The translations under genes and the position numbers were made by a program. A stretch of 64,000 nt of DNA from Mesostigma viride (Eukaryota > Streptophyta > Mesostigmatophyceae > Mesostigmatales > Mesostigmataceae): assembly GCA_009746045.1 (NCBI GenBank), contig RPFO01000578.1:1-64000 (forward strand), in the 5' to 3' direction. This document shows, piece by piece, positions 1-64,000 of the stretch (position 1 is its first letter; each line of letters starts with the position of its first letter). The notes beneath the pieces were generated by a model. The model made no database searches. It was not told the origin of the DNA and saw only the letters and a program-made list of their open reading frames with translations.

Positions 1-269
1 TTAGTGTTTATCAACCATCAGCAGTACAGGGAACGGCCTGGCTGACAGTTTGTAAAGGAAGTGTCTTGAGACAGATTTTAAGAAAATAGAACTAGCCAGA
101 ATTTGCTGGCTCTTGTCTTTTTCTGGCAGGCTAGTCGAGTCGTTATCCTTGACGCCTGTTATAAAGCCTTTGGTTGTTGCTTCTTCTCAGCGAAACCTAG
201 GCTTGTTGGTTCTTGTTTTGCCCATCGGTCAGCTGGTGCATGCCACTGACGCGAGCGCAGACTCGAGCC
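1..269 (+). other. 5' leader or LTR remnant of the gypsy element
   Basis: Non-coding stretch before the likely gag start codon at 270. It contains a TATAAA-like segment near 161-167. It could be the end of a 5' LTR plus leader, but no matching 3' copy is visible and no primer-binding site could be assigned with confidence. Confidence 0.35.
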
Positions 270-2200
270 ATGGCGGATGCAAATAGAGCAGATGCCGACA
301 CGTCCGCTCCGGGGTCGAATGGCGGGATTCCTCCCGCCGTACCCGCAGTGGGTGAGAGTCGCGACCAAGAAGCGCCGCTGAGTATGGTGGCGCTGTTCGC
401 GCAGATGCAAGCGCAGATGCAGCAACAGTCGCAACAGTTGCAGCAGCAACTGGCGCTGCAGATGCGGGAAGTGACCGACAGATTGGTGGCCGTAGAGGGT
501 CGTCATCTGCAGTCCACACCATGGGACGGGCAGGCATCGATGCCGGGCCCAAGTGGTGTTGCCGCGGAGCCGAGGAGCGGGACCAGCCGCCAACCTCAGG
601 TAATGCGGCGGGAAGGGCTCCGATGGAACCGGGGGTTTTGGCTGGGTCGCTAACCCAACACGACTTGCTTGGTGAGGCGGATGGTCAGCCACGGGGCGAG
701 TATACGCTGGCGCCCAGGCGCCTGCCTTTCGATCAAGCGCGAGACGGATTGCACGAGGAGAACGGGGCAGGGCTGGCGCGCGCGATGGACCCACGCAGGG
801 GTGCACCAGGACGCATGCTGCCAGGCGGGGTCTCAATTCCGTTTGGGCGAGGCGGTGGGGCGCTGACCGGCGGGTCGACTGCACGGTGGTCAAGTGTGCC
901 AATCGGGCGCATTCCGCCCATGGAGGACATAACCACGCCGCTGGCTTTCCGAGTACGGGAGGCAGCACGCCCAAGCACGCTGGCGCAGGGACGCGCAGCT
1001 CAGCGACCGCCGGAGGATGCCGATGGGGTGCAGTACCCGCAAAGGGTGCGCCTCATACCTGAAGGCGCGAAGATGCCCACCCTACCACGGGTGGACATGC
1101 GCGAGAAGTTCTCCACAACCGGCAATCTGGCCACGCTGGCGCAGGCCTACAACGCGTACAAGTCATGGATTGATCTGCAATACATGACTACGCAAGGCGC
1201 TGTAATGCATGAGTTTGTGATGAACAACATGCATTTCTTCTTTCACGGCCTTACGCTGAGGCGAGTGGCTAGGCTGGTGGAGCAGTGGAGAGAGGTCTCG
1301 CTGTACACGCGTCACACGGACGTGTGGTTCGGCTTCGACGGGCGTGGCCAGCCCGACTATGACAACATCATGTATGGTGTCGACCCTGCCGAGGAACTGT
1401 GGGGCCTCCTTCGCCAGGAATACCCGGTGGAGACCATCAAGGCAGAGCGTGAGTGGCGCAGTTTCAAGATAGCCGAGGGTGAAACCCCGGAGCAATCTTA
1501 CGAGCGCCTCATGGAGTTCGCCGGCGAAGTGGAGGACTGGTCCGAAAAGCTGGCGTGTCAGAAATGGCTGCAAGCGCTAGGCTCCAAGGAGATGGAGCTG
1601 CCCACGCCGCCCAACGGCCAGCCGTGGCGATTGCGGTCACTGTGCATTGAGGTCAGGGCCATGATGCGACGACACGCGCAAGGCCGGATCTCGGTAAGCA
1701 CGGTGGTGGCCGAGCTGCAGGCCAAGGTCGACGCGCTGACCAAGGCCAAGTCGGGTGAGTCGTCTGCCACAAGACAAGCGCGCCCGCAAGGCGGCCACGG
1801 TGCTAGCAGGAACCAAGGGGGGTCTCGCAACGCCTCATCGCATGATGCAACCCAGGGTAACGCCGCTGGCGGCAACAAGGACGCTGCCGCTCCGCCGACG
1901 CGAGCTGGGGGGGCACGTCCTCACAGACGGGTAGGACGGATGCGCGCAAATCGGGCTGCTTCCTGTGCGGTCAGGATGGGCACATCAAACGTGATTGTCC
2001 CAAGGCGTGTAAGAAGTCACACCCGGCAACGGTCCGCACCCATCTGGCGGGGCAGTGCCCAGCGCCGGGGGTGCACTTTGCGGACGTGGAGGACAAGAAG
2101 GTGGACGCGGGGGTGGTCATCATTCAGCCGACGGGCGAGGCGGGGGGCGTGAAAGGGAGGATGGGGGATCGCAGGTTCAATACAGGGACGAGGACTTCTG
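270..2200 (+). pseudogene. Gag polyprotein of the gypsy element (frameshifted)
   Basis: The likely start is ATG 270 (MADANRADADTS). The N-terminal part has a glutamine-rich coiled coil (repeated MQ and QQ, about residues 45-75). The frame changes near 590, and the main capsid-like part runs to about 1930, including the segment from 1100 to 1620 rich in Trp and acidic residues. A CCHC zinc knuckle, CFLCGQDGHIKRDC, follows at 1957-1998 in a third frame. Gag packages the element RNA in the cytoplasmic particle. Two frameshifts make this copy non-contiguous. Confidence 0.75.
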
Positions 2201-3510
2201 GCGGCCAGCCGACGTGATGGCGTTGGACATCCACGCAGTTGGCGCGCGAGGGAAGCAAGCACGTGCACCACCGTCGTTTCAGGTGGGGCAGCCAAGTGAG
2301 ACTGTGGGGCAGCCTCAGTCCTTTCGCATGGCTCCCGCTCGGACCGGCTCCACCCTGGAACACGACAATCCTGCTGGGGCAGAGCAGCGGCGCAGGTTGT
2401 TGCCATTATACCCTATGCCGTCGGTCGTGGACACGCCTGCATACACTCCCCGGCAAGTGGTCGAGTGGTTCGGTCAGCGGGCCGTGGAGGTGCTCGGGTC
2501 GCATGCGTCAGAGGTACAGCGGTACGCTGACACAATGGACGCCCGTAGGTTGCACAACGCTGAGACAGCCACATTTGTCGGGCATCGCCCTGCATCGGCT
2601 TCGGTAATCGTGGGTCATGTCGCTCATGGTGTCTTGGACAACGCGCAGCGGGCGTGCGTAGTGCCTAGGGCACCCACTGTCACCTCATATCCGGATGGCG
2701 AGCCAGCAATGGCGTTTCAGGCGCAGGGGCACGGGGAGCCCCTGAGCAACGTGGTCTACAGTACTGACCATGAATTGGTCGTGAAACTGGACAGCGGGGC
2801 CCAGCCACTCGTTATCAGTGCTCGGCTGGCCCAGTTGCTCAACCTAACCAGGGAGAATGGCGGGCTGCGGGACAGTCATGTGTCCGTGGCGGGCTGGCAG
2901 GGCCCTGCCGCTAAACCCTTTGCCATGACTGCGGTCCAGGTAATGGTCATCCTCAACCCGCTCAGGCCATCCGACATGGCCTGCATCCCTGTGAATGCCC
3001 TTGTGACCGAGCAGTCATCGTATGACGTGCTGGTCGGCATGGAGGTCATGTTTCCCATGCGGCTCGAGGTACGCATGTGGGAAGGCCGCGCGGTGTACAT
3101 CGTTGACAGAGACGGTGACGCCATGCGCCAAGCAAGCATCCCGGTGAGCTGCTACAGCTCGGACACTGGGGCAGTGCGTGTCTCGACGGTCAACCGGGTC
3201 GAGGCTGGCTCGCACGACGCGGTGGTGGAGGTACGGATGGGGGAGGTCACGGCAGCTGGGGGGGCTGTGCGTGATAAGCATCGGCCGTGCATCCCAACAG
3301 CGCTGGTGGGACGGGCCTCATTGCACAGCACGTGGGCGGCGCGACAGCAGCCGCAAGCGCGGCAGGCCCTTTTGCGTCAGCACGTCACCAACGCGGTGCG
3401 GCAGCAACAACTCTCTCATCTCCCGCGGCAATCGCAGTCCAAGTGGCTGTCGCGACAACCGAAGGTAACTTCTGTGCCGATGTTGTGGCAGAGTCGCGGG
3501 TCTTGTCCGA
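2200..3510 (+). CDS. Retroviral-type aspartic protease region of the gypsy pol
   Basis: The open frame 2055-3527 contains KLDSGAQPLVIS near 2780-2815, a typical DSGA active site, and later YDVLVGMEVM near 3020-3045, the ILG-like second motif of retropepsins. The family cleaves the Gag-Pol precursor. The region upstream, about 2200-2750, is low-complexity linker. The frame overlaps the zinc-knuckle frame, and the methyltransferase follows in another frame. Confidence 0.7.
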
Positions 3511-3511
3511 A

Positions 3512-4510
3512 GGGGTTGTATTGCTAGAATTGTTTGCTGGGATGGGAGGGGGGCTGGCTGGCTTTCTCGCTGCAGGCGGTACGTGCCACACGTTGATCGC
3601 CGTAGAGCCGTCTCCTACCGCTCGGGCAGTGTATAGGCATCACTGTGCCCAGCTGTCTGCCCTGTATCCATCTCAGTTCCTCCGTCTGCGTGGACAGATC
3701 CGTTTGGGGAGTGCCCTCAGGATATCCGTGCCATTGGGGAGGTTCATGTGCGAGGCCTTTTGAGGCGGCACAAGAGGATAGACCTCGTCCTCGCGGGCTG
3801 GGAATGTCAAGGGTTGAGTCAGGCCGGCGTAGGACGCGGGCTTGCGGATCCTAGGAGCGGGTTGTTTTGGGATCTGCTTCGAGTCGTTGGACTCTTGCAG
3901 CAGCTGCAGGACCAGCCACTAGCGTATCTTTTTGAGAACGTGGTGGCCGACGACAGCCCTCACGAGGTAGTGAGGAAGGACTGGGCCCAGATCGTGGACA
4001 TCTTAGGGGCACCAGTCACGTGCGACAATGCAGGATTGGGCGGGCTCACCCACAGGTACCGCGCATTCTGGACCAACCTTGCACTCACCACCACCATCCA
4101 GGCAGTGGTAGATGCGATCACACGACAGCACGACGGCATGCCCGCGGAGGTGGCGCTGCCACCACATTTGGTCACGCAGCGGTAGACGTCGCCGATCGGC
4201 ACCCTTACGCGCCCGTCAATCACGTAGGTAAGCCTATGTGCGCTCTTCCCACCTTGGTTAGTTACCAGGGGTCATCGGCCTACAGGGACCGGGGCAAGGG
4301 TTTGGTATGGGACACCGGTACGGGTTTGTTGGTGCAGCCGCCCGCTGAGTTTCGGGAGGTGAGCATGGGGTTCCATGTGGGGGCGTCCGCCGCTGAGGGG
4401 GTTTTAGAGGCCACTAGGTGGTCTCTCGTTGGGCAAGCCATGTCAGCCTTCCAGGTTGGGTATGTTCTGCGGGCCGCAATGCAAGTGCGCCAGGGTGGGG
4501 GAGATATCCC
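3512..4510 (+). pseudogene. C5-cytosine DNA methyltransferase domain inside gypsy pol (frameshifted)
   Basis: Motif I, ELFAGMGGG, lies at 3527-3553 (AdoMet binding). Motif IV is at 3793-3820 with WECQGLSQAG; the catalytic Cys codon is 3805-3807 and is preceded by Glu where most families have Pro. Motif VI, FENV, lies at 3931-3942, and a motif VIII-like HRYRAF is near 4051-4068. A C-terminal segment near 4345-4490 (EFREVSMGF, then LVGQAMSAFQV) resembles motifs IX-X, which close the AdoMet fold. The domain crosses frame changes near 3690 and 4180. The family methylates cytosine at C5; the overall pattern (GRLFW-like segment after the catalytic loop) is closer to DNMT3-like than to CMT-like enzymes, which is an inference. 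It lies between protease and RT, so it would be made as part of Pol. Confidence 0.85.
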
Positions 4511-6620
4511 CACACCGCCACCGCCTGTCAGTGCCCACGCGGCTGGTGTCCGGCCAACAGCGTCCGGCGGCACTGGGTCGCCATGGAGATCGCGGCTGCT
4601 TCAACTATGGAGCGTTATCCTCATGACGTCCTTGTTGTCCAGCACGGTGTTCGCTGGAGCGCCCACCCTGCAGCAATCGGTCGGTCGCGCAGTCCGTGCC
4701 ATTCAGCAGGTGAGCGTCACACCCGGTGTAGCCGCATTTTCCCTTTTCCACGATGCCGCTGTCCGGGGGCCTTGTCTCGACAGTAGGAGTGCCGCAGTCG
4801 CAGATCCTGCTGCCTCTCACATATGGGCCATAGGTGAGCACCTCACCGCCACGCAACGCAAGGCTATGGAGCACTGGTTGCATTCTGCACGCTCAGTATT
4901 CGCTTTCAGCAGTGAAGAACTAGGGTGCTACAACGGGGGCTGCATGGGGGTCCCACTAGATACGGATCAGCCCTTATTCAGGCGGCAGCATAGGCTGAGC
5001 TTGGCTGAGCTGGAATTCGTAGATGCTAACTGTCGAGAGCTAGAGGCAGCTGGGATCATCCGCGCTTCATCCTCCAGTTATGCAGCTGCCACGGTGGTCG
5101 CACCCAAGAAGGATACCATCACAGGCGAGTGGACAGGTATGCGCATGGCCACTGACCTGCGTCAGCTGAACGCGCACACTCCTGTTGATAGGTACCCCAT
5201 GCCTCGGGTCGATGATGTTTTGGATAAAATATCTCCCCAGGTCAAGTATGTGTCGTCGCTAGATTTGCGTAGCGGCTTCCATCAGATCAAGGTCGTAGAG
5301 GCAGATCAGCGCAAGCTGGCCTTTTGGGGTGGGACCCGTCTGTACGAGTGGGTTCGCATGCCATTCGGACATCGCAACGCTAGTGCGGTGTTCCAACGTG
5401 CCATGGACCAGGTGCTGGCAGGGTTGCCATTTGCAGCCTGCTACATAGACGATGTCATTGTCTTTAGCGAGACATTTGACCAGCACTTAGCTCACCTCGA
5501 TCAGGTTCGGATCGCCCTAGATAAGGCCAACCTGCGGCTGCACCCTGAAAAGTGCAAGTTCGCCCAACAGACCATAGGGTTTCTTGGTCATCAGATTGTA
5601 CCAGGTGGCCGGACCCCTGAGGCAGCCAAAGTGGAAGCCATCAGCAACGCCGCAGTGCCCATCGACATCTCGGGGGTGCGCGCGTATCTCGGGCTAGCTG
5701 GCTATTATCGAGGATATATTCAGAATTTCAGCACCAAAGTCAAACCCCTGACTGAGTTGTTGAAGAAGGGCAATGTCTGGGCGTGGGGTCCGGCTCAGCA
5801 GCGAGCCATCGATACCATCAAACAGGAACTGACTGCCGCTCCTATCCTACGCGCCCCCGACTATGCTCTGCCCTTCATTCTTTACACCGATTGGTCCAAG
5901 GTAGGCCTAGGGGCTGTGCTAGCACAAAAGGACGATGCGGGGCGCGAGCATGTTATCGCGTACGCTAGTCGGAGTAACAACTCTGCCGAGAGTCGGTACT
6001 CTTCCTACGAGGGGGAAGCGTTAGCCGTTGTGTGGGCCATCAAGCACTTCAGGCCATATCTCTTTGGGCGGGTGTTCACACTTGTCACTGATCACCAGCC
6101 CTTATTGTGGTTGATGACCAGCGACAAACTCACGGGTAAGCTGGCCCGGTGGGCAATGATCATTCAGGAGTACCACCTGACAATCGTCCATCGGCCAGGT
6201 GTGGATCACTCCAACGCGGACGTCCTGTCCAGGTATGCTCTACCAACCACTGTTGACAACACTGGTGCGCGGGCCCTAGGGGCCGAGAGCTCGCCTGGGT
6301 CTGTGGTTTTTGTTAATGCTGCAGGCTTCGCTGACGCCGACGCCGAGGCAGACTGGCGCGCAGTCGAGTATACAGTCGCAGACTTTGCGGCAAGCTGCAA
6401 TGCAGTTCACCCTTCTCCCTTCACCCCTGCCGCTGGCCTCCTCGCGTTGGAGGAAGGTAATTCTCCGTCCTTTGACATTGACAATACCTTGGCACGATAC
6501 CTAGCACTCCAGGTGGTGTTGGTTGGCCATCTCACAGTGGAATGCAACATGGGTGATGTGTGGCTCGATGGGCGTGTGTTGGAGCAGGTCCAAGGGATAG
6601 CTCTCACCCCACCCCGTTGA
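4020..6620 (+). CDS. Gypsy reverse transcriptase and RNase H
   Basis: An 866-codon open frame whose first 160 codons are the methyltransferase tail. RT begins near 4960: FVDANCRELEAAGIIRASS, MATDLRQLNAHTPVDRYPMP, SLDLRSGFHQIKV (first catalytic Asp), the conserved MPFGHRNASAVFQ and ACYIDDVIVFS (YIDD). RNase H follows near 5870-6230 with ILYTDWSKVGLGAVL (TDWS where TDAS is usual), YEGEALAVVWA and the closing HRPGVDHSNADVLSR. The enzyme copies element RNA into DNA. The frame stops at 6620; the integrase continues in another frame, which implies a frameshift near 6600. Confidence 0.92.
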   Translation: MRQCRIGRAHPQVPRILDQPCTHHHHPGSGRCDHTTARRHARGGGAATTFGHAAVDVADRHPYAPVNHVGKPMCALPTLVSYQGSSAYRDRGKGLVWDTGTGLLVQPPAEFREVSMGFHVGASAAEGVLEATRWSLVGQAMSAFQVGYVLRAAMQVRQGGGDIPTPPPPVSAHAAGVRPTASGGTGSPWRSRLLQLWSVILMTSLLSSTVFAGAPTLQQSVGRAVRAIQQVSVTPGVAAFSLFHDAAVRGPCLDSRSAAVADPAASHIWAIGEHLTATQRKAMEHWLHSARSVFAFSSEELGCYNGGCMGVPLDTDQPLFRRQHRLSLAELEFVDANCRELEAAGIIRASSSSYAAATVVAPKKDTITGEWTGMRMATDLRQLNAHTPVDRYPMPRVDDVLDKISPQVKYVSSLDLRSGFHQIKVVEADQRKLAFWGGTRLYEWVRMPFGHRNASAVFQRAMDQVLAGLPFAACYIDDVIVFSETFDQHLAHLDQVRIALDKANLRLHPEKCKFAQQTIGFLGHQIVPGGRTPEAAKVEAISNAAVPIDISGVRAYLGLAGYYRGYIQNFSTKVKPLTELLKKGNVWAWGPAQQRAIDTIKQELTAAPILRAPDYALPFILYTDWSKVGLGAVLAQKDDAGREHVIAYASRSNNSAESRYSSYEGEALAVVWAIKHFRPYLFGRVFTLVTDHQPLLWLMTSDKLTGKLARWAMIIQEYHLTIVHRPGVDHSNADVLSRYALPTTVDNTGARALGAESSPGSVVFVNAAGFADADAEADWRAVEYTVADFAASCNAVHPSPFTPAAGLLALEEGNSPSFDIDNTLARYLALQVVLVGHLTVECNMGDVWLDGRVLEQVQGIALTPPR

Positions 6621-6648
6621 TTGGTCCTCAGCCCAGCGTGACGCTGAG

Positions 6649-8087
6649 TTGAATAGGGTGCAACATAGGGCGGTCACCTACTCGTGGGATGCCGGGGTCC
6701 TCCACAAAATGATCGGCAAGCGCAAAGTGGTGGTGCCGCCGCCTCACAAGCGGGTCGCCATCGTCCAGCAAGCCCATGAGCGGTATGGCCACCTGGGTGG
6801 TAACCGCACTTTGGCGCTAGTGCGCGCCTCTTATTGGTGGAACGGCATGCGTGCCACAGTCGCGCAGGTCGTCGCTCGCTGCGCGCAGTGTGCCCGGGTG
6901 AAGGCCCGGTTCAATGTGGACCACGATGCGAAAGAATTGATGAGCCTACCCATCAGAGGGCTCTTCTACCGCTGGCACGTAGACCTGTGTGGGCCCTTTG
7001 ATGAAAGTGCAGATGGCCACAAGTATGTCATGGTGTGTGTCGAAAGTTTTAGCAAGTGGGTCGAGCTCATCCCCATTGCTGACAAGCAGGCCGCCACCAC
7101 CGCCAAGCACTTCGCCGACATCATCGCCAGGTTTGGCGCCCCCGCGGAGGTGGTCACCGACCAGGGCGGGGAGTTTCGGGGGAATTTCAGGAATTGTTGG
7201 ATGCATGTCTCATTGATCACCGTCGCACTTCTCGGGAGCATCCTCAGGCCAATGGTTTGGCTGAGAGATTGGTGCAGACTGTCAAGCAGGCTTTGCGCAA
7301 GTGGAGCCTGCAGTCAGCATCATTCACTATGTGGGATCGTGAACTGGCGTGGATAGCCATGGGTTACCGAATGTCACCCCAGGAGTCGCTCGCCTGTTTC
7401 TCCCCGTATTTCCTGTTGTTTGGGCGCGCACCCTTGCTCCCCACGGAGGCGCAGAGTGCACACCCCACCCCTATGGCGTTTGACAACGCCAGTCAGTTTC
7501 TGGCTGAGGTGACCGCACGGGCGGCTACTTTCCGCAAGGTTATGCCCATCGCCATGAACAACTTGTTCATCGCCCAGCACCGAGATACCCTGCGCTACGC
7601 TCAGCGCCGGGGGGGCGCTTACATGGCCCGTCAGCTGCATTTTCGTCCGGGGCAGTTCGTATTTCTCCGCACGCAGCTGACCGACACTCTTGACGTGACT
7701 GCGGGGCCGACCATCTTGCGGATCGTCGCCATCAAGCCATCTGGGGTCGCCATTTTGGAGGGCGTCGACGGCAGTCGCACCACCGATAACGTAAGCAACC
7801 TCAGTCCGTGTTCGTTGCCCAACTTATTGCCTGACCTCGCCCCGCACACGGCCAGGCGGGTCAAGGACGCACAGTGTCAGGTTTGCCATCGCGTAGACCA
7901 GGGGGATACCATGTTGCTGTGTGATCACTGTAATTGTGGGTGGCACATGCACTGCTTGCAGCCAGCGCTCACCACCGTGCCAGCGGGCCAGTGGTTTTGC
8001 CCAGTTTGTGTCGCTGCCCGTTTCGCAACCAGTAGCGTCACCATTTCCTTAGCTGCTGTGGTGTTGGCACGGTCGCTGGCCATGTGA
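6649..8087 (+). pseudogene. Gypsy integrase with C-terminal PHD finger (one frameshift)
   Basis: The H2C2 zinc-binding start is GHLGGNRTLALVRASYWW...CAQCARVK (6787-6902). The catalytic core contains WHVDLCGPFDES, VVTDQGGEFRG and, after a frameshift near 7195, HPQANGLAERLVQTVKQA with the final Glu. The C-terminal part ends with a C4HC3-type PHD finger at 7875-8009 (CQVC, CDHC, HMHC, CPVC) and a hydrophobic tail, stop 8085-8087. Many gypsy integrases carry a chromodomain here; a PHD finger binds histone H3 tails in other proteins and could steer insertion, which is an inference. Confidence 0.85.
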
Positions 8088-8104
8088 GGAGCCATGAGAG
8101 CCAG

Positions 8105-8836
8105 CGAGGGGGGGAATCATGGGACAGGTCCTCGCCCACCCCACCGGGCATGCAGTTAAGGCAGGCACGTCAGCTCAGCTCATTTGGGTTTTACCAAAGC
8201 TGAGCATGGCCAGTCGCCATGGTGGCGCCGGAGATTGTGGTACGCAGACGCGACAGCTGTCACGGACGCGAGCTGTGTCATCCGGGCGCCCACTATGCAC
8301 AAGACCGGTGACGTGCGCAAGGAATTTGTTTTCTGCGCATTTTCGACAAAGGCTAGTGACCGGGGGGGGGACACTAGCACTTACAGCATAAGAGCGGACG
8401 AAAGTGCACGTGCGCGCGCGCCGGGCCGGCAGGCACGGCTGGGCGCGCAGCACTGACGCACTTGTGCTGACGAGGGGGGGAATCATGGGACAGGTCCTCG
8501 CCCACCCCACCGGGCATGCAGTTAAGGCAGGCACGTCAGCTCAGCTCATTTGGGTTTTACCAAAGCTGAGCATGGCCAGTCGCCATGGTGGCGCCGGAGA
8601 TTGTGGTACGCAGACGCGACAGCTGTCACGGACGCGAGCTGTGTCATCCGGGCGCCCACTATGCACAAGACCGGTGACGTGCGCAAGGAATTTGTTTTCT
8701 GCGCATTTTCGACAAAGGCTATAGTGACCGGGGGGGGGACACTAGCACTTACAGCATAAGAGCGGACGAAAGTGCACGTGCGCGCGCGCCGGGCCAGGCA
8801 CGGCTGGGCGCGCAGCACTGACGTACTTGAGCGGAC
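8105..8836 (+). repeat. Two tandem 366-bp copies at the 3' end of the gypsy element
   Basis: Unit 1 is 8105-8470 and unit 2 is 8471-8836. Both begin with CGAGGGGGGGAATCATGGGA. They are almost identical; visible differences are two extra bases near 8720 and a 4-base deletion near 8793. The G-rich start resembles a polypurine tract followed by an LTR start, so the duplication would span the tract and part of U3. Alternatively it is a plain 3' UTR duplication. Confidence 0.85.
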
Positions 8837-9678
8837 GGCAGCACAAGTGCGCAGCGTCGAGAGAATCATACGCGAGTTAGTGGACAGCTGGAGCTGGAGC
8901 TGGAGCTGGAGCTGGACCGCTGGACTTCAACAGCGCCGAGGCTATTGACAGGCCAGGTGTCTTTGTGGTGTAGAATAGCGGGTCAACGTTATGAGGACTG
9001 GACAGAAAATGGAAAAGCACAATTTGCGGTGCGGAGCCAGATCGCTGGAATGAATGCGAAATCGCTGGCAGACCTACAAAGGGATTTCTTCTAGAAAGGA
9101 AAGATTAGAAGCAATGTTTGCTGGGCCACTCACACGCAAGGTGTGAGCGTGCAGATTGTTTGAAGGATATTATGCTTCGACCTTGGTGGTCGTGACTCAA
9201 TGCCGGAGCCTCTAGGAGGTGAGATCGGCAACAGGGTAGCAATTTAGATTTGTCGGGATGCCTTCCTGCTTTTGTTGGCATGTGTGGTAGAAAGCCAGGA
9301 CGGCAACTGGAATGCAGTTTCTATTTGCATGGTTCAGGCAGCAAGATAGTTTGGGCATTCCTGGCTGGACTGACAAGTGTGGCGTGTGTCATGCGTGTGG
9401 CATGACGAATGGTTTGGTTCATAGTCGAAGAGGACTCTCACGTAGCGTGTAGTCTCTTCGAGTCTCTCGTTAGTGGCCTTCGTGTTTCTCCCTTTCCTTG
9501 GGAGCAAGGCCGGTAGCATGTCATGGAGCGCTGCCTAACTGCGGGCTCGTGAGCATGGAGTGCATCGATATTGAGACTATCAACGTGTTGTAATTGTATT
9601 AACTTTCTCAATAAATTCCGCATGTGCGGCTTCATCATCAGACTGTGCAAAGTGTGTGTTTTGAAAGCATTACGACAC
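8837..9678. other. Non-coding stretch, probably LTR or flanking DNA
   Basis: No convincing coding frame. It contains four GGAGCT repeats near 8889-8914, a hairpin-like CACACGCAAGGTGTGAG near 9131, and AATAAA at 9611-9616. It may be the rest of the 3' LTR of the gypsy element with its poly(A) signal, but the matching 5' LTR would lie outside the window. Confidence 0.3.
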
Positions 9679-10786
9679 ACGTGCTCACTTTGCTAGCATT
9701 GCAGGCCGTGCCCCTGGCCTAGCGATCACGAACGAGCTTGGAGAAGGGGGGCCGACTAACAAGCAGAATTTCACTAGCTGACCTCATTTATGCCGACGAC
9801 ATCACGCTCATCGAGAAGCCGGAGTCTGCCCAACTTTGGCTGGACTGCCTGGCGCTTGAGGCTCGGGCGGTTGGTCTAGAAATCAGCCCCAAAACGGAGG
9901 CCCTGGCCCTCGGCATGGCAGGGCCCCCACCCACACTCCGCCTCTTAGACGATGCCGAGGTCAACTACCCTCCTTCAGGCCGCTTCAAGCTGCTCGGCTG
10001 CCAGTTGGCTTCCCGACTGCGAGGACGACCTGACGACACGGATCGGCATGGCGTGGGCGCACCTCCATGACCACCGCCGCTGGTGGAGCAACCCCGCCCT
10101 ACCCCGGATCGTCAAGCGTGACCTCTTCAAGGTCGTCATTCTGACGATCCTGACCTACGGCGCCGAGACCTGGACACTGACGCAGGAGCTGGAGCAACGA
10201 CTCGACGGCGCCGTCACCAAGATGCTGCGCAAGGCCCTTATCCCCTTTGGTTTGCACATTAGTAATGAGGATTTGTACGCTGATTTGCCCTATGTTTCCC
10301 ACATTATTCGGCACAGGCGTCTGGGCCTAGCCGGGCACCTGGCCCGCACAGATTAGGTAGATACATCAGATAGACTAGCTGGCACCAAGCCCGCCCAGCC
10401 TGGGCGTTATGTCCTCACCTGGCGTGCCCCCGGCCGCGCGCGGCAGGGCCGCCACCCGTGGACTTTTCGTGATAGACTCGGCATGGACATGTGCTACACT
10501 AGACGTGACGGGCTCACCCCCGGGCAGCCTCCTGGTTTGTCTGTAATATGGAGGCAGATGGTGCGCAAGGATAGATGGCAAGTAGTGATGAAGGAGACCA
10601 CCCCCAAGCCTGTGGGGGCTCCGCGTGTGACCAAGTATGGCATTCATAGCGATTCGGGCCGCGGTGCCCACACCCCTGTAACTAGGACCTAGATAGCTTA
10701 CACCATCCATTCCATCCCATGTTCCCCTCCCACTGAGGACTTATGCTCACGTGACGCAGTCACGTGTCTATTAATTAATTAATTAA
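9679..10786 (+). mobile_element. LINE-A, 5'-truncated copy with TTAA-repeat tail
   Basis: Starts inside the RT gene: DLIYADDITLIE (the YADD box) near 9780-9815, then the thumb region and the YGAETWTL and HRRLGLAGHLARTD segments typical of APE-type non-LTR elements. The frame breaks near 10010 and a stop codon interrupts it at 10354-10356. The 3' UTR has a palindrome, CACGTGACGCAGTCACGTG, at 10748-10766, followed directly by a TTAA-type tail (10769-10786) instead of poly(A). The same family is at 45663 and 51061. Confidence 0.85.
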
Positions 10787-11022
10787 TGGAGGCAGATGGT
10801 GCGCAAGGATAGATGGCAAGTAGTGATGAAGGAGACCACCCCCAAGCCTGTGGGGGCTCCGCGTGTGACCAAGTATGGCATTCATAGCGATTCGGGCCGC
10901 GGTGCCCACACCCCTGTAACTAGGACCTAGATAGCTTACACCATCCATTCCATCCCATGTTCCCCTCCCACTGAGGACTTATGCTCACGTGACGCAGTCA
11001 CGTGTCTATATAATTAATTAAT
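10787..11022 (+). repeat. Second LINE-A 3' end inserted in the tail of the first
   Basis: Repeats 10550-10784 almost base for base, ends with the same palindrome and a TAATTAATTA tail at about 11009-11022, and begins directly at the tail of the preceding copy. Confidence 0.85.
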
Positions 11023-11044
11023 CGCGTTGTAAAAAAAACACGGG

Positions 11045-11199
11045 TTAATTAATTAATAGACACATGACTGCGTCACGTGAGCATAAGTCCTCAGTGGGAG
11101 GGGAACATGGGATCTGCCTCCATATTACAGACAAACCAGGAGGCTGCCCGTGTGTGAGCCCGTCACGTCTAGTGTAGCACATGTCCATGCCGAGTCTAT
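11045..11199 (-). repeat. LINE-A 3' fragment, opposite orientation, internally deleted
   Basis: Begins with the reverse complement of the TTAA tail and palindrome, then matches the 3' UTR and C-terminal codons of LINE-A. About 160 bp present in the intact copy (equivalent of 10560-10718) are missing. It faces the plus-strand copy across a 22-bp spacer holding a run of eight A. Confidence 0.8.
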
Positions 11200-11209
11200 T
11201 CATCATGCC

Positions 11210-12444
11210 GAGTCCATTCGGCTCCGGTTCCACGTCCCCGCGCGCCGCGCCCCAGTGGTCCGCCCTGACTGGTCTGCTCTACGGCCGCCGGTCCGGGGAG
11301 ATCCTGAGGACTGGACGGACGCCGAGCACGCGCGGAACCGGTGCCGACTGGAGTACCTGTCGGCCCTGGACGCCCGGGCGGACGTCGACGAGCTGGACAA
11401 GGGTGCCCCCAACGCCGCCATTTTTGCGGGCTTTGCGGCCCGTGCCCGGTTGCTGGCGGCCCGGCACCTGCCCGGGTCATGCCCCGCCGCCGCCCCGGCC
11501 CGCTCTACCGCCAGGACCCCAAGGTCTTTGCCGCCCGGCACCGCCTCAAGCGTAACCGGGACCCGCTGCAGAAACCAGTGCTCAAGGCCGCCCTCGTGGA
11601 GGCCTACGAGCATGCACGCTCGGGACGCGGAGGCGGCCCAGTGCATCGCGGATGCCAAGGCCTGCCAGGCTCGCAACCAGGGCAAGGACATGTGGTACCA
11701 CCTCGCCCGGCCTGGCGACCGGCGGCAGCGCACCCCGGTGGAGCACACGGGGGACGGCACGGCGCCGGTCAGCCTTGACCGCTGGTTGGCCCACAATATT
11801 TCCTTGACCGGTGGGGCTCGCGCCCCCCCCCCCACCGCTTCACCCCGAGACGGCCGCCCGCCTCGGGGTTGCCGGACCCCCCCCGCCGCCGGCGCCCCCC
11901 TCCTCGGCCGCGTACTACCAAGTCCCCGCCTTGCAGGAGGGCTGCCTTGCCACCGACGACGTCGTCCCCCCCTTCACTATGAAGGAATTGGACGGCGCCC
12001 TTGCTCGCCTGCGGTACGATGCGGCGGTCGGTGCCGACCACCTTTCTGCTGAGCTGCTGAAGACCCCTGATCCGGCGGTTAGGGATCTTCTGCTGGCGTT
12101 CTTCAACCGTGTCCTGCTTTCTGACGAGCCTCCGCCTGCATGCTGAGTGGCAGACGGCCATCCGCGTCATGCTGTACAAGAAGGGCTCTGCTGCTGACCC
12201 CGGTAACTACCGGGGTGTCTGCCTCCAGAGCGCCGCGCTGAAGGTCTTCATGCGCATGACTGCTGCACAGGCTCCGCGCCGCGCTGGACCCATGCACACC
12301 TGGGTGAGTCTCAGATGGGTTTCCGTCGTGGTCGTAACACTGTCATGGCTGTGTTTGTCGCGCGCCGGTTGATGGAGGCCGGAGGTGCGTCGCCTTCCCC
12401 CTGACAGTTTGCCGCTGGTCTTCATTTTTGTTGACTATATATAT
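11210..12444 (+). pseudogene. LINE-B linker and N-terminal RT (frameshifted)
   Basis: Pieces in several frames: a charged linker (DWTDAEHARNRCRLEYLSAL near 11310-11380), YDAAVGADHLSAELLK near 12015-12060, VMLYKKGSAADPGNYRGVCL near 12165-12225 (RT motif with NYRGV) and MGFRRGRNTVMAVF near 12314-12360. It ends within the first catalytic block FVDYI, where the foreign element begins at 12445. Very GC-rich, with several homopolymer-associated frameshifts. Confidence 0.75.
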
Positions 12445-14136
12445 CGCCTGGTTTCTCGTGCCTGTGCGTCCCTGTGGGTGACCCTGACTACGTCGAAGAG
12501 GAGCTCCGGGCCACCGTGGAACAGCGCACCCATGTCCTCGAGACTTGGGCGCGCCTCAAGGACCCCCAGACCAAAGGGCTCCTCCTGTGGTTTTGCGCCC
12601 ACCCGCGGGTGGTTCACTGGCTCCGTGGCGCTCCCCCCCACTTGGTGCGGCTTGCCGCGGAAGGCCATGACGAGCGCATTCAGGCCGCCTTGCAGGTGCT
12701 CCTCCCCGGCCCTAGCCTGCCCGCTCACTCCATGCGCTTGGCCACCCTCCCCTGCCGCATGGGCGGGTGTGGGCTCACCCGCGCCGCCCGCCTCGCCCCC
12801 GCCGCCTTCCTTGGCTCTGTTGCTCAGGCCTGGGCGGAGATCCGCCGGTTGGTCCCCAGCGCCGTCAGCGCCATTCCTGACTTGGTCACCCCATCCCCCT
12901 TCCCCTTTGTGCAGGCTGTGCAGGATTCTTACCTCGGGATCCAGCAGGCTTGCGACCTCGTCCGCCCCGCTCAGGCCGTCCACCGTCGCCTGCCCCGGGG
13001 CACGCCCGGCGTGTCCACTGTCGTCAGTCCTAGTGTCTTCCCTGCCTGCGTTCATGAAAAACAACAAAAGACCTACGCGGGTATACTACACTGTTCCGAC
13101 TGGATGGGTCTGCATGCGAGCTTGAACGATCAGGGGAAGGCTTGGCTTCACTCCGTTTCCCTTGAGGGGAGCGTGGGGTCCGCATTCCTGCGCGCCCTCC
13201 CCATGAGCCCTTTGTTCACGCTGGTTCCGGCCCTTTACGCCATCGCTCTCCGCCACCAGTTCTTTGCCCCGCAACCTCTCATCACGGCGGGTGCGTCCTG
13301 CGGCAGCTGCGGGCTTGCTCTGGATACTACTGGGACGCACTACATCGCGTGCATGGGTGGCCAGCAGAACCAGCACTGGTTCCTCTATCTCCATACCGCT
13401 CTCCTCTGCATGGGTGGTGTGTGCCATGGTTCGGTCGGTCTTTCCCCACTCCACCATCAAGTGCGAGGACGCGGATGGGGCCGCCCTCTACTCACCCAAC
13501 CACCGCCCCGACATTACCGTGCTGTACGACGGGCAGGGTTGCCACCTGCTCATCGATGTCTCCGTGGCTCGGCCGCTTTCCGGTCGCCACATCCTCCGGG
13601 CGGCTGTGGATGCCGGCGCTGCTGCCGCTGTGGCTGAGCGCGACAAGTTTGCCTCCTACGGCAATGTGGGGCCCCACCGGGTCATCCCCTTTGTCCTTGA
13701 GGAGTTCGGGGCCATGGGCCCCAAGACAGCGAAGTTTTTCCACGAGTGCTGCCAGCGCCGTGAAGACCGCCTCGACCTCGAGGGTCAGACCGCCCCGTGG
13801 TCGGCCCGCACGTGGTCCTCGTATTGGCGGCAGCGCCTGTCACTCGCCCTCACTCGCACCGTGGCTGATGTGTTATTCCGCCGCACCCGGGCCGACTTTG
13901 TCGCGACCCATGCGGTCTAGATCCTTAGTCCCTTCCAGGCCTGCATGGTGGGCCGGCAGCGCTGTTGCTGCGTGTAGTTTTGTGATGTATAGTTAGTTGT
14001 ACATTGTGCAGCTGGCGTGATCCTTGGATGTCTGTGTCAGATTACTATTAATTTCTTCAGGGTTATTCTCCCAGTTATCGGGTTTTTCCTTATGTTGCAT
14101 GCCTATCTCACCTCCGTAATCTATCATTCTCAATGA
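12445..14136 (+). mobile_element. 5'-truncated non-LTR element with restriction-like endonuclease C-terminus, inserted in LINE-B
   Basis: The frames 12474-13420 and about 13420-13920 together encode the region after RT of RLE-class elements: LKDPQTKGLLLWFCAHPRVV, SMRLATLPCRMGGCGLTRAA, a Cys-rich segment CGSCGLALDTTGTHYIAC, and HRPDITVLYDGQGCHLLIDV (13498-13560), which fits the PD...D core of the endonuclease. There is one frameshift near 13420 and a stop at 13918-13920. The copy is flanked by ATATATAT on both sides (12437-12444 and 14137-14144), a likely target-site duplication. Family could be Dualen/RandI-like or R2/NeSL-like; RT itself is missing. Confidence 0.8.
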
Positions 14137-14144
14137 ATATATAT

Positions 14145-14976
14145 CAATGCCTTTGACACGGTCCTCTGGGAGGCTCTTTGGGCCTTCCTAGCTCTGGATC
14201 GGGTGCCACCAGCGTTTATTGCTGCCATTCGGCGACTGTATGAGGGCTCACAGGCAGTAGTGCGGACTGCGGAACTAGGCGGCCACCCCACCATTCCCCC
14301 TTCACCACGGGGTGTGGCAAGGTTGTGTCCTGTCCCCATACCTGTTCATTATTGTCGTGGATCACGTCATGCGTCGGGCACGTGTGCGCTTTACTGCTCT
14401 TAAGGGGTTCGAGCCAGGCTTGGACATCCTTAACGAGAGCGCGCACGGCGGGGTTAAACCTGGCTACCGCCTGGCCGACCTGATTTATGCGGATGACACC
14501 ACCCTCATCGCGAGCCCCGAGCACATTCAGACCTGGCTGGACTGTCTGGGCCTGGAGGCGCGGGCGGTGGGGTTGGAGATTAGTGTCAAAACTGAGGCGA
14601 TGGTGATTGGGGCCTCCAGTACACCGCCGCTGCCGCGCCTGCTCGACGGGACGACGGTCCCGTTCCGAGATCGCTTCAAACTGTTAGGGAGCTGGCTTCC
14701 TGACACCGCCGACGATGTGGAGACCCGCATCGGCCTGGCCTGGGCTAGGCTACGTTCGCTCAAGACCTACTGGCGCTCCAAGGGCCTGGGCGAGCACCGC
14801 AAGCGCATGCTCTTCAAGGTCCTCGTCCTCACGATGCTCACGTATGGCGCCGAGGCGTGGACACTCACACCCACACTGGCAGCCAGGCTCAACGGCACGG
14901 TAACCAGGATGCTCCGTCAGGCCCTGAATGTAGGGTTTTCCACGCATAGGTCATTAGAGTCTTTGTATCAGGGCAT
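14145..14976 (+). pseudogene. LINE-B RT continuation (catalytic palm and thumb)
   Basis: Continues the RT broken at 12444: FDTVLWEALWAF, a damaged GVWQGCVLSPYLFIIVVDH block across a frameshift near 14310, LADLIYADDTTLIAS (YADD box, near 14470-14515), then LLGSWLPDTADDVETRIGLA and TYGAEAWTLTP. It stops where a short LINE tail is inserted at 14977. Clearly the same family as 15621-16832. Confidence 0.85.
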
Positions 14977-15343
14977 TAATTAATTAATTAATTAGAAACA
15001 TAACTCCGTTGGGAGTACATGTAGCACATATCCCTGAGAAGGGGCATATGGTTTTTAATACATTCTGGGCTACTTCCTGCAAGGGTGGGAATGTAAGCTA
15101 CCCTTGCTCTAGGTGCACCAGGGCACCTGCACCCTCATGAGCTTCACACTATGCCCAGCTAAGGGGGAGTATGTCATGTGGGGGAAGATCATCATGGCTA
15201 TACAAGAGCTAATGCATGGCTTCTCGACAGAGAGCATCTCTCTGCATGGCATAGCATGGCTAAATTCTTAATGCGACATCCATGGGGGTCCCGTTATAGG
15301 CAGGGCGTGGCTAAATTCTGAAGGCATCATCCATGGGGGCCAT
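14977..15343 (-). repeat. 367-bp LINE 3'-end element, reverse orientation
   Basis: Begins with an ATTA/TTAA tail and is flanked by an 11-bp target-site duplication TATCAGGGCAT (14966-14976 and 15344-15354). Its first 50 bp are the reverse complement of a 3' end like that of LINE-B (ATATGTGCTACATG, then a CTCC...GGAG hairpin). No coding potential. It is either a 5'-truncated LINE or a LINE-mobilised non-autonomous element. Confidence 0.8.
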
Positions 15344-15609
15344 TATCAGGGCATGCCTCGTATTTCGGACGAGATTAGACAGCGTAGGATAGCATTTGTA
15401 GGACACCTTGCTCGCACCAGCCAGGTCGACACCGCCCTTGGTCTGGCAGGCCCCCAGCGGCTTGGCCAGCCAGGGCGGCACATTCTGACCTGGCCTGGCC
15501 CCCAGGGCATTCCCAAAAGGGTAGGGAAACATGTCACGAACTACGTCCAGATGTTGCTGGATGACCTACTGGTCCCAGCCCAGTTTCAATACCGCATCCA
15601 CTCTCTCTC

Positions 15610-16965
15610 TTTTTTTTTTTGTTGACTATATCAAGGCCTTTGACACGGTTCTCTGGGAGGCTCTTTGGGCCATCCTAGCTCTGGATCGGGTACCACCTGC
15701 GTTTATTGCTGCCATTCGCCGTCTGTATGAGGGTTCACAGGCAGTAGTGCGGACTGCGGAGGGCACCACTCCACCATTCCCCCTTCACCACGGGGTGTGG
15801 CAAGGTTGTGTCCTGTCCCCATACCTGTTCATTATTGTCGTGGATCACGTCATGCGCCGGGCACGTGTGCGCTTTACTGCTCTTAAGGGGTTCGAGCCAG
15901 GCTTGGACATCCTTAACGTGAAAGAGCACGGCGGGGTTAGACCTGGTTACCGCCTTGCCGACCTGATTTATGCGGATGATACCACCCTCATCGCGAGCCC
16001 CGAGCACATTCAGACCTGGCTGGACTGCCTGGGCTTGGAGGCGCGGGCGGTGGGGCTGGAGATTAGTGTCAAAACTGAGGCGATGGTGATAGGAGCATCC
16101 AGTAAACCACCGCTGCCGCGCCTGCTCGACGGGACGGAGGTCCCGTTCCGCGACCGCTTCAAGCTGCTGGGGAGCTGGCTTCCTGACACCGCCGACGATG
16201 TGGACACCCGCATCGGCCTTGCCTGGGCCAAGCTCCGTTCGCTCACACCCTACTGGCGCTCGAAGGGCCTTAACGGGCACCGCAAGCGCATGCTCTTCAA
16301 GGTCCTCGTCCTCACGGTGCTCACGTATGGCGCCGAGGCGTGGACCCTCCCCCCCAAGCTGGCAGCTCGGCTCGACGGCACAGTTTACAGGATGCTCCGG
16401 CAGGTCCTTAATGTAGGTTTTTCCGAGCGTCCGTCATCAGAGTCTCTGTATCATGGCATGCCTCGTGTTTCGGACGAGATTAGACAGCGTAGGATAGCAT
16501 TTGTAGGACACCTTGCACGCACCAGCCAGGTCGACACCACCCTTGGTCTGGCCGGCCCCCAGCGGCTTGGACAGCCAGGGCGGCACATTCTGACCTGGCC
16601 TGGCCCCAAGGACATTCCCAAACGGGTAGGGAAACCTGTCACCAACTACGTTCAGATGCTGCTGGACGACCTCGTGGTCCCAGCCCAGTTTGAGCACCGC
16701 ATCCACTCTCTCTCCCGTCTTTGGACTGCCATGCAGGACAAGACGCGGTGGAAGAAGATTGTCAAGGCGCACACGCCCGACCCTGTGGGCAAGCCACCTC
16801 CCCCCAAGCGGAGGAGGCGTTTTGATGAGTAGGGCAGTTAGGATTTTCTAGATAGAGTTAGGATAGTTCGATCACGCGGCTTCCTCCACCCCATCCATCA
16901 TGAAATATGTGCTACATGACCTCCCCACGGAGGCATGTTATAATTTAATTTAATTTAATTTTTTA
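15610..16965 (+). mobile_element. LINE-B copy 2, inserted into LINE-B copy 1
   Basis: Flanked by a 14-bp duplication ATCCACTCTCTCTC (15596-15609 and 16966-16979), which in copy 1 is part of the C-terminal coding region. It begins with 11 T, then RT at FVDYI's second half, and ends with a TAATTTAATT-type tail (16940-16965). The 5' truncation lies exactly in the RT catalytic block. Confidence 0.9.
15621..16832 (+). CDS. LINE-B reverse transcriptase, C-terminal two-thirds, intact frame
   Basis: An uninterrupted frame of about 400 codons: VDYIKAFDTVLWEALWAILA (motif with catalytic Asp), GVWQGCVLSPYLFIIVVDH, LADLIYADDTTLIAS (YADD), LLGSWLPDTADDVDTRIGLA, TYGAEAWTL, RQRRIAFVGHLARTS and a basic C-terminus KPPPPKRRRRFDE. 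It is the best-preserved RT of the family here and lacks its N-terminal third, so it cannot be autonomous. Confidence 0.9.
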   Translation, partial: VDYIKAFDTVLWEALWAILALDRVPPAFIAAIRRLYEGSQAVVRTAEGTTPPFPLHHGVWQGCVLSPYLFIIVVDHVMRRARVRFTALKGFEPGLDILNVKEHGGVRPGYRLADLIYADDTTLIASPEHIQTWLDCLGLEARAVGLEISVKTEAMVIGASSKPPLPRLLDGTEVPFRDRFKLLGSWLPDTADDVDTRIGLAWAKLRSLTPYWRSKGLNGHRKRMLFKVLVLTVLTYGAEAWTLPPKLAARLDGTVYRMLRQVLNVGFSERPSSESLYHGMPRVSDEIRQRRIAFVGHLARTSQVDTTLGLAGPQRLGQPGRHILTWPGPKDIPKRVGKPVTNYVQMLLDDLVVPAQFEHRIHSLSRLWTAMQDKTRWKKIVKAHTPDPVGKPPPPKRRRRFDE

Positions 16966-17229
16966 ATCCACTCTCTCTCCCTTCTTTGGACTGCCATGCA
17001 GAACAAGACGCGGTGGCAGAAGATTGTCAAGGCTCACACGCCCGACCCTGTGGGCAAGCCACCTCCCCCCAAGAGGAGGAGGCGTTTTGATGAGTAGGGT
17101 AGTTAGGATTTTCCCAAACTAGATAGATTAGCGTTAGGATAGTTCGATTACGCGGCTCTCTCCACTCCACCACCCCTCAAGGAATATGTGCTACATGATC
17201 TCCCAATGGAGGCATGTTATAATTAAACC

Positions 17230-17322
17230 GCCGAGTCTATCACGAAAAGTCCACGGGTGGCCGCCCTGCCGCGCGCGGCCTGGGGCATGCCAGGTGAGGA
17301 CATATCGCCCAGGCTGGGCGAT
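17230..17322 (-). repeat. LINE-A internal fragment
   Basis: Matches about 45972-46065 (the same strand as those LINE-A copies) with few differences, starting with CCGAGTCTATCACGAAAAG. It abuts the end of LINE-B copy 1. Confidence 0.7.
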
Positions 17323-17971
17323 AAAAAGCTAGGGTCAATAAGCGGCTCTATAATTAATCCGCGGCTCCCCAACGGGACTGCGTGACTACTGGGGGCAGAA
17401 ATCTTGAAGGATAGGGGTTAAAGGTTCCTTTATTGGTACCCACGTGACACAATTGCACGCTTTTACATCAATGACACAACCAGCGCAGGCCAGAAACCTG
17501 GAGAATTCTGACCATGGTAGCACACATGTTGAACTATTCCTCATCCGAAAGCCCCGAACGGGGCATTTATCAATTTGAAGGATAAAAGTTTTAGGCACAA
17601 CTTATGGCTTGCCTTAAGTTATGTGACGAGCACCGACGTGCACTGAGATGCGACAAGGAGCTACCTCGTGTATGGTGACTTGCCACATGGTTCAATTTGG
17701 CTCTCACCTACATGAGAAGAGACGCCCATAATGTGAAGCACAAGATCAGCCAGCATTCTAGCCATAGCGACTCATGATATTTCAAAGAAGGCCGCCAGGG
17801 ATGACCTATAGCCGCCACAGCAAGCAACCCCCACTAGCCTGCAGAGGGTTTTCCACGCACAGCACCTTCAGTATAATTAAAAAAAAGGGCATGCCCAAGA
17901 AACCTTCGGCAGCCATTTGACAAATGAATGGACTGTCGAGGAAACCGCCACCCATGCATATCCAGCGGCCC
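17323..17971 (-). other. Likely 3' UTR and downstream flank of threonine synthase
   Basis: No coding frame of substance. It contains a short LINE-like 3' end (ATAATTAAT and CTCCCCAACGGG near 17350-17380) and then unique sequence up to the threonine synthase stop codon. Confidence 0.5.
17463..17467 (-). terminator. Candidate TGTAA polyadenylation signal of threonine synthase
   Basis: TGTAA on the minus strand about 505 bases after the stop codon. TGTAA is the usual poly(A) signal in volvocalean algae. Position only; not confirmed. Confidence 0.35.
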
Positions 17972-27391
<9,420 letters not shown>

Positions 27392-27959
27392 GCTGATAAA
27401 GTATTGCTTTTCCTGCGCGCTAGCGTTGCCCAACCGGCTTTGCCTGCCCGGTTCCTAACTCGGCTGGTCGGGGGCAATTGCCGATTATCAAAGGTGCAGC
27501 CATCCGCGCCGCTGAACCTCGTGCTGGATAGTGGATGCTGCATGCTGCTCTTGCCTTGGTGCATGGACGAAGAGCGTGCTGGACTGCAGTAGAGTAGTAC
27601 TGTACTGTACTGTACTGTAAGGCGTCCGGACGTACTTGGGTCCCTGAAGAAAGGTTTGTACTGGACAGCAAAATGACTACCTCCAGGAGGAATTACCGTA
27701 GTTTTGGTTTAATGTCCGTACTTTTTTTGTGGTTTGAGGTTGTTGTTGTTGTTGTTGCTGTTGTTGCCCACGCCGCACATGGGCAACTTTTGAGTTGATA
27801 CAGTAGTAGTGGTGTTGTATCATATTCGGTATGGCGGGGACCCCCGGGGAGGAGCTCTCCAACAGTCAACTAGCCTGGGTATGGCTCCGAACTAATATGC
27901 TATACGCGATCTGGACTACACCGTCCGCATTGGAAGTTCTAACTAAATAATTAGCTTCT

Positions 27960-28640
27960 GGAAAATGTTCTGGCTGAAAACCATAAAAAAAACAAAAGAA
28001 AATTAATTAATTAACTCCGGGGGCTGAGGACTGGACTCAACAAACAAACAAACAAAATTAATTAATTAACTCATGTGGGCACGGGGTCGTCGCCCTGTGA
28101 GAAAACAAACAAACACTTTATATTATATAAAAGTACATAAAACCTTCGAAAATACCTTGGACAGGCGGGGAACATGAAATATCGTGAAAATCGAAAAAAA
28201 ACCGCGAGACTCAGGCCGAGCGCGGGGTGAGGCGCGAACCAAGTGAACCGCTTTTGCATCCAGCAATCCACGCTCTACTGCCTCGGCAGGGCACGTCGGT
28301 CGGTACTCTGTAGAGGCTGAGGCCTGAGCGTGTCTACAGATGTACATGTAAGATGTACTACTCATGTGCGATACTTATGGGCCTTGAGCAATTAAATAGG
28401 GTATCACTGACCTGAGACCTCCACTGACTAGTGACTATAGCCTGTGGCCGCCGAAAGGGGGGCCGCCGGGCCGGGTTGGGGACGGCGTGTACCATATCTA
28501 CCAAACAAACAAAAGAAATTTAATTAAATAAGTACCCACGTGCCTTGAACGGCTGCAGGACAAACAAACAAACAAAAGGTTTTAATTAAATAATAAAAAC
28601 CCGGGACTCTAACTGGCTCCCCAACAAACAATCCAGGGTT
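27960..28640 (-). repeat. Cluster of very short LINE 3' ends separated by CAAA runs
   Basis: Four junctions with the pattern TTAATTAA plus a short unique segment plus (ACAA)n: near 28001-28015, 28056-28070, 28515-28531 and 28578-28592. The unique pieces between are as short as 45 bp. They look like serial insertions of severely truncated LINE ends. Confidence 0.55.
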
Positions 28641-28726
28641 ATTCGTAATGCAAATACGGCAAAAATTGACCCATAATAACAAACTTCCAATGCGGACGGT
28701 GTATCCGGAACGAGACGGTTTTCAAA

Positions 28727-28978
28727 GTGCGGCACGAATACACCAAAGCCGCCGTGGTGAGGCGGTTTATCTTTCTCTGGAACTCAGCAATGCGTCGCGC
28801 TTGGCTCTTGGCGCAAGAACAATACAAGGTGTGGGACCCCGGGCCCAACAATGACAAGCCCAGCCCCTTGGAGCTCTTCCATGCTCTCCTGGGACGCAAC
28901 AGGGTGTTTACCTGCATTCCTCACGGTGACCTTACGCGCGTCACTTGGCTCCCCTGGTCACACAATGCTCCTTTCTAA
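28727..28978 (+). CDS. Unrecognised open frame
   Basis: Frame open from upstream of 28690 to the stop at 28976-28978; contains RRFIFLWNSAMRRAWLLAQ and FTCIPHGDLTRVTWLPWSHN. It has protein-like composition but no family I can name. It starts inside the 21-bp inverted repeat. It could be an exon fragment of a captured gene or chance. Confidence 0.25.
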   Translation: MRHEYTKAAVVRRFIFLWNSAMRRAWLLAQEQYKVWDPGPNNDKPSPLELFHALLGRNRVFTCIPHGDLTRVTWLPWSHNAPF

Positions 28979-29838
28979 ACCTTTCACCTATCACACTACC
29001 CTCAGAGGGTAACCAGCTGGTCGATACGTGGTACCTCTTCACCTAATGATATTCCTATTGGTTAATAAAAATACCCATTTACCCGGAAATACAGTAGTAG
29101 TGGTGTTGCAGACATCAGTGAAGGCCGTGTTGACGCCTAGTGACAGGCGCCACGTGTAGCGTAAGAAGGCTGCATAGGCCACGCCTGTTTCTTGAGTAAA
29201 TATTCACGCCTATCTGATTGTTCAAGCCGATTATCTATTCAAGCCTATTCGTGATTCACGCACTTGAACTATTGACCTAAATGTGTATTTTCCATTGATC
29301 TGATTCTGGCATCCTAATTTGACTGTTTGTTCTAACGCTCGTTCGTTTTTGTATCTACCGGTAATCATGCAAGGCGCAAGCAACCCAGGCCCGTAGAAAA
29401 AATTGTATGTACTATCTACTATGTACTATTCACCTAACGATATTACTATTGGTTAATACAAATACCCATTTACCCGGAAATTTGTATGTATGATGTACTT
29501 GCCTGTCCAGCTTCGTGGCCACGATTTGTCGACGATTGTCGATGAGGTATTACTGGCCAGGAGTTATTATTTCGGCAACCCTCCTGCCACGAGGAAAGTT
29601 GGGGATGGATGCCTGCGAGCACGCGGCAGATAAATCTTTGTTTTCGCTCGCGTGCCTCTTGTCTCGCACGAGTGCTTCAACCGTGCGGGGGGGTTGCCAT
29701 TTTTAGGGACGCAATGTCACAGGCATTGTTCTGTAACCCGCGCACCCCCGCAATTCCCAATGTAGCCTCCTCTTTTCGCAAACTTGGCCAATGAACATGG
29801 CCAAGCTATCCCGCTGTTAAATAAAGCTAAACAGGGCC

Positions 29839-32074
29839 ATGGGGCCATCCATCCGAAGGTCGGTTGCCTCGACGGTTTTTCAATGGACGACAAGCTTGCC
29901 GTCGACGTTAAGTTACTGCTATGAAGGCCTGACAACACCATATGTTGTCATCTCCTGGCTTTCCCCAGCTCGGTCGTTGTCTTTTGCTGGCCATGAGACG
30001 AACAAGGAGGAGAAGCATGGCAACTTCTTTGCGTCGGCAAACCGACAATTGGGCCCCGTCTCTCGAGATCGCTGGTGCCCTTCAAAGCTCCGCGGGCTTT
30101 TCGGCATGCAAAGCTGGCACGCCAGCTCCGGTTGCCGTCTTGGGCATACCCGCAGCTTTTATTGTGGGGCGGTGTTGCGTGCCAGCGCCAAAGAGCCTGG
30201 AAGCAGCCATGCACCTGTTTCCTCCTCCGGGAACTCGCATGCTCTTGAAAGTGACGCTGACCGGCTTGTAAAATTCCAGCAAGCCGAGAAGCTAGTCCGG
30301 GTAAGAAAATATTGTAAATATTGTGTATCTTGGTAAGCTTCAACGCATATGCACTTTTTTGTGCTTCAGAATGACGACTCAAGTTGCCCCAGGGTGCTAG
30401 GCACGCTCTGGGTGATAGATGACAAGCAGTCTGGCACCATGTTGCCATTTCAAAAGCACGGCGCGAATCCGCCTGTGTTTTTCGAAGGGATCCATTTTCA
30501 CATGTACGACTGAACGTGGAGATTTTTTTTGGGGGGGGGGAGGGGAGGGAGGGGGAGCGAACTGGGCCTGCTCGAGCATCAAGAAAAGGTTTAAACTCGA
30601 TTTCAAGCCGGTTGTGTGTCACGGCTGGTGGTTAGAAGGCACAGACAAATGACCACCCGCGTACCCTGACGGTTTTGGCTGCTAAACTTGTACGGACAAT
30701 GCTGTGGGAGCACATAGGGGGGTCGGACCATAGGTGCGCTCCCAGCATGGATCTTGTGATCCCTGGGACACCTGGCCAGGTGGGCACCTGGGTCCCCTTT
30801 GGTTCTGGGTACTGTGCAGCACTCCATGGCAGTCACAATGTAGCCTGTAGGAGTGCTCTGTGAGGTTGCGTGGCATGGCGTGGCGTGGCGTGGCGTGGCG
30901 TGGCGTGGCGTGGCGTGGCGTGGCGTGGCGTGGCGTGGCGTGGCGTGGCGTGGCGTGGCGTGGCGTGGCGTGGCGTGGCGTGGCGTGGCGTGGCGTGGCG
31001 TGGCGTGGCGTGGCGTGGCGTGATGTGCGTTGTCCCTTGTCTGGCTTGACCCCCGGCTTTTGTTACTATTGTCTGGTGCTGCTTGTTGCGTGACGTGAAT
31101 GACATGTGGCGGCAGCACGCGCATGTGTCAGAGCTGCGGCGACAGCTGGCTGAGGACCCCAGGGAGCTCCTGACGTACGGCCAGCTGCTCGACCTGTGCA
31201 TCAGCAGGTGCGGCGCCGCACGTGGGCAATGTGAGGGGGGTCTCACCCTCTGCTCTCCATGTGCATGCGGGAGTGAAGGCACGTGTGTCAAGTGTGTTGT
31301 GTCCCATGCAGGACTGTATAGTGTCCCATGCAGGAGTCTGTAGTGTCCCATGCAGGAGTCTGTAGTGTCCCATGCAGGAGTCTATAGTGTCCCATGCAGG
31401 AGTCTATAGTGTCCCATGCAGGAGTTTGACAATGTCCCATCCTACCAGTTTGTCAATTTCCCATTTGGCCAGTTTGACGATGTCCCATTCGACCAGTTTG
31501 ACAATGTCCCATTCTACCAGTGTGAAAATGTTCCATCTGACCAGTTTGACAATGCCCCATCCGACCAGTTGGACAATGTCCCATTTGACCAGTTTGACAA
31601 TGCCCCATCCGCGACCAGTTGGACATGTCCCATTCGACCAGTTTGACAATGTCCCGTTCGACCAGTTTGACAATGTCCCATTCGACCAGTTTGACAATGC
31701 CCCATTTGACCAGTTTGACAATGCCCCGTTCGACCAGTTTGACAATGTCCCACCCAAAACGTGCATCCTTGCACTTCTCGACTCTGCAAGAGCAGCCACG
31801 CGTGGCTTCTCAAGACAGAGGGGGTCGGCTTGCAAAGCCGTAGGGAGTGTATTTGCAGAATTGACACAAGGCAACATTCTTAGGTGCAAGCCCTCAGGGG
31901 CTGCCTCGCAGAGCCGACCGAGGGCGTTTGCTCGACATAACTCGCGGTGGCATCCCTCTGCCGGGGTGGGGACAACAGCACACCCCTGTGGGGACAACAG
32001 ACCCCTTCTGCGCACCGTGGGGGACGGTGACCGCCCAACCCCACACCCCGTCCATGCCTGTGTTAGCGCCGCCA

Positions 32075-32127
<53 letters not shown>

Positions 32128-35100
32128 TCTTCCATTGTTGTCGTCGCCATTGGCACCCATGCATTCACGGCTCCTTGCTGGCCTACTGTGGACCCACACC
32201 ACCTCAACAACGACGCACACATGCAACCGGGGTCGCCGTCGGCACGCTTGCTTGCATGGCTTCTTGCTTGCTCATGTTTGCATCCATCGTTCCTTGCTTG
32301 CGCGCTTTGGACCCATGCCTCCTCAACAACCATGACCCTATGCACCTTCCTCAACCACGTCCCCACGCACCGCCCTCAACATCATCCCCACGCACCGCCC
32401 TCAACATCATCCCCACGCACCGCCCTCAACCACCTGCCTGCATCTCCCCTGCCGGCTGCCCCATCCTCCCCACCCCATGGCGACCCCGAACGCGCCTGCA
32501 GTGGCGCCGCCCCCACGCCAGCGCAGGCGGGCGAGCTAGCCCAGGCACTGCACGCGTCCGCTACGGTCCTCATCCTGGGCGACAACGTCTATTTGCGGCC
32601 CACGCAGGTGAGAGGTTGTTTGTGCTTGCGGCGCAAACAGCTGAGGGGTTGTTTGTGCTTGCGGCCCAAGCAGGTGAGGGGTTCTTTGTGTTGCGCACAA
32701 GCAGGTGAGGGGTTGTTTGTGCTTGCAACCCAAGCAGGGGAGGGGTTGTTTGTGCTTGCGGCCCAAGCAGGTGAGGGGTTGTGTGTGCTTGCGGCCCAAG
32801 CAGGTGAGGGGTTGTTTGTGCTGGTGGGCCGAAGCAGGTGAGGGGTTGTTTGTGTTTGTGGCCCGAGCAGGTGAGGGGTTGTTTGTGCTTGCGGCCCAAG
32901 CAGGTGAGGGGTTGTTTGTGTTTGTGGCCCAAGCAGGTGAGGGGTTGTTTGTGCTTGCGGCCCAAGCAGGTGAGGGGTTGTTTGTGCTTGGGGCCCAAGC
33001 AGGTGAGGGGTTGTTTGTGCTGGTGGGCCGAAGCAGGTGAGGGGTTGTTTGTGTTTGTGGCCCAAGCAGGTGAGGGGTTGTTTGTGCTTGCGGCCCAAGC
33101 AGGTGAGGGGTTGTTTGTGCTTGCGGCCCAAGCAGGTGAGGGGTTGTTTGTGCTTGCGGCCCAAGCAGGTGAGGGGTTGTTTGTGCTTGCGGCCCAAGCA
33201 GGTGAGGGGTTGTTTGTGCTGGTGGGCCAAGCAGGTGAGGGGTTGTTTGTGCTTGTGGCCCAAGCAAGTAAGGGGTTGTTTGTGGTTGCAACCCAAGCAG
33301 GTGAGGGGTTGTTTGTGTGGCGCACAAGCAGGCGAGGGGTTGTTTGTGCTTGCGGCCCAAGCAGGTGAGGGGTTGTTTGTGCTTGCGTCCGAAGCAGCTG
33401 AGGGACTAATGGTGCTTGCGGCCCAAGCAAGTGAGGGGTTGTTTGTGCTTGCGGCCCAAGCAGGTGAGGGGTTGTTTGTGCTTGCAGCCCAAGCAGGTGA
33501 GGGGTTGTTTGTGCTGGTGGGCCGAAGCAGCTGAGGGGCTAATCGTGCTTGCGGCCCAAACAGGTGAGGGGTTGTTTGTGCTTGCGGCCCAAGCAGGTGA
33601 GGGGTTGTTTGTGCTTGCGGCCCAAGCAGGTGAGGGGTTGTTTGTGCTTGCGGCCCAAGCAGGTGAGGGGGTGTTTGTGCTTGCGGCCCAAGCAGGTGAG
33701 GGGTTGTTTGTGCTTGCGGCCCAAGCAGGTGAGGGGTTGTTTGTGGTTGCAACCCAAGCAGGTGAGGGGTTGTTTGTGCTTGCGGCCCAAGCAAGTGAGG
33801 GGTTGTTTGTGCTTGCGGCCCAAGCAGGTGAGGGGTTGTTTGTGCTTGCGGCCCAAGCAGGTGAGGGGTTGTGTGTGTTTGTGGCCCAAGCAGGTGAGGG
33901 GTTGTTTGTGCTTGCGGCCCAAGCAGGTGAGGGGTTGTTTGTGGTTGCAACCCAAGCAGGTGAGGGGTTGTTTGTGCTTGCGGCCCAAGCAAGTGAGGGG
34001 TTGTTTGTGCCTGGGTCCCAAGTAGGTGAGGGGTTAATTGTGCTTGCGGCTCCAGCAGGTGAGGGGTTGTTTGTGCTTGCGGCTCCAGCAGGTGAGGGGT
34101 TGTTAGTGCTGGTGGGCCGAAGCAGGTGAGGGGTTGTTTGAGGTTGCAACCCAAGCAGGTGAGGGGTTGTTTGTTTGGCGCACAAGCAGGTGAGGGGTTG
34201 TTTGTGTTTGTGGCTTAACCAGGTGAGGGGTTGTTTGTGCTTGCGGCCCAAGCAGGTGAGGGGTTGTGTGTGTTTGTGGCCCAAGCAAGTGAGGGGTTGT
34301 TTGTGTTTGTGGCCCAAGCAGGTGAGGGGTTGTTTGTCCTTGCGGGCCAAGCAGGTGAGGGGTTGTTTGTGTGGCGCACAAGCAGGTGAGGGGTTGTTTG
34401 TGTTTGTGGCTTAAGCAGGTGAGGGGTTGTTTGTGCTTTTGGGCCCAAACAGGTGAGGGGTTGTTTGTGCTTGCGGCTTAAGCGGGTGAGAGGTTGTTTG
34501 TGCTTGCAACCCAAGCAAGTGAGGGGTTGTTTGTGCTTTTGGGCCCAAACAGGTGAGGGGTTGTTTGTGCTTGCGGCCCAAGCGGGTGAGAGGTTGTTTG
34601 TGCTTGCAACCCAAGCAGGTGAGGGGTTGTTTGTGTTTGTGGCCCAAGCAGTTGAGGGGTTGTTTGTGTTTGTGGCCCAAGCAGGTGAGGGGTTGTTTGT
34701 GCTTGCGGCTGAAGCAGGTGAGGGGTTGTTTGTGTTTGTGGCCCAAGCAGGTGAGGGGTTGTTTGTGCTGGTGGGCCGAAGCAGGTGAGGGGTTGTTTGT
34801 GCTTGCGGCCCAAGCAGGTGGGGGGTTGTTTGTGCTGGTGGGCCGAAGCAGGTGAGGGGTTGTTTGTGCTTGCGGCCCAAGCAGGTGAGGGGTTGTTTGT
34901 GCTTGCGGCCCAAGCAGGTGGGGGGTTGTTTGTGCTGGTGGGCCGAAGCAGGTGAGGGGTTGTTTGTGCTTGCGGCCTAAGCAGGTGAGGGGTTGTTTGT
35001 GCTTGCGGCCGAAGCAGGTGAGGGGTTGTTTGTGCTTGCGGCCCAAGCAGGTGAGGGGTTGTTTGTGCTTACGGCCCAAGCAGGTGAGGGGTTGTTTGTG

Positions 35101-37539
35101 CTGGTGGGCCGAAGCAGGTGAGGGGTTGTTTGTGTTTGTGGCTTAAGCAGGTGAGGGGTTGTTTGTGGTTGCAACCCAAGCAGGTGAGGGGTTGTTTGTG
35201 CTTGCAGCCGAAGCAGGTGAGGGGTTGTTTGTGGTTGCAACCCAAGCAGGTGAGGGGTTGTTTGTGTTTGTGGCCCAAGCAGGTGAGTGGTTGTTTGTGC
35301 TTGCGGCCCAAGCAAGTGAGGGGTTGTTTGTGGTTGCAACCCAAGCAGGTGAGGGGTTGTTTGTGCTTGTGGCCCAAGCAGGTGAGGGGTTGTTTGTGCT
35401 TGCGGCCGAAGCAGGTGAGGGGTTGTTTGTGTTTGTGGCCCAAGCAGGTGAGGGGTTGTTTGTGCTTGCGGCCGAAGCAGGTGAGGGGTTGTTTGTGTTT
35501 GTGGCCCAAGCAGGTGAGGGTTGTTTGTGCTTGCGGCCCAAGCAGGTGAGGGGTTGTTTGTGCTTGTGGCCCAAGCAGGTGAGGGGTTGTTTGTGTGGCG
35601 CACAAGCAGGTGAGGGGTTTTTTGTTTGTGGCTTAAGCAGGTGAGGGGTTGTTTGTGCTTGCGGCCCAAACAGGTGAGGGGTTGTTTGTGCTTGCGGCCC
35701 AAGCGGGTGAGAGGTTGTTTGTGCTTGCAACCCAAGCAGGTGAGGGGTTGTTTGTGCTTTTGGGCCCAAACAGGTGAGGGGTTGTTTGTGCTTGCGGCCC
35801 AAGCGGGTGAGAGGTTGTTTGTGCTTGCAACCCAAGCAGGTGAGGGGTTGTTTGTGTTTGTGGCCCAAGCAGGTGAGGGGTTGTTTGTTTGGCGCACAAG
35901 CAGGTGAGGGGTTGTTTGTGCTTGCGGCCCAAGCAGGTGAGGGGTTGTTTGTGCTTGAGGCCCAAGCAGGTGAGGGGTTGTTTGTGCTTGCAGCCGAAGC
36001 AGGTGAGGGGTTGTTTGTGGTTGCAACCCAAGCAGGTGAGGGGTTGTTTGTGCTTGAGGCCCAAGCAGGTGAGGGGTTGTTTGTGCTTGCGGCCCAAGCA
36101 GGTGAGGGGTTGTTTGTGGTTGCAACCCAAGCAGGTGAGGGGTTGTTTGTGCTTGCAGCCGAAGCAGGTGAGGGGTTGTTTGTGGTTGCAACCCAAGCAG
36201 GTGAGGGGTTGTTTGTGCTTGCGGCCCAAGCAGGTGAGGGGTTGTTTGTGTTTGTGGCCAAAGCAGGTGAGGGGTTGTTTGTGCTGGTGGGCCGAAGCAG
36301 GTGAGGGGTTGTTTGTGCTTGCGGCCCAAGCGGGTGAGGGGTTGTTTGTGCTTGCGGCCCAAGCAGGTGAAGGGTTGTTTGTGTTTGTGGCCCAAGCAGG
36401 TGAGGGGTTGTTTGTTCTTGCGGCCCATGCAGGTGAGGGGTTGTTTGTGCTTGCGGCCCAAGCAGGTGAGGGGTTGTTTGTGCTGGTGGGCCGAAGCAGG
36501 TGAGGGGTTGTTTGTGTTGGTGGCTTAAGCAGGTGAGGGGTTGTTTGTGTGGCGCACAAGCAGGTGAGGGGTTGTTTGTGCTGGTGGGCGGAAGCAGCTG
36601 AGGGGTTGTTTGTGCTTGCGGTCCAAGCAGGTGAGGGGTTGTTTGTGCTTGCGGCCCATGCAGGTGAGGGGTTGTTTGTGCTTGCGGCTCAAGCAGGTGA
36701 GGGGTTGTTTGTGCTTGCAACCCAAGCAGGTGAGGGGTTGTTTGTGCTGGTGGGCCGAAGCAGGTGAGGGGTTGTTTGTGTTTGTGGCCCAAGCAGGTGA
36801 GGGGTTGTTTGTGCCTGCGGCCTAAGCAGGTGAGGTGTTGTTTGTGCTTGCGGCCCAAGCAGGTGAGGGGTTGTTTGTGCTTGCGGCCCAAGCAGGTGAG
36901 GGGTTGTTTGTGCTGGTGGGCAGAAGCAGCTGAGGGGCTAATCGTGCTTGCAGCCCAAGCAGGTGAGGGGTTCTTTGTGCTGGTGGGCCGAAGCAGGTGA
37001 GGGGTTGCTTGTGGTTGCGGCCGAAGCAGGTGAGGGGTTGTTTGTGCTTGCGGCCCAAGCAGGTGAGGGGTTGTGTGTGCTTGCGGCCCGAGCAGGTGAG
37101 GGGTTGTTTGTGTTTGTGGCCCAAGCAGGTGAGGGGTTGTTTGTGCTTGCGGCCCAAGCAGGTGAGGGGTTGTTTGTGCTTGCGGCCCAAGCAGGTGAGG
37201 GGTTGTTTGTGCTTGCGGCCGAAGCAGGTGAGGGGTTGTTTGTGCTTTTGGGCCCAAACAGGTGAGAGGTTGTTTGTGTTTGTGGCGCAAGCAGGTGAGG
37301 GGTTGTTTGTGCTTGGGGCCCAAGCAGGCGCGCACGCGTTGTCATGGAGCAATCATGTTCGCGCGGGTTGTTGTGGCCCACTTAGCCTTGCCCGTCCGCC
37401 TGTTCTCGCAACAATACCAACTGCACCTGCGGTGGCCACACGTACATTGGGGGCGTGGCCATATGGCATGGCATTACAAATGCCTATGCCATCAGTCATG
37501 GTGTTGCCTGTGGCAGGAGGCAGGGCAGGTGTATGCAAC

Positions 37540-37575
<36 letters not shown>

Positions 37576-40500
37576 GTGTGCGTGGTGGTGTGTGTGTGTG
37601 TGTGTGCGCGGTTGGTGGGGTGGGGTGGGGGAGGGGGGGCGGCGGGGGGGGGGGGGGGCAGGTGTGTGCAATGATGTGTATCCGTGTGTGCGTGTTAAGG
37701 GGCGCAGCCAGCGTTCAGCTGGTGGCCTTCACCACCCCGCAAGCCAGGCCCCTTACTTATAAGCCTGACCAGCTTAAATTAGGGGTTGCCTTGCGAAGCC
37801 GTAGGATTACCGCCTCGCAAGGCAGGCCCCTGTTGAGCTAGGCGGCGCGGCGCTGGTACCGTGCTTCTTGCCCTATCCTCCTTGCCCTTTACCAGTATAC
37901 CTTGAGTGACTGACCACCCGCCCACCTGCCCTGTGGTTTGGGACTGACCACCCGCCTGCCTGCCCTGTGGTTTGGGACTGACCGCATGCCCGCCTGATGG
38001 TCTCTGCCTGCCTTGTGATCGTGGCGTGCGTGTGCCTGCCTGCGTGCCAGATCGCGGACAAGGTGCTGGGCGTGCTGCCGGCGGTGTCGCACGACCAGCT
38101 GGCGCAGATGGAGAACACGGTGAGGCGCCGCCCGTGCACATTTCTAGCGGTGTTGCGCACATGTGCATTTGCAGCCATGGTCTTCCTGGAGTCACCTTTG
38201 CACTGCTTCCGCCGTTGCGGGACCCAGTGAGTAGTACTCCTACTCACATTTGCCCCCGTGGGGCTAGCCGTTAGATTCGATCCACTGGTTCATATTGGGG
38301 AATTTTGGATGCACTTTCGCCACTCTCTGGTAAAGAGCTTTTTCGCAGTTGGGCTATGGCTTGGGATGCCTTCAGATCAGGAGACCCCTAGAGTCGCGAA
38401 ATCATGCAAGAGGTCTTATGTTCGAATCCAGTGTCGTACCAAAAAATCGAATTGATAGCAGCACCGCTTTGCGTGGCCCCCCATCGTGCCTGTGTGTGGG
38501 ACTTGCGGAGCCTGCTGCATCAAAACGCTGAATGCAGTGTTTTTGCTAAGGGGTGGGGGGGGTTCCGGTAATTCCGGTAAGGTTCCCGGCCGAGGCCGGG
38601 GGGGGGGGTACGGGGGGGCTCCGCCCCCCCGGATGGTGGCGATTTTTTTTTTTTTAAAACAAAATCCCAATAGGATTTCTTATACAGTTATATAATTTAT
38701 CCTAAACTCTGAAGCCTTGCCATAGGCCCCTAGTGGGCTGCTTGTGCCCTGATTCTCATACCGGGGTATACGCAGCCGGCAGCCGGCAGCCGGCAGCCCT
38801 ACTGAGACACGCGACGATGATAACTTAGCATGCATACAAGCATGTGCACATGGTAACAATAGGAGGCTACAAAAAATAGTACGCATTGCTGGTAGGCAGT
38901 GTATAGCTCTCACATGGGCTCACCCATACATGGCGCGGCCTGACTAAGTAAGTTATTAAACATGATGCCGCCTGTTTGCATGCACCCTACACCCATAGGC
39001 CATTGGAAGTTGGAAAAGCTAGTATACCTAAGGAGACCCGGGTTCCTCTTTACAAACGAGGACCAGGTTCTTCGTCACCGCTAGCTAGTGCCATCTTGGC
39101 TTTCTTTGTATGTTGGTTCCCAGTTTTACCGCCGGGCCGGCGCAGCTTCCTGTCCGTCCATTTCACATGCGCTCGCTCGAACCCATTCATCTTCTCAAAG
39201 TGGTTGAACGAGAGCGGATCACCACCAGCATGGATTTCAGGCTGTGCGTGCGCTGAGCCACCTGCATCGCCCTCCTCTACGGCACCCTCATCCACATTCC
39301 TCGTATCAGTGTCGTCCCCTTCTAACTCGATGCCTGCCTGCGCCTGGTCTGTAACGACCGTGCCCAAAGCCCGCCGACCGCTTGCACTGCCGGCCAATGT
39401 TAAAATGCCACCGCCTCGTGAGAAATGGTCTTTGAAATTGTAGCCCAGGGGAATCGGGGGCTCTTTCTTCTTTGTCATGATTCGCTTCTCTAGCGCACTA
39501 TCGAATAATGCAGGATTAGAAAACACGCAAAACAAAAGTCAGCTGGCTCGACTGCCGTGAACTTCATCAACGTTTTGCGGCTCAGCACCTTCACATCGTG
39601 TTGCGTACCTACTGCAGGTCTGCAGTCTGCAGTGCAATTGTTACCCGCTCTACCAGTCTAGTCTACGCATTTGACAGACTGGACTTGCCGGCTGCCCAGT
39701 GCTGACCCATTCGTTGTAGGGTCAGAACTGCACCGCCCCACGCCTTTTGTTACTTGGGTACGGAACATCGATTTACTCACAAGTTGAAGTTGAAACTGTA
39801 GCCCCTCCTCAACAGTTACTGTTACTGTAGTACGTCCAACAACAGTCTACAAATCTCTGCTGCCCATTACGTGGCAACAACAACAGCAACAACATTTGTG
39901 CTGGTCAAGCTCACACTGGGATTTTAAGTGGGCAACATGAACGACAGCCAGGCGACAGCTGATAAAGTCGCGAGCAAGCAATGTTTGTGCAAAATCGCCT
40001 AGCCTTGACGAGCCGTTGCCCATGATTATTTTTTAAATACGGCATCTGAGGGTCACGCACTACTATTTTATGTTGATCAGTAAGGTATGTTGTAGCTGCG
40101 ATCGGACCATCGCGAGATTTCATTCCCTTGCACCCTGGTTTTTGTAGGGCATTCAGCAGGGCTCTGCTGTGTCGGCGTTTACATTTCGTGGAGGTGTTAG
40201 CATGGCAGCAATGTGCAAACTTTTTGTAAATGCCGGGAATGGTCAACCTTTACTAATAGAAATTGATATTGTGTTATAGTCAGTATATAAGTACCGGTTG
40301 TGTCTGACGGGGGAACCGGGGAACCCCGGCCGGCATTTAAAGCTTCCCGGTCGACCAGGGCAGCCCGGACAAGTCACAATGGCTTATACCGGTCGAACGG
40401 GGGGGGGTTCCTGCTCTGAACACAGCATACCGGTCGACCGGGGGGGGTTTCCTGCTTGGCATATAGCATACCGGTCGGCCGGGGGGGGCTTACCGGTCGG

Positions 40501-41704
40501 CCGGGGGGGCACCGGTAATTACCGGAAAATTACCGGAACCGGTCCGTTAGCAAAAACACTGGCTGAATGGGGCATGTCTTCATGCAGCTGCGTGCGTCTC
40601 CTGTACGCATCCTATACTTGGGGGTGCGCTCATGAGAACGTTGGTGCTGGGCTGGCTGGGTGGCTGTGCTGTGTATGTAGCAAGCGACAACAGCTGCGCT
40701 GGCTTTTGTGAGTGCATCAGCTGCGCTAGGCACGGCCCACAGTGGCGGCAGTGGTGGCTGCGCCTGGTGGTTGGCCTCCGGAGAGGCCATTCCTCACACC
40801 TCGCTGCTGGCATCCTGCACGCTTCAATGCCGGCATCCCTCTGGCTCTATGCTGCTGGCTTCCCTGGGGCCTCTTTGCTAGCATCTGCCACCGCGCTCTG
40901 GCCTTCATGCACCCCAGTGTGCCCATGCCCACCTGCACCTGCCCCCTCACAAATGCACCTCCACCACCAACAATGACAAAGACAACCCCCACATGTGCCA
41001 TACCTGCCCCCACAGCTGCGCCAGCTGGAGGACCGCCAGCGTGCGTTGGACGCGGCCGCGCGGCGCAAGGCGCTGCGCTGGATGACGGGCGGCCTGGCCG
41101 GCCTGGTGGCCCAGTTTGCGATCATGTTCCGCCTCACCTTCTACGACCTGTCGTGGGACGTGATGGAGCCCATCTCCTACTTCCTCGGCTCAGGTGCGGG
41201 GGAGGCATAGAACGAAACTGTTAGGGGACGCACAGCGTAGAATGGTCAGCAGGTTACGGCTTACATTGGTTGGCTGCTGGGGACAGGCACAGGGGAGGGG
41301 ACGCAGAGGGGGCCCACGGCTTGCTGTGTACGGAGGCGGTGGTCATGGCTAGAGATATCCATTCCTTCCTTCCTTCCTTCCTTCCTTCCTTCCTTCCTTC
41401 CTTCCTTCCTTCCTTCCTTCCTTCCTTCCTTCCTTCCTTCCTTCCTTCCTTCCTTCCTTCCTTCCTTCCTTCCTTCCTTCCTTCCTTCCTTCCTTCCTTC
41501 CTTCCTTCCTTCCTTCCTTCCTTCCTTCCTTCCTTCCTTCCTTCCTTCCTTCCTTCCTTCCTTCCTTCCTTCCTTCCTTCCTTCCTTCCTTCCTTCCTTC
41601 CTTCCTTCCTTCCTTCCTTCCTTCCTTCCTTCCTTCCTTCCTTCCTTCCTTCCTTCCTTCCTTCCTTCCTTCCTTCCTTCCTTCCTTCCTTCCTTCCTTC
41701 CTTC

Positions 41705-41783
<79 letters not shown>

Positions 41784-44425
41784 TCGTGTGCCTGCGTTGG
41801 GAGAGCCTCGGGGTACCGACCTTTTGAGTAGATACCTTCCCGCCTTGATTGGTGCACAGCGGAGAGATACCCGTGGACCATATCGTGGAGAATTGGGACG
41901 ACAGGCAGGGATATTTTTGGGTGTAGGGACTAGATGGCTGTTTGGACATGGCCCAGTCATCAGCTCGACACTACCCTGCTGGCCCACTACGCTAGGTGCG
42001 GGACGCCAGCTGCCACGACATCATGAGTGGACGTGGCCATCCCCACCAGCTGCACGTGGCTGCAGGACCCTGGACCTGCGTTGCAGCGCAGGAGGACAGG
42101 AGGCTTGTCCTACGTTGCAGCGCAGGAGGACAGGAGGCTTGTCCTACGTTGCATGGCATGAGGACAGGAGGCTTGTCTTACGTTGCATGGCATGAGGACA
42201 GGAGGCTTGTCTTACGTTGCAGCGCAGGAGGACAGGAGGCTTGTCTTACGTTGCAGGGCATGAGGACAGGAGGCTTGTCCTACGTTGCAGCGCAGGAGGA
42301 CAGGAGGCTTGTCTTACGTTGCAGCGCAGGAGGACAGGAGGCTTGTCTTACGTTGCAGGGCATGAGGACAGGAGGCTTGTCCTACGTTGCAGGGCAGGAG
42401 GACAGGAGGCTTGTCTTACGTTGCAGGGCATGAGGACAGGAGGCTTGTCTTACGTCGCAGCGCAGGAGGACAGGAGGTTTGTCTTACGTTGCAGCGCAGG
42501 AGGACAGGAGGCTTGTCTTACGTTGCAGCGCACGAGGACAGGAGGCTTGTCCTACTTTGCAGCGCATGAGGAAAGGAGGCTTGTCCTACGTTGCAGGGCA
42601 TGAGGACAGGAGGCTTGTCTTACGTTGCATGGCATGAGGACAGGAGGCTTGTCTTACGTTGCAGGGCATGAGGACAGGAGGCTTGTCTTACGTCGCAGCG
42701 CATGAGGACAGGAGGCTTGTCTTACGTTGCAGCGCATGAGGACAGGAGGCTTGTCCTACATTGCAGGGCATGAGGACAGAAGGCTTGTCCTACGTTGCAT
42801 GGCATGAGGACAGGAGGCTTGTCTTACGTTGCAGCGCAGAAGGACAGGAGGCTTGTCTTACGTTGCAGCGCGTGAGGACAGGAGGCTTGTCCTACGTTGC
42901 AGGGCATGAGGACAGGAGGCTTGTCTTACGTTGCAGCGCAGGAGGACAGGAGGCTTGTCCTACTTTGCAGCGCGTGAGGACAGGAGGCTTGTCTTACGTT
43001 GCAGCGGGTGAGGACAGGAGGCTTGTCTTACGTTGCAGCGGGTGAGGACAGGAGGCTTGTCTTACGTTGCAGGGCATGAGGACAGGAGGCTTGTCCTACT
43101 TTGCAGCGCGTGAGGACAGGAGGCTTGTCTTACGTTGCAGCGGGTGAGGACAGGAGGCTTGTCCTACGTTGCAGCGCAGGAGGACAGGAGGCTTGTCCTA
43201 CTTTGCAGCGCGTGAGGACAGGAGCCCTGTCGTATCCTGATGCCCTGCAACAGCTGTGTGAAAGAAGATCAAGGTGCTGCCCCTGTCCATCTACCCACAA
43301 CATTACTCAGGAAACACCAGGGTTGTGCTGGCAAGTTTTTCCTACTTCTTGCTACAGTGGAAGGGCTAGCAACGTGATCAGAAACCATCCCGTTGCGAAG
43401 CCGTCGAGGATCAGCCAGGGCCATGGACTCGCTGCTTGATACATGGCTTCTAATATCCCGACACCCATCTCTCACTTCTTCTTCCCCCACCTTGCCGTTT
43501 GTGTGTGCTTGGCGCCGCTCCCCTCCTTGCCCCTTCCCCCCCCCCCCCCCCCGCTGCCTCCTTGGCCCTTCTTCCCCCCCACTGCCTCTTTGCCCCCTCT
43601 CCCCCTCACTGCCTCCTTGCGCCCCCTTCCCCCGACTGCTGCCTTGCCCCCTCTTCCCCCCCAATTGCTTCCTTGCACCCTCTTCCCCCCCGCTGTTTCC
43701 TTGCACCCTCTTCCCTCCACCAGGTAGTGTGATCCTCGGCTACATCTACTACCTGTGGACGCTCCGCCCGCTAGAGTACGTCCCGGTCTTCTCGCACGCG
43801 TTCAGCAAACACCAGGTGAGTGTTGGGCAAGCTTGGCATTCGGTACTTGATGCCTTGTTGGTTCTTTTTACCTTGTCGGACGCACTTAACAGGGTTGGGC
43901 AAGTACTCGGTGTGGGTTGGGCAAGCAACAGGTGAGCGCTGGGCAAGCTTGACATTCGGTACTTGACGCCTTGTTGGTTCTTTTATACCTTGTCGGACGC
44001 ACTTAACAGGGTTGGTCAAGCACCCGGTGAGGGTTGGGCAAGCCCAGGTTGGGGGTTGGACATGTAACAAGTGGGGCGTTGTGCAAGCAATAGGGAGGCA
44101 GTCGGTGCTTGACACGTTTTTGGTACTTGACACTTCATTGAACGTACTCAACAGCATGCGTGCACACGGCCAGTTGACCGGCTAGCCATTCCCACCCAGA
44201 ACTTGATGACCCAGATCTAACGCCTTTCTGATTCTGTGGCATTTTCCTTGTCCGCTTAATCTGCCTGCCTGCATCCACTTGGCGGTCACTGCTCGGGTAT
44301 GGCAGGCGAAGGAGTACAGAAACGCGGGTCTCAATCCGGATGCTATTGCTGAGTTGAAGCGCTCCATTGCGGCGATGAAAAAGCTGCCTTTACGAAAACA
44401 GTTAGGTTCATCTGTGTCTGAATGA
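29839..44425 (+). CDS. MCU: Mitochondrial calcium uniporter pore subunit, 7 exons
   Basis: Exons: 29839-30300, 31116-31230, 32522-32607, 38051-38119, 41016-41193, 43724-43815, 44306-44425; GT-AG junctions, consistent phases (0,1,0,0,1,0), 1122 bp, 373 residues. Exon 1 is Arg/Ser-rich with few acids, fitting a mitochondrial presequence, and ends [10 protein letters not shown]. Exons 2-4 give the matrix N-terminal domain ([34 protein letters not shown]). Exon 5 has a coiled coil ([20 protein letters not shown]), TM1 and the pore signature WDVMEP at 41154-41171, with the Asp and Glu that form the calcium filter. Exon 6 has TM2 ([18 protein letters not shown]). Exon 7 has a second coiled coil and stop TGA 44423-44425. 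The family forms a tetrameric calcium channel of the inner mitochondrial membrane; DVME is the plant-type variant of DIME. Introns make up over 92% of the gene. The start codon is the least certain part. Confidence 0.93.
30876..31020. repeat. Pure (TGGCG)29 in MCU intron 1
   Basis: 145 bp with no interruption, ending 95 bp before exon 2. A G run lies earlier in the same intron (30525-30560). Confidence 0.95.
31304..31755. repeat. Two adjoining minisatellites in MCU intron 2 (22 bp and 24 bp)
   Basis: Five to six units of a 22-bp repeat with GTCCCATGCAGGAGTC (31304-31425), then about 14 units of a 24-bp repeat with CCAGTTTGACAATGTCCCAT (31424-31755). Both share TGTCCCAT, so the second may have grown from the first. 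Confidence 0.85.
32077..32128. repeat. (CT)n(GT)n compound microsatellite, MCU intron 2
   Basis: About 16 CT units followed by 9 GT units. Confidence 0.9.
32592..37340 (+). repeat. 33-bp minisatellite built from the exon 3 end and its 5' splice site, MCU intron 3
   Basis: About 140 head-to-tail units. Each starts GTGAGGGGTTGTTTGTGC and ends with a copy of the last 15 coding bases of exon 3 (TTGCGGCCCAAGCAG, against TTGCGGCCCACGCAG in the exon). The first unit begins at the genuine donor at 32608. Variants include a 34-bp unit ending GGTGGGCCGAAGCAG, units with TTGCAACCCAAGCAG, TTTGTGGCCCAAGCAG or CTTTTGGGCCCAAACAG, and units with GGCGCACAAGCAG. Almost all retain CAG|GTGAG. At 33 bp it is 11 codons and stop-free in most frames, hence long spurious frames on both strands. 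Confidence 0.95.
37544..37660. repeat. (GT)n and G-rich tract, MCU intron 3
   Basis: About 13 GT units, an interrupted second GT run, then a G-rich stretch with a run of 10 G near 37648-37658. Confidence 0.85.
38333..38455 (+). repeat. Possible tRNA-related SINE, copy 2, MCU intron 4
   Basis: ATGTTCGAATCCAG at 38419-38432 is close to a Pol III B box and is followed by TGTCGTACCAAAAAA. Related to 24522-24548. No clear A box. Confidence 0.35.
38535..40561. mobile_element. hAT-type DNA transposon, 2027 bp, in MCU intron 4
   Basis: Terminal inverted repeats CAGTGTTTTTGCTAA (38535) and its complement ending at 40561; 8-bp target duplication GCTGAATG at 38527-38534 and 40562-40569. CAGTG ends with an 8-bp duplication are diagnostic of hAT. 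Subterminal regions are packed with TTCCGGTAA and ACCGGTCGACCGG-type motifs next to G runs, likely transposase binding sites. No intact transposase is seen. Confidence 0.92.
39050..39535 (-). pseudogene. Open frame inside the hAT element, possible transposase N-terminus remnant
   Basis: 161 codons, acidic linker then [17 protein letters not shown] and QHTKKAKMA. The W/F-x-HF start and the spacing of the following basic and His residues recall a BED zinc finger, but the Cys pair is not complete. No catalytic hAT region was found downstream, so the element appears non-autonomous. Confidence 0.3.
41362..41785. repeat. (TTCC)86 followed by (TTTC)20 in MCU intron 5
   Basis: 344 bp of TTCC then 80 bp of TTTC, without visible breaks. 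A pure polypyrimidine tract on the transcribed-RNA sense strand, prone to triplex (H-DNA) formation. Confidence 0.95.
42080..43232. repeat. 34-bp minisatellite in MCU intron 5
   Basis: About 34 units, each with GTTGCAGCGCAGGAGGACAG followed by GAGGCTTGTCTTAC. Variation is concentrated in the 6-8 bases after TTGCAG (CGCAGGA, GGCATGA, CGGGTGA). Because 34 is not divisible by 3, each frame cycles through three peptides. Confidence 0.95.
43810..44052 (+). repeat. 116-bp tandem duplication containing the 5' splice site, MCU intron 6
   Basis: The genuine donor CCAG|GTGAGTGTTGGGCAAGC is at 43816; ACAG|GTGAGCGCTGGGCAAGC recurs at 43932 and is followed by the same sequence for about 100 bp. A weaker third start, CCGGTGAGGGTTGGGCAAGC, is at 44025. 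Confidence 0.9.
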
Positions 44426-44528
44426 TGGGGCGCACAAGCTGACCTGCATACTGCTCCGGGCTGGAATGCGTTTTTTGTGGTTTCGCTAGAGACAGTCCCA
44501 TTCCTGGACGCCTGGCGTTCCAACGTCG

Positions 44529-44533
44529 TGTAA
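44529..44533 (+). terminator. Candidate TGTAA polyadenylation signal of MCU
   Basis: TGTAA about 105 bp after the MCU stop codon, in the position expected for a chlorophyte poly(A) signal. Confidence 0.45.
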
Positions 44534-44802
44534 GGACTCAAGTTGGTTATGTTTTCTATTTTACCATATGGCATCCTGAAGCAGCCAGGAATGCATGAAG
44601 GTCAGCATGCAATGTCGGCTGCGGCAAACGAGGCCTGAACTCTGCCCATGGGTAGATCCGGCAGACAGTTTTTTAGTCCGTGTACTTGTGGATTATGTGT
44701 CCCTAATGTATCGTTGCTGAATGATCAGCAGAACTTGCCCTGGGTAGCATAATTACTAATTGTATCAGTATTTGGTATTGTTGTTAATTTAGAAGTGCAC
44801 AT

Positions 44803-45286
44803 TAGGGTTGGGTCGGTTACCGGTTTTAGCCCATCGGTACCGGAACCGGTACTTGACCTCGGCTACCGGTACCGGTATCGGTTACCGGGCCAGGCGATCG
44901 GTACCGGTACCGGTTACCGTCGGTTACCGGTACTGGTACCCAAAGGCATGCCGAACCAGTGCTAGGCCGGCTAAAAGTCCAGTGCTAATGTGCTAGTAGT
45001 ACTCGTTACCATCGGTTACCGGTACCGATTACCATCGGTTACCAGTTACCGGTACCATATTGCTGTCTGAAAGACTGATGAAATCCTTGCCGGGCTGGCT
45101 GTTGGCACTTGGCGCAGCGCCGAAGTAAACGGTAACCGAGTACCTCGGTTACCGAGGATGGCCTTCGGTACCGGTACCGGTTACCGGGTACTGGGGAGGC
45201 CGTCCGTTACCGGTATCGGTACTACCGGTAACCGGTTCCGGCAACCCGCAGTATGTTTGCACTCCCGGGTAACCGACCCAACCCTA
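44803..45286. mobile_element. hAT MITE, 484 bp
   Basis: Terminal inverted repeats TAGGGTTGGGTCGGTTACC and its complement at 45268-45286; 8-bp duplication GTGCACAT at 44795-44802 and 45287-45294. The interior is dominated by GGTACCGG and CGGTTACCG palindromes. No coding frame of note. Confidence 0.92.
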
Positions 45287-45448
45287 GTGCACATGTGCAA
45301 ACGTACTGCGGTCATGGAGCATAAAACCAGATATTCTGATCACAACTCTCTCTCTCACAGAGACTTCTCTTTGTTGCAGTACATGGATGTTAGAAATTCT
45401 GTTCAGGAAAGAACTAAGCATCCATTTCTGGCCTTGCTTTGCTTTACA

Positions 45449-45515
45449 TTAATAATTAATAGACACGTGACTGCGTCACGTGAGCATAAGTCCTCAGTGG
45501 GAGGGGAACATGGGA
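45449..45515 (-). repeat. 67-bp LINE-A 3' end
   Basis: AATTAATAGACACGTGACTG and the LINE-A palindrome, then divergence at 45516. The following 147 bp (45516-45662) match nothing else here. Confidence 0.8.
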
Positions 45516-45662
45516 CCGGAGCTACCCAATAAAAGTCTGCACAAATCTCGGTTTAGCCGAGAGTCCGGGCGTTCGGAATGAATAAACATGTGTTAAGAAG
45601 TCGAAACACCATGGAAATACCAAGCATGGTGCCGCAGCAGACCCGAGTCCTGCTGTAATAAT

Positions 45663-46516
45663 ATTAATTAATTAATAATTAATAGACACGTGACTGCGTC
45701 ACGTGAGCATAAGTCCTCAGTGGGAGGGGAGCATGGGATGGAATGGATGGTATAAGCTATCTAGGTCCTAGTTACAGGGGTGTGGGCACCGCGGCCCGAA
45801 TCGCTATGAATGCCATACTTGGTCACACGCGGAGCCCCCACAGGCTTGGGGGTGGTCTCCTTCATCACTACTTGCCATCTATCCTTGCGCACCATCTGCC
45901 TCCATATTACAGACAAACCAGGAGGCTGCCTGGGGGTGAGCTCGTCACGTCTAGTGTAGCACATGTCCATGCCGAGTCTATCACGAAAAGTCCACGGGTG
46001 GCGGCCCTGCCGCGCGCGGCCGGGGGCACGCCAGGTGAGGACATATCGCCCAGGCTGGGCGGGCTTGGTGCCAGCTAGTCTATCTGATGTATCTACCTGA
46101 TCTGTGCGGGCCAGGTGCCCGGCTAGGCCCAGGCGCCTGTGCCTAATAATGTGGGAAACATAGGGCAAATCAGCGTACAAATCCTCATTACTAATGTGCA
46201 AACCAAAGGGGATGTTAAGGGCCTTGCGCAGCATCTTGGTGACGGCGCCGTCGAGTCGTTGCTCCAGCTCCTGCATCAGTGTCCACGTCTCGGCGCCGTA
46301 GGTCAGGATCGTCAGAATGACGACCTTGAGGAGGTCACGCTTGACGATCCGGGGTAGGGCGGGGTTGCTCCACCAGCGGCGGTGGTCATGGAGGTGCGCC
46401 CACGCCATGCCGATCCGTGTCGTCATGTCGTCCTCGCAGTCGGGAAGCCAACTGCCGAGCAGCTTGAAGCGGCCTGAAGGAGGGTAGTTGACCTCGGCAT
46501 CGTCTAAGAGGCGGAG
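45663..46516 (-). mobile_element. LINE-A copy, 5'-truncated, intact C-terminal frame
   Basis: The minus-strand frame 46516-45761 encodes the RT thumb and C-terminus without interruption: LLGSWLPDCEDDMTTRIGMA, TYGAETWTL, HRRLGLAGHLARTDQV and a C-terminus ending HTPVTRT. It shows that the same region at 9952-10690 is damaged by a stop and a frameshift. Truncated where the DIRS-like element starts. Confidence 0.9.
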
Positions 46517-46676
46517 AGCCAAGGCCGCATGACACGCAAAAAAGGACAAAAACAAACCCACCTAGCTAAGGTCGGCCTCTTTTCTTTTCACGAGGGCGGC
46601 GACAGCAAGCCAGGGGTAACGAACCTCTGGTTTGACGAACCTGTACTGTCGGAGCCATTTTTGGCCCTGAGCAGCA

Positions 46677-47720
46677 ATGCCGAAGGGGCGCAAAGCTACA
46701 GGAGGGCAGGCAGCGCGCGGGGAGGACGGGACGCCCACACCGCGGGCTGCTGCCGCCAGTCACGCGCCAGTCGCCTTCAGCGCCAAAAAGAAGCAGCTCG
46801 CCATTCTGCTCGCCAAGTGCATCAGCCCCGCAGAGGCGGTGGGGGCAGTCGAGCAGGTCTTCGGTGCCGAGGACTGGGTGACGGACGCCAGCTCGTGGAG
46901 CTCGAGCCAACTGACGTCTGTCGTGCAGTTGCTGGCCGATCACGTTGATGTTGGCGACGTGTTGGACGCACGTGACCCAAACGGAACGTTGGTGGCAAAA
47001 CTGCTGGCCGTGGCAGATCTCGCGGCGGACGAGGAGGATCAGGCGCTGCCACCAACGACACCTGCGCAGCGAAAAATGGCCAAGCCGAAAGGCGCGGCCA
47101 AGGTTTCGGCAGGTGGGGGGGCTGTCGGAAAGGAAATGAGGGCGAGGTTGGCGACATTCGTTGGGGCACCTCCGGAAACCGAAAATCAGGACGACGAGGA
47201 GGACGAGGAGGGGGAGGTCGCAGCCGAGAAATTCATGCAAGGTTTGAAGGCAGCGCTGGGAGGAATGGAGGGGGCGGGAAGCCACTTCAAGGCCTCGAAA
47301 GGGGTGGCGCTGCCAAGCCGAGCCAAGAGCGTGAAATATCGGGTTTCGGAGCGGGTGCTGCCGGGGGTGTTGGAGGACGCCAGCGACAATGGGATGGGAA
47401 TCCGGTCGTGGGTCATGACGGTAAAGCCTGGAAATTGGCGGAACATGGAGAACAGGAAAATTGTCATGAACATTGCATTGGCCATGGACACCCTTCTCAA
47501 GGAGCTGGGCTCAGCAGCCGGGGAGCTTGTGGGCATGGAGTACCTAATGAGGGTGGTGGCGGCCTTGCTGCAGGTGGAGGGGCAAGGAGGGGGGGGTGGA
47601 AGGTGGCCAGCCACCTCCTGCCATTGGGGGAGGAGGCTGCACTGTCAGCCACCCCGGCTGTCAAGGCAGCTCTCCAAACTGCCATCCTCTTGGACAAGCT
47701 CAGCAAGGCTCAACAAGTAG
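46677..47720 (+). CDS. DIRS-like element ORF1 (Gag-like)
   Basis: 347 codons from ATG 46677 (MPKGRKATGGQAARG). Basic N-terminus, alanine-rich middle, acidic stretch ENQDDEEDEEGEV near 47178-47215. The C-terminal third becomes low in complexity after about 47580 and may be out of the natural frame there. It overlaps the next ORF. No CCHC motif. Confidence 0.65.
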   Translation: MPKGRKATGGQAARGEDGTPTPRAAAASHAPVAFSAKKKQLAILLAKCISPAEAVGAVEQVFGAEDWVTDASSWSSSQLTSVVQLLADHVDVGDVLDARDPNGTLVAKLLAVADLAADEEDQALPPTTPAQRKMAKPKGAAKVSAGGGAVGKEMRARLATFVGAPPETENQDDEEDEEGEVAAEKFMQGLKAALGGMEGAGSHFKASKGVALPSRAKSVKYRVSERVLPGVLEDASDNGMGIRSWVMTVKPGNWRNMENRKIVMNIALAMDTLLKELGSAAGELVGMEYLMRVVAALLQVEGQGGGGGRWPATSCHWGRRLHCQPPRLSRQLSKLPSSWTSSARLNK

Positions 47721-47799
47721 GGAAATAGAATCCCAGCGGGACCGCTCCCTTTTCCCGCTGCCATACCCACTTAGGCCAGCGTACACCGCGTGGGGCAGG

Positions 47800-49920
47800 G
47801 TGAGATCGGCACGCCGGCGACAGCGTGCCACGCGCCGCCACCGCGAGTACACACTGCAATGCAAGGTAGTGCGTTGGCTTAATTGGCTGTGGGGAGGGGG
47901 GCAAGACCCTCCTCCTAACCCTAGAGGGGCGTGCTCTAAGGGGAGGGAGGAGGCCCTTGCGAGGGTCAAGAGGCACTGCACCTGGCACAGTCGCCGCGTA
48001 GGGGGCGTTGCGACAGGCCAGGAGCAAGAAGGTGCTGATGCAATATATGGGAAGCAGAATAAGTATGAACAACTGCGCGCGGACGCGGTGAGTCTACCAA
48101 AGGCGGAGGTGGCGGGGAAGGCACGGCTGCTCGACCTGTTGGCTATGCGGCCGAGCTGGCGGGAGATATATGCCAGCGAAGAGAACTGCATCAAGCCAGC
48201 GGTCGTGGCGAGCGCAAAGTATTGGAATGTGCCCAAGCCCAGCCGGGGATGCTCCATGGCTGAATGGGGCAAGCTCATGAGCCGGGCAGCGGGCGTGGGC
48301 ATGGTGGCGTTCCGGGAGAGGCGGCCCAAGTGGGTGGATGGCTGCTTTGGAGTGGCCAAGGGGGTGGGTGAGCTTCGGTTCATCGTCAACAGGAAGCTGG
48401 GCAACCTGCTGTGGGTGGACCCCCCCAAGATCCTGCTACCCCACCTGGGCATCCTCGTGGAGGTCTACATCAAGGGCTGGTGCTACTGCGCCAAGAGCGA
48501 CCTCGTGTCATACTACTATTCCATCGAGGTGCCCGAGTGGTGGTGGGACTACCAAGGGCTTCCTAGTGTGTGGTCGACTAGCGTAGGTCTGGCAGGGCCC
48601 AGGCGGAAGGTGTGGCCCGTGCTCAAGGTGCTGGCCATGGGACATTCCCATGCGGTGGCGCTGGGGGAGGCCATCCATGAGATGGTGCTCTACATGACCG
48701 GTGCCCTGGATCCGAGGCGCCAGGTCAACTACCTCTCAAGCGCAGGTGAGCTCACCTTGGTGCGCGACGAGTGTGGCCAGCCACTGCGCTTGGCCATCGA
48801 GTACAAGGAGGAGCGCGCCGGGGAGCTTCAGATTGACCTGGAAAACCCCCCTGCCCCCATGCTGTCCATCACCATTGATGACTTGGTGGCCAGCAACGGG
48901 CGGACCTGCGAGGCGGTGAACCAGCTCATCACGCGCGCTATTGAGGAAGGCTACCTCCCTAACAACCTTGTGCCGTCTAAGGAGAAGACTAAGATGGCGA
49001 GCCTGGAAGGGGACGAGCTAGAAGCCCTAGGGGTGGTGCACCGACGGAACGGCGTGCTGGAACCAACGGTCAAGCAGCTCAACCTTGTGATCGCCCACAC
49101 GCAGGCTATACTCACTCGAGGCCGAGCTACGGCCGAGGGGCTGGCTGCCGTCTTGGGGCGGTGGTTGTGGCTGCAGATGTTAAGCCGCAGCTGCTTGTCC
49201 ATTTGGCAGCAATGTTTCAAATTCATCAGCCTGCAAGGGTGGGGGCAGCGATCCTGGGTGCTGTGGGCCGGGGTGCGGGAGGAGTTAGAGTGTGCCCTGG
49301 CCTTGGCTCCCATGCTAAGGGTTGACCGAAGCGCACCTTTGGCCCGTGAGGTGGTTGCATCTGACGCGTCCACCTACGGGCAAGGTGTCGTGTACGCAAC
49401 CATGGAGCCGGGCGATGTGACGGAGCTGGCGAGGGCACGAGAGGTGCGGGGGTACCCGACTTTGCTCATACCAAGTGAGGTGGCCTACGCTGGCCCTAGG
49501 CCACTGAGCGCGCGGGCGCAACAAGCAATCACTAGCCAGCAATGGCGGGTTGGGGTCCGGAGTCGTTGGCGGGATCCGGGGATGCACATCAACGAGAAGG
49601 AGGTGCGGGCTGCAGTGAAGGGCGTGGAGAGGAGTGCGCGCAGCTTGGCAAACCGAGGCAAGCGGGTGGTGAGGTTGGTGGACTCCACCGCGGCGTTGGG
49701 CTGCTTGGCTAAGGGGCGGTCCTCATCCCACAAGCTCAACAAGCAGTGCCGCCGCTTGTGCGCGCTGACCCTCGCCACTGGGAGTCGTTCCCAGTGGGTG
49801 TGGACGCCGAGTGCACTTCAACCAGCCGATGGCGTTTCTCGCGGCCAATCCATGGCGACTTTCTTGGCAGGCTGGGTGCGCGACCTGACCGCGGAAGGCA
49901 TCCATCCTAACCCGGGGCCC
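47800..49920 (+). CDS. DIRS-like reverse transcriptase and RNase H
   Basis: Open frame 47596-50253; recognisable protein from about 48050. RT: GVGELRFIVNRKLGNLLWVD, CAKSDLVSYYYSIEVPEWWW (first Asp), APMLSITIDDLVASNG (second catalytic pair, IDD). RNase H: REVVASDASTYGQGVVYA (first Asp), HINEKEVRAAVKGVE (Glu), VVRLVDSTAALGCLAKG (Asp), WVWTPSALQPADGVSRG. The frame continues without a stop into the recombinase N-terminal domain. Confidence 0.9.
49897..49920 (+). other. 2A-like motif at the RNase H / recombinase boundary
   Basis: Encodes GIHPNPGP, preceded by RDLTAE. It matches the NPGP core of 2A ribosome-skipping peptides, with His in place of the usual Glu. Skipping here would release RT-RNase H from the recombinase. 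Confidence 0.55.
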
Positions 49921-50853
49921 CCTGCACCTGTTAGCTACCTTCCATTGCTAGAGGGGAAAGTAAAGCCGGCTACTTTGCTGGCCTACCGTCGTGGTCTTGA
50001 TTCCCTCTTGACTTGGTGGGAGGCTGGTGGGCGGGCGGACGGGTCATCGTCACGAGCTGACACCCTTGAGGAGACATTTTGTGCGTATGTCGCCTGGGCT
50101 CATTTTCGGGGGTACAGCCGCCAAGACGTGTGTCAATGCCTTGATGGGGTTGCAACTTTATTATCCTGGTATGGTGAAGCGGTGGGACTTGGCCCGTGGC
50201 GTCCTCGCTGGGTGGAAAACACTTGTGCCCCCCCGTGCCCCTCCTCCCATTAATTCCATGGGAGGCGGCGTTTGCACTTGCCAGCACGATGGTCATGCAA
50301 GGTCAGCGCCTTGCGGGCCTGCTGGTGGTCATCGTGTTCCGCCATTACCTGCGAATCTCGGAGGCGCTGAACCTCCGTGTTGGCCATGTGCGCCTCCAGC
50401 CTGACGTTTGGGCCGGCTCAACGGGGCGCCCTACTGTTGAGGTCTACCAAGACCTCTAAGGGCAAGACTCAGTCATGCAGTGGTGGTAGAAGATGTGATG
50501 TCTGAAACCATCCTCCGTCACTGCATCACCGGTAAGCACGCTTGGGAGGCCGTGTTCCCTTTCACCTACCCGCAATTCAGGCGCATTTGGCAGGATGCGA
50601 GTCAGGCCTTGGGGGTCGCCCAGATTTTCACCATTCACGGGCTGCGGCATGGGGTGCCACTCATGATTTCCTCGCGGGTCGCAGCATGGGGGACATCCAG
50701 GGCCGGGGGCGCTGGCTTAGCAGCTCCACGGTTGCCCATTATGTGGGCTTGCACCGCAGTTTGGAGGTGGAGTTTCCTGATGTTCTTCTTCGGGCCATGG
50801 CCGCCTGCCCCCCTCGGGCCTGGCGGGCTATTTTGAAATTGCCCTCCACCTAG
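49921..50853 (+). pseudogene. Tyrosine recombinase of the DIRS-like element (frameshifted)
   Basis: The core-binding domain TLLAYRRGLDSLLTWWEAGG begins near 49972. After a frameshift near 50235 the catalytic domain appears: FRHYLRISEALNLRVGH (box I Arg, near 50337-50387), then TIHGLRHG (His-x-x-Arg, near 50628-50652), GRGRWLSSSTVAHYV (third basic position and the nucleophilic Tyr, near 50701-50745). The last block is in yet another frame, stop at 50851-50853. At least three frame changes, so this copy should not make an active recombinase unless the indels are assembly errors. Confidence 0.8.
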
Positions 50854-51060
50854 TTTGGTTGTTCATTTCTATGTCATTATGCTAGGTTCTTTGCCCCTGG
50901 CATGGATCGCCAGGGAGGGATATAAGGGTAAGGCTAGCCTTTGCCAAGCAATAAGTGTTCCCATGAGCATCGGCGGCCGGGATGTGGCCTGCCTTTTGTA
51001 TGTGCTCCACTCATTGTTTTAATAAAGAGTCTGGTTACCCTGGAGTTCCACAGTTAATAG

Positions 51061-52400
51061 AATCCTCATTACTAATGTGCAAACCAAAGGGGATGTGAAG
51101 GGCCTTGCGCAGCATCTTGGTGACGGCGCCGTCGAGTCGTTGCTCCAGCTCCTGCGTCAGTGTCCACGTCTCGGCGCCGTAGGTCAGGATCGTCAGAATG
51201 ACGACCTTGAGGAGGTCACGCTTGACGATCCGGGGTAGGGCGGGGTTGCTCCACCAGCGGCGGTGGTCATGGAGGTGCGCCCACGCCATGCTGATCCGTG
51301 TCGTCATGTCGTCCTCGCAGTCGGGAAGCCAACTGCCGAGCAGCTTGAAGCGGCCTGAAGGAGGGTAGTTGACCTCGGCATCGTCTAAGAGGCGGAGTGT
51401 GGGTGGGGGCCCTGCCATGCCGAGGGCCAGGGCCTACGTTTTGGGGCTGATTTCTAGACCAACCGCCCGAGCCTCGAGCGCCAGGCAGTCCAGCCAAAGT
51501 TGGGCAGACTCCGGCTTCTCGATGAGCGTGATGTCGTCGGCATTAATGAGGTCAGCTAGTAAATTCTGCTTGTTAGTCGGCCTCCCTTCCCCAAGCTCGT
51601 TCGTGATCGCTAGGCCAGGGGCACGGCCTGCAAATTATGCTAGCAAAGCGAGCACGTGCCTGGCGCATAACATAATCCACTACAATAATAAACAGGTACG
51701 GCGACAGGACGCAACCCTGCCAGACGCCGGTCTGCAGTGGGCATGGCGGGGTAATGCCGTGTTGAGTGCGCACCGAAGTGGTCGACCCCTCATACAGCGT
51801 GCGGATGACGGTAATCAGGGGAGTGGGGACGCGAGCGCGAGCAAGTACAGCCCATAGAGCGTCCCAGAGGACAGAATCAAAAGCCTTGATGAAGTCGACG
51901 AAGATCAGGATGGCGGGAAACTCACCAGGTTGCAGGAGAGCGATTTCCTCGAAGAGACGACGCGCGACGAAGATGGCCATGACGGTGTTGCGCCCAGGAC
52001 GGAAGCCCATTTGACTTGAATCCCCAAGGTGACAGTCGAGAGCAGAATGAAGGCGGTTTCAAGGATCATGCGCATGAACAACTTGAGTGCGGCGCTCTGG
52101 ATGCAGACTCCTCTGTAGTTGGCGGGGTCGTCAGGGGAACCTTTGTTTTTGTACAGCATAATACGGTAGCTGTGCTGCCACTTAGGAATCGGCGGCGCGT
52201 TGGCAAGCAGGATCCGGTTGCAGACGTCAAGCAGGAACCCCGTGAGCGCCGTCAGCTTAATCACCGGGGCTGGGAGCTGGTCAGGTCCAACGGCGGCATA
52301 GAAGCGGAGTTGCTTGGCGGCGGTGCTCAGCTCGAGCTCGGTGAACGGCGGTAGCTCGTTGGGGTCAGCCAGGGGTTCCGTCAGGGCTGGCCGGTACGTG
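51061..52400 (-). pseudogene. LINE-A reverse transcriptase (frameshifted)
   Basis: Pieces in several frames: YRIMLYKNKGSPDDPANYRG, GFRPGRNTVMAIFVARRLFE, AILIFVDFIKAFDSVLWDAL (catalytic Asp), GVWQGCVLSPYLFIIVVDYV, the YADD block on the strand at about 51555-51525, then LLGSWLPDCEDDMTTRISMA. Frame changes near 51995, 51630 and 51430. Confidence 0.85.
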
Positions 52401-53039
52401 TAGTCCTGCTCAGCGGCGGGCGGCGTGGGCGGCGCAGGGACGTCCGCAGGCGCTACTGCCAGGCGTGCGGCCGCCAGAGGGCCAAGCGGCAGAGGCGGCG
52501 GGGGGGCGCCGAGCAGCCGGGACTGGGAGGAATACCACTGGTCGAGCTGCTGCTGCGGTGAGCCAGAGAGCGTCCGCGGCGCCGGCTGCGCGCCGCCGGC
52601 GGGCCGTTGGGCGTGACGCAGGCGGGCCCAGGCGTACTTGCCGTGCTGGTCCTTGAGGTGGGCGAAGTGCTCGCGGACATGAAGGTCCTCCTGCTCCTTG
52701 GTCGCCTGCCGGATGGCCGAGTGGTGCTTTGAGGCGGGCGTAGCGGGCGGGGCCGCTGAACATTGTCGCGCAGGGCTTGCCGGGCCTGGATGACGGCGGG
52801 GAGCCGGTGCAGGCTGGTGAAGCGGGGCGGGCGGCGGGGGGGCAGCAGGGCCCCGGCCGCGGGCAGCTTGTCAGCGAGGTGCCGAAGGGCCGATGCCGGG
52901 CCGGCAGCGAACAGCTGGGCGTGGCTGGCCGGGATGACAGTCCAGCGCGTCGACGAACGCCTCTGCCGCGCGCTTGTGGGCGCGTTTTTCAGGGAAGTCC
53001 TCCAGAGCGTCGTCAGATTTCTCAAGCAACTGAAGTGTG

Positions 53040-54108
53040 CGCAAATCAGGTGGTGCCACGTGCTTACGAAAGGGCGAGGGAATCGCAGGCGGATGCGGGC
53101 GGTGACGATGCGATGATCGGAGCGCACCAGGGGGATCACATGCGAGCGAGCAGCTAGTACAGATCCTTGATGACGCTTGCGCGTTACAACATAGTCAATG
53201 CAGCGTTCAGTGCCAGTTGGCGAGGTGTGTGTGACCAAAGCATCTGGACTATGTGGAAAGCGGGTGTTGGCAGTGACCAAATCGCATGTCGTAAGCAAAT
53301 CAGCAAAAAGTTCAGTGTTGGCATTGGAGACCGTACCGTTGGGGGCGTGCTGACATCCGCCAGTACCCGGTGGTAGCGTGGCGTTGGCGTCCAGCAGCAG
53401 AGCGAGGTAGTTGCGACCAGGGATGCCGTTCGCCAGGTTCTCCAGCGCTGCAAAGAAGTCCTGGCGATCTTGTTCTGGGTGGCCGGAGTGGGGTGCGTAA
53501 CCAACGCCCACCGTCAGGGCGTAGGTCGAGTGGCCCTTCATCGAATGAAAAGTGGCCACAAGGAGCCGAGCGTTGACCAGCTGGGGTTCGCCCATGTGGC
53601 GTACGGCGAGCGGGGAGCAGAGGAGACCGACGCCCCCGTTCCCGGTGCCGTCGCCGCCTCCGTAGTAGAACCGCCAGCCGTCGATGTCGTCAGCAGCAAG
53701 GGCAGTTGATCCGCGGGCCGATGCAGTGCGCCTGTGTTCTTGGATTCCCAGGATGGCGATATTATTGTCGATGCAGAAACCAATAAGATTGGAGACTCGA
53801 TGGCACTGACAGTCGTCACTGCGCAGGCAGTGACAGCGGTCAGCGTCGGGCTGGAGCGTGCGGGCGTTGAAGGTGCATGGCGATGACCAAGGGCGCGCGT
53901 TGACCGAAAAGGGGGGTGCAGGCGGGGGCGGGGGCGGAGATGGAGCAAGGTGGTGATGGGGGTGGGGGTGGAGGTGGTGGGGTAGGGGGGGCGGGTTGGG
54001 TCGACTTATGCTTTCAATCACCGTTTCGATTCTTCCTGCCAACGCGTCGAGGCGACGCTGACGGTTGGCTCGGGTGGCCAGGTAGAATGAGTCTGCGTCT
54101 GCACGCAT
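53040..54108 (-). CDS. LINE-A APE-type endonuclease domain
   Basis: Part of an open frame 54108-52453. It begins with a proline/histidine-rich segment, then endonuclease blocks: IDNNIAILGIQEHRR (Asn and Glu), GNGGVGLLCSP, YLALLLDANATLPPG, TERCIDYVVT and PLVRSDHRIVTARI (the SDH signature). It nicks target DNA to prime reverse transcription. After about 53040 the frame is no longer meaningful, so a frameshift separates it from the RT. Confidence 0.85.
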
Positions 54109-54166
54109 AAGAAATGCGTGCAGTCTGAGGAGGTTTCGGAGGCGGCCGCGCGAGGCGGGGCGAACC

Positions 54167-54527
54167 TGGAGTTAGCATATTGGGGCACCAATGTGCTAGA
54201 TGGATGCAGGTTGAGGAGACCTTTCCAACGCCGTGTCAACCGCCTAGAACAGACGAGGGACTAGAAAGATATCAAGTCCTGAAGTACTGCCGACAGGTGG
54301 GCAAGGGCGGTGCACTCTCAGGGCATAGTGGACAGGACACGTGGCAGGCCGTGCCTGCACAGGCTTAGCCTGTACTCTCACGTGACTGGGACACAGTGTA
54401 CTGAGGGCTCAACGGTCCTGTGGCTATAGTAGAAGCCAGTAGCCAGCCAGCAGGTCTGCAAGGATGTAAGTCCTTGCAGGACTGTGGCAGGTCCTGTGCT
54501 GTCCTAGACACAGGATAGCCAGAGATT
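54167..54527 (+). repeat. Left LTR of the copia-like element
   Basis: 361 bp shared with the right copy; starts with TG. It lacks the CTA found in the right copy near 61967. No primer-binding site could be assigned after it. Confidence 0.8.
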
Positions 54528-54850
54528 CCTGTATGCTGCCTGCAACAAGGATGCAGGGCAGCGATACGAGGCTCTGGCAATGTAGCGTTGCCCAGCGTTG
54601 CTCATGACCGAGGAACAAGGATGGAACGAGGTTGCATATAGCTCAAGGCTCAACGAGGCCAAGGGCGTCTTCACACACGAACCTTGGTCGTCACGACGAG
54701 TGGCGAGCCTATCGAGGGTCGTAGGCCTGGTGTGAGGATAAAGGTTGCTAGCCAGCAGCCTAGGGTCATTCCAGCCGGCAAGGACCAGGAGCTCACAAGC
54801 TCTGCTGACGAGTTGCTGCGCAAATCGTACTATTGCTTCCAAGCGCTTTC
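54528..54850. other. Leader of the copia-like element
   Basis: No coding frame and no recognisable tRNA-complementary site. Possibly the rest of the LTR, since the right LTR is truncated. Confidence 0.35.
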
Positions 54851-56365
54851 ATGTCTGGTTCATCGTCAAGCAGCCACGGTGCTGGTGAGGCGAACGAGCA
54901 GAGAGACGCGCAAGCGTTTTTCCCCTACCGTAACCAAGCAAACGCTCCAACATTCGTGCAAGCGGCCTACGTAGCGAGGCACTTGGCAGAAGAGGGGTGG
55001 GTGGCGGTGAGTGGGGGAGGCAGCAGGCCAGCGGCGGCGGACCCGATTATACAACGGGCTCGCGTCGTGATTTCTCCAGGTGAGACGGGGCGAGTGGCGG
55101 TGGAAGAGTTGGTGCGCATTCGTGACGCGCTAGCTGAAACTGCTAATCGTGTGGAGGTCGCTTATCAGGGCGCCCATATCACTAGCCGGTCTCGACCTAG
55201 CCAGGGAGGCGCTTAGCCAGATCGTGGCAACAGCGCTCGGCAGCACCAGACTGTTCAACCACTGGGTGGCGACAGCAGTGCTAGGAGAGGGGGTACCAGA
55301 CGCCGACATCATCCGGAACGCGCGTGCTCGGGAGGCGGTGAATCCTTGGAGCACGGCGGAGGTATTTGCCCAAACCATTGAGAATCTTGTTGCTGTCCTT
55401 TTGCAAGAGTCGAGAGGGTACGCAGACAGGTTCTATATTACCACGCAGCCTTTCGGAGTGTACTCCAGGCTTGATACACCGAGGCCGGAAACCACCACTG
55501 CGTGGGGTCCGGAGGTGGAGATTGTCACGGGGGTCGAGAAGACGCCTGAAGACGTCCATTTTGAGTGGACTGACAAGCCAGAGGGCTCCGTCAAGCGCTC
55601 AGCCCAGCAGATAAACGAGGGCGACGGCACTACCGAACCTACGAGGAGAGGCAGAGAGCTGATCTGCATATCCCTCGTGAGGTGACTCACGAGTACGATC
55701 GTTACGGCCGAGGCGAGCAGAACGAGCTTGTCGGCGGCGGTAAGCGGTGGGTACGCGATCTTGCTTGGCATCGCAACCCAGGTGAGACACAACATCCAGT
55801 CGAACGCAAGGCAGACGGGCGACCTGTGACCTGCGTGCTGGGAGAGTTTAACCCAACCTCCAGATTGTCGCAGAGGCAGCAGCAGCCACACCGGTTGCTG
55901 AGGGTGTTGAGCAGCGTCCAGACCGTGAGGAGGGGCAGGCGAGTGCAAGCCAGGAGGCGGCCTCGTCTGGAGTAAGTGCGTGAGCCTGAGTGGGTTCCAG
56001 CAGCCATATCTGCGTGTGTTTCTGGTATTTTATAATGCTTCGTAACACGCGCGGGGCGGCAGCGGGAGCGGGGCGGGAGCGGGGGATGGCGGGGTGAGGC
56101 AAGGGCAGACACAGGAGGCCCCGCCAACGTCGTGCCAGAGGGACAGGCAATCCCAACGGCAGAGGGCGTCAATGGCAGGAGGGCATCCAACCGGAAGAGG
56201 AAAGAGGTGGCACAAGGGGAGGAGCGTGCAGGGTGGCCAACCGACGGCGTGGTGCTGACGGGGGAGGGCCAGAATGATGCTGAACGTCAAGCACCTGGTA
56301 AGAGACCATGTGTGCCTGCGTCTGGTGTTCCTGCAGCTAGTGTTCCTGCGCCATTAGCACCGTAG
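54851..56365 (+). pseudogene. Upstream ORF or Gag N-terminus of the copia-like element (frameshifted)
   Basis: ATG 54851 (MSGSSSSSHGAGEANEQRDA). Coding character continues with frame changes near 55185, 55630 and 55980: LAREALSQIVATALGSTRLF, RFYITTQPFGVYSRLDTP, EVTHEYDRYGRGEQNELVGG. Markedly more GC-rich than the rest of the element (56380 onward). I do not recognise the family. It may be the N-terminal Gag part or a captured gene. Confidence 0.4.
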
Positions 56366-56397
56366 GAGCTGCTGTCATTGGCAGTGACCCTCGTGCT

Positions 56398-57368
56398 TTG
56401 CCTGGGACTAGACCTCATATGAGTGCTGTGGCTGTGATGAATGGCCAGAAGCCTCTCAAGCCTCCTGTGGGACAGGAAGAGCTAGACAAGTGGTTGGAGG
56501 ATATGGAGCTAGTTTCATGCTCTGTAGATCCCACTGTCAACCTTGTGCAGGTATTCCACACATCCACGACTAATAGGGATTCAGTGAGCGTGTGAGGGAC
56601 AAGGCTAGGCAAGCTGTCAAGGACAAGCTGACTTGGTCTCAGTTCCTAGAGGGCCTACGTCAGGAGTTCTCTGATAAGGTACTCAACCTCACTAATCACT
56701 ATAAGCTCAGCTATGATACCTTTGAGATCAAGGGCACAATAGCTGAGGAGCTGCAGCGGCTCACACGCATCAGGGAGAAGGGGGCCAAGCATGGCTTCAA
56801 TCTGACTGATAGAGCAGTGGCAGATTACTTCCTGGATCGCATGGGGCTGAGTGTGGATGGGAGAAATGCAGCTAGGATGTTTGCTGATCAGACAGATGGG
56901 ACGTGGCCAGCCTTGCAAAAGGTTATTTTCAATATCCGTCCATCTGACAATGCTGCTTGCAAGGCAATCCAGGTGACTGGTGCCCCTTCAGCCTCCGCTC
57001 ATCAGGTCCATGGTGACGCCCCTGGGCAGGGTGCTCAGGGAGAAACCAGACCTAGTAGGCGTCAGAGGGCTAACAGGCGCAGGCAGAATGGTAACCAGGG
57101 TGGCAAGGGCCAGCAGCAGGGATCCAAAGGCAAGGGTCAGCAGCAGGCTGGTGGTCACCAGGGTGGTCAGCAGAACAAGGGTGGCCAAGGGCAAGGCAAG
57201 AGCCAGGGCCAGGGCACCCAGGCCAGTCAGAGCAGCCAGAACCAGGGTGGCCTGAAGAAGGCTGCTGCTGGGAAGGATGACAAGTGCTTTGGATGTGGCA
57301 GGACGGGTCATTGGCGACGTGACTGCCCAGACCAGGCCAAGTCTGCTGGAGCAGGCTCAGGTGGGTAA
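56398..57368 (+). pseudogene. Gag of the copia-like element with CCHC knuckle
   Basis: The first piece (to 56595) has KPPVGQEELDKWLEDMELVS; after a frameshift near 56590 the main piece has LTWSQFLEGLRQEFSDKVLN and VADYFLDRMGLSVDGRNAAR, a Gln/Gly-rich tract (57060-57260), and the zinc knuckle CFGCGRTGHWRRDC at 57285-57326. Confidence 0.8.
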
Positions 57369-57380
57369 GCCATGACTTGA

Positions 57381-58568
57381 GTGTTGTCCCCTGTAAATAG
57401 TCAATCACCCCTAGTGGGACGAACAGTTGTACATAGTAATGGGGGTGTCCCTCTTGTGCAGCAGCAAGGGGTTGGGAATGATGAGGTGCTTCCACTCAAT
57501 GATTGCAATAACGCTGCTGCAGCAGTGGAATTCCCTGTGCCTGTGGCAGGTGCAGGGTCTCCAGTTGTTGGGGTTGACTCTGGGAGTCAAGCCGCCAGAC
57601 TGGAAGGACCTGCAGCTTCTGTGGGAACCGGGGCTGGCTCTGGGAGCCGAGCTACCTTGGAGGAGGTCCCTGGAGCAAGAGAACAGCAGGTGGGTCGTGC
57701 TATCCCAAGCACACAGTCTTTGTCACGTTCCTCTCTGTGCAGCCAGGCTGACAGGGGGTTGAGCTATGCTCAGGCTGGAAACACTCTACACCATATCTTT
57801 GGCCACTCTAAGCAGGCAGAGATGTTTGCTTGGAAGATTGGCAAGGAGCCTTTGCTAGAGGCCTGCAGTGCAGCTGCTCAGAATTGTGTCTGTCAGGAGA
57901 ATGCTGTTCGCCTCCCACAGTCCCATGCCAGAGAACCTGCTAGAGAGCGGGGGGATATCCAGGTGGACATCCAACACATCAGGGGCATGTATCTGTTGGT
58001 GGGGGTGGATAGGTTTAGCAGATATAGGTTGCTGACCATTCTTCCTGGAATGCAGGAGCATCAGCTGTTGATGGGTCTCCAGTCTTTGTTGCCAGGCTTT
58101 GGGGTGTACACCAAGGTGCAAGCTGACTTGCAGTTTGACTGCTTGATCAAGCTGGCTGACCAGCTTCCTTGTAAGTTGGTAGTGGTCCCTAGGGAATGCC
58201 ATGGGCAGCAGGGAGCTGTAGAGAGATCTATACGTGAAGTAAAAACAGTGGTGCTAGCAGCTAGGAGTGTGCCTGTTGTGGCATCAGCTCTAGAGAAAGC
58301 AGCTTGGTGTAAGGGGATTGAGGAGCAGCTTAACCACAGGGTAACCTATTACTATGATGGTGTGGCAGTCTCTCCCCTGGCATTGCAGTTTGGTATGCTA
58401 TCACAGGACGTGGTGGCAGCCTGCCTGAAGAAGGCAGACAGGGTGTTTTCCAGATTGAGGCGTAAGGACAAGGGTTGGAAAATGCTGAGGCCCCAGGTGG
58501 GACTGAGGGTCAGGATGTGGAAGGAACCGTCATTACCAGGCAAGCGTGGCAAGGGGCACCCATGTTGA
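57381..58568 (+). CDS. Integrase of the copia-like element
   Basis: Linker to about 57780, then HHIFGHSKQAEMFAWKIGKE with a following CVCQEN (HHCC-like finger). Core: IQVDIQHIRGMYLLVGVDRF (first Asp), VQADLQFDCL (second Asp), HGQQGAVERSIREVK (Glu). The second spacing is about 31 residues, shorter than the usual 35. The frame ends at a TGA (58566-58568) and resumes in the same frame at 58590, so a single stop separates integrase from protease-RT. Confidence 0.85.
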   Translation: MLSPVNSQSPLVGRTVVHSNGGVPLVQQQGVGNDEVLPLNDCNNAAAAVEFPVPVAGAGSPVVGVDSGSQAARLEGPAASVGTGAGSGSRATLEEVPGAREQQVGRAIPSTQSLSRSSLCSQADRGLSYAQAGNTLHHIFGHSKQAEMFAWKIGKEPLLEACSAAAQNCVCQENAVRLPQSHAREPARERGDIQVDIQHIRGMYLLVGVDRFSRYRLLTILPGMQEHQLLMGLQSLLPGFGVYTKVQADLQFDCLIKLADQLPCKLVVVPRECHGQQGAVERSIREVKTVVLAARSVPVVASALEKAAWCKGIEEQLNHRVTYYYDGVAVSPLALQFGMLSQDVVAACLKKADRVFSRLRRKDKGWKMLRPQVGLRVRMWKEPSLPGKRGKGHPC

Positions 58569-58589
58569 GAAGCTAACCATTCTTGTCTG

Positions 58590-60953
58590 GTGGCTTTGGA
58601 GAGTAATCCCAAGCACGTGTACAGGCTATCCTGGGCTCACGTCAAGGAGAGAAGGCCAACTGCAATCTGGCCTGAAGACGGCCCTGATCCTCCCTTGGAG
58701 GGAGATGAGCAGGATGAGAGCCAGGCAGCAGATGCTAACCCACCATGCTTGGATTATGGTCTGTCCTGGATGGATGAGGGTGAGCAGGAGTCTGCTGAGA
58801 CGTCTGTCACAAGGCCAGAGGTGGCCAGGGCTGCACCACAGTCCAGGGGGCTGCTTATGGCGGACATCATTCGAGCTCTGCAGAACAGCAAGCGTGATCC
58901 CAAGGTATCTAAGCTCACGGGATGGGGGTCATGTGGGGCACCAGCACTAGAAGTGGATACCAACTCACAGGTGTCCATTCTAAGGGTAGAGGATGCTGCA
59001 GGCTTGCAGTGGTCATCCCCTAGCTGCCTAGCTGTGTCTGATTTCTCTGGGAATGTGTCCATGAAGATCTTGGGAGAAGTGAGTGTGCCTATCCTGGGGG
59101 TGCCCACCACGTTCAGTGTGGTTGAAGGGTATCAGGGGCCTGCCATTCTAGGTCAGAACTTCTTGTGCTTACCAGGGGTGAGGATATCCTCTGAGGAGCT
59201 AGCATTAGAAGGGCAGGGCCGCCTTCCCTTGCAGAGATATCGCTACTCCCAGGGTCTTAGTGTGGCTGTAAGGGCTGTGAGGGGTCTAGAGGCAGAGGGT
59301 CCTGATACAAAGGAGCCCATTGCTGGGGACCTGCTGATCCTCCCTACTACGTTTGACCCACGTGAGTTGGGTGTGCAGAGGTACCAGATCCCAGGAACGA
59401 GTCCTGTACCTTGGCGCAAGCTAGTGGAGATGATGCAAAGCCCCAAGATGGCTAAGGCATGGACTCTTGGCTTTGTTGCTTCTGGGCATGAGTGGATAGT
59501 TGCCAACTGTGCAGAGCCTGTGGATGTCCTCCCTGAGGATCACCAGCTGCTCAGATTGATGTTTGTCCTCAAGCTCAAGGAGGTAGATGGCGTGCAGGTG
59601 CCACATGTTAGACCAGTTGTGACTGAGTACCATGGCACTGGACAGTTAGCAGATGAGGAGCTTTACACACCAGGGATGCTGCATGATACATGGAGGATTT
59701 TGTTGTGCATTTACTTGTCTTTTCTGCAGAAGGGGATACCCTATAGCTCTGTGTTGGTAGATTTCAAGAGGGCTTTTCTTAAGGGTGATCAGCAGGAAGC
59801 ACAGGATACTTGGCGCACAATACCCCCTTTCTTTGTTAAGGTGCCTGCAGTGTGGAGGGCAGAGCTGAAGACGAGGTATTTGAGGATTCTCAAAGGCGTG
59901 GAAGGCCTTAGATCGAGTCCCATCATCTGGAGGAAGAGCTTGGAGAAGTACCTCAGGTCTGTCTGTGGTCTCTCAGTCTCTCCAGTTGATCCTTGTCTGT
60001 TTCAGGGTAGCTATGAGGGGCTGCCAGCGTTTGCCTCCCTGCATGGTGATGATCTGCATCTCCTGGGCCATCCCACTTGGCAAGAGTTGACTCTGGCCAG
60101 GATCCAGAAACGGTTTGAACTGGGTAAGATCCAGTACATGGTTGAGAATGAGCCCATGGTGTTTTGTGGAATGCAGGCGACCTTGGTCCATCAGCAGGGT
60201 ACATGGTCCATCCAGCTGGAGGGTGGTAAGGATTATCCTCAGCAGATCATAGATGCCTTGCAGGAGCCCATCACCCAGGCCAGATGTGCAACAATACGAG
60301 GTATGTTGGCATGGCTGGCCAGCATTTGTGCTCCTGACCTGTTGGTACTGAGTCGGTTGACCGATTCCCAACTGGTTGAGGTGGGTGCTGAGAGAGTGGT
60401 AGAGGCTGTTCGCATGTCTCCCCCTCTCATGCTGGGTCCTTTGGATTTGTACAGGCCTTTTGACATGATGCTCTATGTGGACAGTTCTATGGATAGTAGG
60501 AAGGTCACAGAGGTCAGGGGCCGTGCAGCAGCATTAATATCCCTGGTGCAGGAACAGTCCTCTCTGGTCTGCTGGTACAGTCGGTTGCAAAACAGGGTAA
60601 CTCCCAGCAGTGACATTGCTGAGTGCAGGGCAATCTGTGAAGGGCTTCATACTGCTCTTTACTTGAGGGAGCTATTTTACCAGCTATGTCAAGTGGCTTC
60701 CTGTCGGTTGCAGATGCACACACTGGTAAGAACTGACAGCATGGGCATGGTGCAGTTTGTGCACAGGCAGCTGGCCAGGAGCAGGGACCTTGATTATTTG
60801 TTGCTCAAGGAAATGTCTTGCTTAGCTAACATTGAACATGTGGCTGGCGTGGACAACCCTGCAGATGCTCTCACCAAGCTGGAGGAGAAGGCTGAGCTGC
60901 AATACCCTTTGCTTCGTGGGCTCATGGCCTCCAAGGGGGGAGGGCCAGAGTAG
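58590..60953 (+). CDS. Protease, reverse transcriptase and RNase H of the copia-like element
   Basis: 787 codons, uninterrupted. Residues about 120-205 read as a retropepsin: ALEVDTNSQVSIL (active site DTN, normally DTG) and GPAILGQNFL. RT follows: SVLVDFKRAFLKGDQQEAQD (first Asp), GLRSSPIIWRKSLEKYL, FASLHGDDLHLLG (copia position of YVDD, here HGDD). RNase H: MMLYVDSSMDSRKVTEVRGR, SDIAECRAICEGLHTALYL, HTLVRTDSMGMVQFV and the copia-like end HVAGVDNPADALTKL. The altered DTN would be expected to weaken or abolish protease activity. Confidence 0.85.
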   Translation: MALESNPKHVYRLSWAHVKERRPTAIWPEDGPDPPLEGDEQDESQAADANPPCLDYGLSWMDEGEQESAETSVTRPEVARAAPQSRGLLMADIIRALQNSKRDPKVSKLTGWGSCGAPALEVDTNSQVSILRVEDAAGLQWSSPSCLAVSDFSGNVSMKILGEVSVPILGVPTTFSVVEGYQGPAILGQNFLCLPGVRISSEELALEGQGRLPLQRYRYSQGLSVAVRAVRGLEAEGPDTKEPIAGDLLILPTTFDPRELGVQRYQIPGTSPVPWRKLVEMMQSPKMAKAWTLGFVASGHEWIVANCAEPVDVLPEDHQLLRLMFVLKLKEVDGVQVPHVRPVVTEYHGTGQLADEELYTPGMLHDTWRILLCIYLSFLQKGIPYSSVLVDFKRAFLKGDQQEAQDTWRTIPPFFVKVPAVWRAELKTRYLRILKGVEGLRSSPIIWRKSLEKYLRSVCGLSVSPVDPCLFQGSYEGLPAFASLHGDDLHLLGHPTWQELTLARIQKRFELGKIQYMVENEPMVFCGMQATLVHQQGTWSIQLEGGKDYPQQIIDALQEPITQARCATIRGMLAWLASICAPDLLVLSRLTDSQLVEVGAERVVEAVRMSPPLMLGPLDLYRPFDMMLYVDSSMDSRKVTEVRGRAAALISLVQEQSSLVCWYSRLQNRVTPSSDIAECRAICEGLHTALYLRELFYQLCQVASCRLQMHTLVRTDSMGMVQFVHRQLARSRDLDYLLLKEMSCLANIEHVAGVDNPADALTKLEEKAELQYPLLRGLMASKGGGPE

Positions 60954-61886
60954 ACCAAACAGCCTTGCTCTAGGTGGGAGGCATCCCAGTGGGCTGGGCA
61001 GCCACGTGGTGGCTGACAGCAGGTCCTTCAGAGTTCAGACACACTCTGCTGGACAGGGGTCAGGGTGGAGTCACTCCCCTGGCTGAGAATTTCGCCTGGC
61101 TCTGTCATGGAGCTGCAGAAGAGTCTTAAGGACTTTGTAATGGGCCTTGGGTCTTCATGGAATGGACCCTGCAAGGGCAGCCCAAGTGTTGGCTCTAACA
61201 GGTTGCTGTACATTTGTATATATTCTCTGTAACCAACCTGTTGCATGCTAATAAAATCCCTGGTTGTGTGACCATGTTGGACGTGGTTGCCAGGGGCCTC
61301 ACTATGGGTTATACTCTTTATAATAAAACATAATCTTGTTATTGTCATGTCTTGTTGTTTGTGATGCTCAGTTCCAGGAGCTGATCCAAACCTGGAGGAT
61401 ATGGGGTGGGGTTCGATTCCCCAGCTGACCTCAGCCTGGCATGTATGAATCCTGAGTTTATCCCTCAGTGAGGACATGGGCTCCCCATGTGTTGGCTAAC
61501 ATTTGTCAGGGCTCTCTCAGTCTTTGGAAGGATTTAAAAGATAAAGGAGGCTCCGTGGCGGGCGCCATATGAACGGGCGCCTGTGATAACTGGATGACCA
61601 GGAACTCACAATAGTACGTTCATGGACTCCTCTATCCAAACTCCTCTGACTAAGTGAAGACCTAACTTTAATCTACACCAGGTTCCCAAAGAAAGGGTTG
61701 GGATGTCATGTGGGTCAGAGGGCAACCTTTGAACCAATGAGCAGGCCTAGCTAATATTTGGAGGCACCTCAGGTTCCAAAAGAAAAGGCAGGTCTGGTCT
61801 CTGGGAGGGATCAGATGTTTGAAGGCTTGTGGGGACAGTGGCTGATAGGTTCTCAGGCTGGTCCAAGCTCCAAAACAAGAAAGGGT
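60954..61886 (+). other. 3' non-coding region of the copia-like element
   Basis: AATAAA at 61250-61255. A tRNA-like block at 61362-61425 has a GCTC/GAGC D-stem-like pair and GGGGTTCGATTCCCC, a perfect T-arm. The anticodon and acceptor arms do not pair, so it is a tRNA-derived remnant at best. The region ends in the purine tract next to the right LTR. Confidence 0.5.
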
Positions 61887-62251
61887 TGGAGTTAGCATAT
61901 TGGGGCACCAATGTGCTAGATGGATGCAGGTTGAGGAGACCTTTCCAACGCCGTGTCAACCGCCTACTAGAACAGACGAGGGACTAGAAAGATATCAAGT
62001 CCCGAAGTACTGCCGACCGGTGGGCAAGGGCGGTGCACTCTCAGGGCATAGTGGACAGGACACGTGGCAGGCCGTGCCTGCACAGGCTTAGCCTGTACTC
62101 TCACGTGACTGGGACACAGTGTACTGAGGGCTCAACGGTCCTGTGGCTAGTAGAAGCATGCAGTAGCCAGCCAGCAGGTCTGCAAGGATGTAAGTCCTTG
62201 CAGGACTGTGGCAGGTCCTGTGCTGTCCTAGACACAGGATAGCCAGAGATT
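61887..62251 (+). repeat. Right LTR of the copia-like element (3' end lost)
   Basis: 365 bp matching 54167-54527. It ends at GCCAGAGATT, where the 134-bp repeat at 62252 starts. Confidence 0.8.
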
Positions 62252-62893
62252 TTACAATAAGTGTGTGCAGGCTTTAACAGTTGAGCCTAGCCACACCCTC
62301 AAAATCATTGTACAAGTCATTGTCAAGTTAGGCCAGTTCACCATGCTGGGGCCCAGCACATGCCCCCTTGGTCCAATCTTGTCCCCAACAGCAGCGAGGG
62401 TGGGTGGGTGGGAGCTGCAAAAAGGCCTCCCTACGTTCACCACACCACTCTAAGTACGGTGTGAAAATGGAAAACAAAGCACATGTCTCAAGGCGCCGCG
62501 CCCCCCTCAATCAAGGGCGGGCACGGTTGCCAGTAGGCACTAGTACCGGCGCACCGCCGGTCCCTTTCTCTCTCTAGTCCTAAGTAACAACAAGCACCTA
62601 ACATGGTGTAGGTGACGTACGGTAGAGCTACGCTACAGGCGGCAGATCGGCCCCCTTTGAGCCCGCCGCAACATAACTATAAAATGAGCAGATAGCTCAG
62701 AAAATAGGTGCTGAAGCTAAGGTCCATTGGAGTGCCTTCCTACCAGAGAAACAAGTTTATTACAATAAGTGTGTGCAGGCTTTAACAGTTGAGCCTAGCC
62801 ACACCCTCAAAATCATTGTACAAGTCATTGTCAAGTTAGGCCAGTTCACCATGCTGGGGCCCAGCACATGCCCCCTTGGTCCAATCTTGTCCC
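62252..62893. repeat. Identical 134-bp direct repeats flanking 374 bp
   Basis: 62252-62385 and 62760-62893 appear identical (TTACAATAAGTGTGTGCAGG to CCAATCTTGTCCC). The 374 bp between have no coding frame. It may be a TRIM-like or solo-repeat structure, or a local duplication; no flanking target duplication was found. Confidence 0.75.
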
Positions 62894-64000
62894 ACATCAC
62901 CATCTCTGGCCACCCAGGCCGTTTCCAGCCCTGGTGGTAGGAACGCAACCACTTGGAATGCTGGGCTCTTGTTGGCATGATGATGCCCCCCTTCCCGCCC
63001 CCGTGTGGCCGCTACGGTCTCCCGGCGGACGCAGGGCGGAGCCACATGCGTTCCCCTTCTTAGAGGGGCGCATCCCAGTGCTGCCGCTTTAGGACTTATG
63101 CCACCTGGGAACGTCTCCAGCTCACCCAACCACCATCACCAGCCCACCGGCAAAGCCGCTGGGATTTCCCGAGGGTAGAGCCACTGCCACTGGCTCCATT
63201 ACCCACCATCGTGGTGATAATGATGGCTGCGGACCTCCTAGCGCCAAGGCTCACCATCGCCATGGTGTCACGAGCCTTGGCGCAGCCGCAGCCGAGTGGA
63301 GCTTTATTATGGTATATAATGCATTTTCTTAAAACAAAGCCGGACCGCACTGCCGGGTTCCACACGCACCCCCCCTCGTGGGGGGCGCGTGAAAACGGCA
63401 AAGGCAAAGCGGAGCCCGCCGCGTTTTCCAGCGCCCCCCTCAAGGGGAAAATTTTTTTTCAGGCTTGCCAGGCGCTGTAGAATTTCTTAACCAGATTTTT
63501 TGTAAGTGCGCATGAATACCCACGGTTTTCCGCAGCTTCCCACCTCTCCCTTATCGCCAAGGGCAGAAGGGGCCTGCTCGCCGGAGCGCCGAGAGGGTAC
63601 AGAGTGCCTGCCGACCTCCCCATGCCGACAGGACCCCCCCCCGACCCACGGCAGCCGCTGCCTTTGCTGAAAAACTGGGCTATGATGAAGAGCGCGCTCC
63701 TCCCACCAAGATTCGCTCCAGCCCCGCATCCTCCCCGAAACTCCCGTCTGGTCACAGGCCGAAAGATCGGGTCCGCTGTCAGGCTCCTGGTAGTTATGGG
63801 CTACCCTGGCACCCCGCGCTAGCCATCTCCACGTTTAAGGCAGATTCGCCTCCACCTGTGATTCTTTCCACCGTAGCCGCTGGCCCTGGCCTGTATGGCT
63901 CCTTCCCTGACGTTGTCCGACTTAAAACGCAGCTTCCCCAGTGTCAGGAAGCTGCTTGCCGCACCCAGGGGTAGAGGGGAATCGTCAGTGGGCCCAGCGC
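62894..64000. other. Unassigned sequence to the window end
   Basis: No gene could be supported. It contains CG-rich hairpins (CCCCCCTCGTGGGGGGCG near 63370; CCCCCTCAAGGGG near 63435) and short T and A runs near 63449-63458 and 63498-63503. It looks like more mobile-element DNA, but no domain is visible. Confidence 0.4.

What the first reader, a model, noticed from the sequence alone, without database searches (positions are those of the whole stretch)
32592..37340. A 4.7-kb array of about 140 copies of one 5' splice site inside MCU intron 3
The 33-bp unit is the exon 3 end (TTGCGGCCCA[C/A]GCAG) plus its donor GTGAGGGG and 10 bp of spacer. It begins at the genuine donor, so the array grew out of the splice junction. 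Each unit is a strong candidate donor (CAG|GTGAGG), and because 33 bp is 11 codons, use of a later donor would often add whole 11-residue repeats without a frame change until a 34-bp variant intervenes. Either the spliceosome ignores about 140 decoys by choosing the first, or the repeat gives a ladder of isoforms. I know of no described locus like this; tandem duplication across AGGT is known as a proposed route to new introns.
Basis: partly seen in the sequence, partly recalled or inferred. Interest (0 to 1): 0.92.

Follow-up and report, generated by a model that had tools for sequence, protein, structure and literature searches.

The report
Splice site repeated 143 times downstream
In what is most likely the green alga Mesostigma viride, the end of one exon and its splice signal stand in 143 tandem copies at the start of the next intron, smaller copies of the same kind follow other exons nearby, and the splicing machinery would have to choose the first of about 135 similar signals for the gene to make its protein.

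Summary
A 33-bp minisatellite (32593-37328, 143 full units) starts inside exon 3 of an MCU gene and runs 4.7 kb into intron 3. 135 of 143 units keep GT; 119 read CAG|GTGAG. The gene (7 exons, GT-AG introns, 373 codons with stop) is MCU by Pfam; its closest hit is the Mesostigma viride model Mv03616, which joins exon 3 to exon 4 at the first donor.

Unit 2's donor is dead, unit 3 is 31 bp, and only one of 134 further GT donors (32674, +22 residues) keeps the frame without a stop. The GT positions are kept no better than the spacer core.

The locus is not alone. Threonine synthase in the same window has a 37-bp x5 array starting at an exon end, MCU intron 6 a 116-bp one. Five of 12 donors have a downstream copy (intron-matched P = 3.5e-5), acceptors 1 of 12. 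Genome-wide, donor-word arrays are several-fold commoner than two of three one-base controls.

'No described locus' is wrong: human IFI6 has a donor minisatellite. New are size and recurrence. Best model: tandem duplication across the junction, tolerated because exon definition likely picks the exon-proximal donor. RNA evidence is missing.

The parts
32593..37328 (+). 33-bp minisatellite: 15-nt exon stub plus 143 full units, each exon 3 end + donor + spacer
32502..32607 (+). MCU exon 3 (106 nt); its last 15 nt are the first part of the array
32608..32613 (+). genuine exon 3 donor GTGAGA, the first of 135 GT donors
32674..32679 (+). only further donor that keeps the exon 4 frame without a stop (+22 residues)
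38051..38119 (+). MCU exon 4; acceptor CAG at 38048-38050 lies outside the array
29839..44425 (+). MCU gene: exons 29839-30300, 31116-31207, 32502-32607, 38051-38119, 41016-41193, 43724-43815, 44306-44425
   Evidence: the Mesvir1 model differs at exons 6/7
43805..44049 (+). second donor-spanning repeat: 116-bp unit x2.1 (with 22-bp repeats inside) from the last 11 nt of MCU exon 6 into intron 6
22108..22287 (-). third donor-spanning repeat: 37-bp unit x4.8 (five donor-like sites) from a threonine synthase exon (..QQFNWQ|GTGAG)
23160..23325 (-). threonine synthase exon end (donor 23298) and its copy 116 bp downstream in the intron; the copy has lost the donor
20012..20127 (-). threonine synthase intron start (donor 20127) copied 89 bp downstream, intron side only
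17971..25169 (-). threonine synthase gene, seven exons read (5' part not traced)
   Evidence: 1e5x, E=8.1e-191

Best explanation
The array is a minisatellite that most likely grew by repeated tandem duplication of the exon 3/intron 3 junction of MCU, so that intron 3 now carries 134 further GT copies of its own 5' splice site, and the spliceosome likely uses the first, exon-proximal copy. Shown: the array starts in the exon, the unit holds the exon end and donor, most copies are predicted as strong as the original, and use of almost any other copy would shift the frame or run into a stop. Also shown: smaller junction copies lie downstream of other donors in the same window; of 12 acceptors one has an upstream copy, a C-rich 28-bp repeat next to it. 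Inferred: growth by slippage or unequal exchange, perhaps helped by the G-rich skew. Inferred: tolerance comes from exon definition. Exon 3 (106 nt) lies between introns of 1,294 and 5,443 nt, a setting in which the donor nearest to the exon's own acceptor is favoured (PMC9225289), so copies added downstream stay silent, whereas copies added upstream of an acceptor would tend to be used.
For: Array and units. Gene and junction. Donor strength (median -11.6 against -9.55 kcal/mol for the 12 real donors of the two genes) and frame. The further donors found in threonine synthase intron 3 (four) and MCU intron 6 (two) are all out of frame. Junction copies: 5 of 12 donors; acceptors to upstream 1 of 12, donors to upstream 0 of 12, acceptors to downstream 0 of 12; intron-matched P = 3.5e-5; with three more donors of a WD40-like gene, 5 of 15, against pooled controls 1 of 36 p = 0.006. 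The Mesvir1 model joins exons 3 and 4 at the first donor. GT positions kept no better than the spacer core. Genome-wide excess of donor-word arrays. Exon-definition rule: passages.
Against: No RNA was examined; the Mesvir1 model may be ab initio. The classical proximity rule (Reed and Maniatis, as told in PMC9225289) would favour the last copy. Donors against acceptors alone is 5/12 against 1/12 (Fisher p = 0.08). The three WD40-like donors showed no copy. 20 sampled loci, 19 of them on contigs under 50 kb, and the 50 kb of C380 next to the window gave no array with a donor word in its consensus; one array in L022 holds four scattered AGGTRAG words. The Mesvir1 model uses another exon 6 donor (43776), which would take intron 6 out of the count. 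Some genome-wide controls do not favour the donor words.
Confidence: 0.72

Rival explanations
1. The repeat gives a ladder of MCU isoforms: several donors in the array are used, as in human IFI6.
For: 135 GT donors, 119 of 143 units as strong as the first; IFI6 uses two downstream units (PMC4526556); donor 32674 would add 22 residues in frame.
Against: Only one further donor of 134 keeps the frame without a stop. The Mesvir1 model uses the first donor.
Confidence: 0.1
2. The array is a regulatory decoy: use of later donors makes nonproductive MCU RNA that is destroyed, or the copies hold U1 snRNP and protect the long intron, and the array is kept for that.
For: 133 of 134 further donors would be nonproductive; predicted U1 pairing is strong. 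The donor window (2.9% non-consensus) is better kept than the exon-derived part (12%) and, if its variable last base is counted, the spacer (4.3%).
Against: The GT positions deviate in 4.2% and 1.4% of units against 2.4% on average for the other donor and spacer-core positions; the spacer without its last base deviates in about 2.0% (from the table): no clear sign of selection on the donors.
Confidence: 0.12
3. Ordinary intronic minisatellite: this genome is rich in minisatellites and the overlap with donors is chance.
For: Other arrays in MCU introns 2 and 5 do not start at donors; control words also form arrays, e.g. CACGTGAG 12 arrays among the first 100 places.
Against: Array starts fall on 5 of 12 donors against 2.9% of 21,785 positions; four of the five copies have an exon part.
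Confidence: 0.12
4. The array length is an assembly artefact.
For: No reads were seen; long arrays are error-prone.
Against: 68 distinct units among 143 do not look like a looped assembly; the published M. viride assembly used PacBio reads with N50 11.2 kb, long enough to span 4.7 kb; both genes also show shorter versions.
Confidence: 0.05

Closest known systems
Human IFI6 (6-16) donor minisatellite (Turri, Cuin and Porter 1995, PMC306954; paper not held, seen as citation and in a passage of PMC4526556)
   Same: A minisatellite supplies multiple splice donor sites, and two downstream units act as donors
   Different: 143 units here (for IFI6 about 26 units of 12 bp at exon 2/intron 2, recalled); downstream units here are almost all nonproductive by frame; similar repeats recur in the same window
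Rogers model: intron gain by tandem duplication of an AGGT segment (ATP2A1; fission yeast 24-bp repeats; potato RdRp; PMC4974935, passages)
   Same: Tandem duplication of a segment with AG|GT; in fission yeast an intron spans several 24-bp duplicates
   Different: Here the duplicated piece is the junction of an intron whose acceptor lies outside the array; no new intron is shown
Minisatellites in introns in general (e.g. hTERT VNTR, PMC2915984, passages)
   Same: Tandem repeats within introns
   Different: The unit includes the exon end and the live 5' splice site

Membership tests
Minisatellite | tandem units of about 10-100 bp, many copies, variant units | tested here: met
   33 bp x 143, 68 distinct units
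Minisatellite | length variation between individuals | not testable with these tools
   one assembly only
Splice-donor minisatellite (IFI6 type) | array overlaps the exon-intron junction and units hold a donor | tested here: met
   junction by gene model and annotation, not by RNA
Splice-donor minisatellite (IFI6 type) | more than one unit used as donor in RNA | not testable with these tools
   no RNA; by frame only 32674 would be productive
Intron gain by tandem duplication (Rogers) | both splice sites of the new intron come from the duplicate | tested here: not met
   acceptor at 38050 is 722 bp beyond the array and not a unit
MCU (PF04678) | Pfam match over the curated cut-off | tested here: met
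   115.6 bits against 30.8

The most novel reading that the evidence does not exclude
In Mesostigma exon-intron junctions are a standing source of minisatellites: donor-spanning tandem duplication recurs across the genome and lengthens introns, and it survives at donors but not at acceptors because the spliceosome obeys a strict first-donor rule. The arrays would then be a genomic record of how 5' splice sites are chosen, with MCU intron 3 as a natural test on 135 near-equal sites.
Probability: 0.4. Interest if true: 0.82.

Novelty: new variant of a known kind. Interest (0 to 1): 0.62.

Why it matters
How a spliceosome chooses among near-identical competing donors has mostly been studied with a few engineered sites (from general knowledge). 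Here about 135 near-equal donors compete in one natural intron, and the two proximity rules make opposite forecasts: exon definition the first donor, intron definition the last. One long-read cDNA library could decide. If junction duplication proves common in this early-branching streptophyte alga, it is also a simple route by which introns lengthen, and a donor/acceptor asymmetry that can be counted in any genome.

Tried and rejected
Isoform ladder: rejected on frame. Selection on the donor copies: no clear excess of conservation. Random sampling of the genome: 20 loci (177,942 bases, 19 from contigs under 50 kb) gave no array with a donor word in its consensus; one array in L022 holds four scattered AGGTRAG words. 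They seem gene-poor: two hold a satellite (L016, L019), some have long intronless ORFs. L031 was not scanned for donor arrays. The model-free motif scan had only 37 donor clusters, 9 from the MCU array, and was too small (four control motifs 0 copies each; acceptor-like motif 10 downstream and 12 upstream copies among 451 clusters); it seems to have merged the threonine synthase array into an upstream motif. Match counts of the genome-wide patterns mislead, because large arrays give many matches: CAGGTGAG 922 against 49 backward, but CAGGTAAG 115 against 219 backward, CAGGTCAG 626 against 712 backward, CACGTGAG 121 against 391 backward. I therefore counted arrays. The listed CAGGTCAG places are mostly 5-bp microsatellites. 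CAGGAGAG did not complete. A fourth WD40-like donor was mis-located by my script (it returned another site) and is not counted.

Papers: PMC4974935, PMC9225289, PMC6947507, PMC2915984, PMC2572611, PMC3618361, PMC4526556 and PMC8724738 were seen as passages; the rest as search listings; Turri 1995 and Parker and Porter 2004 were not held. The paper searches were made; in their listings, which show only the top papers, I saw no title on donor arrays in Mesostigma, and the main text of PMC6947507 holds no 'tandem repeat' and no 'splic'.
Full report
WHAT IS THERE. The window holds a tandem array at 32593-37328 with a 33-bp unit. Aligned unit by unit, it consists of a 15-nt stub (TTGCGGCCCACGCAG, 32593-32607) and 143 full units from 32608: 116 of 33 bp, 18 of 34, 8 of 31 and 1 of 32. 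There are 68 distinct unit sequences; the commonest occurs 28 times. The 21-nt word that spans exon end and donor occurs 34 times in the 440-Mb assembly, all here.

THE GENE. A seven-exon model with GT-AG introns only gives a 373-codon frame including the stop. It matches Pfam MCU at 115.6 bits and solved MCU channels. The closest protein is the Mesostigma viride model Mv03616 (eukprot, jgi/Mesvir1), identical to my model except around exons 6 and 7. There the Mesvir1 model fits a donor at 43776 and an acceptor at 44215 (my reading of its protein; places checked); my model keeps a segment that aligns with MCU structures. Both models splice exon 3 at 32607|32608 to exon 4 at 38051. The assembly (439.9 Mb, 2,243 contigs) resembles the published M. 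viride NIES-296 assembly (441.8 Mb, 2,363 scaffolds, PacBio read N50 11.2 kb, mean intron 1,142 bp; PMC6947507, passages); that they are the same is inferred.

THE JUNCTION IS THE SEED. The first 15 nt of the array encode LRPTQ within the Pfam MCU match (residues 193-345). Grass MCU relatives have VYLHPEK or AYLHPEK at that place by eye (P0002, P0003; not formally aligned). So the coding sequence came first and the repeat derives from it; this is inference from homology.

THE COPIES AS DONORS. 135 of 143 units keep GT, 119 read CAG|GTGAG, and 119, the first included, are predicted to pair with the U1 5' end at least as well as the genuine donor; the median is -11.6 kcal/mol against -9.55 for the 12 real donors of MCU and threonine synthase (duplex energy, register not forced; the U1 sequence is recalled). 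The two GT positions deviate from the consensus in 4.2% and 1.4% of units, the other donor and spacer-core positions in 2.4% on average. By regions, donor -4..+6 deviates in 2.9%, spacer +7..+18 in 4.3%, the exon-derived part in 12%; most of the spacer figure comes from its last base (28.7%), without which it is about 2.0% (from the table). So there is no clear sign that the copies are selected as donors.

NO LADDER. Joining each GT donor to exon 4 keeps the frame without a stop only for 32608 and 32674. Unit 2 has CT instead of GT, unit 3 is 31 bp, and 41 of 135 donors are in frame 0 but all except two lie beyond a stop. Other choices would be nonproductive. In the two other junction arrays the further donors found are also out of frame (threonine synthase 22223, 22186, 22148, 22111; MCU 43932, 44027).

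NOT ALONE. On the minus strand the window holds threonine synthase (PDB 1e5x, E=8.1e-191). The exon ending QQFNWQ is the first unit of a 37-bp array with 4.8 copies (22108-22287). I scored each of the 12 donors of the two genes for a copy of the junction within the next 400 bp. Five score 19 or more: MCU intron 3 (36.2), MCU intron 6 (30.6, 116 bp away), threonine synthase intron 2 (24.8, 116 bp away, mostly exon sequence, with a lost donor), intron 3 (44.0, 37 bp away) and intron 5 (19.2, intron side only); four of the five have an exon part. Controls: acceptors to upstream 1 of 12 (MCU exon 6, where a C-rich 28-bp repeat at 43528-43715 lies next to the acceptor), donors to upstream 0 of 12, acceptors to downstream 0 of 12. 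Donor 5/12 against pooled controls 1/36 gives p = 0.002; against acceptors alone p = 0.08. Over all 21,785 positions of the two gene spans 2.9% look like an array start; drawing one position per intron gives 5 or more in 3.5e-5 of draws. Three donors of a WD40-like gene on the same contig (a reading by eye) show no copy (11.0, 9.0, 9.2), so 5 of 15 in all, p = 0.006 against the pooled controls.

GENOME-WIDE. Three CAGGTGAG words with gaps of 8-38 bases match 922 times, the backward control 49 times. Matches overcount large arrays, so I counted arrays. Only about the first 100 places are listed, in order of contig number, so that the list looks complete for contigs C1-C379: CAGGTGAG 10 arrays (one of them, C191, may be coding), the one-base change CAGCTGAG 1 (4 in the whole genome), CACGTGAG 3, CAGGTAAG 2 (20 arrays in its first 100 places). 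In 297 kb in hand these words occur 17, 13, 14 and 3 times, so arrays per word are about 0.6 for the two donor words and 0.08 to 0.2 for the two controls. The third control, CAGGTCAG, is listed only to C136: on C1-C135 one ordinary array and three 5-bp microsatellites, against five CAGGTGAG arrays. CAGGTGAGT gives 30 matches in 7 arrays, backward 1. Against this: the backward controls of CAGGTAAG (219 against 115) and CAGGTCAG (712 against 626) match more often than the words themselves, and I do not know in how many arrays. That they sit at exon ends is not shown.

MECHANISM. Growth: tandem duplication by slippage or unequal exchange (inferred); the array is G-rich on the coding strand (GC skew +0.467), as many minisatellites are (recalled). 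Tolerance: exon 3 is 106 nt long between introns of 1,294 and 5,443 nt. PMC9225289 (passages) reports that in long introns the donor closest across the exon to its own acceptor is favoured, while across short introns the donor nearest to the next acceptor wins, and that of close acceptors the upstream AG is almost exclusively used. Applied here, copies added after a donor stay silent and copies added before an acceptor do not; this would explain the asymmetry. It is inference, from work that is not on algae.

KNOWN RELATIVES. [quoted passage not shown] title seen, paper not held), and two downstream units are used (PMC4526556, passage). Intron gain by tandem duplication of AGGT segments is described for ATP2A1 and fission yeasts, and by duplication across an intron-exon boundary for potato RdRp (PMC4974935, passages). 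The MCU array works like the IFI6 one in anatomy; whether more than one unit is used is untested. It does not meet the intron-gain model, because its acceptor is not part of the array.

VERDICT. What is new is the number of copies and the recurrence of junction copies in the same genome.

Noticed in passing
window 31299-31752, 41362-41783, 42079-43231: MCU introns 2 and 5 hold further minisatellites (22, 24, 34 bp) and a 105-copy TTCC repeat that do not start at donors.
   Followed up: partly
window 43776 and 44215: The Mesvir1 model of MCU fits another exon 6 donor and exon 7 acceptor than my model and drops a segment that aligns with MCU structures.
   Followed up: partly
window 32674: The third unit's donor would give a 22-residue in-frame insertion, the only productive alternative by frame.
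   Followed up: yes
window 43528-43715: A C-rich 28-bp repeat runs up to the acceptor of MCU exon 6, the one acceptor with an upstream copy.
   Followed up: no
window 35143-37341, minus strand: A 732-residue open frame on the opposite strand of the array, likely a by-product of the 33-bp period.
   Followed up: no
window about 9780-16380 and 46200-51580: Repeated reverse-transcriptase-like open frames, by eye non-LTR retroelements.
   Followed up: no
L016, L019: A 40-bp satellite fills L019 and most of L016, on two small contigs.
   Followed up: no
L024, L028: Long intronless open frames unlike host genes, by eye possibly of giant-virus type; only looked at.
   Followed up: no
L017: A stretch of 21.6% GC on a small contig, perhaps organellar.
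   Followed up: no
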